Assembly (NCBI GenBank): GCA_014728075.1
Contig: WJMG01000088.1
Location: forward strand, 1 to 41,091
Origin: Candidatus Omnitrophota bacterium
Lineage (GTDB): Bacteria; Omnitrophota; Gorgyraeia; Tantalellales; Tantalellaceae
Reading direction: 5' to 3'
Length of the DNA: 41,091 nucleotides
Shown here: positions 1 through 41,091 of the stretch, piece by piece
Layout: each line of letters begins with the position of its first letter
Position numbering within the stretch: the first letter of the stretch is position 1
Translations under genes and position numbers: made by a program
Notes under the pieces: generated by a model
Seen by the model: the letters and a program-made list of their open reading frames with translations, nothing else
Told to the model about the DNA's origin: nothing
The model's database searches: none

Positions 1-83
1 CTCTTGACGGAAGCGATCTTTATGGAAGTAGACCCTATGTCTACACCGGTAACCGCTCTTTCTTTTTTCCGGAAATTGAACAT
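1..83 (-). CDS. pilM: Type IV pilus assembly protein PilM, N-terminal fragment (runs off left edge)
   Basis: Reading leftward from the ATG at 81-83 gives 27 open codons beginning MFNFRKKERAVTGVDIGSTS and continuing IKIASVK. The GVDIGSTSIKIASVK stretch matches the first phosphate-binding strand of actin-like PilM, which usually reads G(I/V)DIGSSSVK near residue 12. PilM is the cytoplasmic ATP-binding ring protein that recruits PilN and so links the alignment complex to the extension ATPase. The other pilus genes lie immediately upstream and a strong promoter sits at 147-175. No Shine-Dalgarno sequence is evident. pilN, pilO and pilQ would be expected beyond the edge (inference). Only the first 27 residues are visible, so FtsA/MreB-type relatives cannot be fully excluded, but context favours PilM. 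Confidence 0.82.
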   Translation of the reverse strand, partial: MFNFRKKERAVTGVDIGSTSIKIASVK

Positions 84-146
84 ATAAGAAAATACATTGC
101 GGAGACAATATTAATTTTAAATATTATTAGCACATATATTAAACAA

Positions 147-175
147 AGAGTATCATACAGCTATAGGGTTGTCAA
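147..175 (-). promoter_or_regulatory. Sigma-70-type promoter for pilM, extended -10
   Basis: On the minus strand there is a perfect -35 TTGACA (170-175), a 17-base spacer and TACTCT (147-152) preceded by TGA, giving an extended -10. Transcription would start near 140, leaving a leader of about 57 bases before the pilM ATG at 83. The same architecture precedes mreB and proC. Confidence 0.6.
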
Positions 176-224
176 GGCGGGACGCCTCGACGCTCCTTCC
201 CGGTTTCCGGCGGATGCTGAGCCG

Positions 225-240
225 GGGATCGAAAGATCCC
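225..240 (-). terminator. Hairpin directly after the TPR/mannosyltransferase-like gene
   Basis: A perfect 6-bp stem, GGGATC/GATCCC, with a 4-base loop lies immediately downstream of the stop codon at 241-243. There is no T tract, so it is a weak terminator candidate or an mRNA 3'-end stabiliser. The stretch 84-224 between it and pilM holds only the pilM promoter and leader. Confidence 0.3.
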
Positions 241-2103
241 TCAGTTTGCGTCCGGCCGGTCTATCTCTCTTAAGAACCGGGTCGCCGGAGCGAACCCCGG
301 GTCGGCCTGCAGGGCTTTTTCGGCAAAATGCCTCGCGCGAAGCTTATCGCCGGACTTGTAGAAAATACGGGACAGGTTGTAGAACGCTCGAGGGTCTTCG
401 GGATAAAGGCCGGCCGCCTGAAGATAGCTCATCGCGGCTTTTTTCAGTTTCCCGGCGCGGCTGTACGCGGTTCCCATGTTGATAAGCATTTCAAGGCTGT
501 AGGGGTTCGCCACGAGGCCTCTCTTTGCCGTTTCAAAAGCTTCAGCGTCCCGGCCCAGGCGGGAATAAACCGAGGTAAGGACAAGTACCGCCTCGTGGTT
601 ATAGGGGTTGCTCGCGAGCGCTTTCTCCAGATATCGGATACCTTCTTCCGTATCTTCTTCCGCCAGGGAAACCAGGCCCAGCCCCAGATAGGCCTTGTCG
701 TAGTCCCGCGAGGCCTGAAGGGCCCTGCGGAAAGCCTCCCCGGCCTCCCGCCACCTTTCCGCGGTCAGATACATCCGTCCCTTTATGTACCATGAACGGG
801 GCTCTTCCGGATAAAGTTCGGCGTATTCATCTATAATGCTCAATGCTTCTTCGGTATCTCCTTCCCGCAGAAGAGCCAGGGCCTTGAAATGCATCGCGTT
901 CACATCTGTGGAAGATCCGCTAAGCACTTTATCACTCAGGGAAATGTCACTTTGCCAGGCATCAGAATACCTGCTTGAACCGTAAGCCAGAAAAGCAAGG
1001 TAAACGGCCATCAGAACCCCCAGGGCGTACCTGCGGTAAGGGCCGCCGGAGCGGAAGACCTCAAGGAAGAAAGCGGCGAACATCAGAAAAAGCCCGTATC
1101 CGGGCAGGTAAAGCCAGTGGTCGGCGATCACCCTGAAGTACCCGCGAACGAACAGCAGGGGCAAAAAAGCCGCGACGAAAAAAGCCAGTCCGAAAAGCAC
1201 GGTATGTTTTTTCCGGGAAAGGGCAAGGATCGCCGCCGGCACCAGCAGAACGGCGTAAACCCCGGCGGAAGGATCGGCGGCCTCCGCAGTCCTCATAAAG
1301 AAACCCCAGGGGGCGAAAGCGAGTATTATGTACCTGCACAGCATTGCCGAAAAAAGGAAAAGGCTTTCAAAGAGTCCCTGCCCCCCGGCAAGCACCGGAT
1401 ATCTTTCCCCCAAAGCCAGCCAGTGAAAGAAAAGGTATGCGGCGGAGATAAGGAACAAAGGCGCGTGCACCCGTAGGGTTTCCCGTTTCCCCCGCCTCAG
1501 GAGCAGCAGGTCCGCGAGAAGAAAAAGAAGAGGGAAAATAACGGCGGCCTCCCTGCTCAGAACGGCCAGAACGAGAAAGCAAACGGAAAGGGCGAAATGC
1601 CTTTTGTTTTCCTTCTCCCTGTATTCTATAAAAAACAGGAACGAAAGGAACCCGAAGAAAAAATAAAGAAGGTCTGCCCTGCTCGAGATGTAAGACACCA
1701 GACCGGCGAAGGCCGGATGGACCAGAAAAATGAAGCCGGCAAGGAACGACAAAGCGTCGTCGCGGGCAAGCCTTCTCGTAACGAGAACGACGAGCAGAGC
1801 GTTTATTATGTGAAGGATGATGTTGGAAAAATGAAAAACAAAAGGCTGCATCCCCGCAAGCCTGTATTCGACAGCGTAGGAGAGTATCTGCAGTGGCCTG
1901 TAGTATATGGTCGTGTTGAACCCCGAGTTTATTATATCCTGCCGGAAGATCTCGAACGATGACAAAGGAGCCCTGACAAGGGGGTTATTGACAACGATAA
2001 ACTCGTCATCCCACACGAACCCCGCGTCAAGGACCCCGAAATAAAGCGCGAAAGCCGTTACCACGAAGAGCAATATAACAAGAAGGTTGAGTCTTTTTCC
2101 CAT
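241..2103 (-). CDS. TMTC-like membrane glycosyltransferase with C-terminal TPR repeats
   Basis: The protein has 620 residues. The first ~390 form a polytopic membrane region with many hydrophobic helices. It opens with a signal-anchor-like segment followed by FVWDDEFIVVNNP; the acidic DD after the first membrane helix is typical of GT-C enzymes of the PMT/TMTC class, which use polyprenyl-phosphate sugars. Residues ~400-612 contain five or six TPR units (for example YLGLGLVSLAEEDTEEGIRY and AFYNLSRIFYKSGDKLRARH). This GT-C plus TPR layout is that of TMTC O-mannosyltransferases and many uncharacterised bacterial homologues. It lies between the pilin and pilM, so the pilin or another exported pilus protein could be its substrate (inference). 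The start is the ATG at 2101-2103; no Shine-Dalgarno sequence is visible. It could also be an O-antigen ligase-like or other GT-C enzyme. Confidence 0.7.
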   Translation of the reverse strand: MGKRLNLLVILLFVVTAFALYFGVLDAGFVWDDEFIVVNNPLVRAPLSSFEIFRQDIINSGFNTTIYYRPLQILSYAVEYRLAGMQPFVFHFSNIILHIINALLVVLVTRRLARDDALSFLAGFIFLVHPAFAGLVSYISSRADLLYFFFGFLSFLFFIEYREKENKRHFALSVCFLVLAVLSREAAVIFPLLFLLADLLLLRRGKRETLRVHAPLFLISAAYLFFHWLALGERYPVLAGGQGLFESLFLFSAMLCRYIILAFAPWGFFMRTAEAADPSAGVYAVLLVPAAILALSRKKHTVLFGLAFFVAAFLPLLFVRGYFRVIADHWLYLPGYGLFLMFAAFFLEVFRSGGPYRRYALGVLMAVYLAFLAYGSSRYSDAWQSDISLSDKVLSGSSTDVNAMHFKALALLREGDTEEALSIIDEYAELYPEEPRSWYIKGRMYLTAERWREAGEAFRRALQASRDYDKAYLGLGLVSLAEEDTEEGIRYLEKALASNPYNHEAVLVLTSVYSRLGRDAEAFETAKRGLVANPYSLEMLINMGTAYSRAGKLKKAAMSYLQAAGLYPEDPRAFYNLSRIFYKSGDKLRARHFAEKALQADPGFAPATRFLREIDRPDAN

Positions 2104-2109
2104 GCAATA

Positions 2110-2137
2110 ACTCTACCATGTATCCGGCAGAATGCAA
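2110..2137 (-). promoter_or_regulatory. Candidate promoter giving a nearly leaderless TPR/mannosyltransferase-like mRNA
   Basis: TTGCAT (2132-2137), a 16-base spacer and TAGAGT (2110-2115) preceded by TGG read on the minus strand. The -10 ends only six bases before the ATG at 2103, so transcription would begin at or next to the start codon. The matches are moderate and the call is tentative. Confidence 0.3.
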
Positions 2138-2147
2138 ATCAGATGAT

Positions 2148-2206
2148 CGTACCGGGTACCGTCCCAGCTTTGTACCGGGTACGGAAATAAAGCGGTACCT
2201 GTCCCC
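2148..2206. repeat. 59-bp dispersed repeat, GTACCGGGTAC family, copy 1
   Basis: This segment contains two GTACCGGGTAC words separated by CCAGCTTT and ends in GGTACCTGTCCCC. By hand alignment it matches the reverse complement of 28731-28790 with about four mismatches and one indel. It lies between the pilin terminator and the start of the TPR/mannosyltransferase-like gene. A shorter relative with several tandem words is at about 12520-12575. Confidence 0.85.
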
Positions 2207-2211
2207 GAACC

Positions 2212-2247
2212 AAAAAAAAGAGAGCGCGTTAAGCGCTCTCTTTTTTT
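2212..2247 (-). terminator. Rho-independent terminator of the pilin gene (possibly bidirectional)
   Basis: A perfect 8-bp stem, GAGAGCGC (2220-2227) with GCGCTCTC (2233-2240), encloses a 5-base loop. It is flanked by eight A on the left and seven T on the right, so it has a U tract when read from either strand. It lies 18 bases after the pilin stop codon and would isolate the highly expressed pilin transcript. Confidence 0.88.
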
Positions 2248-2265
2248 GACCGTACCGATAAAGCA

Positions 2266-2610
2266 TTACGGCAATACATGATTTGCTTCCGTACAAGTCG
2301 GGTCTACACTGGTGTTGCCGATAGTGTAGGTTCCGCCGGCCGGACAAGTCGGCTGTTTCTTGATGTATCCGGAAACCAGGTCGGCCCAGGTAGGAGTCGC
2401 AGTAGAACCCGCGCCTGAATCAAGCGCCCAAAGCGTTTTAGCTCCGTCGATCTGCTTCAGGTTCGCTATACAAGCGTTGATCTGCGCCCTTTCCCTCGCA
2501 CGGATAAAGTTCGGGATGGCTACCGCCGCTAAAAGACCCATAATTGCGATTACTATCATTATTTCCACAAGCGTGAAACCACCCGTACCCATGAGTTTTC
2601 TGAGCTTCAT
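2266..2610 (-). CDS. pilA: Type IV pilin / type II pseudopilin-like major subunit (prepilin)
   Basis: The product has 114 residues, starting at the ATG 2608-2610. A strong GGAAGGAGGTGATCACG Shine-Dalgarno region immediately upstream decides this start; longer in-frame readings run through the leader. The short basic leader ends GTGG and is followed by FTLVEIMIVIAIMGLLAAVA, the prepilin peptidase site (cut G/F, Glu at +5) and hydrophobic helix. FIRARERAQINACIANLKQI follows, a pattern common in small pilins of Omnitrophota and Planctomycetes. Two cysteines near the C-terminus (PTC and DPTC) could form the disulfide loop of the D-region. The protein would be processed by a PilD peptidase not present in this window. 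It has its own promoter and terminator. Pseudopilin versus major pilin cannot be settled from sequence alone, but the strong signals favour the main subunit. Confidence 0.9.
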   Translation of the reverse strand: MKLRKLMGTGGFTLVEIMIVIAIMGLLAAVAIPNFIRARERAQINACIANLKQIDGAKTLWALDSGAGSTATPTWADLVSGYIKKQPTCPAGGTYTIGNTSVDPTCTEANHVLP

Positions 2611-2662
2611 CGTGATCACCTCCTTCCAATTTTTCAAAGAACAATAAAGTTTAAATACTTCC

Positions 2663-2692
2663 ACTATAAAGTTTACCTTCAGACCGGTACAA
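2663..2692 (-). promoter_or_regulatory. Candidate promoter of the pilin gene
   Basis: TTGTAC (2687-2692), an 18-base spacer and TATAGT (2663-2668) read on the minus strand, in a very AT-rich stretch (2640-2760) that could act as an UP element. The predicted start is about 45 bases before the ATG. I looked for a sigma-54 site (TGGCAC-N5-TTGC) and saw none. The -35 match is poor. Confidence 0.35.
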
Positions 2693-2765
2693 AAGCAAAT
2701 CTTTTTAAAAATTTTTAGCAAAAATCGCTGAACACAGAAAATTTCCGGCTTTTTATAAGGCTAAC

Positions 2766-3992
2766 TCAAAAGCTGATTATTGTTGGCAACTTGAATATCG
2801 GCAGGAACATACAAAGTACGATACCGCCTATTACCACTCCGAGAAAAACGATTATGAGAGGTTCCAGCAAACCGGTCAGACCCTCAACATCGGTATCGAC
2901 CTGCTCGTCAAAAAAATCGGATATTTTACTCAGCATTTTTTCCAGCTCACCGCTTCTTTCCCCCACAGAGACCATTCTCGTCACAAGAGGCGGAAATATC
3001 CCCGATTTTTCCATGGGCTGGGCGATACTTTCCCCGTCACGCACACTGTTCTTTATGTCGCTGACAGACAGCTCCACTATAACATTACCAGCGGTCTTAG
3101 AGACGATTTCAAGAGAGGTAAGTATAGGAACACCGCTTTTGACAAGAGTGCTCAAAGTCCTGGTGAACCTGCTTATAGCGACCTTTCTCAAAAGCTGCCC
3201 GAACACGGGAAGCTTCAACTTCAATCTGTCGATCTGTATTCTCCCCTTATAGGTCGCGGCATACATCCTTCCCCCGATAAGCGCCAATACCGCCATCACG
3301 ACCACAAGAAGAAAGTACTGCTTAAGAAAATCACTGAAATCGATCAGCATCTGCGTAGGGGCCGGCAAAGCGGCGTTAAACCCCGAAAAAACATCTTTGA
3401 AGACCGGCACAACTTTGAGTATCATGACTATCGTGATTATTATTGCCATGCTTATAACGACAGCCGGGTAGATAAGGGCCGACTTTATCTTTCTTTGAAG
3501 GGCATTCGTCTTTTCCATGTAGGAGGCCAGGCGGTCAAGGACCACATCAAGAGTACCGCTCGATTCACCGGCGCGCACCATGTTAACAAAAAGCGGGTTA
3601 AAGACATCGCTGTGCCTGCCCATGGCTTCGGAAAGGCTCGACCCGGTATTTACTGAACTCCTGACCTCGGACAGGACAGACCGGAATTTCTCGTTCTCGG
3701 TCTGTTCGGAAAGGATATCAAGCGCGCTGACTATAGTGATCCCTGCCTCCACCAGGGTCACCATCTGCCTTGCGAACAGGACCAGTTCCTCGGGGGGGAC
3801 TTTCTTCTGGAACAGAGAAAGAACAGCCTTGAGAAAAGGCGGTCCTTCCCTGACCTCTTCCAGCTTAAGGATAAAAAGGCCTTTTATCCGGAGCATATCC
3901 ACGGCGTGCCTCTTGTCGCCGGCTTCGACCGCTCCCCGCATCGTCTTTCCGTCCTCGTTCTTGGCAATGTATGAAAACTTCTTGTTCGCCAT
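2766..3992 (-). CDS. pilC: Type IV pilus inner-membrane platform protein PilC (GspF family)
   Basis: The protein has 408 residues, the normal length for PilC/GspF. It starts MANKKFSYIAKNEDGKTMRG, the usual N-terminal beta-strand of the family. Two homologous GspF helical domains follow (roughly residues 70-195 and 270-400). Each carries the family pattern, for example LFARQMVTLVEAGI in the first and FTRTLSTLVKSGVPI in the second, and they are separated by membrane helices near 170-190 and 220-245 with a C-terminal helix near 380-400. PilC sits under the pilus base and couples ATPase rotation to pilin insertion or extraction. It is separated from the upstream pilB by 125 bases of inverted word repeat, unlike the overlapping genes further upstream. 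An AGGAG lies just before the ATG. Confidence 0.93.
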   Translation of the reverse strand: MANKKFSYIAKNEDGKTMRGAVEAGDKRHAVDMLRIKGLFILKLEEVREGPPFLKAVLSLFQKKVPPEELVLFARQMVTLVEAGITIVSALDILSEQTENEKFRSVLSEVRSSVNTGSSLSEAMGRHSDVFNPLFVNMVRAGESSGTLDVVLDRLASYMEKTNALQRKIKSALIYPAVVISMAIIITIVMILKVVPVFKDVFSGFNAALPAPTQMLIDFSDFLKQYFLLVVVMAVLALIGGRMYAATYKGRIQIDRLKLKLPVFGQLLRKVAISRFTRTLSTLVKSGVPILTSLEIVSKTAGNVIVELSVSDIKNSVRDGESIAQPMEKSGIFPPLVTRMVSVGERSGELEKMLSKISDFFDEQVDTDVEGLTGLLEPLIIVFLGVVIGGIVLCMFLPIFKLPTIISF

Positions 3993-4026
3993 TCTCCTGC
4001 TCTCCCTAAACGACTCAAAGAAAATC

Positions 4027-4100
4027 AGGCATAGGCACAGGTAAAGAAAAAGGATGTCCCGGGATCACATTTATCTATACCTGTACCTTTGCCTATACCT
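4027..4100. repeat. Inverted word-repeat between pilB and pilC
   Basis: The left arm at 4027-4046 (AGGCATAGGCACAGGTAAAG) and the right arm at 4081-4100 (CTGTACCTTTGCCTATACCT) are imperfect reverse complements, agreeing at about 16 of 20 positions. They enclose a 34-base core. In mRNA the arms could form a long stem between the two cistrons. Related words (ACCTGTACCTTT) recur inside the giant gene at 40298-40341. Confidence 0.75.
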
Positions 4101-4117
4101 ACAACACTACACTAGCA

Positions 4118-5824
4118 TCAAGTCACCCTCATAACCTCTTCCAGCGTGGTCCATCCCTTTATGAACTTGACCATCGCGTTCTGCCTGAGGGTCCTTGCGC
4201 CTTTTGAGTTCAGATATTCCCTGAATTCCTCAGCGGGCCTTTTGTTGACTATCAGTTCCCTTACGACATCGTCCACCAGAAGCGTTTCCAGGGTCCCCAT
4301 CCTGCCCATGTATCCCGTCCCGCCGCAGCGAGAACAGCCTCCACCGGCGTAAAAGGTATCTACCTCACGCGCCTCGGGATATTCTTTCCGCAGTCCCTCT
4401 ATGATATCGTCCGGTATCTCGGCCTCTCTCCTGCAGTGCGGGCAGATCTTCCTCAAAAGCCTTTGCGCGCAGGACATTATAAGGCTTGAGGAGATAAGGA
4501 AAGGTTCTATCCCCATGTTGGTCAGTCTGGTTATCGCTCCCACGGCGTCGTTGGTATGAAGGGTGCTTAACACCATCTGACCCGTGAGGGAAGCCTTGAT
4601 AGCTATGTCCGCCGTTTCAAAATCCCTTATCTCCCCCACCATTATGACATCGGGGCTCTGCCTGAGCAAGGATCTCAGACCGCTGGCGAAAGTCAGTCCG
4701 ATCTCGGGGTTTACGGCTATCTGCGTTATTCCACCCAGCTGATATTCCACCGGGTCCTCGATAGTTATTATGTTCCGTTTCGGCTGGTTTATCTCCGAAA
4801 GCACAGAGTAAAGAGTGGTGGATTTACCGCTGCCGGTCGGGCCGGTGACCAGGATGATACCGTACGGCCGGGAAAGTGCTTTCTTGAAATCCTCCAGCGG
4901 CTGGGGCAGGAACCCCAGCGTTTCCAGGCCCACGGAAAGATTGCTTCTGTCCAGGGCCCTCATGACTATCTTGTTGCCGAAAATGAGCGGAAGCGCCGAA
5001 ACCCTGAAATCGACCTCCTTCTCATCGAGCTTTATCTTGAACCTTCCGTCCTGAGGGACGCGGGTCTCCGTTATATCCATACCGGACATTATCTTGAGCC
5101 TGGCAAGCACGGCGTTCTGGTTGTTCTTCGGAAGGTCGAAAGCTTCCTGAAGCCTCCCGTCAACCCTGTACCTCACCCTTAGCGATCTTTCCTGAGGCTC
5201 GAGATGTATATCGCTCGCCCTTTTCTTAAGCGCCTCAGCTATCACCAGGTCCACTATCTTGACTATCGGTGCCGCCCGGCTCTCCTCTACCATTTCCTCG
5301 GCGTCGATCTCTTTCTGCTCGCCGAGCACTTCGACTTCCGACTCCCGCTGCTCACCTATTATGGCGGAAAAATCCTCGCCCTTGCCTAAAGTTTTCCGTA
5401 TGGTCTCCTTTATCGAACTCCAGGCCGCCAGCACCGGCACCACATTACAGGCCGTACTCGCCTTTACATCGTCGATGGCGACTATATCCGTGGGATCCCC
5501 CACGGCAAGCGTAACGCTGTCACCGGTCTTTGCCACGACCAGGACATTATGCCTTGAGGATATCCTCTCGGGTATGGTTTTAGCGATCCTCTTTTCGATG
5601 AACAGCCTTGTCAGGTCCAGCGGCGGCATGCCCACCTCAGCGGACATGACTTCCACGAGGTCCATCTCCTTCACGAGATTACGGGAGATCAGGCTTTCCA
5701 CGAGGTTCATACTCTTAAGGTCTTCTCCCCCGAAGGATTCCCTGAACTTAGCCTCATCCATAAACCCCTTCTTCAAAAGGGCTGAGACTATTCTCTCGTT
5801 AAGCGCCGTATTATTCAACTTCAC
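4118..5824 (-). CDS. pilB: Type IV pilus extension ATPase PilB/GspE family, copy 1
   Basis: The protein has 568 residues. An N-terminal MshEN/T2SSE_N domain (about 1-150) is followed by the GspE ATPase. Visible motifs are Walker A GPTGSGKST (328-336), the Asp-box region TIEDPVEYQ, the Walker B region DVIMVGEIRD, the His box STLHTND, and a tetracysteine zinc motif made of CPHC and CSRC. It powers pilin polymerisation as a cytoplasmic hexamer docked on PilC. The start is GTG at 5822-5824, overlapping the upstream pilB by 14 bases with GGAGAGG just before it; a TTG at 5818 with better spacing is an alternative. The MshEN repeats are poorly conserved (FMDEAKFRESFGGEDLKSMN), so c-di-GMP binding is doubtful here. 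Confidence 0.93.
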   Translation of the reverse strand: MKLNNTALNERIVSALLKKGFMDEAKFRESFGGEDLKSMNLVESLISRNLVKEMDLVEVMSAEVGMPPLDLTRLFIEKRIAKTIPERISSRHNVLVVAKTGDSVTLAVGDPTDIVAIDDVKASTACNVVPVLAAWSSIKETIRKTLGKGEDFSAIIGEQRESEVEVLGEQKEIDAEEMVEESRAAPIVKIVDLVIAEALKKRASDIHLEPQERSLRVRYRVDGRLQEAFDLPKNNQNAVLARLKIMSGMDITETRVPQDGRFKIKLDEKEVDFRVSALPLIFGNKIVMRALDRSNLSVGLETLGFLPQPLEDFKKALSRPYGIILVTGPTGSGKSTTLYSVLSEINQPKRNIITIEDPVEYQLGGITQIAVNPEIGLTFASGLRSLLRQSPDVIMVGEIRDFETADIAIKASLTGQMVLSTLHTNDAVGAITRLTNMGIEPFLISSSLIMSCAQRLLRKICPHCRREAEIPDDIIEGLRKEYPEAREVDTFYAGGGCSRCGGTGYMGRMGTLETLLVDDVVRELIVNKRPAEEFREYLNSKGARTLRQNAMVKFIKGWTTLEEVMRVT

Positions 5825-7544
5825 CCTCTCCGGAAAGTTTCCTTGATTCCACTGTTACGCGAAGGACTTCCTCGAGAGAGGTCTCTCCCGAAAGCACGCT
5901 CCTTACACCGTTCTCCCTCAGGGTTATCATGCCCTCGCGCCTCGCCTCTGTTTCTATCTCCGCTTCGGAAGCGTTCTCGAACAAAAGCTGCTTTATCTTA
6001 TCTGATATCCTCATGCACTCGACTATTCCGATCCTTCCTTTATAGCCTATGTCCAAACACTTCTTGCACCCGCGGGGCCTGAACATGACCGCGGGATTAC
6101 CTTTATTGTCAGTGAGTCCGTACTGTTCGGCCACTTCTCCGGTAAGGCGGTAGGGCTCCTTGCAGTCGGGACAGAGTTTTCTCACAAGCCTCTGCGCGGC
6201 GATAAGCTCAACCGATGAAGCTATAAGAAAAGGTTCTATCCCCATGTTCACCATCCTGACGATGGACCCGCTGGCCGTGTTCGTATGCAGCGTACTCAGG
6301 ACGAGATGCCCGGTAAGGGCCGATTTTACAGCTATATCGAGGGTTTCGGTATCCCTTATCTCCCCGATCATTATCACATCCGGGTCCTGGCGCAGTATCG
6401 ACCTCAGGCAGCTGGAAAAAGTAAGGCCTATATCCTCGCGGGCCGAGACCTGGTTTATCCCCTCCAGCTCGTACTCGACGGGGTCTTCAACCGTAACCAG
6501 GTTCTTGGCGGGATCGTCGACATGCTTAAGTATTGAATACAGAGTAGTGGTCTTACCGCTGCCGGTCGGGCCGCAGACGAGTATCATCCCGTGCGGAGAG
6601 GAGCTTGCTTCCCGTATAACCTTTTTATCCCTTTCCCCGAACCCCAGAAGGTCAAGGTCTATCATCGCCTGCTGCTTGTCAAGTACACGAAGGGCCGCCT
6701 TCTCGCCTAAATTCGAGGGAATGATGGAAACCCTGAAATCAACCTGCCGGTCGTCGGCCTTTATCCTGAAACGGCCGTCCTGCGGAAGCCGCCTCTCGGC
6801 AATATCAAGGTTGGAAATGACCTTTACCCTGGATATCAAAGCGAAATGGAAATTCCGGGGAGGCCTGTATTTCTCCACAAGCACACCGTCAATACGGTAC
6901 CTGACCCTCGAGGAATCCTCCATAGGCTCTATGAGAATGTCGCTCGCGCCCGCCCTTACACCCTCCATCATGATAAGGTTCACCAGCTTGACCACGGGAG
7001 CGTCTTCGACGATCTCGGCTTCCGAAGCGGCCTCTTCTTCGGCCCCGGTAACCTCGACCGAACCGGCTCTGATGCCGTCCACAAGAGTATTTATCTCTTC
7101 TCCGGCGGATCTCTCGAAATGCCTGGCAAAAGTTTCCTTGAGGTCCTCGGAGTCCACAACGACCGGCAGAACCTCGTACTCGGTGAGCATCTTGAGATCG
7201 TCCAGGGCGAAAATATTGAGCGGATCGACCATGGCCACCGTAAGGCGTTTCCCCGCCAGGGCCACGGGGATCATCATGTGGGCCATCAGCATGCGCCTCG
7301 GCACGATATCGAGGACCTTTTTTTCTATCCTCATCCTTGAAAGCCTTAACGGGGGGAATCCCATGCCCTCGCTCGCGGCCATAAGCAGATCGTCCCTCGT
7401 GAGGAGGCCCATATCAACCAGTATATCGGGCAGACCGCCCCCTTTACGGGCTTGGATCTCCCTGGCCTTTTCCAGGTCTTTTTCCGTTATCATCGCCCTG
7501 GACAGCAGTATATCGTTTATCTTATCCGTAAGCGGGGCGCTCAT
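5811..7544 (-). CDS. pilB: Type IV pilus extension ATPase PilB/GspE family, copy 2
   Basis: The protein has 577 residues with the same layout as its neighbour: an MshEN-like N-terminus (about 1-150), a linker, then the ATPase. Walker A is GPTGSGKTT (from residue 325). TVEDPVEYE, DVIMIGEIRD and STLHTNT boxes are intact, as are the zinc cysteines (CPDC and CKKC). All catalytic motifs are present, so both copies look like active enzymes. Its ATG overlaps the stop of the preceding MshEN gene in an ATGA, and its end overlaps the next pilB by 14 bases, indicating translational coupling. The insertion between the cysteine pairs (LTDNKGNPAVMFRPRG) is longer than in copy 1. The two copies could form mixed hexamers or serve two pilus systems (inference). 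It could equally be called gspE or mshE. Confidence 0.92.
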   Translation of the reverse strand: MSAPLTDKINDILLSRAMITEKDLEKAREIQARKGGGLPDILVDMGLLTRDDLLMAASEGMGFPPLRLSRMRIEKKVLDIVPRRMLMAHMMIPVALAGKRLTVAMVDPLNIFALDDLKMLTEYEVLPVVVDSEDLKETFARHFERSAGEEINTLVDGIRAGSVEVTGAEEEAASEAEIVEDAPVVKLVNLIMMEGVRAGASDILIEPMEDSSRVRYRIDGVLVEKYRPPRNFHFALISRVKVISNLDIAERRLPQDGRFRIKADDRQVDFRVSIIPSNLGEKAALRVLDKQQAMIDLDLLGFGERDKKVIREASSSPHGMILVCGPTGSGKTTTLYSILKHVDDPAKNLVTVEDPVEYELEGINQVSAREDIGLTFSSCLRSILRQDPDVIMIGEIRDTETLDIAVKSALTGHLVLSTLHTNTASGSIVRMVNMGIEPFLIASSVELIAAQRLVRKLCPDCKEPYRLTGEVAEQYGLTDNKGNPAVMFRPRGCKKCLDIGYKGRIGIVECMRISDKIKQLLFENASEAEIETEARREGMITLRENGVRSVLSGETSLEEVLRVTVESRKLSGEGEVE

Positions 7545-8002
7545 TTTTCCGTCTTGTCCGTTTTTCTGTACAGCTTTTTGACAGCTTCCGAAACGGCGGA
7601 TTGCGTGCTGATGAATACCTGCACCTTCTTGCCGGTTATCATTTTTATATCCTCTATGGCCTGTTCGTTAAGAGGATCGGACATTGCCAGGGTGAGAATG
7701 TCTCCGAGCATGTCCAGGGGCAGTATATTGAACTGCCTGGCCACATTCTCGGGCACCACCTTCGCCATATCCATGTTAAGCTCGTAGTTCTCTACCGGGA
7801 TATACGGTATGCCGTACTGTTCGGTAAGCGCCGCCACTATATCCACTTCCGTAACATAGCCCAGGCGGAGGAGTATCTCACCGAGAAGGCCTCCTTCCTG
7901 TTTCTGGAAATCGAGAGCCCTTTTCAGCTGCTGCTCTGAAAGGGCGGAAACCCTTATGAGTATCTCACCGATCTTCTCTTCAGTCTTCCTTTGGTATCTC
8001 AC
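7541..8002 (-). CDS. Stand-alone MshEN (c-di-GMP-binding type) domain protein
   Basis: The protein has 153 residues and consists only of the N-terminal domain of PilB/MshE ATPases. The diagnostic pair of 24-residue motifs is present: KIGEILIRVSALSEQQLKRA (then LDFQ), a 5-residue spacer KQEGG, then LLGEILLRLGYVTEVDIVAA (then LTEQ). Established MshEN domains bind c-di-GMP through exactly this two-motif, 5-residue-spaced arrangement. Here the first Arg is Lys and one Gly is Ser, both mild departures. The second half (about 55-150) is the small alpha/beta subdomain that normally precedes the ATPase. The start is GTG at 8000-8002, with AAGGAG eight bases upstream. It overlaps pilB copy 2 by 4 bases. 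It could feed a c-di-GMP signal to the pilus motors without ATPase activity of its own (inference). Confidence 0.85.
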   Translation of the reverse strand: MRYQRKTEEKIGEILIRVSALSEQQLKRALDFQKQEGGLLGEILLRLGYVTEVDIVAALTEQYGIPYIPVENYELNMDMAKVVPENVARQFNILPLDMLGDILTLAMSDPLNEQAIEDIKMITGKKVQVFISTQSAVSEAVKKLYRKTDKTEK

Positions 8003-8026
8003 TTTGAATTCTCCTTGCTCTGATCG

Positions 8027-9094
8027 TCATATGCCGCCAATGAGGTTTATAAGCTCTTCCATGTTCCCGGACCTCGCAACAGCTTCTTCGTAAGATATTA
8101 CGCCCCCCGCGTACAGGTCGGCCAGCGCCTGGTTCATAGTGCACATTCCCTGCTCCTGAGAGGTCTGGATCACCGAATATATCTGGTGTTCTTTCGAGTC
8201 GCGGATAAGATTCCGTATCGCCGGAGTATTCACCAGGACCTCGGCAGCCAGCACCCTGCCGGAGGCGTCCTTTTTGGGGATCAGTTGCTGGGAAATGATC
8301 CCCAGCAGCACGAAAGAAAGCTGAGACCTTATCTGGGCCTGCTGATGGGAAGGGAAAACATCCACAAGGCGGTTTATGGCCTGTACACTGTCCGAAGTAT
8401 GCAGCGTCGCCAGGACCAGGTGGCTGGTATCCGCTATTATAAGCGCCTGTGATATGGATTCCAGGTCCCTCAGCTCCCCTATCAATATCACATCCGGGTC
8501 CTGCCTGAGCGCGTACTTAAGGGCGGAATGAAAAGAACGGGTATCGCTGGATATCTGCCTCTGGTCTATCAGGGCTTTCTTGTTCCGGTGGACGAACTCT
8601 ACAGGATCTTCTACGGTTATTATATGGCTCCTCCTGCGGGAGTTCACTTCGTCCACCATGGCGGCAAGGGTAGTGGACTTACCGCTTCCTGTCGCGCCGG
8701 TCACAAGCACAAGGCCTTTCTGGGCGCCGCAGAAACTCTTGACCACATCTTCGGGAAGCCCGCAATCGGATATACTTAATATCTCGTAGGGTATTATCCT
8801 TATCGCGCAGCCGGGTTTTCCCATCTGCATGAATATGTTAGCCCTGAACCTGGCCACATTATCGATCGAAAAAGCGAGGTCAAGCTCAAGTTCCTTTTCG
8901 AATCTCAGCCGCTGTTGCTCCGTTATAAGAGAATATATCAGCTTTCTGACATCCTCCGCTCCCAGAACATCGTTGTCGGCCGGCTCAAGTTCACTGTCGA
9001 TCCTGTAATGCGGGGGGGATCCCGCCGTCAGATGCAGGTCCGAAGCTCTATTATCTTTCATCCGCGTCAAAAGGGCTTCGAGTTTTTTATCCAT
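8027..9094 (-). CDS. pilT: Twitching motility retraction ATPase PilT
   Basis: The protein has 355 residues, typical of PilT. It lacks the MshEN domain and zinc cysteines of PilB. It shows the PilT N-terminus (MKDNRASDLHLTAGSPPHYR), the AIRIIP signature, Walker A GATGSGKST (from residue 133), ITVEDPVEFVH, the Walker B region DVILIGELRD and the His box ATLHTSD. It depolymerises the pilus to retract it. A GAGGTG Shine-Dalgarno sequence lies five bases before the ATG. Only 63 bases separate it from the upstream GGDEF-like gene, so the two probably share the promoter at 10615-10643. Confidence 0.95.
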   Translation of the reverse strand: MDKKLEALLTRMKDNRASDLHLTAGSPPHYRIDSELEPADNDVLGAEDVRKLIYSLITEQQRLRFEKELELDLAFSIDNVARFRANIFMQMGKPGCAIRIIPYEILSISDCGLPEDVVKSFCGAQKGLVLVTGATGSGKSTTLAAMVDEVNSRRRSHIITVEDPVEFVHRNKKALIDQRQISSDTRSFHSALKYALRQDPDVILIGELRDLESISQALIIADTSHLVLATLHTSDSVQAINRLVDVFPSHQQAQIRSQLSFVLLGIISQQLIPKKDASGRVLAAEVLVNTPAIRNLIRDSKEHQIYSVIQTSQEQGMCTMNQALADLYAGGVISYEEAVARSGNMEELINLIGGI

Positions 9095-9157
9095 AGGTCA
9101 CCTCTGTTTTTAAGGTCCTGTTAAAAAGCACGGCAGAAAATGGCCCGGAAGACCGTC

Positions 9158-10561
9158 TTATTCCCCTCCGCGACCGGCGGCTTCCTCCGCGCCCGCGGCT
9201 GCGTAAGCTTTAGCTTTTATCTCGTCGCCGGCAACACCGTCTATGGGATTTTCCCCTACGCCTACACCGGTCTTCAGAGAGACTCCGCCGGACGATATCC
9301 CCAGTCCGGAAATAGAATCCTTTATACGCTCGGCCAGATCCATGCTCTTTTTCTTATTCGTCTCGGGAAGAAGCATGACGAATTCGTCCCTCGCGTAGCG
9401 CGCCGCCTTGCCTACCTTGGGCATTGACTCGGAAAGGACATTCGCTATTCTCTTGACGGCGCGCTTGGCCTCGGCCTCTCCGGCTGAAGACATGAACTCA
9501 TCCAGGTTATGTATCTTTATCACCACCACGGAACAGGGCCTCTGGTAAAAAGCCGACCTGTCTATTTCATCCTGAAGCCTTTCCTCCAGGTAAGTGCGGG
9601 TATACAGCCCCGTAAGACGGTCCATGGATTCCAGGCTTTTTATTTTGCGGGCTACTTCCGTCGTCGAGTATCCCAGCACGAGGGACCTGACGAAAACCCT
9701 CAGAAGGCCTATCGTATCTTCGTCAAAAGTGAAATTACGGGAGACCGTCCCGCAGAAGAGGACCCCCACTATTTCGTTCTTGTGTCTCATGGGAAAAATG
9801 ATATTATTCGAATTTTCCTGCACTTTCGCTCCCGGTTCGGATCTTCCCTCACCAGCGAAGTCCCTGACAAGGTACTCCTTAGAGGACATCTGTTTCTGGA
9901 GCGAGGAAAGTTCTTTCTCCAGGTCTTCCGGAGACAGGGGCCTCCCGCTGCTGTTGGAAACGGCCACGGGGAACCATTTCCCTTTGGACTCCCTTACAAA
10001 GACCGCGCAGTAGCTTTCGGGCACCTCGTCCGATATCTTTTCGGTGGTGAACTCCACTACCTCCTCGAATTCCGTCCCCATGCTGAGGAGCTCCTCGATC
10101 CGTAAAAGTGCCGTCATCATCCTGACTTTTCCGTTTATCTGCTGCTTCAGCTCGGCTGTCCGGTGGCTGTAATCCTGAAGCTGGTCCATGTAACTCTTTA
10201 TCCTTCCTGACATGAAGTTCACGGATTCCGCCAGGTCCCCCACTTCGTCCCCGGACTCTACGCTGAGAGGCCCCGCGCTCTCCCCCCCGGCCACTCTCCT
10301 GGCTTCGCGCGAAAGGCCGATGATGGACCTGACCGTTCTGTTGACCATTATGAACCCCAGCACGGATATGACCACGGTAAGAAGAATAAACAGCGATACC
10401 AGGGGGTCCATATCTTTTACTTCGGGGAATATGTACTGTGATATCAGATATACCAGTATGAGTATGGGGATCACGGACATGAGAGAGAACGCGATTATAA
10501 CTTTATCCCTCAGGCTCTTATCCTCAAGGGCGGACTTCCCTCCCGATCTGGGATTAGCCAT
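9158..10561 (-). CDS. Membrane HAMP-GAF protein with degenerate GGDEF domain
   Basis: The protein has 467 residues. The start is ATG 10559-10561, fixed by a GGAGG six bases upstream; the TTG one codon earlier is less likely. Two membrane helices (about 22-45 and 53-75) are followed by a HAMP segment (about 76-130), a GAF-like sensor (about 150-300) and a GGDEF fold (about 315-455). The domain keeps the RLTGLYTRTYLEERL entry motif of diguanylate cyclases. However, the GGDEF motif reads ARDEF (390-394), and the metal-binding LDID strand reads IKIH, so the first catalytic Asp is Lys. No RxxD inhibitory site is seen. It is probably not a cyclase and may be a nucleotide sensor or scaffold (inference). 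It heads the pilT-pilB-pilC transcription unit, suggesting a role in pilus control. Confidence 0.82.
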   Translation of the reverse strand: MANPRSGGKSALEDKSLRDKVIIAFSLMSVIPILILVYLISQYIFPEVKDMDPLVSLFILLTVVISVLGFIMVNRTVRSIIGLSREARRVAGGESAGPLSVESGDEVGDLAESVNFMSGRIKSYMDQLQDYSHRTAELKQQINGKVRMMTALLRIEELLSMGTEFEEVVEFTTEKISDEVPESYCAVFVRESKGKWFPVAVSNSSGRPLSPEDLEKELSSLQKQMSSKEYLVRDFAGEGRSEPGAKVQENSNNIIFPMRHKNEIVGVLFCGTVSRNFTFDEDTIGLLRVFVRSLVLGYSTTEVARKIKSLESMDRLTGLYTRTYLEERLQDEIDRSAFYQRPCSVVVIKIHNLDEFMSSAGEAEAKRAVKRIANVLSESMPKVGKAARYARDEFVMLLPETNKKKSMDLAERIKDSISGLGISSGGVSLKTGVGVGENPIDGVAGDEIKAKAYAAAGAEEAAGRGGE

Positions 10562-10614
10562 CAAATACCTCCGTTATATTATAATTATCTTTATTAAAGA
10601 CTACACTAAAGTAA

Positions 10615-10643
10615 AGGATACACGAGGAGTTTTGAAAAGTCAA
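10615..10643 (-). promoter_or_regulatory. Promoter of the pilus motor operon
   Basis: TTGACT (10638-10643), a 17-base spacer and TATCCT (10615-10620) read on the minus strand. The leader of about 50 bases ends in GGAGG before the GGDEF-like gene. It probably drives the GGDEF-like gene, pilT, the MshEN gene, both pilB genes and pilC. Confidence 0.58.
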
Positions 10644-10679
10644 AAAGGCAGGTGCGGGGGTAAGGCCGGAAAAGCCTGC

Positions 10680-10702
10680 GGGCCGAAAGAAGCGTTCGGC
10701 CC
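10680..10702 (-). terminator. Hairpin after the radical SAM gene
   Basis: A perfect 8-bp stem, GGGCCGAA (10680-10687) with TTCGGCCC (10695-10702), encloses a 7-base loop. It lies about 27 bases past the radical SAM stop codon. There is no T tract directly after it, but a TTTTT follows a weaker GCAGG/CCTGC pairing some 25 bases on. It plausibly ends the cell-shape transcript before the next promoter. Confidence 0.4.
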
Positions 10703-10728
10703 GGATCGCGTGTCCGGAACAACATTTT

Positions 10729-12483
10729 TCAACGGCCCGAAGAAGAAAGTCCGCTTTGCTCGAGCTCTTTTTCGAGATACCCTTCGGGAATATCCGGCTT
10801 GATGTGCCCCCAGGGAAGCCTTTCGGAAAGAGCATAGGACTTTGACGCGAAGTGATCTACACCGATACCCTCTTCCCCGAAAGCTTTATTCCACGCCTCA
10901 GCGTCAAAACATTCGTCCCATCCATCCATCCTGGCGCCGTTCTTCCACGCCCTGTGGATAACCCGGGCCATCCTTCTGTCGCCCCTTGAAAGGGACGCCT
11001 CAAGTATGGAGCGATCGATATCGCTGACATCGAATTTTACTTTTTTAGAGGAAGACGACTTCAGCTTTTGCCTTTTTCGGCTAAGTTCTTTGCGGGGAGC
11101 CATACCGAACCGCTGAAAGACGGTCTGGGGCTTGGGAATGAAAGGATTGACGCTGACCCTGACTTCGGCCGCGCCCTTCGCCACTTTTTTTCTCAAAAGG
11201 GAAAGCTCTCTTGATATGCCTATTATCCCTTCCATCTCGCTGTCCGTCTCTCCGGGAAACCCCATCATAAAATATAACTTCAGCCTCCTCCATCCGTTCC
11301 TGAAAGCAAGATCGGCGGACCTGCGCAGAACATCCAGATCGATATCCTTGCCCACCGCCTTCCTCAGGCCTTCGCCCGCGGCTTCAGGGGCGAAAGTAAG
11401 CCCGGTTTTCTTGATAGCGGAAAGCATCCCGGGAAGCTCGTAAAAGGATTCGGCTATACGGAGCGAAGGTACGGAAAGGCCTACCCCCTTTCCCGAAAAA
11501 TCTCCGGCAAGCTCTTCCACGAGTTCACCCAGCCCGGGGTAATTTACGCTGGAAAGCGAGAGAAGCGCTATATCGGAATACCCCGTATTTTTGTAGGTCT
11601 CAGCGCATAATTCCCTTATCCTAGAACGGCTCCTCATCCTGACGGGCCTGTTAACGACCATAGCCTGGCAGAACCTGCAGCGGTTGGGGCATCCCCTCAT
11701 TATCTCGACCGCTATCCTGTCGTGAACTGTCTTGACCAGGGGCACTATCTGTTTTACGGGGTAATAAGCGTTCTCGAGGTCGGGAACCGTTATTTTCCTG
11801 ACCTCACCCGGAACGCCGTCTTCCCCGGGGACGAGACCGTCAAAAACGCCATTTGAGTATTCGGCCCTGTACAGTGAAGGCACATACACACCCTTCATGC
11901 GGGAAAGATCCCTGAGCATCTCTTGCCTCCGGGCATTTGCCTTTTTCAGTTCCCTGTATCTGTTTATTATGGCGGGCAGGATATCTTCGCCGTCGCCTAT
12001 AACAAAGACATCCACGAAAGCGCTCATAGGCTCGGGGTTAGAACAGCATGTGCCTCCGGCGATCACAACAGGATCGTTTTCTTTTCTTTCCGCCGAAAGG
12101 ACGGGTATGCCCGAAAGGGAAAGCATGTTAAGAACATTAGTGTAGGTCAGCTCATAGGAAAGAGAAAAACCCACTATATCGAATTCAGCGAGGCTTCTTC
12201 TGGATTCCAGGCCGTAGAGCGGCACACCGTTCTCCTTAAGTTCATTTTCCATATCCGTCCACGGGGCGAACACCCTTTCACAGATTATGCCGTCACTTTC
12301 GTTCAGCAGATGGTAAAGTATCTTGAGCCCCAGATAGCTCATTCCTATCTCATAGGTGTCGGGATACGAAAGCGCTACGGATACCATTCCTTCCTTCCAT
12401 TCCTTCCTAACGGAATTGGTCTCTCCGCCGATGTAGCGTCCCGGCTTCTGGATCTTGTTCAGTATTTCGTTAAGTTTGGTCAT
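10729..12483 (-). CDS. B12-binding-type radical SAM protein (TIGR03960-like)
   Basis: The product has 584 residues from the ATG at 12481-12483 (MTKLNEILNKIQKPGRYIGG). A longer in-frame reading to 12588 exists but translates only tandem GTACCGGGTAC and GGTTTA words, so I reject it. An N-terminal Rossmann-like region resembling B12-binding modules (about 20-220) includes SYELTYTNVLNMLS and VIAGGTCCSNPEPMSAFVD. The radical SAM core follows with RGCPNRCRFCQ, giving cysteines C265, C269 and C272 for the 4Fe-4S cluster. The family accompanies a DUF2344 partner in many genomes and is suspected to act on tRNA or rRNA; its reaction is not established to my knowledge. It is the last gene of the mre/mrd cluster, separated from rodA by a repeat-filled gap, so a functional link to cell shape is uncertain. 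Confidence 0.85.
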   Translation of the reverse strand: MTKLNEILNKIQKPGRYIGGETNSVRKEWKEGMVSVALSYPDTYEIGMSYLGLKILYHLLNESDGIICERVFAPWTDMENELKENGVPLYGLESRRSLAEFDIVGFSLSYELTYTNVLNMLSLSGIPVLSAERKENDPVVIAGGTCCSNPEPMSAFVDVFVIGDGEDILPAIINRYRELKKANARRQEMLRDLSRMKGVYVPSLYRAEYSNGVFDGLVPGEDGVPGEVRKITVPDLENAYYPVKQIVPLVKTVHDRIAVEIMRGCPNRCRFCQAMVVNRPVRMRSRSRIRELCAETYKNTGYSDIALLSLSSVNYPGLGELVEELAGDFSGKGVGLSVPSLRIAESFYELPGMLSAIKKTGLTFAPEAAGEGLRKAVGKDIDLDVLRRSADLAFRNGWRRLKLYFMMGFPGETDSEMEGIIGISRELSLLRKKVAKGAAEVRVSVNPFIPKPQTVFQRFGMAPRKELSRKRQKLKSSSSKKVKFDVSDIDRSILEASLSRGDRRMARVIHRAWKNGARMDGWDECFDAEAWNKAFGEEGIGVDHFASKSYALSERLPWGHIKPDIPEGYLEKELEQSGLSSSGR

Positions 12484-12837
12484 AATAATAGGTTTAAGTT
12501 TAGGTTTAGTCAGCAGCCATGGCCGTACCGGGTACCGAGTACCGGGTATCGAGTGCCGCGTACCGAGAGTCGGGAATAAGGTTGTCATCCTGACGAAGCC
12601 CTCGAAGGTTCATTGAACCTGAGAGGATCGAAGCAAAGGATCTGTTCTTAGATTCTTCGTCGTCCACCTAAGCGGTCTCCTCATAATGACGCCTCTGCGC
12701 GAAGCGCCGATCCACAGCCGACTCCTTAGCTGATGCCTGAGATCTGATATCCGAAAGCTGATACGCCTTTGACCTTTAGCCTTTTGCCTCGAGCCTTTAG
12801 CCTGTCAAAGGCTGGAACCGCAAAGACAAAGCTACCG
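12484..12837. repeat. Intergenic word-repeat region between rodA and the radical SAM gene
   Basis: This 354-base gap has no gene. From the left it holds GGTTTAAGTTTAGGTTTAG words (about 12490-12510), tandem GTACCGGGTAC-type words after CCATGGCC (about 12516-12575), a mobile-repeat-like segment (12584-12690), CTGATATC-type words (about 12725-12760) and GCCTTTTGCC-type words (about 12763-12810). Each family recurs elsewhere in the window. Confidence 0.75.
12584..12690. repeat. 107-bp interspersed element with imperfect terminal inverted ends
   Basis: It begins GTCATCCTGACGAAG and ends CCTCATAATGAC, so the ends are imperfect reverse complements. GGATCGAAGCAAAGGATCT and AGATTCTTCG lie inside. 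From general familiarity, sequences of the GTCATTCTGAGCGAAG / GGATCT / AGATTCTTCG kind are scattered in genomes of many phyla. I cannot verify copy number here. It encodes nothing and would be a non-autonomous or REP-like element. Confidence 0.55.
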
Positions 12838-13932
12838 CTACTTTACCACCTTCCTGCTTATACTCAAGAGAAAACCCGCGCCGATCAGGGTCGTGATAGT
12901 ATTCGAGCCTCCGTAACTTATCGCCGGGAGCGGCAGACCGACAACGGGCATGAACCCTATCGTCATCGAGATATTGACCAGCACCTGAAAAGCCACCAGC
13001 ACTATAACTCCGGTCGCGATGGCTCTAGCGTACACATCCTGCGTCAGGGATATTATCCTGATACCCCTCGCTATATAAACACAATACAGGCTGAGAAGGA
13101 AGACCCCCCCAACGAACCCCCACTCTTCGCCTATCACCGAAAAAATAAAGTCGGTATGTCTCTCCGGAAGGAATTTAAGATAACTCTGTGTCCCGTTCAG
13201 CCAGCCTTTGCCGAGCAGCCCTCCGGAGCCTATGGCTATTTTTGACTGTATAATAGTGTACCCGGCCCCCAGGGGGTCGATGTCCGGATTGAGGAAGACC
13301 ATGAGACGGGCTTTCTGATAATCCTTGAGAAGCCCCCAGAGAAAAGGAAGGCTCGCGAGGGCTATGCCGAAGACCGATAGTATATATTTGACCTTTTCCC
13401 CGCAGATAAAAAGTATAGCGAAAAGTATCGGCACTATGACCAGAGAGGTGCCGAGGTCCGGCTGGAGAAAGATCAAAAGAAAAGCAGGAGAGACCAGCAG
13501 TAGAGAAAGGAAAAAATTGCTTAAGGTCCCGATCTTCTCCCTCCTCGCCCCCAGGAACGAAGCCAGGACGAAAATAACGGTTATCTTCATGAATTCCGAC
13601 GGCTGTATCGAAACAGGCCCCAGGTCGATCCACCTGCGGGCTCCGTAATGTTCCGAACCGAAAAGAAGTATATACAAAAGGGCCCCCAGATTGAGAGCGT
13701 AAAGCAAATAGGAAAAATCCAGTATCCGGTTGTAGTCCGAATGCGCTATAGCGAACATCAGGACCAGCCCGGCCAGAACCCAGATCGCCTGTTTAACGAC
13801 AAGAGGGTCTAATTGTTCGGAAACACCCACTTCGTATGTGGCGCTGTAAAGGAACACTACACCGAGAACGGCTATAGCGATAACCGACAACATCAGTATT
13901 TTATCTGTCCTGCCCCGCGTTGCTCTCGGCAT
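12838..13932 (-). CDS. rodA: Rod-shape peptidoglycan glycosyltransferase RodA (SEDS family)
   Basis: The protein has 364 residues with about ten membrane helices. SEDS landmarks are visible: GARRWIDLGPVSIQPSEFMKI, LQPDLGTSLVI, a conserved periplasmic segment (GSGGLLGKGWLNGTQSYLKF, then LPERHTDFIFSVIGEEWGF), and a C-terminal MPVVGLPLPAISYGGSNTITT. LPERHTDFIF and the absence of an FtsW-type extension favour RodA. RodA polymerises lipid II into glycan strands and works with PBP2, encoded next upstream (mrdA). The start is ATG 13930-13932 with GGAG eight bases upstream. A 332-base repeat-filled gap separates it from mrdA. Confidence 0.94.
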   Translation of the reverse strand: MPRATRGRTDKILMLSVIAIAVLGVVFLYSATYEVGVSEQLDPLVVKQAIWVLAGLVLMFAIAHSDYNRILDFSYLLYALNLGALLYILLFGSEHYGARRWIDLGPVSIQPSEFMKITVIFVLASFLGARREKIGTLSNFFLSLLLVSPAFLLIFLQPDLGTSLVIVPILFAILFICGEKVKYILSVFGIALASLPFLWGLLKDYQKARLMVFLNPDIDPLGAGYTIIQSKIAIGSGGLLGKGWLNGTQSYLKFLPERHTDFIFSVIGEEWGFVGGVFLLSLYCVYIARGIRIISLTQDVYARAIATGVIVLVAFQVLVNISMTIGFMPVVGLPLPAISYGGSNTITTLIGAGFLLSISRKVVK

Positions 13933-14264
13933 ATATCTTCTCCGTGTAACTTATGCTCCCGTTTCGCGTACCGCGTGAGTACGACTTGTTCCCGCGGCTT
14001 GTTCCTGCGTAGCCATACCTCAGTTTGCTTGTTGTTTGGCGAAGCAGTTTATTGCCGCAAATATTCATAGCACAGGATGCATGGAGCCATCCATGGCCGT
14101 ACTCCGCCGCGCGAACCGCGGTACGCGATGCGAGGTACGCACTCGACCTTTCGCCTTTTGCCTTTCGCCTCTAACCTGCCGGAGGCCTCAAGCTTACATC
14201 TGATATCTGACAGCTGAAGTCTCTATGGCCTCTGGACCCTCGCCTCGAGCCTCCAGCCTGTGAT
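13933..14264. repeat. Intergenic word-repeat region between mrdA and rodA
   Basis: This gap has no gene. It holds CGTACCGCG-type words (13975-13990 and about 14095-14145, again after CCATGGCC), GACCTTTCGCCTTTTGCC-type words (about 14147-14176), CTGATATCTGACAGCTGA (about 14195-14215) and GCCTCGAGCCTCCAGCC (about 14236-14255). The order of families resembles that at 12516-12810, as if both gaps carry degraded versions of one composite element. Confidence 0.7.
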
Positions 14265-16022
14265 CTAACTGCCGGATTCACCGGCGCTATCAACATACTC
14301 CTCTCCTAAAAGCCCCAGCTCTCTGGCCTTCTCGAACACTTTCCCCGCGGTTCCGGCGGCGTAATATCCTCCCTTGCCGCCGTATTCGTCGAAAACGACA
14401 ACTGTAAGACGGGCTTCCTCATAGGGCGCGAACCCCCCGAACCAGCCGTGGTTCTTTCCCCGGGAAGTCTGTGCCGTACCCGTTTTGCCCGAGATAACGA
14501 CCTTGTCCGAACGGGCTTTCATACCGGTCCCCCTGGGGTGGTTAACCACATCCCTGAGGCCCGCCCTTATCTGTTCCACCGAAGCGTCCGATATCCCAAG
14601 GGGCTTCTTTTCGGGGATGTTAACTTTGACATCGCCTATACTGTCTACCACATAAGGTTCTACCAGATAACCGCCGTTCGCGAAAACGGACATCATCCGC
14701 GCGAGCTGCAGGGGTGTACACAGAAGATACCCCTGGCCTATGGCGTAATTCAGCGTTTCGCCTCTGTACCACTGTTTATTAAGCCTTTCCCTTTTCCACT
14801 CCCTTGATGGCAGGACTCCTCCGGATTCGCCCGGAAGATCGATGCCGGTCGTATCTCCCAGCCCCATGAGCGAGCCGTATTCCGCTATAGAGTCAACACC
14901 GACGAGAAGCCCTGCCCTCCAGAAATAAACATTGCAGGAGTTCTTTATAGCCCTTCTGAGGTCCTGTTCCCCGTGCCCGGACTCTTTCCAGCAGCGGAAG
15001 GTACGGTTTCCCAGCGTCATGCTTCCGGGGCAGTAAAAAGACCGTTCGGGAGTGACCGACCCGGTCTCGAGCGCGGCGGCGGCGGTAACTACTTTGAAGA
15101 CCGAACCCGGAGGATAGGCGCCTGTTATCGCCCTGTTGAGAAGAGGGTACTCATTGTCGTTAAGTACTTCTGAAACCTCTTCTGACCTTTTCCGGTCTAC
15201 GAATATCCCGGGATCGAACGAAGGCGCGCTGGCCATGGCCAGCACCTCCCCGCTGGAGGGGTCCATAGCCACTATGGCGCCTCTTTTATCTTCGAGAAGA
15301 TCATCACAAAAGCTTTGAAGCTCAAGGTCTATGGTCGACCGAAGGTTCCTTCCGGGGACAGGCTCCTTGTACCCGAGCGTTGAGACCTGCCTGCCCCTGT
15401 GGTCCACCTCGACCTGTTTTCCGCCGTGGCGTCCCCGGAGGTAATTGTCGTATTGCTTTTCTATACCGGAACGGCCTATAACATCACTTATGCTGTACCC
15501 GTAATGTTTAAGCTTCTCGAACTCCGTCCTGTTGATAAGGCCCAGGTATCCCAGAAGGTTGGAGGCCGTTTTTCCTTTAGGGTATTCCCGTTTCGCCGAG
15601 ACATCAATAAGCAGTCCTGGAAAATCCATCTCGATCTCTTCGAGGTGAACGGCTTTTTCTATGCCGATATCTTCCGCCAGCACAACATGGTTGAACGGGC
15701 GCCTCCTGCTCTTCTCTATCTTTTCAGTCATTTCGGCTTCGGGCACATCAAGCACGGAGCTAAGCGTGGAAGCCAGGCGGCTTTTGTCTTTTATACGGGA
15801 ATAAAGCACCGAAACATTGAAACTGAGAACATCCTTTACCAGCACTTCCCCATTCCTGTCGGTAATACTGCCTCGCGGCGCCATGAGCGGGACGACTTTA
15901 AGCCTGTTCTCTTCGGACATCACCTTCATCCTTTCGTGGAGACCTATCTGGACATAGGTCAACCCGAAAAGAATGTATCCTAACCACAAGAAAAGGATGA
16001 GCGCCAGAACGCGTGTTCTCAT
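14265..16022 (-). CDS. mrdA: Penicillin-binding protein 2 (rod-shape transpeptidase)
   Basis: The protein has 585 residues. One N-terminal membrane helix (about 5-23) is followed by the PBP dimerisation domain, with APRGSITDRNGEVLV near 50-60. The transpeptidase domain carries all three catalytic boxes: SVFK with nucleophile S307 and K310, SCN at 362-364, and KTG at 513-515. GRSGIEKQYDNYLRGRHGG, typical of PBP2, precedes the catalytic part. It crosslinks lateral-wall peptidoglycan with RodA. The ATG is at 16020-16022; mreD ends 111 bases upstream. Length and motifs are normal. Confidence 0.95.
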   Translation of the reverse strand: MRTRVLALILFLWLGYILFGLTYVQIGLHERMKVMSEENRLKVVPLMAPRGSITDRNGEVLVKDVLSFNVSVLYSRIKDKSRLASTLSSVLDVPEAEMTEKIEKSRRRPFNHVVLAEDIGIEKAVHLEEIEMDFPGLLIDVSAKREYPKGKTASNLLGYLGLINRTEFEKLKHYGYSISDVIGRSGIEKQYDNYLRGRHGGKQVEVDHRGRQVSTLGYKEPVPGRNLRSTIDLELQSFCDDLLEDKRGAIVAMDPSSGEVLAMASAPSFDPGIFVDRKRSEEVSEVLNDNEYPLLNRAITGAYPPGSVFKVVTAAAALETGSVTPERSFYCPGSMTLGNRTFRCWKESGHGEQDLRRAIKNSCNVYFWRAGLLVGVDSIAEYGSLMGLGDTTGIDLPGESGGVLPSREWKRERLNKQWYRGETLNYAIGQGYLLCTPLQLARMMSVFANGGYLVEPYVVDSIGDVKVNIPEKKPLGISDASVEQIRAGLRDVVNHPRGTGMKARSDKVVISGKTGTAQTSRGKNHGWFGGFAPYEEARLTVVVFDEYGGKGGYYAAGTAGKVFEKARELGLLGEEYVDSAGESGS

Positions 16023-16133
16023 AATATCATACCGCTTATTGTGACATGTTGAAATAAAAAGGCCCGGTCCCGCGCAGCTCTTTCATGCCGAAGGCCTTTC
16101 CGGCCTCTTGCTGTATCTCCACAATTACTCTTC

Positions 16134-16604
16134 TCATCCCGGGTCGCCGCAGAACACCCCCAAAACACCGAACACGATCGGCGAGGCAAAGGCCGTTGCA
16201 ACGACCACCCTCCAGCTCTTCCCCAGAACGGACGCTATCGCCGCGCCCTCGCCCGAAGCGGAATGTATATATGATGTGTGCACCGTAACGACAATGAACA
16301 GCATCAAGACGGTCAACAGCATCTGGACCAAAGGGTTGAACCTGAACAATTTTCCGGCAAGAACACTTGAAGCGAACCCGACCGCCGGAAAGATGAAAAG
16401 GTCCGCGTAAAAGGTCTCGGGAGAAAAACATCCTCTGAGCAGACCGGCGGCAAGTCCGGTAACCATGCCCTCTATCTTCCCGCCGACAATACCCGCGAAA
16501 ACGACGGCTATGAGCACCAGGTCGGGAAACCAGGGGTTCCTTATGTGCGCCTGAAAGCTTAACGACAAAGCCAGAAATATATACAGAGGTACACGGGTTC
16601 TCAT
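16134..16604 (-). CDS. mreD: Rod shape-determining membrane protein MreD
   Basis: The protein has 156 residues and is very hydrophobic, with five or so membrane helices covering most of its length. It keeps the charged PDLVLIAVVFAGIVGGKIEG region typical of MreD (usually P(D/N)L hydrophobic plus G...G). It lies in the canonical position after mreC and before mrdA. MreD helps connect MreC to the Rod complex. The start is ATG 16602-16604 with AGGAA just upstream. A 272-base gap containing a dispersed repeat and a candidate promoter separates it from mreC, unlike the usual tight mreCD spacing. Confidence 0.88.
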   Translation of the reverse strand: MRTRVPLYIFLALSLSFQAHIRNPWFPDLVLIAVVFAGIVGGKIEGMVTGLAAGLLRGCFSPETFYADLFIFPAVGFASSVLAGKLFRFNPLVQMLLTVLMLFIVVTVHTSYIHSASGEGAAIASVLGKSWRVVVATAFASPIVFGVLGVFCGDPG

Positions 16605-16636
16605 TTTCCTAACATCCTATCGCAGAATTTTTGCTC

Positions 16637-16665
16637 AAGATACGGGAAGCATATTTCAGCGTCAA
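16637..16665 (-). promoter_or_regulatory. Candidate internal promoter before mreD
   Basis: TTGACG (16660-16665), a 17-base spacer and TATCTT (16637-16642) read on the minus strand, about 33 bases from the mreD ATG. It would let mreD, mrdA and rodA be transcribed even if the repeat-containing gap blocks read-through from mreBC. Confidence 0.5.
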
Positions 16666-16730
16666 GCGTCAAGCCGGCAATTCGGTGTCCCGGCAGGCAA
16701 CTAAATGTCAAAGTATCATCCCCCGGTCTC

Positions 16731-16873
16731 GCCTCGCTGCCGAAGGCTGACACTCTGACACTAATAAGAGGCTGCCAGCTGATATCCGAAGCTGCTCCTT
16801 AGTCAACGGTCTGCCAAGCTGATAGCTGAGATCTGATATCTGACACCTGAAGGCTAAGTAGCCTCGCGCCTCC
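16731..16873. repeat. About 145-bp dispersed repeat, CTGATATCTGA family, copy 1
   Basis: It starts GCCTCGCTGCCGAAGGCTGA and contains AAGCTGATAGCTGAGATCTG, ATATCTGACACCTGAAGGCT and AGTAGCCTC. It matches the reverse complement of 28509-28670 over nearly its whole length with scattered substitutions and a few small gaps (hand alignment). It sits directly after the mreC stop codon. Confidence 0.85.
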
Positions 16874-16876
16874 GGC

Positions 16877-17653
16877 CTATTTTATACACAACACCTCTTC
16901 CTGCCTCATAGGGTCCGCGAAAGGCCTTATTACCGCGTACTGGTAAAGGCCTGTCCTGCTCTTACCGACACTGACCACCTCTCCAACGGGTATCCCTTTC
17001 GGAAATATGCGGCTGTAACCCGATGTGATGACTTCCGCCCCCGGGGATATCTCGGCGTCTATGGGGATATAAAGCATCCGCGCGCGCCCTTTCCCTTCTC
17101 CCACGACTATCCCGTTTATGCGGGTATCCTTAAGTATGCCTCCCGTCTTGAAACCCGGATGCGTCATCATCATAACCGGGCTTATGCGGCCCCCCGGGTC
17201 CACCACCTTTCCCAGAAGACCCTCCGAAGAACAGACAGCAGAGTTTTTACTTATCCCGTCCTCTTCTCCTTTATTGATCATGAAAGAGCCTATCCAGTCA
17301 TTAGGGTTCCTTGCTATGACTTCAGCTGAAACGGTCTCGAACCCGAGGTTCCTGCGGAAACCTAAAAGTTCCCTTAACCTGCTGTTCTCCTCCTCCAGGT
17401 CCTCGAACCTCGATATATTAAGAGAAAGCTCTCCTATTTCTTTTTTAAGGGACCTGTTCTCTCGGATAAGGTCTTTTTTGCTTGAAAAATACTCGCCTAC
17501 TCCGCCCAACCCCCTGGCGGGAGCCAGAAGAGCGGCTATAGCGGCATTCCTGATACCTGAAGAAGATGATGGGACAAAAATAATTACGAGGATTATCGCT
17601 ATTGCCGAGGCGGCGTAAATCCAGGATCTTTTAAGGATGAGTAGTCTAGGCAC
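16877..17653 (-). CDS. mreC: Rod shape-determining protein MreC
   Basis: The protein has 258 residues. A single N-terminal membrane helix (about 10-28) is followed by a coiled coil (about 60-100, including IRENRSLKKEIGELSLNI and FEDLEEENSRLRELLGF) and the two beta-domains of periplasmic MreC. The family phrase NPNDWIGSFMINKGEEDGI is present, as is VITSGYSRIFPKGIPVGEV near the C-terminus. MreC is the periplasmic scaffold that activates PBP2. The start is GTG at 17651-17653, because an in-frame stop lies 12 bases upstream and the nearby ATG is in another frame. The gap to mreB is only 13 bases. Confidence 0.94.
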   Translation of the reverse strand: MPRLLILKRSWIYAASAIAIILVIIFVPSSSSGIRNAAIAALLAPARGLGGVGEYFSSKKDLIRENRSLKKEIGELSLNISRFEDLEEENSRLRELLGFRRNLGFETVSAEVIARNPNDWIGSFMINKGEEDGISKNSAVCSSEGLLGKVVDPGGRISPVMMMTHPGFKTGGILKDTRINGIVVGEGKGRARMLYIPIDAEISPGAEVITSGYSRIFPKGIPVGEVVSVGKSRTGLYQYAVIRPFADPMRQEEVLCIK

Positions 17654-17666
17654 ATCGAGTGGTCAT

Positions 17667-18773
<1,107 letters not shown>

Positions 18774-18794
18774 TTATATTAATACTTAAAAAGA

Positions 18795-18823
18795 ATGGTA
18801 ACAGAATATATTTTGGTTGTCAA
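18795..18823 (-). promoter_or_regulatory. Promoter of the mreBC operon, extended -10
   Basis: Perfect TTGACA (18818-18823), a 17-base spacer and TACCAT (18795-18800) preceded by TGT read on the minus strand. The leader would be about 57 bases. The intergenic stretch 18732-18961 is otherwise AT-rich with no gene. Confidence 0.62.
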
Positions 18824-18961
18824 ACCTTTTCTATACCCATAGATGAACGGATTTAATATATTTTTAGTATCTACTCATATATTATTTCCGCTTTTTGGGT
18901 AGGTACAACACCGGGGAAAGACGCGCCGGGCTGGAGGTCCGGAGAGAAACGGCAATACAGG

Positions 18962-18982
18962 AAAAAACAGGTACATTACCTG
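18962..18982 (-). terminator. Rho-independent terminator of aroA
   Basis: A stem CAGGTA (18968-18973) with TACCTG (18977-18982) and a 3-base loop is followed on the minus strand by six T. It lies 15 bases after the aroA stop codon and separates the housekeeping transcript from mreB. Confidence 0.7.
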
Positions 18983-18996
18983 AGTGAACAGGGACT

Positions 18997-20295
18997 CTAA
19001 ACGCCGAGAAGGCGGTTCAGGTCCTCTAAGAACCCGGGATAGGAAACATCGGCACAGGCCGTACCCTCGATATCGCTTTCACCGCCGGAAACGAGTGAGG
19101 CCACAGCCATGCTCATGGCGATACGGTGGTCCCCGAAACTATTTACGGAAGCGGGATCCAGCCGTTCTTTGCCGCCGCTGATCACAAGTGTATCGTTGTC
19201 CTTTTCAAGAAGTTCGGCGCCCATGGCGGAAAGGCCCGCCTTTACCGTCATTATCCTGTCGGTTTCCTTGACCTTCAGCTCTTTTATCCCGTTTATAACG
19301 GTCTCGCCGCGCGCCATGGATGCGGCAACGCACAGAACGGGTATTTCGTCGATAAGCAGCGGTATTTCTCCCTCGTCGATGACCGTACCCTTAAGCCCGG
19401 AATGCCTGACCCTGATATCACCGGCCGGCTCCACATCCCCGTAACGGTCAACGATCTCTATATCGCCCCCCATTCTTTCAAGGACATGCAGTATACCGGT
19501 CCTGGTAGGGTTGATCCCCACATTCCTAAGTACGATCTCGGAACCCTTGACGATCAACGCGGCAACCATAAAAAAGGCGGCGCTCGATATATCGCCGGGC
19601 ACCAGTATATCCCGGGCGGTCATCTCCTTTTCTCCGGTAACGGCAGTGAAAAGGCCTTGCCTTAAGATATCCGCTCCCAGATATTCCAGTATCCTCTCGG
19701 TGTGGTCCCTGGACTGGAAAGGCTCTCTGACAGAAGTCCTTCCCCGGGCATAGAGGCCCGCCGAAAGCACACAGGACTTGACCTGCGCGCTGGCTACAGG
19801 AAGATCGTAATCTATCGCTCTGAGTGGACCGGCTCCCTTTATGATCAGAGGCGCCTGTCCCCCCCCTCGCATCGACTCTATACCCGCGCCCATGAGCTTA
19901 AGGGGCTCGATGATCCTCCCCATCGGCCTTCCGGAGAGAGAATCATCACCGGTAAGGGTAACATCGAAAGACTGCCCCGCAAGTATCCCCGAGATAACCC
20001 TCATAGTGGTCCCGGAATTACCCAGGTAAAGTTCCCCCTGGGGTTCCCTCAAGCCGCGAAGGCCTTTTCCTTCCACGATGACCTCATCGCCTTCTATCCG
20101 GATATCGATCCCGAGAGCCCTGAAAGCGTTCAGGGTGCTCATGCAGTCATCACCCCTGAGAAAATTGGTTATCCTGTATTTCCCCTTCGCTATAGCCCCG
20201 AACATGACCGATCTGTGAGAAATACTCTTATCGGGAGGAACGGTTATCTCGCCCCTTAATCCCTTTTCGGCTCTTTTTATTTTCCAGTTATTCAT
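18997..20295 (-). CDS. aroA: 3-phosphoshikimate 1-carboxyvinyltransferase (EPSP synthase)
   Basis: The protein has 432 residues, full family length. It shows the shikimate-binding VPPDKSISHRS (about 19-29), LGNSGTTMR (91-99), a SAQVKS-type loop and the C-terminal ESDIEGTACADVSYPGFLED segment, with KETDRI in between. It condenses shikimate-3-phosphate with phosphoenolpyruvate in aromatic amino acid synthesis. Its ATG is at 20293-20295; no strong ribosome-binding site is seen. Other shikimate genes are absent from the window. Confidence 0.97.
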   Translation of the reverse strand: MNNWKIKRAEKGLRGEITVPPDKSISHRSVMFGAIAKGKYRITNFLRGDDCMSTLNAFRALGIDIRIEGDEVIVEGKGLRGLREPQGELYLGNSGTTMRVISGILAGQSFDVTLTGDDSLSGRPMGRIIEPLKLMGAGIESMRGGGQAPLIIKGAGPLRAIDYDLPVASAQVKSCVLSAGLYARGRTSVREPFQSRDHTERILEYLGADILRQGLFTAVTGEKEMTARDILVPGDISSAAFFMVAALIVKGSEIVLRNVGINPTRTGILHVLERMGGDIEIVDRYGDVEPAGDIRVRHSGLKGTVIDEGEIPLLIDEIPVLCVAASMARGETVINGIKELKVKETDRIMTVKAGLSAMGAELLEKDNDTLVISGGKERLDPASVNSFGDHRIAMSMAVASLVSGGESDIEGTACADVSYPGFLEDLNRLLGV

Positions 20296-20315
20296 AGTAT
20301 ATACCGCTTCGCGGC

Positions 20316-20396
20316 AGGTTTAGATTTAGACTGAGATTTAGCAAGCCCTCGGCTTGTAAAGAGATTTTCTCAATCTCAATCTGAATCTCAATCTCT
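20316..20396. repeat. Inverted word-repeat between rluD and aroA
   Basis: The left arm (20316-20341) is made of GATTTAGA/GAGATTTAG words. The right arm (20369-20396) is made of CTCAATCTCAATCTGAATCT words and is its approximate reverse complement. Between them lies a perfect hairpin CAAGCC-CTC-GGCTTG (20342-20356). The hairpin could stop or attenuate transcription, but no T tract follows on the minus strand. Confidence 0.7.
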
Positions 20397-20419
20397 CCTA
20401 TGGTCTATTGTCCTGTCAT

Positions 20420-21346
20420 TTATCCCTTAGGGGGATCCCACTCCCCCCGTTCTATGACCCTCATCATGTCTTCGGGTACAGGCACCGTGAACTCGACCCG
20501 CCTGCCGGTATCCGGATGTGAGAAACCGAGTTTTTCCGAATGGAGGGCCTGCCTGCTCATGACCGCGGGTCCGCCGTAAGTCCTGTCTCCGAGGACGGGA
20601 TACCCTAAATGTTTCAAATGCACCCTTATTTGATGCGTCCGTCCGGTATCAAGCTCGAGTCTGAGAAAGGTGAACTTTTCAAACCTTTTCACCACATGAT
20701 AGACCGTACGGGCATTTCTCCCTTTTTCGGGATCGACGCACATTTTGCGCCTGTCCACAGGATGCCTTCCCAGGGGAGCTTCGATAACGCCGTTATCGAG
20801 CTCTACCCTCCCTTTGACAAGCGCGGCGTACTGTTTGTTTACCGTACGGTTCCTGAACTGCTTTCCCAGGGAACGCAACGCCCGGTCGTTCTTGGCCACC
20901 ACCATTACACCCGATGTATCCTTATCAAGACGGTGCACTATACCCGGCCGGAAAGCGTCCTCCGATTCAGGCAGTTTACCGCAATGAAAGAGAACGGCGC
21001 TTACCAGGGTCCCCTTCCTGTTCCCGGCCCCGGGATGGACCACCATGCCGGCGGGTTTGTTGAGCACTATGACCCATTCGTCCTCAAAAAGTATCTCCAG
21101 AGGTATGTCTTCGGGTTCGGCGTCGCTCGGTTCCGGAGGTGGTATCTCTATGTTGACCTCGTCGCCCTCCCGCGCGGTATAGTTCGGTTTCACTTTCTTC
21201 CCGTTCACCAGTACGAAACCGTCGTCGATGAGCGTCTTGACCATCGTTCTGGAATACCCGTCACCCAGCTCCAGGGCTATGCGCTTATCGATACGCCCCC
21301 CGCTATCCGCCTGCCCTATGGTAAAAATCAGTTCTTCCATAAACAT
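20420..21346 (-). CDS. rluD: Ribosomal large-subunit pseudouridine synthase, RluD/RluC family
   Basis: The protein has 308 residues. An N-terminal S4 RNA-binding domain (about 15-70, SRTMVKTLIDDGFVLVNGKK) precedes the RluA-type catalytic domain. The catalytic motif HRLDKDTSG is present with the nucleophilic Asp at D141, followed by LDTGRTHQIRVHLKHLGYPV. It isomerises uridines in 23S rRNA; the exact site cannot be read from sequence. The first ATG is 21344-21346, but the second Met at 21340 (MEELIF) may be the true start. It lies downstream of lspA and lgt across a 146-base gap. Confidence 0.93.
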   Translation of the reverse strand: MFMEELIFTIGQADSGGRIDKRIALELGDGYSRTMVKTLIDDGFVLVNGKKVKPNYTAREGDEVNIEIPPPEPSDAEPEDIPLEILFEDEWVIVLNKPAGMVVHPGAGNRKGTLVSAVLFHCGKLPESEDAFRPGIVHRLDKDTSGVMVVAKNDRALRSLGKQFRNRTVNKQYAALVKGRVELDNGVIEAPLGRHPVDRRKMCVDPEKGRNARTVYHVVKRFEKFTFLRLELDTGRTHQIRVHLKHLGYPVLGDRTYGGPAVMSRQALHSEKLGFSHPDTGRRVEFTVPVPEDMMRVIERGEWDPPKG

Positions 21347-21360
21347 CTTTCACAGGCCTC

Positions 21361-21487
21361 AGACCGCGGACCACATATTGTCAAAATTACAAGAAAAATT
21401 TACAAGGTGAAGTAGACACTAACGGGTCTTATCCCGGAAAAACCTTTTCCTTTTTCCTTATTTTTGTGGTCTGTGGTCTGTCGACCG
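21361..21487. repeat. Inverted word-repeat between lgt and rluD
   Basis: The left arm AGACCGCGGACCACA (21361-21375) and the right arm TGTGGTCTGTGGTCTGTCGA (from 21465) are approximate reverse complements built of GGTCTGT words. They flank an 89-base core with its own TTTTCCTTTTTCC run. The same GGTCTGTGGTC and GACCGTCGGCCGTGG words appear inside the giant gene at 30972-31050 and 39427-39670. Confidence 0.72.
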
Positions 21488-21492
21488 TTCAA

Positions 21493-22227
21493 CTATTTCC
21501 TACTCCTCCTGACGACCCAGAGGACGATCCCCGCGGCGGTTATGGCCAGCCCCAGCGCCTGGGAAAGGGTCAGGCCGTCGAGCGTCATCAGCGCGTCGCC
21601 TCTAAGGAAATCCAGGGAAAACCTCAAAGTTCCGTACAACACAAGGTAGGAAATGAACACAAAACCCTGAAAAGGCTTTTCCCGCTTTACAGCCAGGAGA
21701 ACAACAAAAAGCATCAAAAGCGCCCCGCTGTATAGAAGCTGTGAAGGAAAACGCGGAACCGGGTCCCCCGGGAACAAGACAGCGCAGGGGCCCGAGTACG
21801 GGTATCCGTAACAGCATCCGTTGAAAAAACACCCTATTCTGCCTATCGCCTGCCCCAGCGCGGCGTACGGCGCGACGACATCGCTGGTCCTCCAGAAAGG
21901 GAGTCTCTTGAGCCGGCATACCAGCAGCCCCCCGATCAAGGCCCCGGCCAGGGCTCCCTGTATGGCCATCCCGCCCTCATTGAAGAACAGCACTCTCACG
22001 GGATGACGAAAATAATATTCAGCGTTTATGGCGACAAAAAGAAGCCGCCCTCCTATCATCCCTCCGGCAAGGACGGCGATCATGGCGTCAAATACGCTTT
22101 CCCCGGGAAGGCCCTCCTTACGGGCTTCTCCGAGTATAAGTACGGTCGAAAGCACGAAACCCACCGCTATCATGAACCCGTAGGAATAAAGCGTTACGGG
22201 GCCGATCTGGAATAATATTCTATGCAT
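21493..22227 (-). CDS. lgt: Prolipoprotein diacylglyceryl transferase
   Basis: The product has 244 residues from the ATG 22225-22227 (MHRILFQIGPVTLYSYGFMI). An in-frame extension to 22299 translates only intergenic GGTTTAG words, so I exclude it. About seven membrane helices and the Lgt signature GRIGCFFNGCCYG are visible, along with GGMAIQGALAGALIGG. Lgt adds diacylglycerol to the lipobox cysteine of prelipoproteins in the inner membrane. It is somewhat shorter than the usual 260-290 residues but complete at both ends. It follows lspA by 58 bases, so the two sequential lipoprotein enzymes are co-transcribed. Confidence 0.94.
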   Translation of the reverse strand: MHRILFQIGPVTLYSYGFMIAVGFVLSTVLILGEARKEGLPGESVFDAMIAVLAGGMIGGRLLFVAINAEYYFRHPVRVLFFNEGGMAIQGALAGALIGGLLVCRLKRLPFWRTSDVVAPYAALGQAIGRIGCFFNGCCYGYPYSGPCAVLFPGDPVPRFPSQLLYSGALLMLFVVLLAVKREKPFQGFVFISYLVLYGTLRFSLDFLRGDALMTLDGLTLSQALGLAITAAGIVLWVVRRSRK

Positions 22228-22260
22228 AGTATTCAACTGGTAAAGGTTTAGTCTCAGGTC

Positions 22261-22280
22261 CAGGTTTAGCGCTAAACCTG
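22261..22280. repeat. Perfect 20-bp palindrome between lspA and lgt
   Basis: CAGGTTTAGCGCTAAACCTG reads identically on both strands. It is five bases after the lspA stop codon and is flanked by further AGGTTTAG words (22243-22260). No T tract follows on the minus strand. It could be an mRNA hairpin, a protein-binding site or simply the centre of an inverted word array. Confidence 0.8.
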
Positions 22281-22285
22281 AAAAA

Positions 22286-22738
22286 CTATCCCCTCTCACC
22301 TACATGTTTACCCTTGAAAAATATACTCCACGCCAGAAGAACGGCGCCTATGGTTATAAAACTGTCGGCCACATTGAACACCGGCCATACTCTGAGATCG
22401 AAAAAGTCTATTACGGCACCTACCCGCAGTCTGTCGGTAAGGTTGCCCAGGGTCCCGCCAAGGATGAAATACAGGGAAAGTTTTTCCCTGAAAACGGCGC
22501 TGTGTGACCTGCTTCTGAGGAAGTAAATAATGATACCCGACGAGATAACGGCGATCATTATGAAAAGATGAACACGGGAGGCCAATATGCCGAAAGCGGC
22601 CCCTGTGTTGTATACGAGGGTCAGGTGGAAAACATCCTTAAGCACAGGGACCGTTTCCCCGGCCTTAAGAAAATTGACGGCAAGCAACTTCGTCGCCTGG
22701 TCAAGAAGATAAATTCCACAAACTATGCAATAGGCCAA
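22286..22738 (-). CDS. lspA: Lipoprotein signal peptidase (signal peptidase II)
   Basis: The product has 150 residues with four membrane helices. Family motifs are DQATKL (13-18), NTGAAFGIL (44-52), GGTLGNLTDRL with catalytic D102, and FNVADS with catalytic D125. It cleaves the signal peptide of lipoproteins after Lgt modification. The start is TTG at 22736-22738: an in-frame TAA lies three codons upstream and no ATG fits. It begins two bases after the stop of the zinc-finger gene, so translation is probably coupled. Confidence 0.95.
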   Translation of the reverse strand: MAYCIVCGIYLLDQATKLLAVNFLKAGETVPVLKDVFHLTLVYNTGAAFGILASRVHLFIMIAVISSGIIIYFLRSRSHSAVFREKLSLYFILGGTLGNLTDRLRVGAVIDFFDLRVWPVFNVADSFITIGAVLLAWSIFFKGKHVGERG

Positions 22739-22740
22739 TT

Positions 22741-23205
22741 TTATCTGTTAGCGGACCTTTCGTGCTCTTCCTGGCACTTTATGCAGTTCTTCGCCTGGGG
22801 AACGGCTTTAAGGCGCTGTTTGGGTATGGCTCCCCCGCAGCTTTCACACTTGCCGTAAAGACCTTCGTCTATTTTTTTAATGGCTTCGTCAAGTTCAAAA
22901 AGCCTTTCGCGCTCTCCCTCGGCTAACTCCAGAGCGAATTCCCTGTCGTAGAGATCGGTAGCCATATCCGCCATATGGAAGGAATAACCCGAAAGGTCGC
23001 CGGAAGAATCCTTGAACGAGGCGTTCGACTGCCCCTGTATGCTCAGGATCTCTTCGATTATCTTAGCTTTTTCCGTTAAAAGGTCATTTCTGACGGAAGC
23101 CAGTTCTTTTTTTGAGAACCCTCTTTTCCCCGAAACGGCTTTTTGGGGAGAAGCTTTGGTTTTTTTCCCGCGTGCAGTGTTCGTGCTCTTCTTTTTATTA
23201 GCCAT
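22741..23205 (-). CDS. DksA/TraR-type zinc-finger RNA polymerase-binding protein
   Basis: The protein has 154 residues. A Lys-rich basic tail (1-35) precedes a coiled coil (about 33-115, ending LFELDEAIKKIDEGLYGK) and a C4 zinc finger with C120, C123, C141 and C144 (CESC and CIKC). DksA-family proteins insert the coiled coil into the RNA polymerase secondary channel and tune transcription, often with ppGpp. DksA itself carries acidic DxxDxA at the coil tip; here the corresponding segment reads FHMADMATDLYDRE, which may serve the same role. The long basic N-tail is atypical. The start is ATG 23203-23205 with AAGGAG upstream; it overlaps the end of ileS by 8 bases. Confidence 0.88.
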   Translation of the reverse strand: MANKKKSTNTARGKKTKASPQKAVSGKRGFSKKELASVRNDLLTEKAKIIEEILSIQGQSNASFKDSSGDLSGYSFHMADMATDLYDREFALELAEGERERLFELDEAIKKIDEGLYGKCESCGGAIPKQRLKAVPQAKNCIKCQEEHERSANR

Positions 23206-26002
23206 TATCGCTCCTTTCCGCGATCACGTTGTCACACCTCCGGCAAAGTTCGGGATGGCGCTTACTTTTTCCTACGGTTTCACTGTAATTCCAGCACCGG
23301 GGGCATTTTTCCCCGGGTGACCTGGAGACCCCTATCATTATCGGCAGCGCCGCCACTTTCTCCATTTCCTTACCGGGCGACTCGAGGACATCTGCCGCTG
23401 ACACCTTGAAAAGATAAGGGAACAATCCCGAATTTGACTCAAGAAAATCCCTCATCCCGTCATCGTCGGAGTACAGGGTAAGAGCGGCCTCAAGGGAACT
23501 TCCGATCAGCCCCTCTTCCCTTTTCACTTCCAGGACTTTCATCACGCTTTCCCTGAGGCGCAGTATCTCTTTCCACCTCCGGTCAAGCTCCGGGTCCGCC
23601 CAGGCGTCCGCCTCGCCCCGGTCCGGCCAGTCGGCCATGTGGACGCTCTGTTCCTTTTTCCTGCCCGGCACATGCTCCCACGCTTCCTCGGCCGTGAAAG
23701 CCAGTACGGGAGCCATTACCCTTACCAGCGTATCCAGTATCCTGAAAATGACGGTCTGGGCCGCCTTTCTTTCAGGGGAACACGGTGAGAGAATATACAA
23801 TATGTCCTTGGCGGCGTCAAGGTAAAAAGAACTGACCTCGTAAACACAAAAGTTGTAGACCGCCCTGTAGACCCTATGAAATTCCCATTTGGAATAATAA
23901 CCGTTAACATCCCTCAAAAGCCCCGAAAGCCTTGAAAGCATCCATCTCTCGAGTTCGGGAAGCTCTTTCCCGTCCACACAATCGTTTTCGGGGTCAAAAT
24001 CATACAGGTTGCTGATAAGGTACCTCAGTGTATTCCTTATCTTCCGGTAGCCGTCCGCCAGGCGCTCAAGTATCTCCTCCGAAAGTTTTATATCCCCTTC
24101 GTAATCACTGGAAGACACCCATAGCCTCAGAATATCTGCCCCGTACTTTCGCATGACCTCTTCCGGGCTGATAACATTGCCCACGGACTTGGACATCTTT
24201 TTACCCTCACCGTCCACCACGAATCCGTGGGTAAGCACTTTCCTGTAAGGCGGCTTTTCTTTCGTGGCCATGGCTGTTATCAGGGCCGACTGGAACCACC
24301 CTCTGTGCTGGTCGGAACCCTCAAGGTAAAGGTCGGCGGGATACGACAACTCTCTCCTGGCGTCGATGACCGCTCTGTGGCTAACGCCCGAATCGAACCA
24401 GACATCCAGAATATTGTTCTCTTTTATAAGCTCCGAGCTCCCGCAGGCCGGGCACTCGCAATTGCCGGGCATAAGGTCCGCTGCCTCTTTCTGGAACCAG
24501 ACATTGGATGTCTCTTTACGCGTCAGGGCCGCGACATTCTTGATAATATCCGCATCAGTGAAAGTCTCTCCGCAGGAAGCGCACTGAAAAGCGGGTATCG
24601 GGACACCCCAGTACCTCTGCCGCGAAAGGCACCAGTCGGGACGCTGCTTTACCATCGCTCCTATCCTGTCCTTTCCCGATGGGGGTATCCACTCAACACT
24701 GTCCTCTATCTTTTCGGATATCCTGCCCCTTAGACCGTTATGGTCAACATTCATGAACCACTGCTCCGTGGCCCTGAAGATTATAGGTTCCTTACACCTC
24801 CAGCAATGAGGGTAGGAATGGTTCATATCCTCGGTAAAGATCAGTGTCCCATCCGCCTTCATACGCTCTATTATCGTCTTGTTGGCCTTTAGAACGAATT
24901 GACCGGACAACCAGTCAATATCATCGTTGAATTTCCCGGAGTTATCAACCGGCATTATTATGGGAAGGTCGTATTTCTTTCCCGTAAAATAGTCATCCTG
25001 CCCGTGGCCGGGAGCCGTATGGACGCATCCTGTGCCTTCGTCTTTGGTGACATAATCGGCCATGACTATGGCGGACTCCCTTCCAATGAAAGGATGTACC
25101 GCTTCCGGCCACCTGGCTGACAGCTGCCTTCCGGTCAACTCTTCGGTTACGGTGTGATCCTCAAGTCCGAACTTCTCCGCGAGCGCCGGGACAAGGTCTT
25201 TCGCGAGTATAAGTTTCTCTTTCCCCGTATCTACCACGGCGTACACGAACTCCGGGTGCACGGCTACCGCGACATTAGCCGGAAGCGTCCACGGAGTAGT
25301 GGTCCATATAACATAATATATATCCTTTTCCCCTTTGGCCCTGAACTTCACGAAAATGGACGGTGAGACCTTATCCCCATACTCCACTTCCGCCTCGGCA
25401 AGAGCGGTCTCGCAGGATGAGCACCAGTTGACGGGCTTAAGGTCCTTGTAAACATAACCTTTTTCATAAAGCTCCGCCAGCGCCTCAAGAATATCAGCCT
25501 CGTAATCCTTCGTAAGAGTCAGGTAGGGGTCCTCCCAGTCGCCGAAAATACCGAGCCGCTTGAACTCTTTAGCCTGTATCCTGACGAATTTCATCGCGTA
25601 TTTATAAGCTGCCTTCCGGAATTCGACCTGGTCGATCTCGTGTTTTGAGATCTTCATCTCCTTAAGAAGGGCGTGTTCAACGGGAAGGCCGTGACAATCC
25701 CATCCCGGGACATATGGGGCCCTATACCCGTTCATGGCGTAATATTTAACACAGATATCTTTCAGTATCTTGTTAAGGACATGGCCCATGTGTATATGGC
25801 CGTTGGCGTACGGAGGGCCGTCATGCAGGATAAATGACTTTCCGGAACTCTCCCTCGCGGCGAGTATCCGGGCGTAAATATCCTCCTTTGCCCATCTTTT
25901 GATGAATTCCGGCTCCCTCTGGGGAAGGTTGGCCTTCATCGAGAAAGATGTCTTCGGAAGGTTCAGCGTATCTTTGTACCCTTTTTTCTTCGTCTCGCTC
26001 AT
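23198..26002 (-). CDS. ileS: Isoleucyl-tRNA synthetase
   Basis: The protein has 934 residues, full length for the bacterial type. The class I HIGH motif reads HIHMGH (69-74) and the KMSKS motif is at 602-606. The editing CP1 domain lies between them, with WTTTPWTLPAN and GTGCVHTAPGHGQDDY. The C-terminus ends in a zinc-binding knuckle (CPRCWNYSETVG and CRRC), a feature of the bacterial-type enzyme. It charges tRNA-Ile and hydrolyses Val-tRNA-Ile. The start is ATG 26000-26002. There is no T-box leader in the 47-base gap upstream, which holds only TTTTAACC words. Confidence 0.98.
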   Translation of the reverse strand: MSETKKKGYKDTLNLPKTSFSMKANLPQREPEFIKRWAKEDIYARILAARESSGKSFILHDGPPYANGHIHMGHVLNKILKDICVKYYAMNGYRAPYVPGWDCHGLPVEHALLKEMKISKHEIDQVEFRKAAYKYAMKFVRIQAKEFKRLGIFGDWEDPYLTLTKDYEADILEALAELYEKGYVYKDLKPVNWCSSCETALAEAEVEYGDKVSPSIFVKFRAKGEKDIYYVIWTTTPWTLPANVAVAVHPEFVYAVVDTGKEKLILAKDLVPALAEKFGLEDHTVTEELTGRQLSARWPEAVHPFIGRESAIVMADYVTKDEGTGCVHTAPGHGQDDYFTGKKYDLPIIMPVDNSGKFNDDIDWLSGQFVLKANKTIIERMKADGTLIFTEDMNHSYPHCWRCKEPIIFRATEQWFMNVDHNGLRGRISEKIEDSVEWIPPSGKDRIGAMVKQRPDWCLSRQRYWGVPIPAFQCASCGETFTDADIIKNVAALTRKETSNVWFQKEAADLMPGNCECPACGSSELIKENNILDVWFDSGVSHRAVIDARRELSYPADLYLEGSDQHRGWFQSALITAMATKEKPPYRKVLTHGFVVDGEGKKMSKSVGNVISPEEVMRKYGADILRLWVSSSDYEGDIKLSEEILERLADGYRKIRNTLRYLISNLYDFDPENDCVDGKELPELERWMLSRLSGLLRDVNGYYSKWEFHRVYRAVYNFCVYEVSSFYLDAAKDILYILSPCSPERKAAQTVIFRILDTLVRVMAPVLAFTAEEAWEHVPGRKKEQSVHMADWPDRGEADAWADPELDRRWKEILRLRESVMKVLEVKREEGLIGSSLEAALTLYSDDDGMRDFLESNSGLFPYLFKVSAADVLESPGKEMEKVAALPIMIGVSRSPGEKCPRCWNYSETVGKSKRHPELCRRCDNVIAERSDNG

Positions 26003-26046
26003 CCCTTTTAACCTTTTAACCCTTTAAGCGTTTAACCTTTTAACCT
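26003..26046. repeat. Tandem TTTTAACC words between mtnP and ileS
   Basis: Four or five copies of a CCTTTTAA or GTTTAACCTTTTAACC word fill almost the whole gap between the mtnP stop and the ileS start. The ileS ribosome-binding region is therefore made of this repeat (AAAGGG on the minus strand). Confidence 0.8.
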
Positions 26047-26049
26047 GAA

Positions 26050-26907
26050 CTATATAAACCCATCAACTATCGGCCGCAGTTTTTCAAGTACTTCCGGGGG
26101 AACTGCCTCTTTGCTCGTGATTATGGCGTTCCTCAGGGCCTCTCCGCACTGACAGTCCCTTTGCTCCGGTATTTCCCGCAGCAGGTTCTTAAGCATTTTC
26201 TTAGCGGCCTCGGCGTTCTTCGCTAGATTATCCATGATCATCTCGACGGTAACATGTTCTTCCTCCGTCCCTGTCCTCCAGCAGTCGTAGTCGGTGACCA
26301 TGGCTATCGTCGAATAGCATATTCCCGCTTCCCGGGCGAGGCGGGCCTCCTGGATGTTGGTCATGCCGATCACATCAGCACCCCAGCTCTTGTAAAGGTA
26401 CGACTCGGCCCTGGTGGAAAAAGCCGGGCCTTCCATGTTGATGTAGGTGCCTCCATCGTGGATCTTTATCTCCAGGTCCCTGTTGGCGGCGTATATCACT
26501 TCCTTGAGCTCCGGACAGACGGGATCGGAAAAAGCGATATGCGCCACTATGCCGTCCCCGAAAAAGGTGGTAGACCTTCCCTGGTTGGTCCTGTCTATGA
26601 ACTGGTCCACAAGCACGATATCGAGAGGCCTCAGCTCCTCTTTAAGGCTGCCCACGGCCGATATGGACACGATCCGGTCAGCCCCCAGGACCTTGAACGC
26701 GTAAACATTGGCCCTGTAATTTATCTCGGTGGGGAGAAGGCTGTGGCTTCGCTGGTGTCTGGGAAGGAACACGACCTCTTTTCCCTCGAGCTTTCCGATG
26801 ACGAACTCGTCGGAGGGTTCCCCGAAAGGGGTTTCCACCTTCTTCGTCTCTTTTATCTCCAATCCTTCTATCTCGTATATCGCGCTCCCGCCTATAACCC
26901 CGATCAT
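26050..26907 (-). CDS. mtnP: S-methyl-5'-thioadenosine phosphorylase
   Basis: The protein has 285 residues. It starts MIGVIGGSAIYEIEG, the phosphate-binding start of PNP/MTAP family 2. FLPRHQRSHSLLPTEINYRA (usually HGRGH or HGKGH in relatives) and NMEGPAFSTRAES with the substrate-binding Met follow, then GADVIGMTNIQEARLARE and a DYDCW near residue 215. It phosphorolyses methylthioadenosine in methionine salvage and polyamine metabolism. The GGGGA ribosome-binding region lies inside a small 5-bp hairpin (TCCCC-GAA-GGGGA at about 26912-26924), which might damp translation. Purine nucleoside phosphorylase activity on other substrates cannot be excluded. Confidence 0.92.
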   Translation of the reverse strand: MIGVIGGSAIYEIEGLEIKETKKVETPFGEPSDEFVIGKLEGKEVVFLPRHQRSHSLLPTEINYRANVYAFKVLGADRIVSISAVGSLKEELRPLDIVLVDQFIDRTNQGRSTTFFGDGIVAHIAFSDPVCPELKEVIYAANRDLEIKIHDGGTYINMEGPAFSTRAESYLYKSWGADVIGMTNIQEARLAREAGICYSTIAMVTDYDCWRTGTEEEHVTVEMIMDNLAKNAEAAKKMLKNLLREIPEQRDCQCGEALRNAIITSKEAVPPEVLEKLRPIVDGFI

Positions 26908-26930
26908 GTTATCCCCTTCGGGGAAGGAAA

Positions 26931-27030
26931 AAGTTAAAAGTTAAAAGGAAAAAGAATAATGTATTCTCTAGAACAAGAACTCCAAGGATTTCATATATTT
27001 TTTACTTTTGCCTTTTTACTTTTTACTTGA
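26931..27030. repeat. Inverted word-repeat between the DUF167 gene and mtnP
   Basis: The left arm contains AAAGTTAAAAGTTAAAAGG words. The right arm (about 26999-27029, partly overlapping the end of the DUF167 gene) contains TTTTACTTTTGCC and TTTTTACTTTTTACTT words and is its approximate reverse complement. The core is about 45 bases. The right arm encodes the last residues (SSKK) of the DUF167 protein. Confidence 0.65.
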
Positions 27031-27258
27031 TCCATCTCCTCCTGTTATATCTATCACCTTATTCCGACTCGTTTCGCCCCGGACTATCCGTACATCGCGC
27101 TTGCGCGCCTTATATACCCTGGCCACAAGCTCTATTACCGCCTTATTCGCCTTACCCTTGTCCGGGGGCGCTTTCACATATATCTTTATCGATCCGTCCT
27201 TTTCCACCATCTCCTCGCGGGAAGACTTCGGGAAGACCTTGGCCTCTATCCTCATCAT
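27016..27258 (-). CDS. DUF167 family protein (YggU-like)
   Basis: The protein has 80 residues with the family phrases RIEAKVFPKSSRE, DGSIKIYVKAPPDKGKANKA and RIVRGETSRNKVIDI. The fold is a small alpha/beta unit; no biochemical function is firmly established. The ATG at 27256-27258 overlaps the yggT stop, with GGGAGG directly upstream; the next ATG (27255) has better spacing. yggT-yggU linkage with proC is a common bacterial arrangement. Its last codons run into a word repeat. Confidence 0.9.
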   Translation of the reverse strand: MMRIEAKVFPKSSREEMVEKDGSIKIYVKAPPDKGKANKAVIELVARVYKARKRDVRIVRGETSRNKVIDITGGDGSSKK

Positions 27259-27554
27259 CCTCCCAGGCGGAACGCTATCCCGTAAAGGACATTAACGATG
27301 AAATTTTTCAGTACGCTCAGCAGAAGAAAAGCCACAATGGGGGAAAAATCTATACCTCCCATCTGAAGCGGCAGCTGCCTGAACGGCGCCAGTATAGGGT
27401 CCGTTACCCTGTAAATGATCTGCACTATCTCGTTGTACGGGTCGGGGTTCACCCAGGATAATATTATCCTTATGATGAGCAGAAAATAAAGCACATTGAA
27501 GAGCAGGTTGAACAAAAGAGCAAGGGCCTTGAAAAACTCAGCGAATATGAACAT
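27255..27554 (-). CDS. YggT family membrane protein
   Basis: The product has 99 residues. I choose the ATG 27552-27554 (MFIFAEFFKALALLF) because GGGAG lies about seven bases upstream; a TTG two codons earlier overlaps the proC stop but has no spacing. It has two membrane segments (about 5-28 and 68-92) and the family phrases IRIILSWVNPDPYNEIVQII and TDPILAPFRQLPLQMGGIDF. YggT proteins are linked to osmotic tolerance and, in SepF-containing bacteria and plastids, to division or nucleoid distribution. The specific role here is unknown. Confidence 0.9.
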   Translation of the reverse strand: MFIFAEFFKALALLFNLLFNVLYFLLIIRIILSWVNPDPYNEIVQIIYRVTDPILAPFRQLPLQMGGIDFSPIVAFLLLSVLKNFIVNVLYGIAFRLGG

Positions 27555-27556
27555 GG

Positions 27557-28357
27557 TCAACTCCCGGAGATCTCTTCGGATCTTTTCTTGGCGGCCATAA
27601 CGGCCTTCTGAACGATGTCCTTAAGCCCCTCTTCGCCGAACACCCTGAGGGCGGCTTCCGTCGTCCCGCCTTTGGATGCCACTTTATTCACCAGAGCGGA
27701 CGGGTCCTCACCCGACTCCGCCAGATAAGCGGCCGAACCCGCTATGGTCTGGGTCGCTAAGCGTTTGGCCGTACCCTCGGAAAGCCCCGCCTTTATCCCC
27801 GCCCCGGCCATGGCGTCCGCCAGGTAGAAGAGGTACGCCGGCCCGCTCCCCGAAAGCGCGGTGACGGCATCCATTTCCTGCTCAGAAACTTCCATTACCT
27901 TTCCCACCGACGAAAAGAGCGCTTCCACGGGCTCCCTGTCCTTCACGAGCTCGTTACAGGCGATACAGGTCATGCTTTGCGATACGAAAGCCGCGAGATT
28001 GGGCATTGCCCGGGCTACGGGAAGCTGCCGGCCCAGAAGCGAAATTATCCTGTCTATGGTGACCCCGGCCATTATGGAGACCAGTGTCTGTTCTTCAATA
28101 TAAGGGGCGATTTCCTTTAAAAGGGCCCCGGAATCCTGGGGTTTGACCGCCACAAGCAAAAGGGAAGAATCCCTCAGAAGCCCCTCCATCCCCTTCATAT
28201 GAGCACCGGTCTCATCGGAAAGGGCCTGGGCCTTGTGGGCGTCCTTATCGTAAAGGAAAATACGGCCCGGGGGCACTATGGAATTATCCGCCATACCTCT
28301 GACGATGGCGCTTCCCATGTTCCCGCAGCCTATGACGCCTATAGTAATATCTTTCAT
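27557..28357 (-). CDS. proC: Pyrroline-5-carboxylate reductase
   Basis: The protein has 266 residues. The N-terminal Rossmann motif is GVIGCGNMGSAIVRGM and VAVKPQD follows near residue 75. The C-terminal dimerisation domain carries LSGSGPAYLFYLADAM and KGGTTEAALRV, the P5C-binding loop. It reduces pyrroline-5-carboxylate to proline. It is the first gene of a proC-yggT-DUF167 unit, with its own promoter. The start is ATG 28355-28357, with no clear ribosome-binding site in the AT-rich leader. Confidence 0.96.
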   Translation of the reverse strand: MKDITIGVIGCGNMGSAIVRGMADNSIVPPGRIFLYDKDAHKAQALSDETGAHMKGMEGLLRDSSLLLVAVKPQDSGALLKEIAPYIEEQTLVSIMAGVTIDRIISLLGRQLPVARAMPNLAAFVSQSMTCIACNELVKDREPVEALFSSVGKVMEVSEQEMDAVTALSGSGPAYLFYLADAMAGAGIKAGLSEGTAKRLATQTIAGSAAYLAESGEDPSALVNKVASKGGTTEAALRVFGEEGLKDIVQKAVMAAKKRSEEISGS

Positions 28358-28405
28358 AATATTATACTCTTATATGCTGAATATTATCGTTCTTACAGAT
28401 GGTTA

Positions 28406-28434
28406 AAGGTATCATAAATCATTGGGGATGTCAA
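28406..28434 (-). promoter_or_regulatory. Promoter of proC-yggT-DUF167, extended -10
   Basis: Perfect TTGACA (28429-28434), a 17-base spacer and TACCTT (28406-28411) preceded by TGA read on the minus strand. The leader is about 42 bases. The layout matches the pilM and mreB promoters. Confidence 0.65.
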
Positions 28435-28508
28435 TAATTCAGGTTAAAAGGTTACAAGAAGCTCGTAGCTCGGAGGTCATAGGTCGTAGGGCAGGCTCGA
28501 GGTAAAGT

Positions 28509-28670
28509 GCTGGAGGCTACTCAGCCTTCAGGTGTCAGATATCAGGTCTCAGCTATCAGCTTGGCAGACCATTGACTAAGGACCAGCTCCGGATATCAAC
28601 TGGCAACCTCTTAGTGTCAGAGCGTCAAAGCATCAGAGCCTCAGCCTTCGGCAGGTGAGAGGCCCGAGGC
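28509..28670. repeat. About 160-bp dispersed repeat, CTGATATCTGA family, copy 2 (inverted)
   Basis: It contains AGCCTTCAGGTGTCAGATAT, AGCTATCAGCTTGGCAGACC and CCTCAGCCTTCGGCAGGTGA. Its reverse complement aligns with 16731-16873 almost end to end. The gap 28358-28920 (563 bases) otherwise holds the proC promoter, GCTCGTAGCTCGGAGGTC words (about 28452-28490), a CGGTATTCGGTACGCGG stretch, the 60-bp repeat and a terminator, and no gene. Confidence 0.85.
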
Positions 28671-28730
28671 GTCATTGCGACACTCGGTATTCGGTACGCG
28701 GTAATAAGCCGCTTCGCCGCTAGCGGGGAG

Positions 28731-28790
28731 GGGGACAGGTACAGCTTTGTTTCCGCACCCGGTACAAAGCTGGAACGGTACCCGGTACGG
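28731..28790. repeat. 60-bp dispersed repeat, GTACCGGGTAC family, copy 2 (inverted)
   Basis: Its reverse complement matches 2148-2206 at about 55 of 59 positions by eye. It lies 20 bases beyond the terminator of the giant gene, just as copy 1 lies next to the pilin terminator, though in the opposite orientation relative to the terminator. Confidence 0.85.
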
Positions 28791-28810
28791 CCAAAGGAAG
28801 TCAACCACAT

Positions 28811-28841
28811 AAAAAGGGCGGGGATAAGATCCCCGCCCTTT
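28811..28841 (-). terminator. Rho-independent terminator of the giant gene
   Basis: The perfect 10-bp stem GGGCGGGGAT/ATCCCCGCCC has a 3-base loop and is extended by three A-T pairs. Five T follow on the minus strand. It lies about 80 bases after the stop codon at 28921-28923 and is the strongest terminator in the window. Confidence 0.9.
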
Positions 28842-28920
28842 GGCCTGATGAGCCAAGCTATCTCATTCATCAGACCTCTTTACTATATCCTGTGAGCTAA
28901 ACCCTCCGAGCTACGAGCTA

Positions 28921-31900
28921 TTACGCCTTTATAAGCACCTGGTCCCTGTAGATAATGAACTTCTCGTACATGTCGTCCGTAAGCGGCACGGTCGGCAGGA
29001 ACTCTCGTATCCAGCCCTCGAACCCGGCTTCCTGGTTCAGCGTGCGTATCGCTATCTCAAGCGCCTGCGCGAACGAATAAATACCCTTAACATTGTCGTT
29101 TATCACTATAAGCGGTACCTCGATATCATATTTTAGCGTCGCTTTAGTCCAGTCTATGCCGTTACCGCGGATAACAGCGAAAAGGTCTTCCGTGTTCATG
29201 GCCTTCTCCCCCGTATCCCTTTTAGAGTTCAAGCACCTTAAAAGTGCCTTTATCTCCGTATCGGGCCCCCTGAAGTTCTTATCCAGTCTGCTCTCGTGCT
29301 CCCATTTCCTTACAATGACGGCTTCCGTGGCCGGGACGACACTTTCGATAAGGTCCCGCATGGCCTCCGTTTTCTCAAGGTTAACTTCGCCCTGCACATA
29401 AAGGACTATCTTTCCTCCGTCGAGTATATCCCTTTCGCCTATTATCTTTCTGAGCGATTCCTCAAGGTCGCAGATAATAGCGTTCTCGATAATATCATCC
29501 GCGTAAAGGATAAGCGATCTCTTTTGCCTGACTTTGACTTCCGCCGTCGCCTCGCCCTTGCTCGCGAGTCCCTGCATCTGGTCAAAAACCGGCTTCACAC
29601 TGCTCTCATAATATTCCCCAAACCCGGCTTCCTTAACTTTTTCCTTTACCATGGATAGCATATTATCGAATCTCTCTCCCTGATACTCCCTTATCTTCTC
29701 AACGGTCTCATCGAACCACTCGAGCCCCTTGAACTCTTCCAGATACGGTTTTATAACCCTCACCGGCTCCTCAAGGTAAGAGGTATTGTTCCTCACCGTA
29801 AGAAGCGTCCACATCGCGGTTATCAGACTCTCGGGTATATCTATCGGAACTCTTTCTTCTTCCAGACCGAGAAGTATCCTGACAAGCCGCTCTCTTTCTT
29901 CGGTAAGTTCCTGAAGGCGGTCCTTTACATTCGTTTCCTCTTTACTAAGGCTTACAAGACGGTCTATTTCCACGATGATATCATAGATCTGAACAATTAT
30001 TTCTTCATACTCTTCTTTTTCCTTACTTTCACCTGACCCCTTGCCTTCATCTGAATTTTCCGTCTCTTCCTGTCCCTTCAGAAAACCTGCCTTAATCCTT
30101 TCCGACTCCAGCCTGTCGGCGATCTCAGATCGGCGCTCTTCATTCTTAATATTTTTCGTGCTCTTTTCCGCCTCTTGGAAAGTTTCCCTCGCCTCTTCCG
30201 TCATACCCGCACTCGCTTGAGCCACTCCGATATCTATTAATCTCTCGGTCCCAAGCACTACTTTCCTGGAGCCTCTGATCCCTTCCAGGGATCTCTTTGC
30301 CTCTTCAAAAGTCCTCCTGGCATCATCGATGCCTCCTTCTATATGTGCTTCTCTTTGCGCTATATATATAAGCAGATCAGCTTCCTCCCCCTTGTTTTTT
30401 GCAGATGTCCTCGTTACCTTTTTAGCGATCTCAATTTTCTTCTTTGCTTCCTCTCCAGGCAATCCTGCCCGCACCTGAAGTTCTACTATCCGGCAGATCG
30501 TCAAAACATTCTGATTCTCTTCTGCTACCATCCCCGTCTCTTCCAGCGTATTCCGCATCTCATCTATAATTCCCGCCTCATAACATCCTTCTGCAAGATC
30601 TATTAACCGATCAACATCATCTTTATTGTTTTGGGTGCGGAAAAGAGCTTTTATCTCCTTGAACATTTTTTTAGACCCCTTGACATCGCCTGCAATAGCC
30701 ATTCCCGCGGCCAGTTTTATCAACATCTGCCGGTCAATTTCAGATTTTTTCCTGTTCATTATCTCATCATAAAATCTTCTAAGCTCTTCCCGCATACCGG
30801 CCCTTGCTTTAGCCATAACTATTTCGTACCGAACTTTCCGGACTTTTTCCTTTGCTTTCCTGTAAACCTTTTTAGAGTTCCGGAGTATCTCTTCAAGATG
30901 TTCTGCTTTTTCAAACAATTTCTTTATCTTCGCAGCATATTCTTCCGTAAGCTCTCCAGAACTCTCTTCTACGGTCCTCGGACCGTCGGCCGTGGTCTGT
31001 TCTGCCCGGACCTTCGCCTTTTGCCCTTCGCCTTTTTCCTTGACCTTTTCGATCTCCACATCCAAATCCACGACCCTCTGCAGCATCTTCCTGCGCTCTT
31101 CTAATTTCTGAATTACGGGCTCTTCCGTGGCCTCCTCATCTATCACCTGAAACCCGACACCCGACACCTCTACTTCTCTATTCTCAACTCTAGATCCTCC
31201 GCTCTCATCGTCCGCGCTCAGACTCTCCGCCCTGACACTGCGCGCCGTGCGCCGCGCGCTGTCCTTATGCAGATCAAGCTCGTATTTCACCGCCCGACCG
31301 TCCCCTATCAAGAGATACAGTTTGTTCTTATCGGCGCGGACCTCCCTTATGGTCTTTCCCCTTCTTTCGGACTCATACCGATCGTCCCTGGGGAACTCTA
31401 TGATATCGTAAATTTCCGCGCCCTTATCCCTGTACACATAGACCCTGTTCTCTTCTTTTTTCAGAGCAAAGACCGTGCCGTTCTCGAAAGCCACTACCTG
31501 GTCGAACGCATCGATGTCCTCAACATCGAGCTCGTCCGGAGAAATCATATCGGCGTCCGCGTACCTTTCATCCTGAAAAAAGACAGCACTTTTCTCTTCG
31601 ACAGCAAGCCAGTCAGAGGCAACAACACTGTGGCCCTGGCGCAGGACCTCAAACGCCCCTTCCCCGGCCCGCGCGCCGCCCTTATCAAGGTCCAGCTCGT
31701 AAAAATGTACCGTTTCCTCCGCTCCTTTTATATAAAGCAGCCCTTCCTCGACCCGCATATCTTCGGCGCCCGTCAGCTTGTTGTGCTTTATAATATCGTA
31801 GACCCTGCCGTCGGGAAACAATATCCACACTTCATTCTTTTGCCTGTCCAGAACATACCTCTTTCCGTCAAGACCTGTTGTCTCGGTCACAATGACACCT

Positions 31901-34900
31901 TCCGGGAATATACTCTTTATCTTTTTCGTGTCATCCACTAAGCCTACCGACTGTACACTGTGCCCGGGGAGCAGGACCTCATCGGGCTTTTCTTCGGACG
32001 CGGCCCGCTCTTCCTCTGACAACAGTTCCATGACCAGCTTATATTTCTCTTCGGCGATCTTTTCTGCGTCGTTTTCGGCTTTTTCTTTTATGGGGAGCCA
32101 CGAAGCGAATTTCTGACCGGTACCGGGAGTATACTCATTAAACCTTTCACTTACGGCAAATGTCCCATCGGGCTCAACATCCAGCACATGGATGTGGCCC
32201 TCGTGGCCGATAAGGCCGCCGGATGCATCCTTTACATCGAATGTAACAAGAATACCTGCACACTTTCTATCATCCCACAGCTGAACGACGGTATCATATC
32301 CGGTGTCAGCATTATCCACCTCGAACTTACGGATAGCTTCTTCCGCGGCGGCTATCCAGTCAAAGGGATCAAGATCCACTCCCGCGCTCTCCAGCCGCTC
32401 CGTGATAATCCCTGCCGGAGTAAGTCCGGTATCCTCGGCCATCTCAGACCCTTCCTTTAGTTCATCCTTTATCCCCGGTCCCTTATCCCTTATTAACTCC
32501 TCGACCCTCGCCAATTCCTCGCGCGCCTCCTCCGGCGTCATCGTCGTCTTCTCCTGAGCTTCTTTTTCAACCTCCTCCGTTCCTTCTTCCAGAAGCCCCG
32601 CCAGAAGCATGTCTATATCCGCCTTCTGCTGCGGCGTAAGGTCCTCGGCGGTCAGAGGGCCGCTATCCGGAGTCTGTTCTACTCCTCTCTTCTTAGCCTC
32701 TTCGTAATTCTCGAACCCGAGGACGAAATTCGTAGCATATTCGTCATCGGCGCCTAATGCATAGAGGGTTCTCCTCGCGCCTTCTTTTTCCGGCCCCCGG
32801 GCGCTGATGACCGCCACCGGGCCGTAAACCTCGTACTCCTCAAGATCGATAACATCGACCAGATCCCCTTCTGGGGAGACGATCAGCACCCTGGAAGGCT
32901 CGTCGTCGATATAATACACATAACCTTCTTCATCCTCGTTATTCTTCTCCATTTTGTAAAAATCCGATCTTTCCACATTGCCGACATCGACGATAGTGTG
33001 ACCGAATTCCAGACCTCCGGGCAGACCTTTCTCGATCTTTTCGGAGATGGACTCTCTCTTTTCCATACTGTTACCTGCGGCCTGCTTCCCACCATCCCTC
33101 ACGACCTCATATCTCTTTATCCATCCCCCCTCTCCGAAAGGCCCTTCACCCACATAGAATACATTCGGCTCATCCGTTCCGAAAAAGGAAAACTGCGCAT
33201 TTTTCTGCGGGTCAAAACTGAACACCTTCATGTCAGATGTCATTATGTGCAGCCTGTCTTTCGATCTTACCCCGGGCTGATCCGCATCAAGTTCATGGAT
33301 AAGCACATTATCCGCATCGTCGATAATAACCGTTTCGGAATCTATCGACCCGTGAAACAGGGTTTCGAGAGAAATGATGCCGGGCCTCCCATCATTGCCT
33401 CCCTTATCCGTATTGAGCCCTGAACCGTCCGGTCTTATGATCAATACATCGCGCCAACCGAAAAGATAAATATCTCCGTCTTTGTCGGCCGCTATGGCCT
33501 TTGGGACAAAATGGTTTCCGACCCATTTTTCCACCTCTTCTATCCTGAGATCCCCGCCGTTAAAAGCAGCGTTAAGCTTTTCCGCGTCGGGAGTAAGGGA
33601 TATTATGGATTTGAGCTTTCTTTCGGGAGAAATTATTATCGCGAAGATATTGCCGTCCCTGTCCCGCTGGATCTCCCTGACAACATACTTTCCCTCAACA
33701 GATATACCGTATGTATTCAATATGGTCTCAACGGCTTTATCTGTCCAGACATGATCCCCGGAAACCTGGATGAATTCTTTATCTTCTATCATCTCTATAT
33801 TTTCTTCGGCGTTTATCTTATTAAGTATTGCCTTATCTTCGGGAACGCTCTCATCGAGTTTCCTGACTTCAATACGCGGGCTCGCATCCGTAGACTCATC
33901 TGCCGTCTCATCCAGGGCCAGCTCCGCGAATTTATCGTAATCAACGGCCACCGGAAGATCCTCTTCCCATACCCTTGAAGCGTCAAGAGGATTGATACAC
34001 ACCTGCTTCGCGGATATGGACATTATCCTGCCGTTTTCATCATACCTCATGTCATCCCCTCCGAATGTGATCGTAATACCGTTATTGACGGCCTCTCCGC
34101 CTTCTCTAATATCCCGGGATCTGACCAGCGTCATCCTTGTTTTGTTCACAACAAGCTTACCATCCCCATCGAACTCAAAGGGCGTAATATAAAGTTCCCT
34201 TTTACCTTCTTTGTTCTTGCCGAAAACTATGCCACCCACAGTTTTACCGTTCTCCTCAAGGGTCCACCATTTTTCTTCTTCATCAGTAAGGTAACGGCCC
34301 GAGAAAGACTCAGCGAGCTCCTCTATAAATTTATCCAGTTTTGCTTCGCTTATACGCCTTTTGCCGGCTTCCTCAACAAGTTTCTGCCTGACTGAAACAG
34401 GCTTGCCAACCGTCGGCTCTCGACTGTCGACTATAGACTTGCCTTTCGCCCGGGATATCCCGAACTCCTCATTCTCTTTGACCAGTTCCCGCCAGACACT
34501 GTAAAGCCTTTCCATGGCCCTGAGGTAATAGGCCTGCTCGTCCGGGTCTATCGGATCAACGGCATGACGGAGCGCGCAGGCAAGATACATCTCGCGGGCG
34601 AGCAGGATGTCCTTCCTGAAAATATCCTTGAGCTCCTCCATCCCGGCCCCGTCAAAATGGTCCAGGTCATCCTTTTCCCAGTGCTCGGGGCGTATCTTAT
34701 TCCATCTTTCCGTTATCATATCCGTCTTATTAACAAGTTCCGCAAGGTCTTCCAGGGACAAAGGGCCCCCGTCGATCTTTGACCCGAGTTCATCTTTAAG
34801 CGAAACGGCCTCTTCGACATCGGGGTATTTGTCCGAGAATATCTTTAAAAGCAGGTACCAGTGGAGTATCTGCGTCAGACCCTCTATAACCTCGTGCAGG

Positions 34901-37900
34901 AGCGGATTTTTTATCTCCAGCCCGTCAAGACCCTGCTTTATTCCGGGAACGCGGCCCCGGACATATTCCCCGTCCTCTATATTAACGGCCATACAGTTAA
35001 GCAGCTTGACCGGATCGTACCCTCCGTCAAAAACGCTTATACTGTACTCGTGGTCCTGGAAATCTACCTGTTTTCCTTTCAGTTTTTCCAGGGGTTCATC
35101 GCGTTCTATGAAGGATTCCGGCCATTCGTTCTCCAGCAGATGAGCCTGTATCACCGCCTGGACATTGCGCATTTTCTCGGCGTTTATATCGCTGTGTTTT
35201 CCTGAGCCCTCTCCCGAGCGTTTTTCGCACAGGACCTCCAGGACATGCCATATTTCTTTCAGCTTATGCATCGCCAACAGGCTCTGCTCAAAATCCTTTA
35301 CATCCCAGTTCTTTTTCATATCGTTTATCGTTTTCTCAAGATCGCCTATCTTTATGCCGACGGCCCCGCCCCGGGTATTCTCCTGCAGGAACCTGAGAAG
35401 TTTGTCCAGTTTGAAATCCTTTGTATCGGGTTCCCTTAAAAGCGGGAGTTTTTCGACTATAACACCTTCCCTTCCGCCTTCATCCGAAAGATAGGCATCT
35501 ACGGCATCCGCCCCTTCTTCCTCCGAATAAAGCCCGGCGGAAACAAAAGCGTCCTTTATCGTATTAGTCCATACCGCTATATCCCCGGCCTCGCCTTCCA
35601 TCACGAAATTCCTGAGGAACATATCAAGGAGAAGCTCCTGGGCCGGGCCTTCGTAAAAGGCCATTTCCGTATCCCAGTAACTGTGTATCATCTTGACCAG
35701 GTTCTTTAAGGCCCTCAGGCCCGGTATCCTGGGCGGAAGCTTCTTGTTGTTGGGGTCTTCCCTTTTCATTTTTATAAGCTCCTGGACAGCTCCCACGAGC
35801 CCTTGCCACTGGACCTCACCGTCAACTACAACGGGGTCGCCGTTTTCGTCCTTTTTTTCCGCGCCCAGAAGGGCCGGGTTTACCTGGAGATCGTTCCTCG
35901 AAGATACCATTATAAGGTAATCAAGTATGCCTTCCGGACCCAGGGCGTCGAACCGCAGAACGGCGTGGCGTTCGATGAACTCGTCGCTCATGGGTTTTAC
36001 AAAGAATTTACCCGTACCCGGAGGGTTGATGGTGTGTATTACCCCGAAACGCCCGTCGCGCTCCCGTCCGAGTTTCGTACCGTCCGGATAGACCATGAAC
36101 TGTCTCTCGATCGCCTCGTTGAGAACCCCCATCACACCGGGTTTTCCCTGTGTGCTCTCTTCTATTACTACGGTCTTATTGTCCCTGAGACCCACGGCGA
36201 CCGGACCGTAGTCGTGCCCGGAGACCCCTCCCCGCAGGTACGGCTTGAATGTAAGTTCTTCCTTATCCGTGTCCGGCTTTATCTCCACCTGCGGCGTTTC
36301 GGGTCCGTTGAGCAGTTCCCCGATGGCGGAGGCCAGAAAACTCTTACCCGTACCCTGGTCGCCCACGAACACTAAACTCTTGCCCAGGGCCCTTACCTGA
36401 AGGGCGTAATAGAGCGCCGTGCTGTTTGCGGGGTCACCGGTCCCCAGCCAGTAAAGTATATCCTCGGGAAGCCCGCGTTTTTCGAATTCCTCCCGGGCTT
36501 CCGGATGGATCCATATCCGCACCGTATCGAGTTCCTTAACCTCCCCGTAGGCGGAGCGGGGCTTTACCACGAGGTACTCTCCGTCAAGCGTAAAACTGTC
36601 CTTGTCAAGCTTCACCGAAAGCGGGCCATCCGCGTCCCTTATCCCCCGGTCCCCTCCCCTTGTGGGCGGCGTTTCGAACTGGTCGAGAACGGCCTTCTGC
36701 TGGCTCCTTTTCTCCAGGGGTTTCATGTCGTCCGCCTCGAAGTTGAACCACAGGCCGCATACACTCAGCGGAGCCGCGTCCCATGTTCCGGGGAACATCA
36801 TTATATGCTCCAGTATGTTAGCTATAACACGCGGTGACGGGGCCCTTTTAAGGTTCTGTCCCGGCTTCGAGTGGGGCAGGAAGCTTTTGTCCCGCATAAG
36901 CCTTTCCCATCCGCTGAAATCATTTTCGGTAAGTTCGGCCTGCTGGGCGGAATCGTAGCCCGCGAAAGTCAGCCTCATCGGCCAGGCGATATCGACAAGG
37001 ACATCGATAGCGTCTTCAAGCCGCTTCATCTGTTCCCTGTTGTTCTCCGGCCTGAACCCGGGGTATCGTTCTCTTAATTTCTTCTCCACAAGCTTTAAAT
37101 GGAGCTGTTTTTCCTCCGTGGGGCGTTTCCAGTAAAAATCTATATCGTGCAGCCTGTCCTGCGTCGCCTGGTCCGGCGCCATCGCGCCGGCTATGCCTTT
37201 TCTTCTGGTATTAAGCGTAGCCAGTATCCTTGCCCTCTGGTGGTTGGGGAGGGTCTTGAGCTCTTCCCTGCCGCCTGCCCGCACCCACCTCTGGTGTGTC
37301 TTCCCGGCTATGGAGGTCTTGAGAGAATTAAGGACCTTGGGCTTTACCTTGTTTATCTCGTCCACGACGACCCACCCTCCGTTGTGAAGGGCTTTGTTGA
37401 CCGGCGTGTAAAGGTGTCCGGAAGTAAGGCTCTCTTCCACTCCGAGGGTCTGGTACTCTATAAGGTCTTCCGGCTCCATGTCCTGGTTACCGGCGACGAA
37501 ATACACTTCCTCGTTCATAAGGTGCGCCGCGGCCCTCACGAGCTCGTCCTTACCTAATCCGGTCTCGCCTTTTAGCCGGACTATCTTGCCTTCCCAGTCT
37601 TCGGCCTTGTCGAATTTCTCTATTTCAAGGTCATAGAGTATTTCCATTTCCCCGGCCTCCTCCGCTTCCTTAACGGCGGCTACCCTCCTGGACGCCGGAT
37701 CGAATATTACCATGCCACCTGTCCCGCTGTCGTAATTTATCGAGGCCAGTTCCGAGAATTTTCCGTTAACGCCGGTCACGGGGCTCCACTCCCCGCTGGA
37801 AGTCTTTACGAAAAGGTTCCCCATCGCGTCTATCCGCCAGGAGATACCATCCTTTTCAAAAAGCTTATGGCCGTCGGACTCTTCGCTTGCCGGAGGCGCG

Positions 37901-40900
37901 CCGTATATGTCGAATTCCCTGTCTTTCGCCCAGTTACCGTCGTTGTCCTTACTCATCAGTAATACGCGTTTATTGTCCACGCTCCTTATGTAATGTCTTC
38001 CGTCGGGCGAATAAGAGGTATACGCGACATCCTGGAGATAAAGCGCCTGGAATATCTCGAGAAGTCTGCGCTCGTTGCCGTCGTCATCGACCGTCACGGT
38101 CGCGGGCACATTGGCTCCGCCGGGCCCTCTCTGCCACCTGAGCTCGTGTTCGACACCCCGTTTGTCCTTTCGTTTCCATACGAGCCAGTCCACACCGTTG
38201 ACTTCCTGATAATAGAAATGTCTGTAACCCGTAGGCCTGAGCGGCGGTTCGTCCGTTCCTTCGGGCCTGTTCTTGAGATATATATCTCTTCCCGCCTTGA
38301 AAAGCATATCGAGGACCGGAGATGAGACCACGGGCAGAAGCCCGAGCGTGACCTTCGCAAGCACTTCCGCCCACGAAATATCGTAATTCGGAGGCGCTAT
38401 GCTCTCGGCAAAAGCTTTTGCCACCTTTTCCGGAAGATCGCTGAGGTCCTTATTGTCCGGAAGTATAGAGCGGTACTCCCCGAACGCGTTAAGGACGCTT
38501 TTCTGATTACCGCTGTCGTTCCCCGCGCATACACCGAAAACGCTTACGCCGTTATCGTCCGCGTATTCGAGAGTTTCCCTGACTTCGGTCTTGTCTTCAA
38601 AGTCTATATCACCGTCGCCTACAAGGAAAAGTATCCGCCTGGCCTTTTCCTCGGAACCTGCCGGTTCGTCGGATTCGGCAAGCCTGGTGACGAACTCGCC
38701 CAGCGCGGCCATCTGGTCGGTACCTCCGGAGGCCTCCATTTTTTTGAGAGCGTCGTAAATAAGGCGCTCTTTCCGGCATTCCCCTATCTCGGAACTGGTC
38801 TCGTGGCTTATAAAGAGTTCGCTTCCCCGTTCAAAAGCTCCTATCTCGAACTCTATCGGGCCGTGGCCTCTCCTTTCCAGCTCGTCGTTCACATCGAAGA
38901 CAACCTCCAGAAGCAGGAATGTCATCAAACGCGCGTATATTATGGCGTTGTTCCATCCCATGCTACCGCTTTTATCTACCAGGAATGTAAGTTTTACAGG
39001 GAGGGGCTTAGTGTCCCTTCTTTTCACGAAAGCGTCCTGGCCAAAGACGCCTCTTATGGCCTTTTTCAGTATGCCGGAGTACCTGGAGGAAAAATTCTCC
39101 GAATCTTCCGCCGGGACAACAAGGCCTTTGACGACCTCCTTCATGCTGTCAAGAAGGTCTTCCCCGAGCATGTCCTTCCAGCCGTTGTACTCGGCAAGCT
39201 CCTTTGCATTGAGCCCCGTCCTCTCCATGTCGGCAAGAAGCTCCCTCTTTTTCTGAGCCTCAAGCCAGGCCGGATCTATTTTCGTATCGAAAGTCCGCCC
39301 CTCGTAATCGTCCGTCATTTCCTTGTGATCGGTGTTTTCCCTGTCGGTGTTTTCCATGATATTCTTCAGGGAAGTCATGTCAGATGTGTCCACACCTTCC
39401 GGGAGTTCCAGCCTCTCCGGAGAAGGTCCGCCTTTTGCCTCTCGCCTTTCGCCTTTATCCTGGCCCGTGGTCTGTGGCCCGTCGGCTGCGGCCTTCTCTC
39501 CATCGCCTTCAGCCTTTTGCCCTTCGCCTTTTGCCTGATCCGCGGTCTGACCCTTAGCCTGATCCTCAGATCCAGGACTTCCTCCACTTTTTCCTTTTTC
39601 GCTGCGCCTACGGCTTGCGGATCCTGCGTCGCTTCGCTCCTGGTTTTCCTTTTTCCTTTTTCCTTTAAGGTCTTCTATCTCCCTCTCCAGCTTCTCCGCC
39701 TCCCGCTGAAGCTCATCGAGCGACTCTCCGGCTTCGCCCAACCCCTGTTTTATCCCTTCACATCCTTCCTTTATCCTTTCCGCCTCTTCCTTTATGGCAT
39801 CGGCTACCTGGGACATCTGTGTCGGGTCCTGGGCACCTTCCGAATACTCTTTAAGCTTTTCCGTAAGGCGCTTCAGCCTGTTAAGCTTCTCCTGGAGCTT
39901 CTTTATTCTTTCATTAACCTCTTCCGAATCATTAGCAAGCTCACTTGAGCTTTCCTTCATCCCCCTGGCCATATCCGGATGGGGAAGTTCTCTTTCGCTT
40001 TCAAAAGCACCGTCCCGGATATTATCCGCCGTTTCCTCAAGGGCCCTGCCTTTCTCACTAAGTTCTTTTCCGGCCTCTCTGAGGTCCGAAGCCTTTCGGT
40101 CTATCTCCCCGGCCGCGTTCTTTCTGTCCTCGGAAGACCCCGCCTGGTCCGGAACGCCTTTCTTCACTTCATCAGATCCCCTGTCTATATTATCCGCTTT
40201 TCCCGCTATATCACTGAGTTTTTCCGACATACTTTCGAGCGCCTGCTCTATGTTCTGCATCATATCTTCCAGGTCGGAGGGTCCTTCACCCGGAACTCCT
40301 TTACCTCTACCTTTACCTGTGCCTGTACCTTTACCTGACGGCTGATGAGCCCCCTGATTCATTGCCGCCGAGGCAAGCTGCTGCATGACCTGCTCCATTA
40401 CTGCTTTCTGGACATCCTGAGGAAGAGATTCGAACCAGTCCTCCACCTGCCTCATTTGTTCCGGGGTCATATTTCCCGGGTCCATCTCACCCTGACGCAT
40501 ACTGCCGTCCCTCTGGAGCTGTTCCATCATCTTCCGCGCCTTCTCGGTCTCGATGTCTTTCTCGAAAAGTTCGCTGTAAACCGGCCATATTTCCGCCACT
40601 ATGACCTCGTATATACTTTCGTAAGACGAAAATTCGTTCACCCTGAACATGATCTTGCTCCATCCTTCAAACGACCTCCTGACAGCTTCTTTTAATGGTC
40701 CGTCCGCCTTCACTCTGGGGTCTTCAGGAATGCTCCTCCCATCCTTTACCGGATCGTAGCTGCTCCACCTGTAAAGAAGCGTATCCAGATACTGCAGATG
40801 AAGCGGATATGAGTTAAAAAGCTCTTTCTCCACCCTTTCGCTTCCCAGGTCGAATTTCTCCTCAAAGACCTTATGTATGGTCTCCGGGATATGCTTGTAT

Positions 40901-41091
40901 TTCTCCCGGTATTCACTTTCGCTGTTTACCTGCCTTTGCGTAGCCGGAAGAGCCATGTAGATCGATCTGGGTATAAGGAGCGCGTCCCAGAGAACGCCGA
41001 ACTGCGGAAGATCGAACATTTCCCCGTGTGCCTCGATTATTTTTTCATCGCTTGAGTTCTGTGCCCTGTAAAGAGCGAGAAGAAGGTTCCC
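28921..41091 (-). CDS. Giant multidomain vWA / dual AAA+ (MoxR-midasin-like) protein, 5' end outside window
   Basis: The frame is open from the right edge to the TAA at 28921-28923. The first Met in the window (41017-41019) gives 4,032 residues, and 24 further codons upstream are also open without a stop, so the gene is at least 4,056 codons and partial. Numbering from that Met: a helical region then Q/E/K-rich coiled coils (1-660), a vWA domain (666-877), a beta-rich segment (890-1120), AAA+ module 1 (1127-1374), AAA+ module 2 (1534-1717), helical linkers (1720-2280), beta-propeller-like strands with DG turns (about 2330-2770 and 3010-3250), TPR-like helices (3372-3647) and an unrecognised C-terminal domain (about 3750-4032). 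AAA+ plus vWA pairing is known from MoxR/CoxE, magnesium chelatase and midasin, where ATP-driven remodelling acts on a client held by vWA. The client here is unknown. No export signal can be judged without the true N-terminus. Confidence 0.85.
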   Translation of the reverse strand, partial: GNLLLALYRAQNSSDEKIIEAHGEMFDLPQFGVLWDALLIPRSIYMALPATQRQVNSESEYREKYKHIPETIHKVFEEKFDLGSERVEKELFNSYPLHLQYLDTLLYRWSSYDPVKDGRSIPEDPRVKADGPLKEAVRRSFEGWSKIMFRVNEFSSYESIYEVIVAEIWPVYSELFEKDIETEKARKMMEQLQRDGSMRQGEMDPGNMTPEQMRQVEDWFESLPQDVQKAVMEQVMQQLASAAMNQGAHQPSGKGTGTGKGRGKGVPGEGPSDLEDMMQNIEQALESMSEKLSDIAGKADNIDRGSDEVKKGVPDQAGSSEDRKNAAGEIDRKASDLREAGKELSEKGRALEETADNIRDGAFESERELPHPDMARGMKESSSELANDSEEVNERIKKLQEKLNRLKRLTEKLKEYSEGAQDPTQMSQVADAIKEEAERIKEGCEGIKQGLGEAGESLDELQREAEKLEREIEDLKGKRKKENQERSDAGSASRRRSEKGKSGGSPGSEDQAKGQTADQAKGEGQKAEGDGEKAAADGPQTTGQDKGERREAKGGPSPERLELPEGVDTSDMTSLKNIMENTDRENTDHKEMTDDYEGRTFDTKIDPAWLEAQKKRELLADMERTGLNAKELAEYNGWKDMLGEDLLDSMKEVVKGLVVPAEDSENFSSRYSGILKKAIRGVFGQDAFVKRRDTKPLPVKLTFLVDKSGSMGWNNAIIYARLMTFLLLEVVFDVNDELERRGHGPIEFEIGAFERGSELFISHETSSEIGECRKERLIYDALKKMEASGGTDQMAALGEFVTRLAESDEPAGSEEKARRILFLVGDGDIDFEDKTEVRETLEYADDNGVSVFGVCAGNDSGNQKSVLNAFGEYRSILPDNKDLSDLPEKVAKAFAESIAPPNYDISWAEVLAKVTLGLLPVVSSPVLDMLFKAGRDIYLKNRPEGTDEPPLRPTGYRHFYYQEVNGVDWLVWKRKDKRGVEHELRWQRGPGGANVPATVTVDDDGNERRLLEIFQALYLQDVAYTSYSPDGRHYIRSVDNKRVLLMSKDNDGNWAKDREFDIYGAPPASEESDGHKLFEKDGISWRIDAMGNLFVKTSSGEWSPVTGVNGKFSELASINYDSGTGGMVIFDPASRRVAAVKEAEEAGEMEILYDLEIEKFDKAEDWEGKIVRLKGETGLGKDELVRAAAHLMNEEVYFVAGNQDMEPEDLIEYQTLGVEESLTSGHLYTPVNKALHNGGWVVVDEINKVKPKVLNSLKTSIAGKTHQRWVRAGGREELKTLPNHQRARILATLNTRRKGIAGAMAPDQATQDRLHDIDFYWKRPTEEKQLHLKLVEKKLRERYPGFRPENNREQMKRLEDAIDVLVDIAWPMRLTFAGYDSAQQAELTENDFSGWERLMRDKSFLPHSKPGQNLKRAPSPRVIANILEHIMMFPGTWDAAPLSVCGLWFNFEADDMKPLEKRSQQKAVLDQFETPPTRGGDRGIRDADGPLSVKLDKDSFTLDGEYLVVKPRSAYGEVKELDTVRIWIHPEAREEFEKRGLPEDILYWLGTGDPANSTALYYALQVRALGKSLVFVGDQGTGKSFLASAIGELLNGPETPQVEIKPDTDKEELTFKPYLRGGVSGHDYGPVAVGLRDNKTVVIEESTQGKPGVMGVLNEAIERQFMVYPDGTKLGRERDGRFGVIHTINPPGTGKFFVKPMSDEFIERHAVLRFDALGPEGILDYLIMVSSRNDLQVNPALLGAEKKDENGDPVVVDGEVQWQGLVGAVQELIKMKREDPNNKKLPPRIPGLRALKNLVKMIHSYWDTEMAFYEGPAQELLLDMFLRNFVMEGEAGDIAVWTNTIKDAFVSAGLYSEEEGADAVDAYLSDEGGREGVIVEKLPLLREPDTKDFKLDKLLRFLQENTRGGAVGIKIGDLEKTINDMKKNWDVKDFEQSLLAMHKLKEIWHVLEVLCEKRSGEGSGKHSDINAEKMRNVQAVIQAHLLENEWPESFIERDEPLEKLKGKQVDFQDHEYSISVFDGGYDPVKLLNCMAVNIEDGEYVRGRVPGIKQGLDGLEIKNPLLHEVIEGLTQILHWYLLLKIFSDKYPDVEEAVSLKDELGSKIDGGPLSLEDLAELVNKTDMITERWNKIRPEHWEKDDLDHFDGAGMEELKDIFRKDILLAREMYLACALRHAVDPIDPDEQAYYLRAMERLYSVWRELVKENEEFGISRAKGKSIVDSREPTVGKPVSVRQKLVEEAGKRRISEAKLDKFIEELAESFSGRYLTDEEEKWWTLEENGKTVGGIVFGKNKEGKRELYITPFEFDGDGKLVVNKTRMTLVRSRDIREGGEAVNNGITITFGGDDMRYDENGRIMSISAKQVCINPLDASRVWEEDLPVAVDYDKFAELALDETADESTDASPRIEVRKLDESVPEDKAILNKINAEENIEMIEDKEFIQVSGDHVWTDKAVETILNTYGISVEGKYVVREIQRDRDGNIFAIIISPERKLKSIISLTPDAEKLNAAFNGGDLRIEEVEKWVGNHFVPKAIAADKDGDIYLFGWRDVLIIRPDGSGLNTDKGGNDGRPGIISLETLFHGSIDSETVIIDDADNVLIHELDADQPGVRSKDRLHIMTSDMKVFSFDPQKNAQFSFFGTDEPNVFYVGEGPFGEGGWIKRYEVVRDGGKQAAGNSMEKRESISEKIEKGLPGGLEFGHTIVDVGNVERSDFYKMEKNNEDEEGYVYYIDDEPSRVLIVSPEGDLVDVIDLEEYEVYGPVAVISARGPEKEGARRTLYALGADDEYATNFVLGFENYEEAKKRGVEQTPDSGPLTAEDLTPQQKADIDMLLAGLLEEGTEEVEKEAQEKTTMTPEEAREELARVEELIRDKGPGIKDELKEGSEMAEDTGLTPAGIITERLESAGVDLDPFDWIAAAEEAIRKFEVDNADTGYDTVVQLWDDRKCAGILVTFDVKDASGGLIGHEGHIHVLDVEPDGTFAVSERFNEYTPGTGQKFASWLPIKEKAENDAEKIAEEKYKLVMELLSEEERAASEEKPDEVLLPGHSVQSVGLVDDTKKIKSIFPEGVIVTETTGLDGKRYVLDRQKNEVWILFPDGRVYDIIKHNKLTGAEDMRVEEGLLYIKGAEETVHFYELDLDKGGARAGEGAFEVLRQGHSVVASDWLAVEEKSAVFFQDERYADADMISPDELDVEDIDAFDQVVAFENGTVFALKKEENRVYVYRDKGAEIYDIIEFPRDDRYESERRGKTIREVRADKNKLYLLIGDGRAVKYELDLHKDSARRTARSVRAESLSADDESGGSRVENREVEVSGVGFQVIDEEATEEPVIQKLEERRKMLQRVVDLDVEIEKVKEKGEGQKAKVRAEQTTADGPRTVEESSGELTEEYAAKIKKLFEKAEHLEEILRNSKKVYRKAKEKVRKVRYEIVMAKARAGMREELRRFYDEIMNRKKSEIDRQMLIKLAAGMAIAGDVKGSKKMFKEIKALFRTQNNKDDVDRLIDLAEGCYEAGIIDEMRNTLEETGMVAEENQNVLTICRIVELQVRAGLPGEEAKKKIEIAKKVTRTSAKNKGEEADLLIYIAQREAHIEGGIDDARRTFEEAKRSLEGIRGSRKVVLGTERLIDIGVAQASAGMTEEARETFQEAEKSTKNIKNEERRSEIADRLESERIKAGFLKGQEETENSDEGKGSGESKEKEEYEEIIVQIYDIIVEIDRLVSLSKEETNVKDRLQELTEERERLVRILLGLEEERVPIDIPESLITAMWTLLTVRNNTSYLEEPVRVIKPYLEEFKGLEWFDETVEKIREYQGERFDNMLSMVKEKVKEAGFGEYYESSVKPVFDQMQGLASKGEATAEVKVRQKRSLILYADDIIENAIICDLEESLRKIIGERDILDGGKIVLYVQGEVNLEKTEAMRDLIESVVPATEAVIVRKWEHESRLDKNFRGPDTEIKALLRCLNSKRDTGEKAMNTEDLFAVIRGNGIDWTKATLKYDIEVPLIVINDNVKGIYSFAQALEIAIRTLNQEAGFEGWIREFLPTVPLTDDMYEKFIIYRDQVLIKA
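30079..30906 (-). other. TPR-like helical repeat block of the giant protein
   Basis: Residues 3372-3647 contain about six or seven helix-turn-helix units of 35-40 residues with an A..AGM..EAR..F.EA pattern, for example VAQASAGMTEEARETFQEAE and MAIAGDVKGSKKMFKEIKAL. The DNA here looks more AT-rich than the flanks. It is probably a protein-binding surface. Confidence 0.7.
30972..31050 (-). repeat. Intergenic-type words inside the giant gene (GGTCTGT and GCCTTTTGCC families)
   Basis: The plus strand reads GACCGTCGGCCGTGGTCTGT then CTTCGCCTTTTGCCCTTCGC. These are the same words as at 21465-21487 and 14147-14176, yet they lie within the open frame. They encode a Lys/Glu/Gly-rich linker (KGEGQKAKVRAEQTTADGPR, residues about 3324-3350). 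Confidence 0.7.
34400..34452 (-). repeat. Intergenic-type words inside the giant gene (GTCGAC/GCCTTTCGCC)
   Basis: AACCGTCGGCTCTCGACTGT, then CGACTATAGACTTGCC and TTTCGCCC, resemble intergenic GGTCTGTCGACCG and GCCTTTCGCC words. They encode a short linker, RAKGKSIVDSREPTVGKP. Confidence 0.45.
35869..36420 (-). other. AAA+ module 2 of the giant protein (dynein/midasin-like)
   Basis: Canonical Walker A GDQGTGKS begins at residue 1553. The Walker B equivalent reads TVVIEEST (about 1614-1621), with Glu in place of the usual Asp before the catalytic Glu. FGVIHTINPPGTGKF resembles the sensor-1 strand of MoxR and midasin proteins, and SDEFIERHAVLRFD the region that follows it. Confidence 0.78.
36898..37641 (-). 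other. AAA+ module 1 of the giant protein (MoxR/AAA_5-like)
   Basis: Walker A-like GETGLGKDEL begins at residue 1151. The residue after GK is Asp rather than Ser or Thr. Walker B VVVDEINK is intact at about 1220. ARILATLNTRR resembles sensor 1 and a helical lid follows (HLKLVEKKLRERYPG). Nucleotide binding may persist but hydrolysis is questionable. Confidence 0.78.
38389..39024 (-). other. vWA domain of the giant protein
   Basis: Residues 666-877 from the first Met in the window. LTFLVDKSGSMGWNNAIIYA carries the MIDAS DxSxS motif (D682, S684, S686). SGGTDQMAALGEFV supplies the MIDAS Thr and FLVGDGDIDFEDK the third acidic position. All metal-site residues are intact, so divalent-metal-dependent ligand binding is expected. 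The long acidic and Q-rich segment before it recalls CobT, BchD and NorD. Confidence 0.85.
39427..39670 (-). repeat. Long intergenic-type word array inside the giant gene
   Basis: From the left: CCTTTTGCCTCTCGCCTTTC words, GGCCCGTGGTCTGTGGCCCG words, CCTTCAGCCTTTTGCCCTTC words, GATCCGCGGTCTGACCC, and CTTTTTCCTTTTTCC words. Each has a counterpart in the gene-free gaps. They encode the low-complexity linker before the vWA domain (about residues 450-532, rich in K, G, E, Q, A). Confidence 0.75.
40298..40341 (-). repeat. Tandem ACCTTTACC words inside the giant gene
   Basis: Six to seven 6-base words of the type TTACCT, CTACCT or TGTACC encode GKGTGTGKGRGKG (about residues 227-241). The same ACCTGTACCTTT words form one arm of the pilB-pilC intergenic repeat at 4081-4100. 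Confidence 0.75.

Follow-up and report, generated by a model that had tools for sequence, protein, structure and literature searches.

The window analysed here, the complete contig (G000:C80) of 41,091 nucleotides from a 2.1-Mb Candidatus Omnitrophota assembly, carries on its minus strand an open frame of 4,056 codons that is truncated at its 5' side (28921..41091). The locus raises the question of whether such a frame encodes one protein, and if so, what that protein does and on which side of the cytoplasmic membrane it works. We see about an even chance that it encodes a single-chain MoxR/vWA remodelling machine, to which a putative zinc metalloprotease is fused and which is directed either to the cytoplasmic membrane or across it.

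A single giant frame and its relatives

The frame contains no stop codon, and its 5' side ends at the contig edge. At the frame's own base composition, the chance of 4,056 stop-free codons is about 10^-93, and the codon-position GC is even along the whole of 28921–41091. Moreover, relatives of the same family (37–57% identity) keep the same domain order in a single frame, indicating that we are dealing with a true single coding unit rather than an assembly accident. The giant single chain of at least 4,056 residues proposed in the preliminary description is thus borne out. Among relatives whose start is visible, G015:C49 is the closest, and its chain runs for 925 residues ahead of the position that corresponds to residue 1 of the window's translated chain (P0001). 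On this basis, the contig edge cuts off about 925 N-terminal residues, and the full-length protein is expected to have about 4,980 aa. The layout given earlier, with a vWA domain before two AAA+ modules in one chain, stands, but it lacked these N-terminal residues. Recovery of the upstream sequence had been suggested as a check; searches of the source genome for the missing 5' part, with the N-termini of two relatives and an HExxH profile as queries, came back empty, and the N-termini of relatives were seen instead (see below).

Homologues in other Omnitrophota have the domain order within one frame each, the frames ranging from about 2,900 to 35,009 aa, so that the search for the same order in other genomes, also suggested earlier, gave a positive answer. 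When 84,980 species genomes were scanned, within the limits of the search patterns, full-length core homologues turned up in Omnitrophota alone (Ca. Omnitrophus magneticus among them), and the matches outside the phylum were short AAA matches only. The distribution within the phylum is patchy: whole-genome search detected the HExxH domain in 10 of the 246 genomes of the class, and strong core matches occur in 4 of the 285 genomes of the phylum, one of them from another class. Frames with the HExxH domain or core parts are as long as 10,855, 12,225 and 35,009 aa, the longest (G220:C9; L064, L065) containing the HExxH, vWA and AAA parts internally in the same order.

Several observations concern these frames and their surroundings. 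The 35,009-aa frame also appears by eye to contain PEP-utilising-enzyme-like sequence. The G003 homologue is immediately preceded by two further giant frames, of 2,398 and 3,270 aa (G003:C33, L016:1-17010), which contain phosphomannose isomerase/uridine kinase-like and phosphotransacetylase/GNAT domains; the second frame has a signal-peptide-like start. The neighbours of the giant frame at window positions 20420-28357 are housekeeping genes, namely, P5C reductase, nucleoside phosphorylase, a class I tRNA synthetase, a DksA/TraR-type zinc finger protein, signal peptidase II, Lgt and pseudouridine synthase. We dropped a conserved gene neighbourhood as a line of evidence, since the flanking genes vary by genome and are mainly housekeeping.

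Domains of the window chain

All features below lie on the minus strand. Alignment with seven homologues identifies residues 1-200 (40492..41091) as the end of a conserved helical region that follows the HExxH domain in relatives. It is succeeded by a Gly/Lys/Glu-rich coiled-coil linker (residues 201-689; 39025..40491), whose matches to Rad50/SMC-type coiled coils are all below the cut-off; the homologues have a similar type of linker at this place. The vWA domain (residues 690-898; 38398..39024) was assigned by profile and structure model, and it matches TRAP/integrin I-domains in a profile search of solved structures. Its MIDAS is complete, with the DxSxS motif at residues 706-710 (38962..38976), and D706, S708, S710 and the partners T791 and D826 are unchanged in 9 of 9 homologues. 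Between the vWA domain and the first AAA+ module, a hydrophobic helix (residues 907-938; 38278..38373) was noted by hydropathy as a possible membrane segment, and is isolated and of low confidence in the structure model; it is followed by a beta-rich middle domain (residues 951-1156; 37624..38241) seen in the model and in the alignment.

The first AAA+ module, AAA1, is CbbQ/NorQ-like and covers residues ~1160-1473 (36673..37614), as judged from Pfam, motifs, profile and model. In its P-loop, GETGLGKD (37546..37569), Asp takes the place of Thr/Ser, and Asp or Gly (GKD/GKG) occupies this site in all nine sequences compared, two of which also have Ser for the Walker B Asp. The second module, AAA2, is CobS-like and covers residues ~1530-1830 (35602..36504; motifs, profile and model), with the Walker A sequence GDQGTGKS (36340..36363). 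Among nine aligned sequences, its Walker A, Walker B E/D-E, sensor-1 Asn and ERH/ERC arginine are kept wherever the stretch is complete. In the most distant members (G198 and G220), the P-loop of AAA2, like that of AAA1, differs from GKS/T.

Both modules belong to the MoxR clade. Pfam AAA_5 matches two stretches of the chain (E 2e-28), and among solved structures the profile of AAA1 matches CbbQ (1.9e-7) as well as NorQ, while that of AAA2 matches CobS (1.9e-6). The AlphaFold model, built from nine sequences, has a mean pLDDT of 77.9, and its best Foldseek matches are dynein motor domains, matched in their tandem AAA region (E 1.9e-16 over ~770 columns). Since the overall TM-scores against dynein are near 0.3, with an rmsd of ~10 Å or more, this match concerns single folds and not the whole arrangement. 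The preliminary description had placed AAA+ folds at residues 1127-1374 and 1534-1717, and its folds are right, with the module limits now as given above. Thus the structure prediction that it called for, by AlphaFold and Foldseek, returned AAA+ folds and not their absence.

These motifs also bear on the view that the protein is a large extracytoplasmic adhesin or scaffold whose AAA+ modules are non-catalytic structural units. Across Omnitrophota, giant proteins of which large parts are predicted to be extracellular are common and have been proposed to serve adhesion (PMC10066038), and the atypical AAA1 P-loop, together with the loss of the Walker B Asp in two members, would fit such a role. 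However, even members that have diverged to 30-57% identity keep the nucleotide-binding and hydrolysis motifs of AAA2, and the MIDAS does not vary; we consider this view improbable.

Beyond AAA2 come long arms that are not conserved among homologues. Propeller-like and helical-repeat-like by eye, they occupy residues 2083-3751 (29839..34845), for which we detected neither a Pfam match nor a phmmer match to the relatives' arms. The equivalent arm of G003 has NHL repeats, which form NHL propellers, and the arms of other relatives read by eye as WD40-like or HEAT-like repeats. Hence, of the propeller-like and TPR-like parts claimed earlier, the long variable arms stand, with the NHL repeats of G003 in their favour, but the window's own arms have no Pfam or phmmer match to go with them.

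The chain ends in a previously undescribed C-terminal domain (residues 3752-4056; 28924..29838) that recurs in other Omnitrophota proteins. It makes up the last ~200–300 residues of the chain, stands at the very C-terminus of about twenty Omnitrophota proteins that are 609–6,953 aa long (including those of L090, L091, L092, L093, L095, L099, L100, L102 and L103), and has no relatives in Pfam or PDB. Several of these proteins are ATP-using enzymes. Most of these proteins with a visible start have a signal-peptide-like N-terminus too, and their middles include protein kinase, GHKL ATPase, PPDK-type ATP-grasp, methyltransferase, acetyltransferase, amylase and WD40 domains. Accordingly, NTP-using domains behind signal peptides are a recurring arrangement, not one peculiar to the window gene. 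Two of the proteins (L048:5582-11221 of G000:C35, and L090:1138-9234) have a Ser/Thr protein kinase, then a strong membrane helix and then the shared C-terminal domain; the start of the L090 protein is signal-peptide-like, which would place its kinase outside. In G003:C55 (L019, L020), a giant frame is broken by a masked N stretch into parts of 5,204 and 6,552 aa, which joined would come to more than 11,000 aa, with the shared C-terminal domain at the end.

N-terminus of relatives and likely placement at the membrane

All nine relatives with a visible N-terminus have a signal-peptide-like start by a simple and lenient heuristic rule, which also accepts 59 of 176 background frames from these data; two of the nine have their vWA/AAA core off the contig. 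A TLAP/TLSP-like motif recurs after the start in most of them. An HExxH domain lies ahead of the vWA domain in 7 of 7 aligned homologues, where the neighbouring residues are invariant, and in further members as well. It is known only from relatives, as its region falls in the stretch that the window lacks. A second HExxH lies farther upstream in several members, and the visible part of the distant member G281 has no HExxH at all. The model of the domain has a pLDDT of 74 (moderate confidence), no PDB entry matches it by fold or profile, and its matches to Pfam metalloproteases are weak; since no solved fold matches, the metalloprotease reading is drawn from the HExxH motif and these weak matches. 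By comparison with the relatives, the window's own chain would likewise have started with a signal peptide and carried an HExxH domain. In the relatives, these two elements suggest that the protein likely acts at the membrane or beyond it, and that a protease has probably been added to the machine.

The full order seen in the sequences is a signal-peptide-like start and an HExxH domain (both seen in relatives only), the coiled-coil linker, vWA, AAA1, AAA2, the arms and the C-terminal domain. For all steps beyond the domain assignments, we infer a scheme by analogy with the solved NorQD complex, in which the AAA+ pore is entered by a VWA finger and the linker is remodelled (PMC13036017). In this scheme, a client protein would be gripped by the arms and the vWA MIDAS, and the chains would assemble as an AAA+ ring powered by ATP hydrolysis in AAA2, with a mainly structural or regulatory role for AAA1. 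The linker might then carry force to the vWA-bound client and loosen it, and the loosened client could be offered to the HExxH domain for cleavage or let go. Such remodelling fits the profile matches to CbbQ, NorQ and CobS of the MoxR/vWA clade. Of the ATP-driven remodelling machine with arms envisaged in the preliminary description, the single-chain vWA-AAA-AAA core and the variable arms are supported by profiles, motifs, the model and homologues, but remodelling itself is still a matter of interpretation.

As to the side on which the ATPase works, which is the surprising aspect of this protein, either everything may lie outside, or the vWA domain may lie outside while the hydrophobic helix brings the AAA+ modules back into the cytoplasm. 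The former arrangement would leave an ATPase behind a signal peptide with no obvious source of ATP, and the latter would have the membrane lie between vWA and AAA+, which is not the case in NorQD. A doubtful but possible version of the former is an AAA+ motor outside the cytoplasmic membrane that uses ATP on the far side or in a target cytoplasm (prey, host or a special compartment). It would be one of a set of exported ATP-using Omnitrophota proteins, a set that we tentatively extend to the AAA+ machine and to Ser/Thr kinase, ATP-grasp and GHKL ATPase domains. An N-terminal signal with an LSP/TLAP motif and, in many members, the shared C-terminal domain could conceivably, though at no better chance, be its marks. 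An ATP/ADP translocase, which might trade ATP with a pool outside, has been reported in some Omnitrophota. We rejected it as the ATP source of an exported machine because none of the 19 genomes searched from the family has it.

The latter arrangement would amount to a membrane-spanning machine with HExxH and vWA outside and AAA1-AAA2 and the arms in the cytoplasm, acting across the membrane, and we think it likewise rather unlikely. It would solve the ATP problem, as cytoplasmic ATP would be used. A hydrophobic segment follows the vWA domain directly in 12 of 14 homologues, with KD values up to 2.1 in G220, G008C398 and G007, and the charge downstream of the helix in P0001 is positive. On the other hand, the segment of P0001 is weak (KD 1.5, with an insertion cost estimated as unfavourable) and about as hydrophobic as a helix of the vWA domain, it is missing in two homologues, one of which (G003C55) has a signal peptide, and vWA would be parted from the AAA+ modules that it touches in NorQD.

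Comparison with known systems

A module of HExxH, vWA and two AAA parts with largely intact catalytic residues offers the first testable biochemistry for some of the giant Omnitrophota proteins. If the ATPase truly lies beyond the cytoplasmic membrane, then the assumed need of bacterial AAA+ machines for cytoplasmic ATP would fail in Omnitrophota, and the shared C-terminal domain would suggest a new tag for sorting or function. Our literature search found no relevant paper on Omnitrophota together with MoxR; preprints were outside this search and could contain a prior description.

Kaur et al. described MoxR/vWA conflict (defence-type) systems, one kind of which also joins MoxR, vWA and a beta-propeller (PMC7159879), and the window gene might be such a system fused into one gene. 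However, those systems are multi-gene sets with a divergent vWA domain and the P-loop variant GXXXTAKS (PMC7159879), whereas here we find one gene, an intact MIDAS and the P-loops GETGLGKD and GDQGTGKS, signal peptide and HExxH both occur in relatives, and the window neighbours are housekeeping genes. This origin is therefore already disfavoured, and we regard it as highly improbable.

The remodelling machine that we favour resembles NorQ-NorD, CbbQ-CbbO and CobS-CobT in its AAA+ profiles, complete-MIDAS vWA domain and charged linker. Nevertheless, those are separate cytoplasmic proteins, whereas here one chain has vWA ahead of two unlike AAA+ modules, about 2,000 residues of arms and, in relatives, a signal peptide and HExxH. 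In every member with complete data the partners are in a single frame, and since the usual feature of separate partners is lacking, the chain is not an ordinary MoxR/vWA member. As in midasin (Rea1) and the dynein heavy chain, one giant chain holds multiple AAA+ modules that belong to the MoxR/dynein clade, and midasin also has a MIDAS domain. However, midasin and dynein are cytoplasmic or nuclear with six AAA+ modules, and the MIDAS domain of midasin is C-terminal, while here Pfam and the model gave two modules, not six concatenated ones, with vWA upstream. FtsH-type AAA+ zinc proteases likewise combine an ATPase and HExxH in one membrane-targeted chain, but they have a classical-clade AAA module, HExxH C-terminal to it and no vWA, whereas here HExxH lies far upstream and has no fold match. 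Finally, the giant ORFs of Omnitrophota described by Seymour et al. (2023) were reported to have few annotated domains and are suspected of a role in host contact (PMC10066038). The proteins studied here belong to the same phylum and have giant frames, the 35,009-aa frame of G220 containing the module, but differ from those ORFs in having a conserved module with catalytic motifs in a fixed order.
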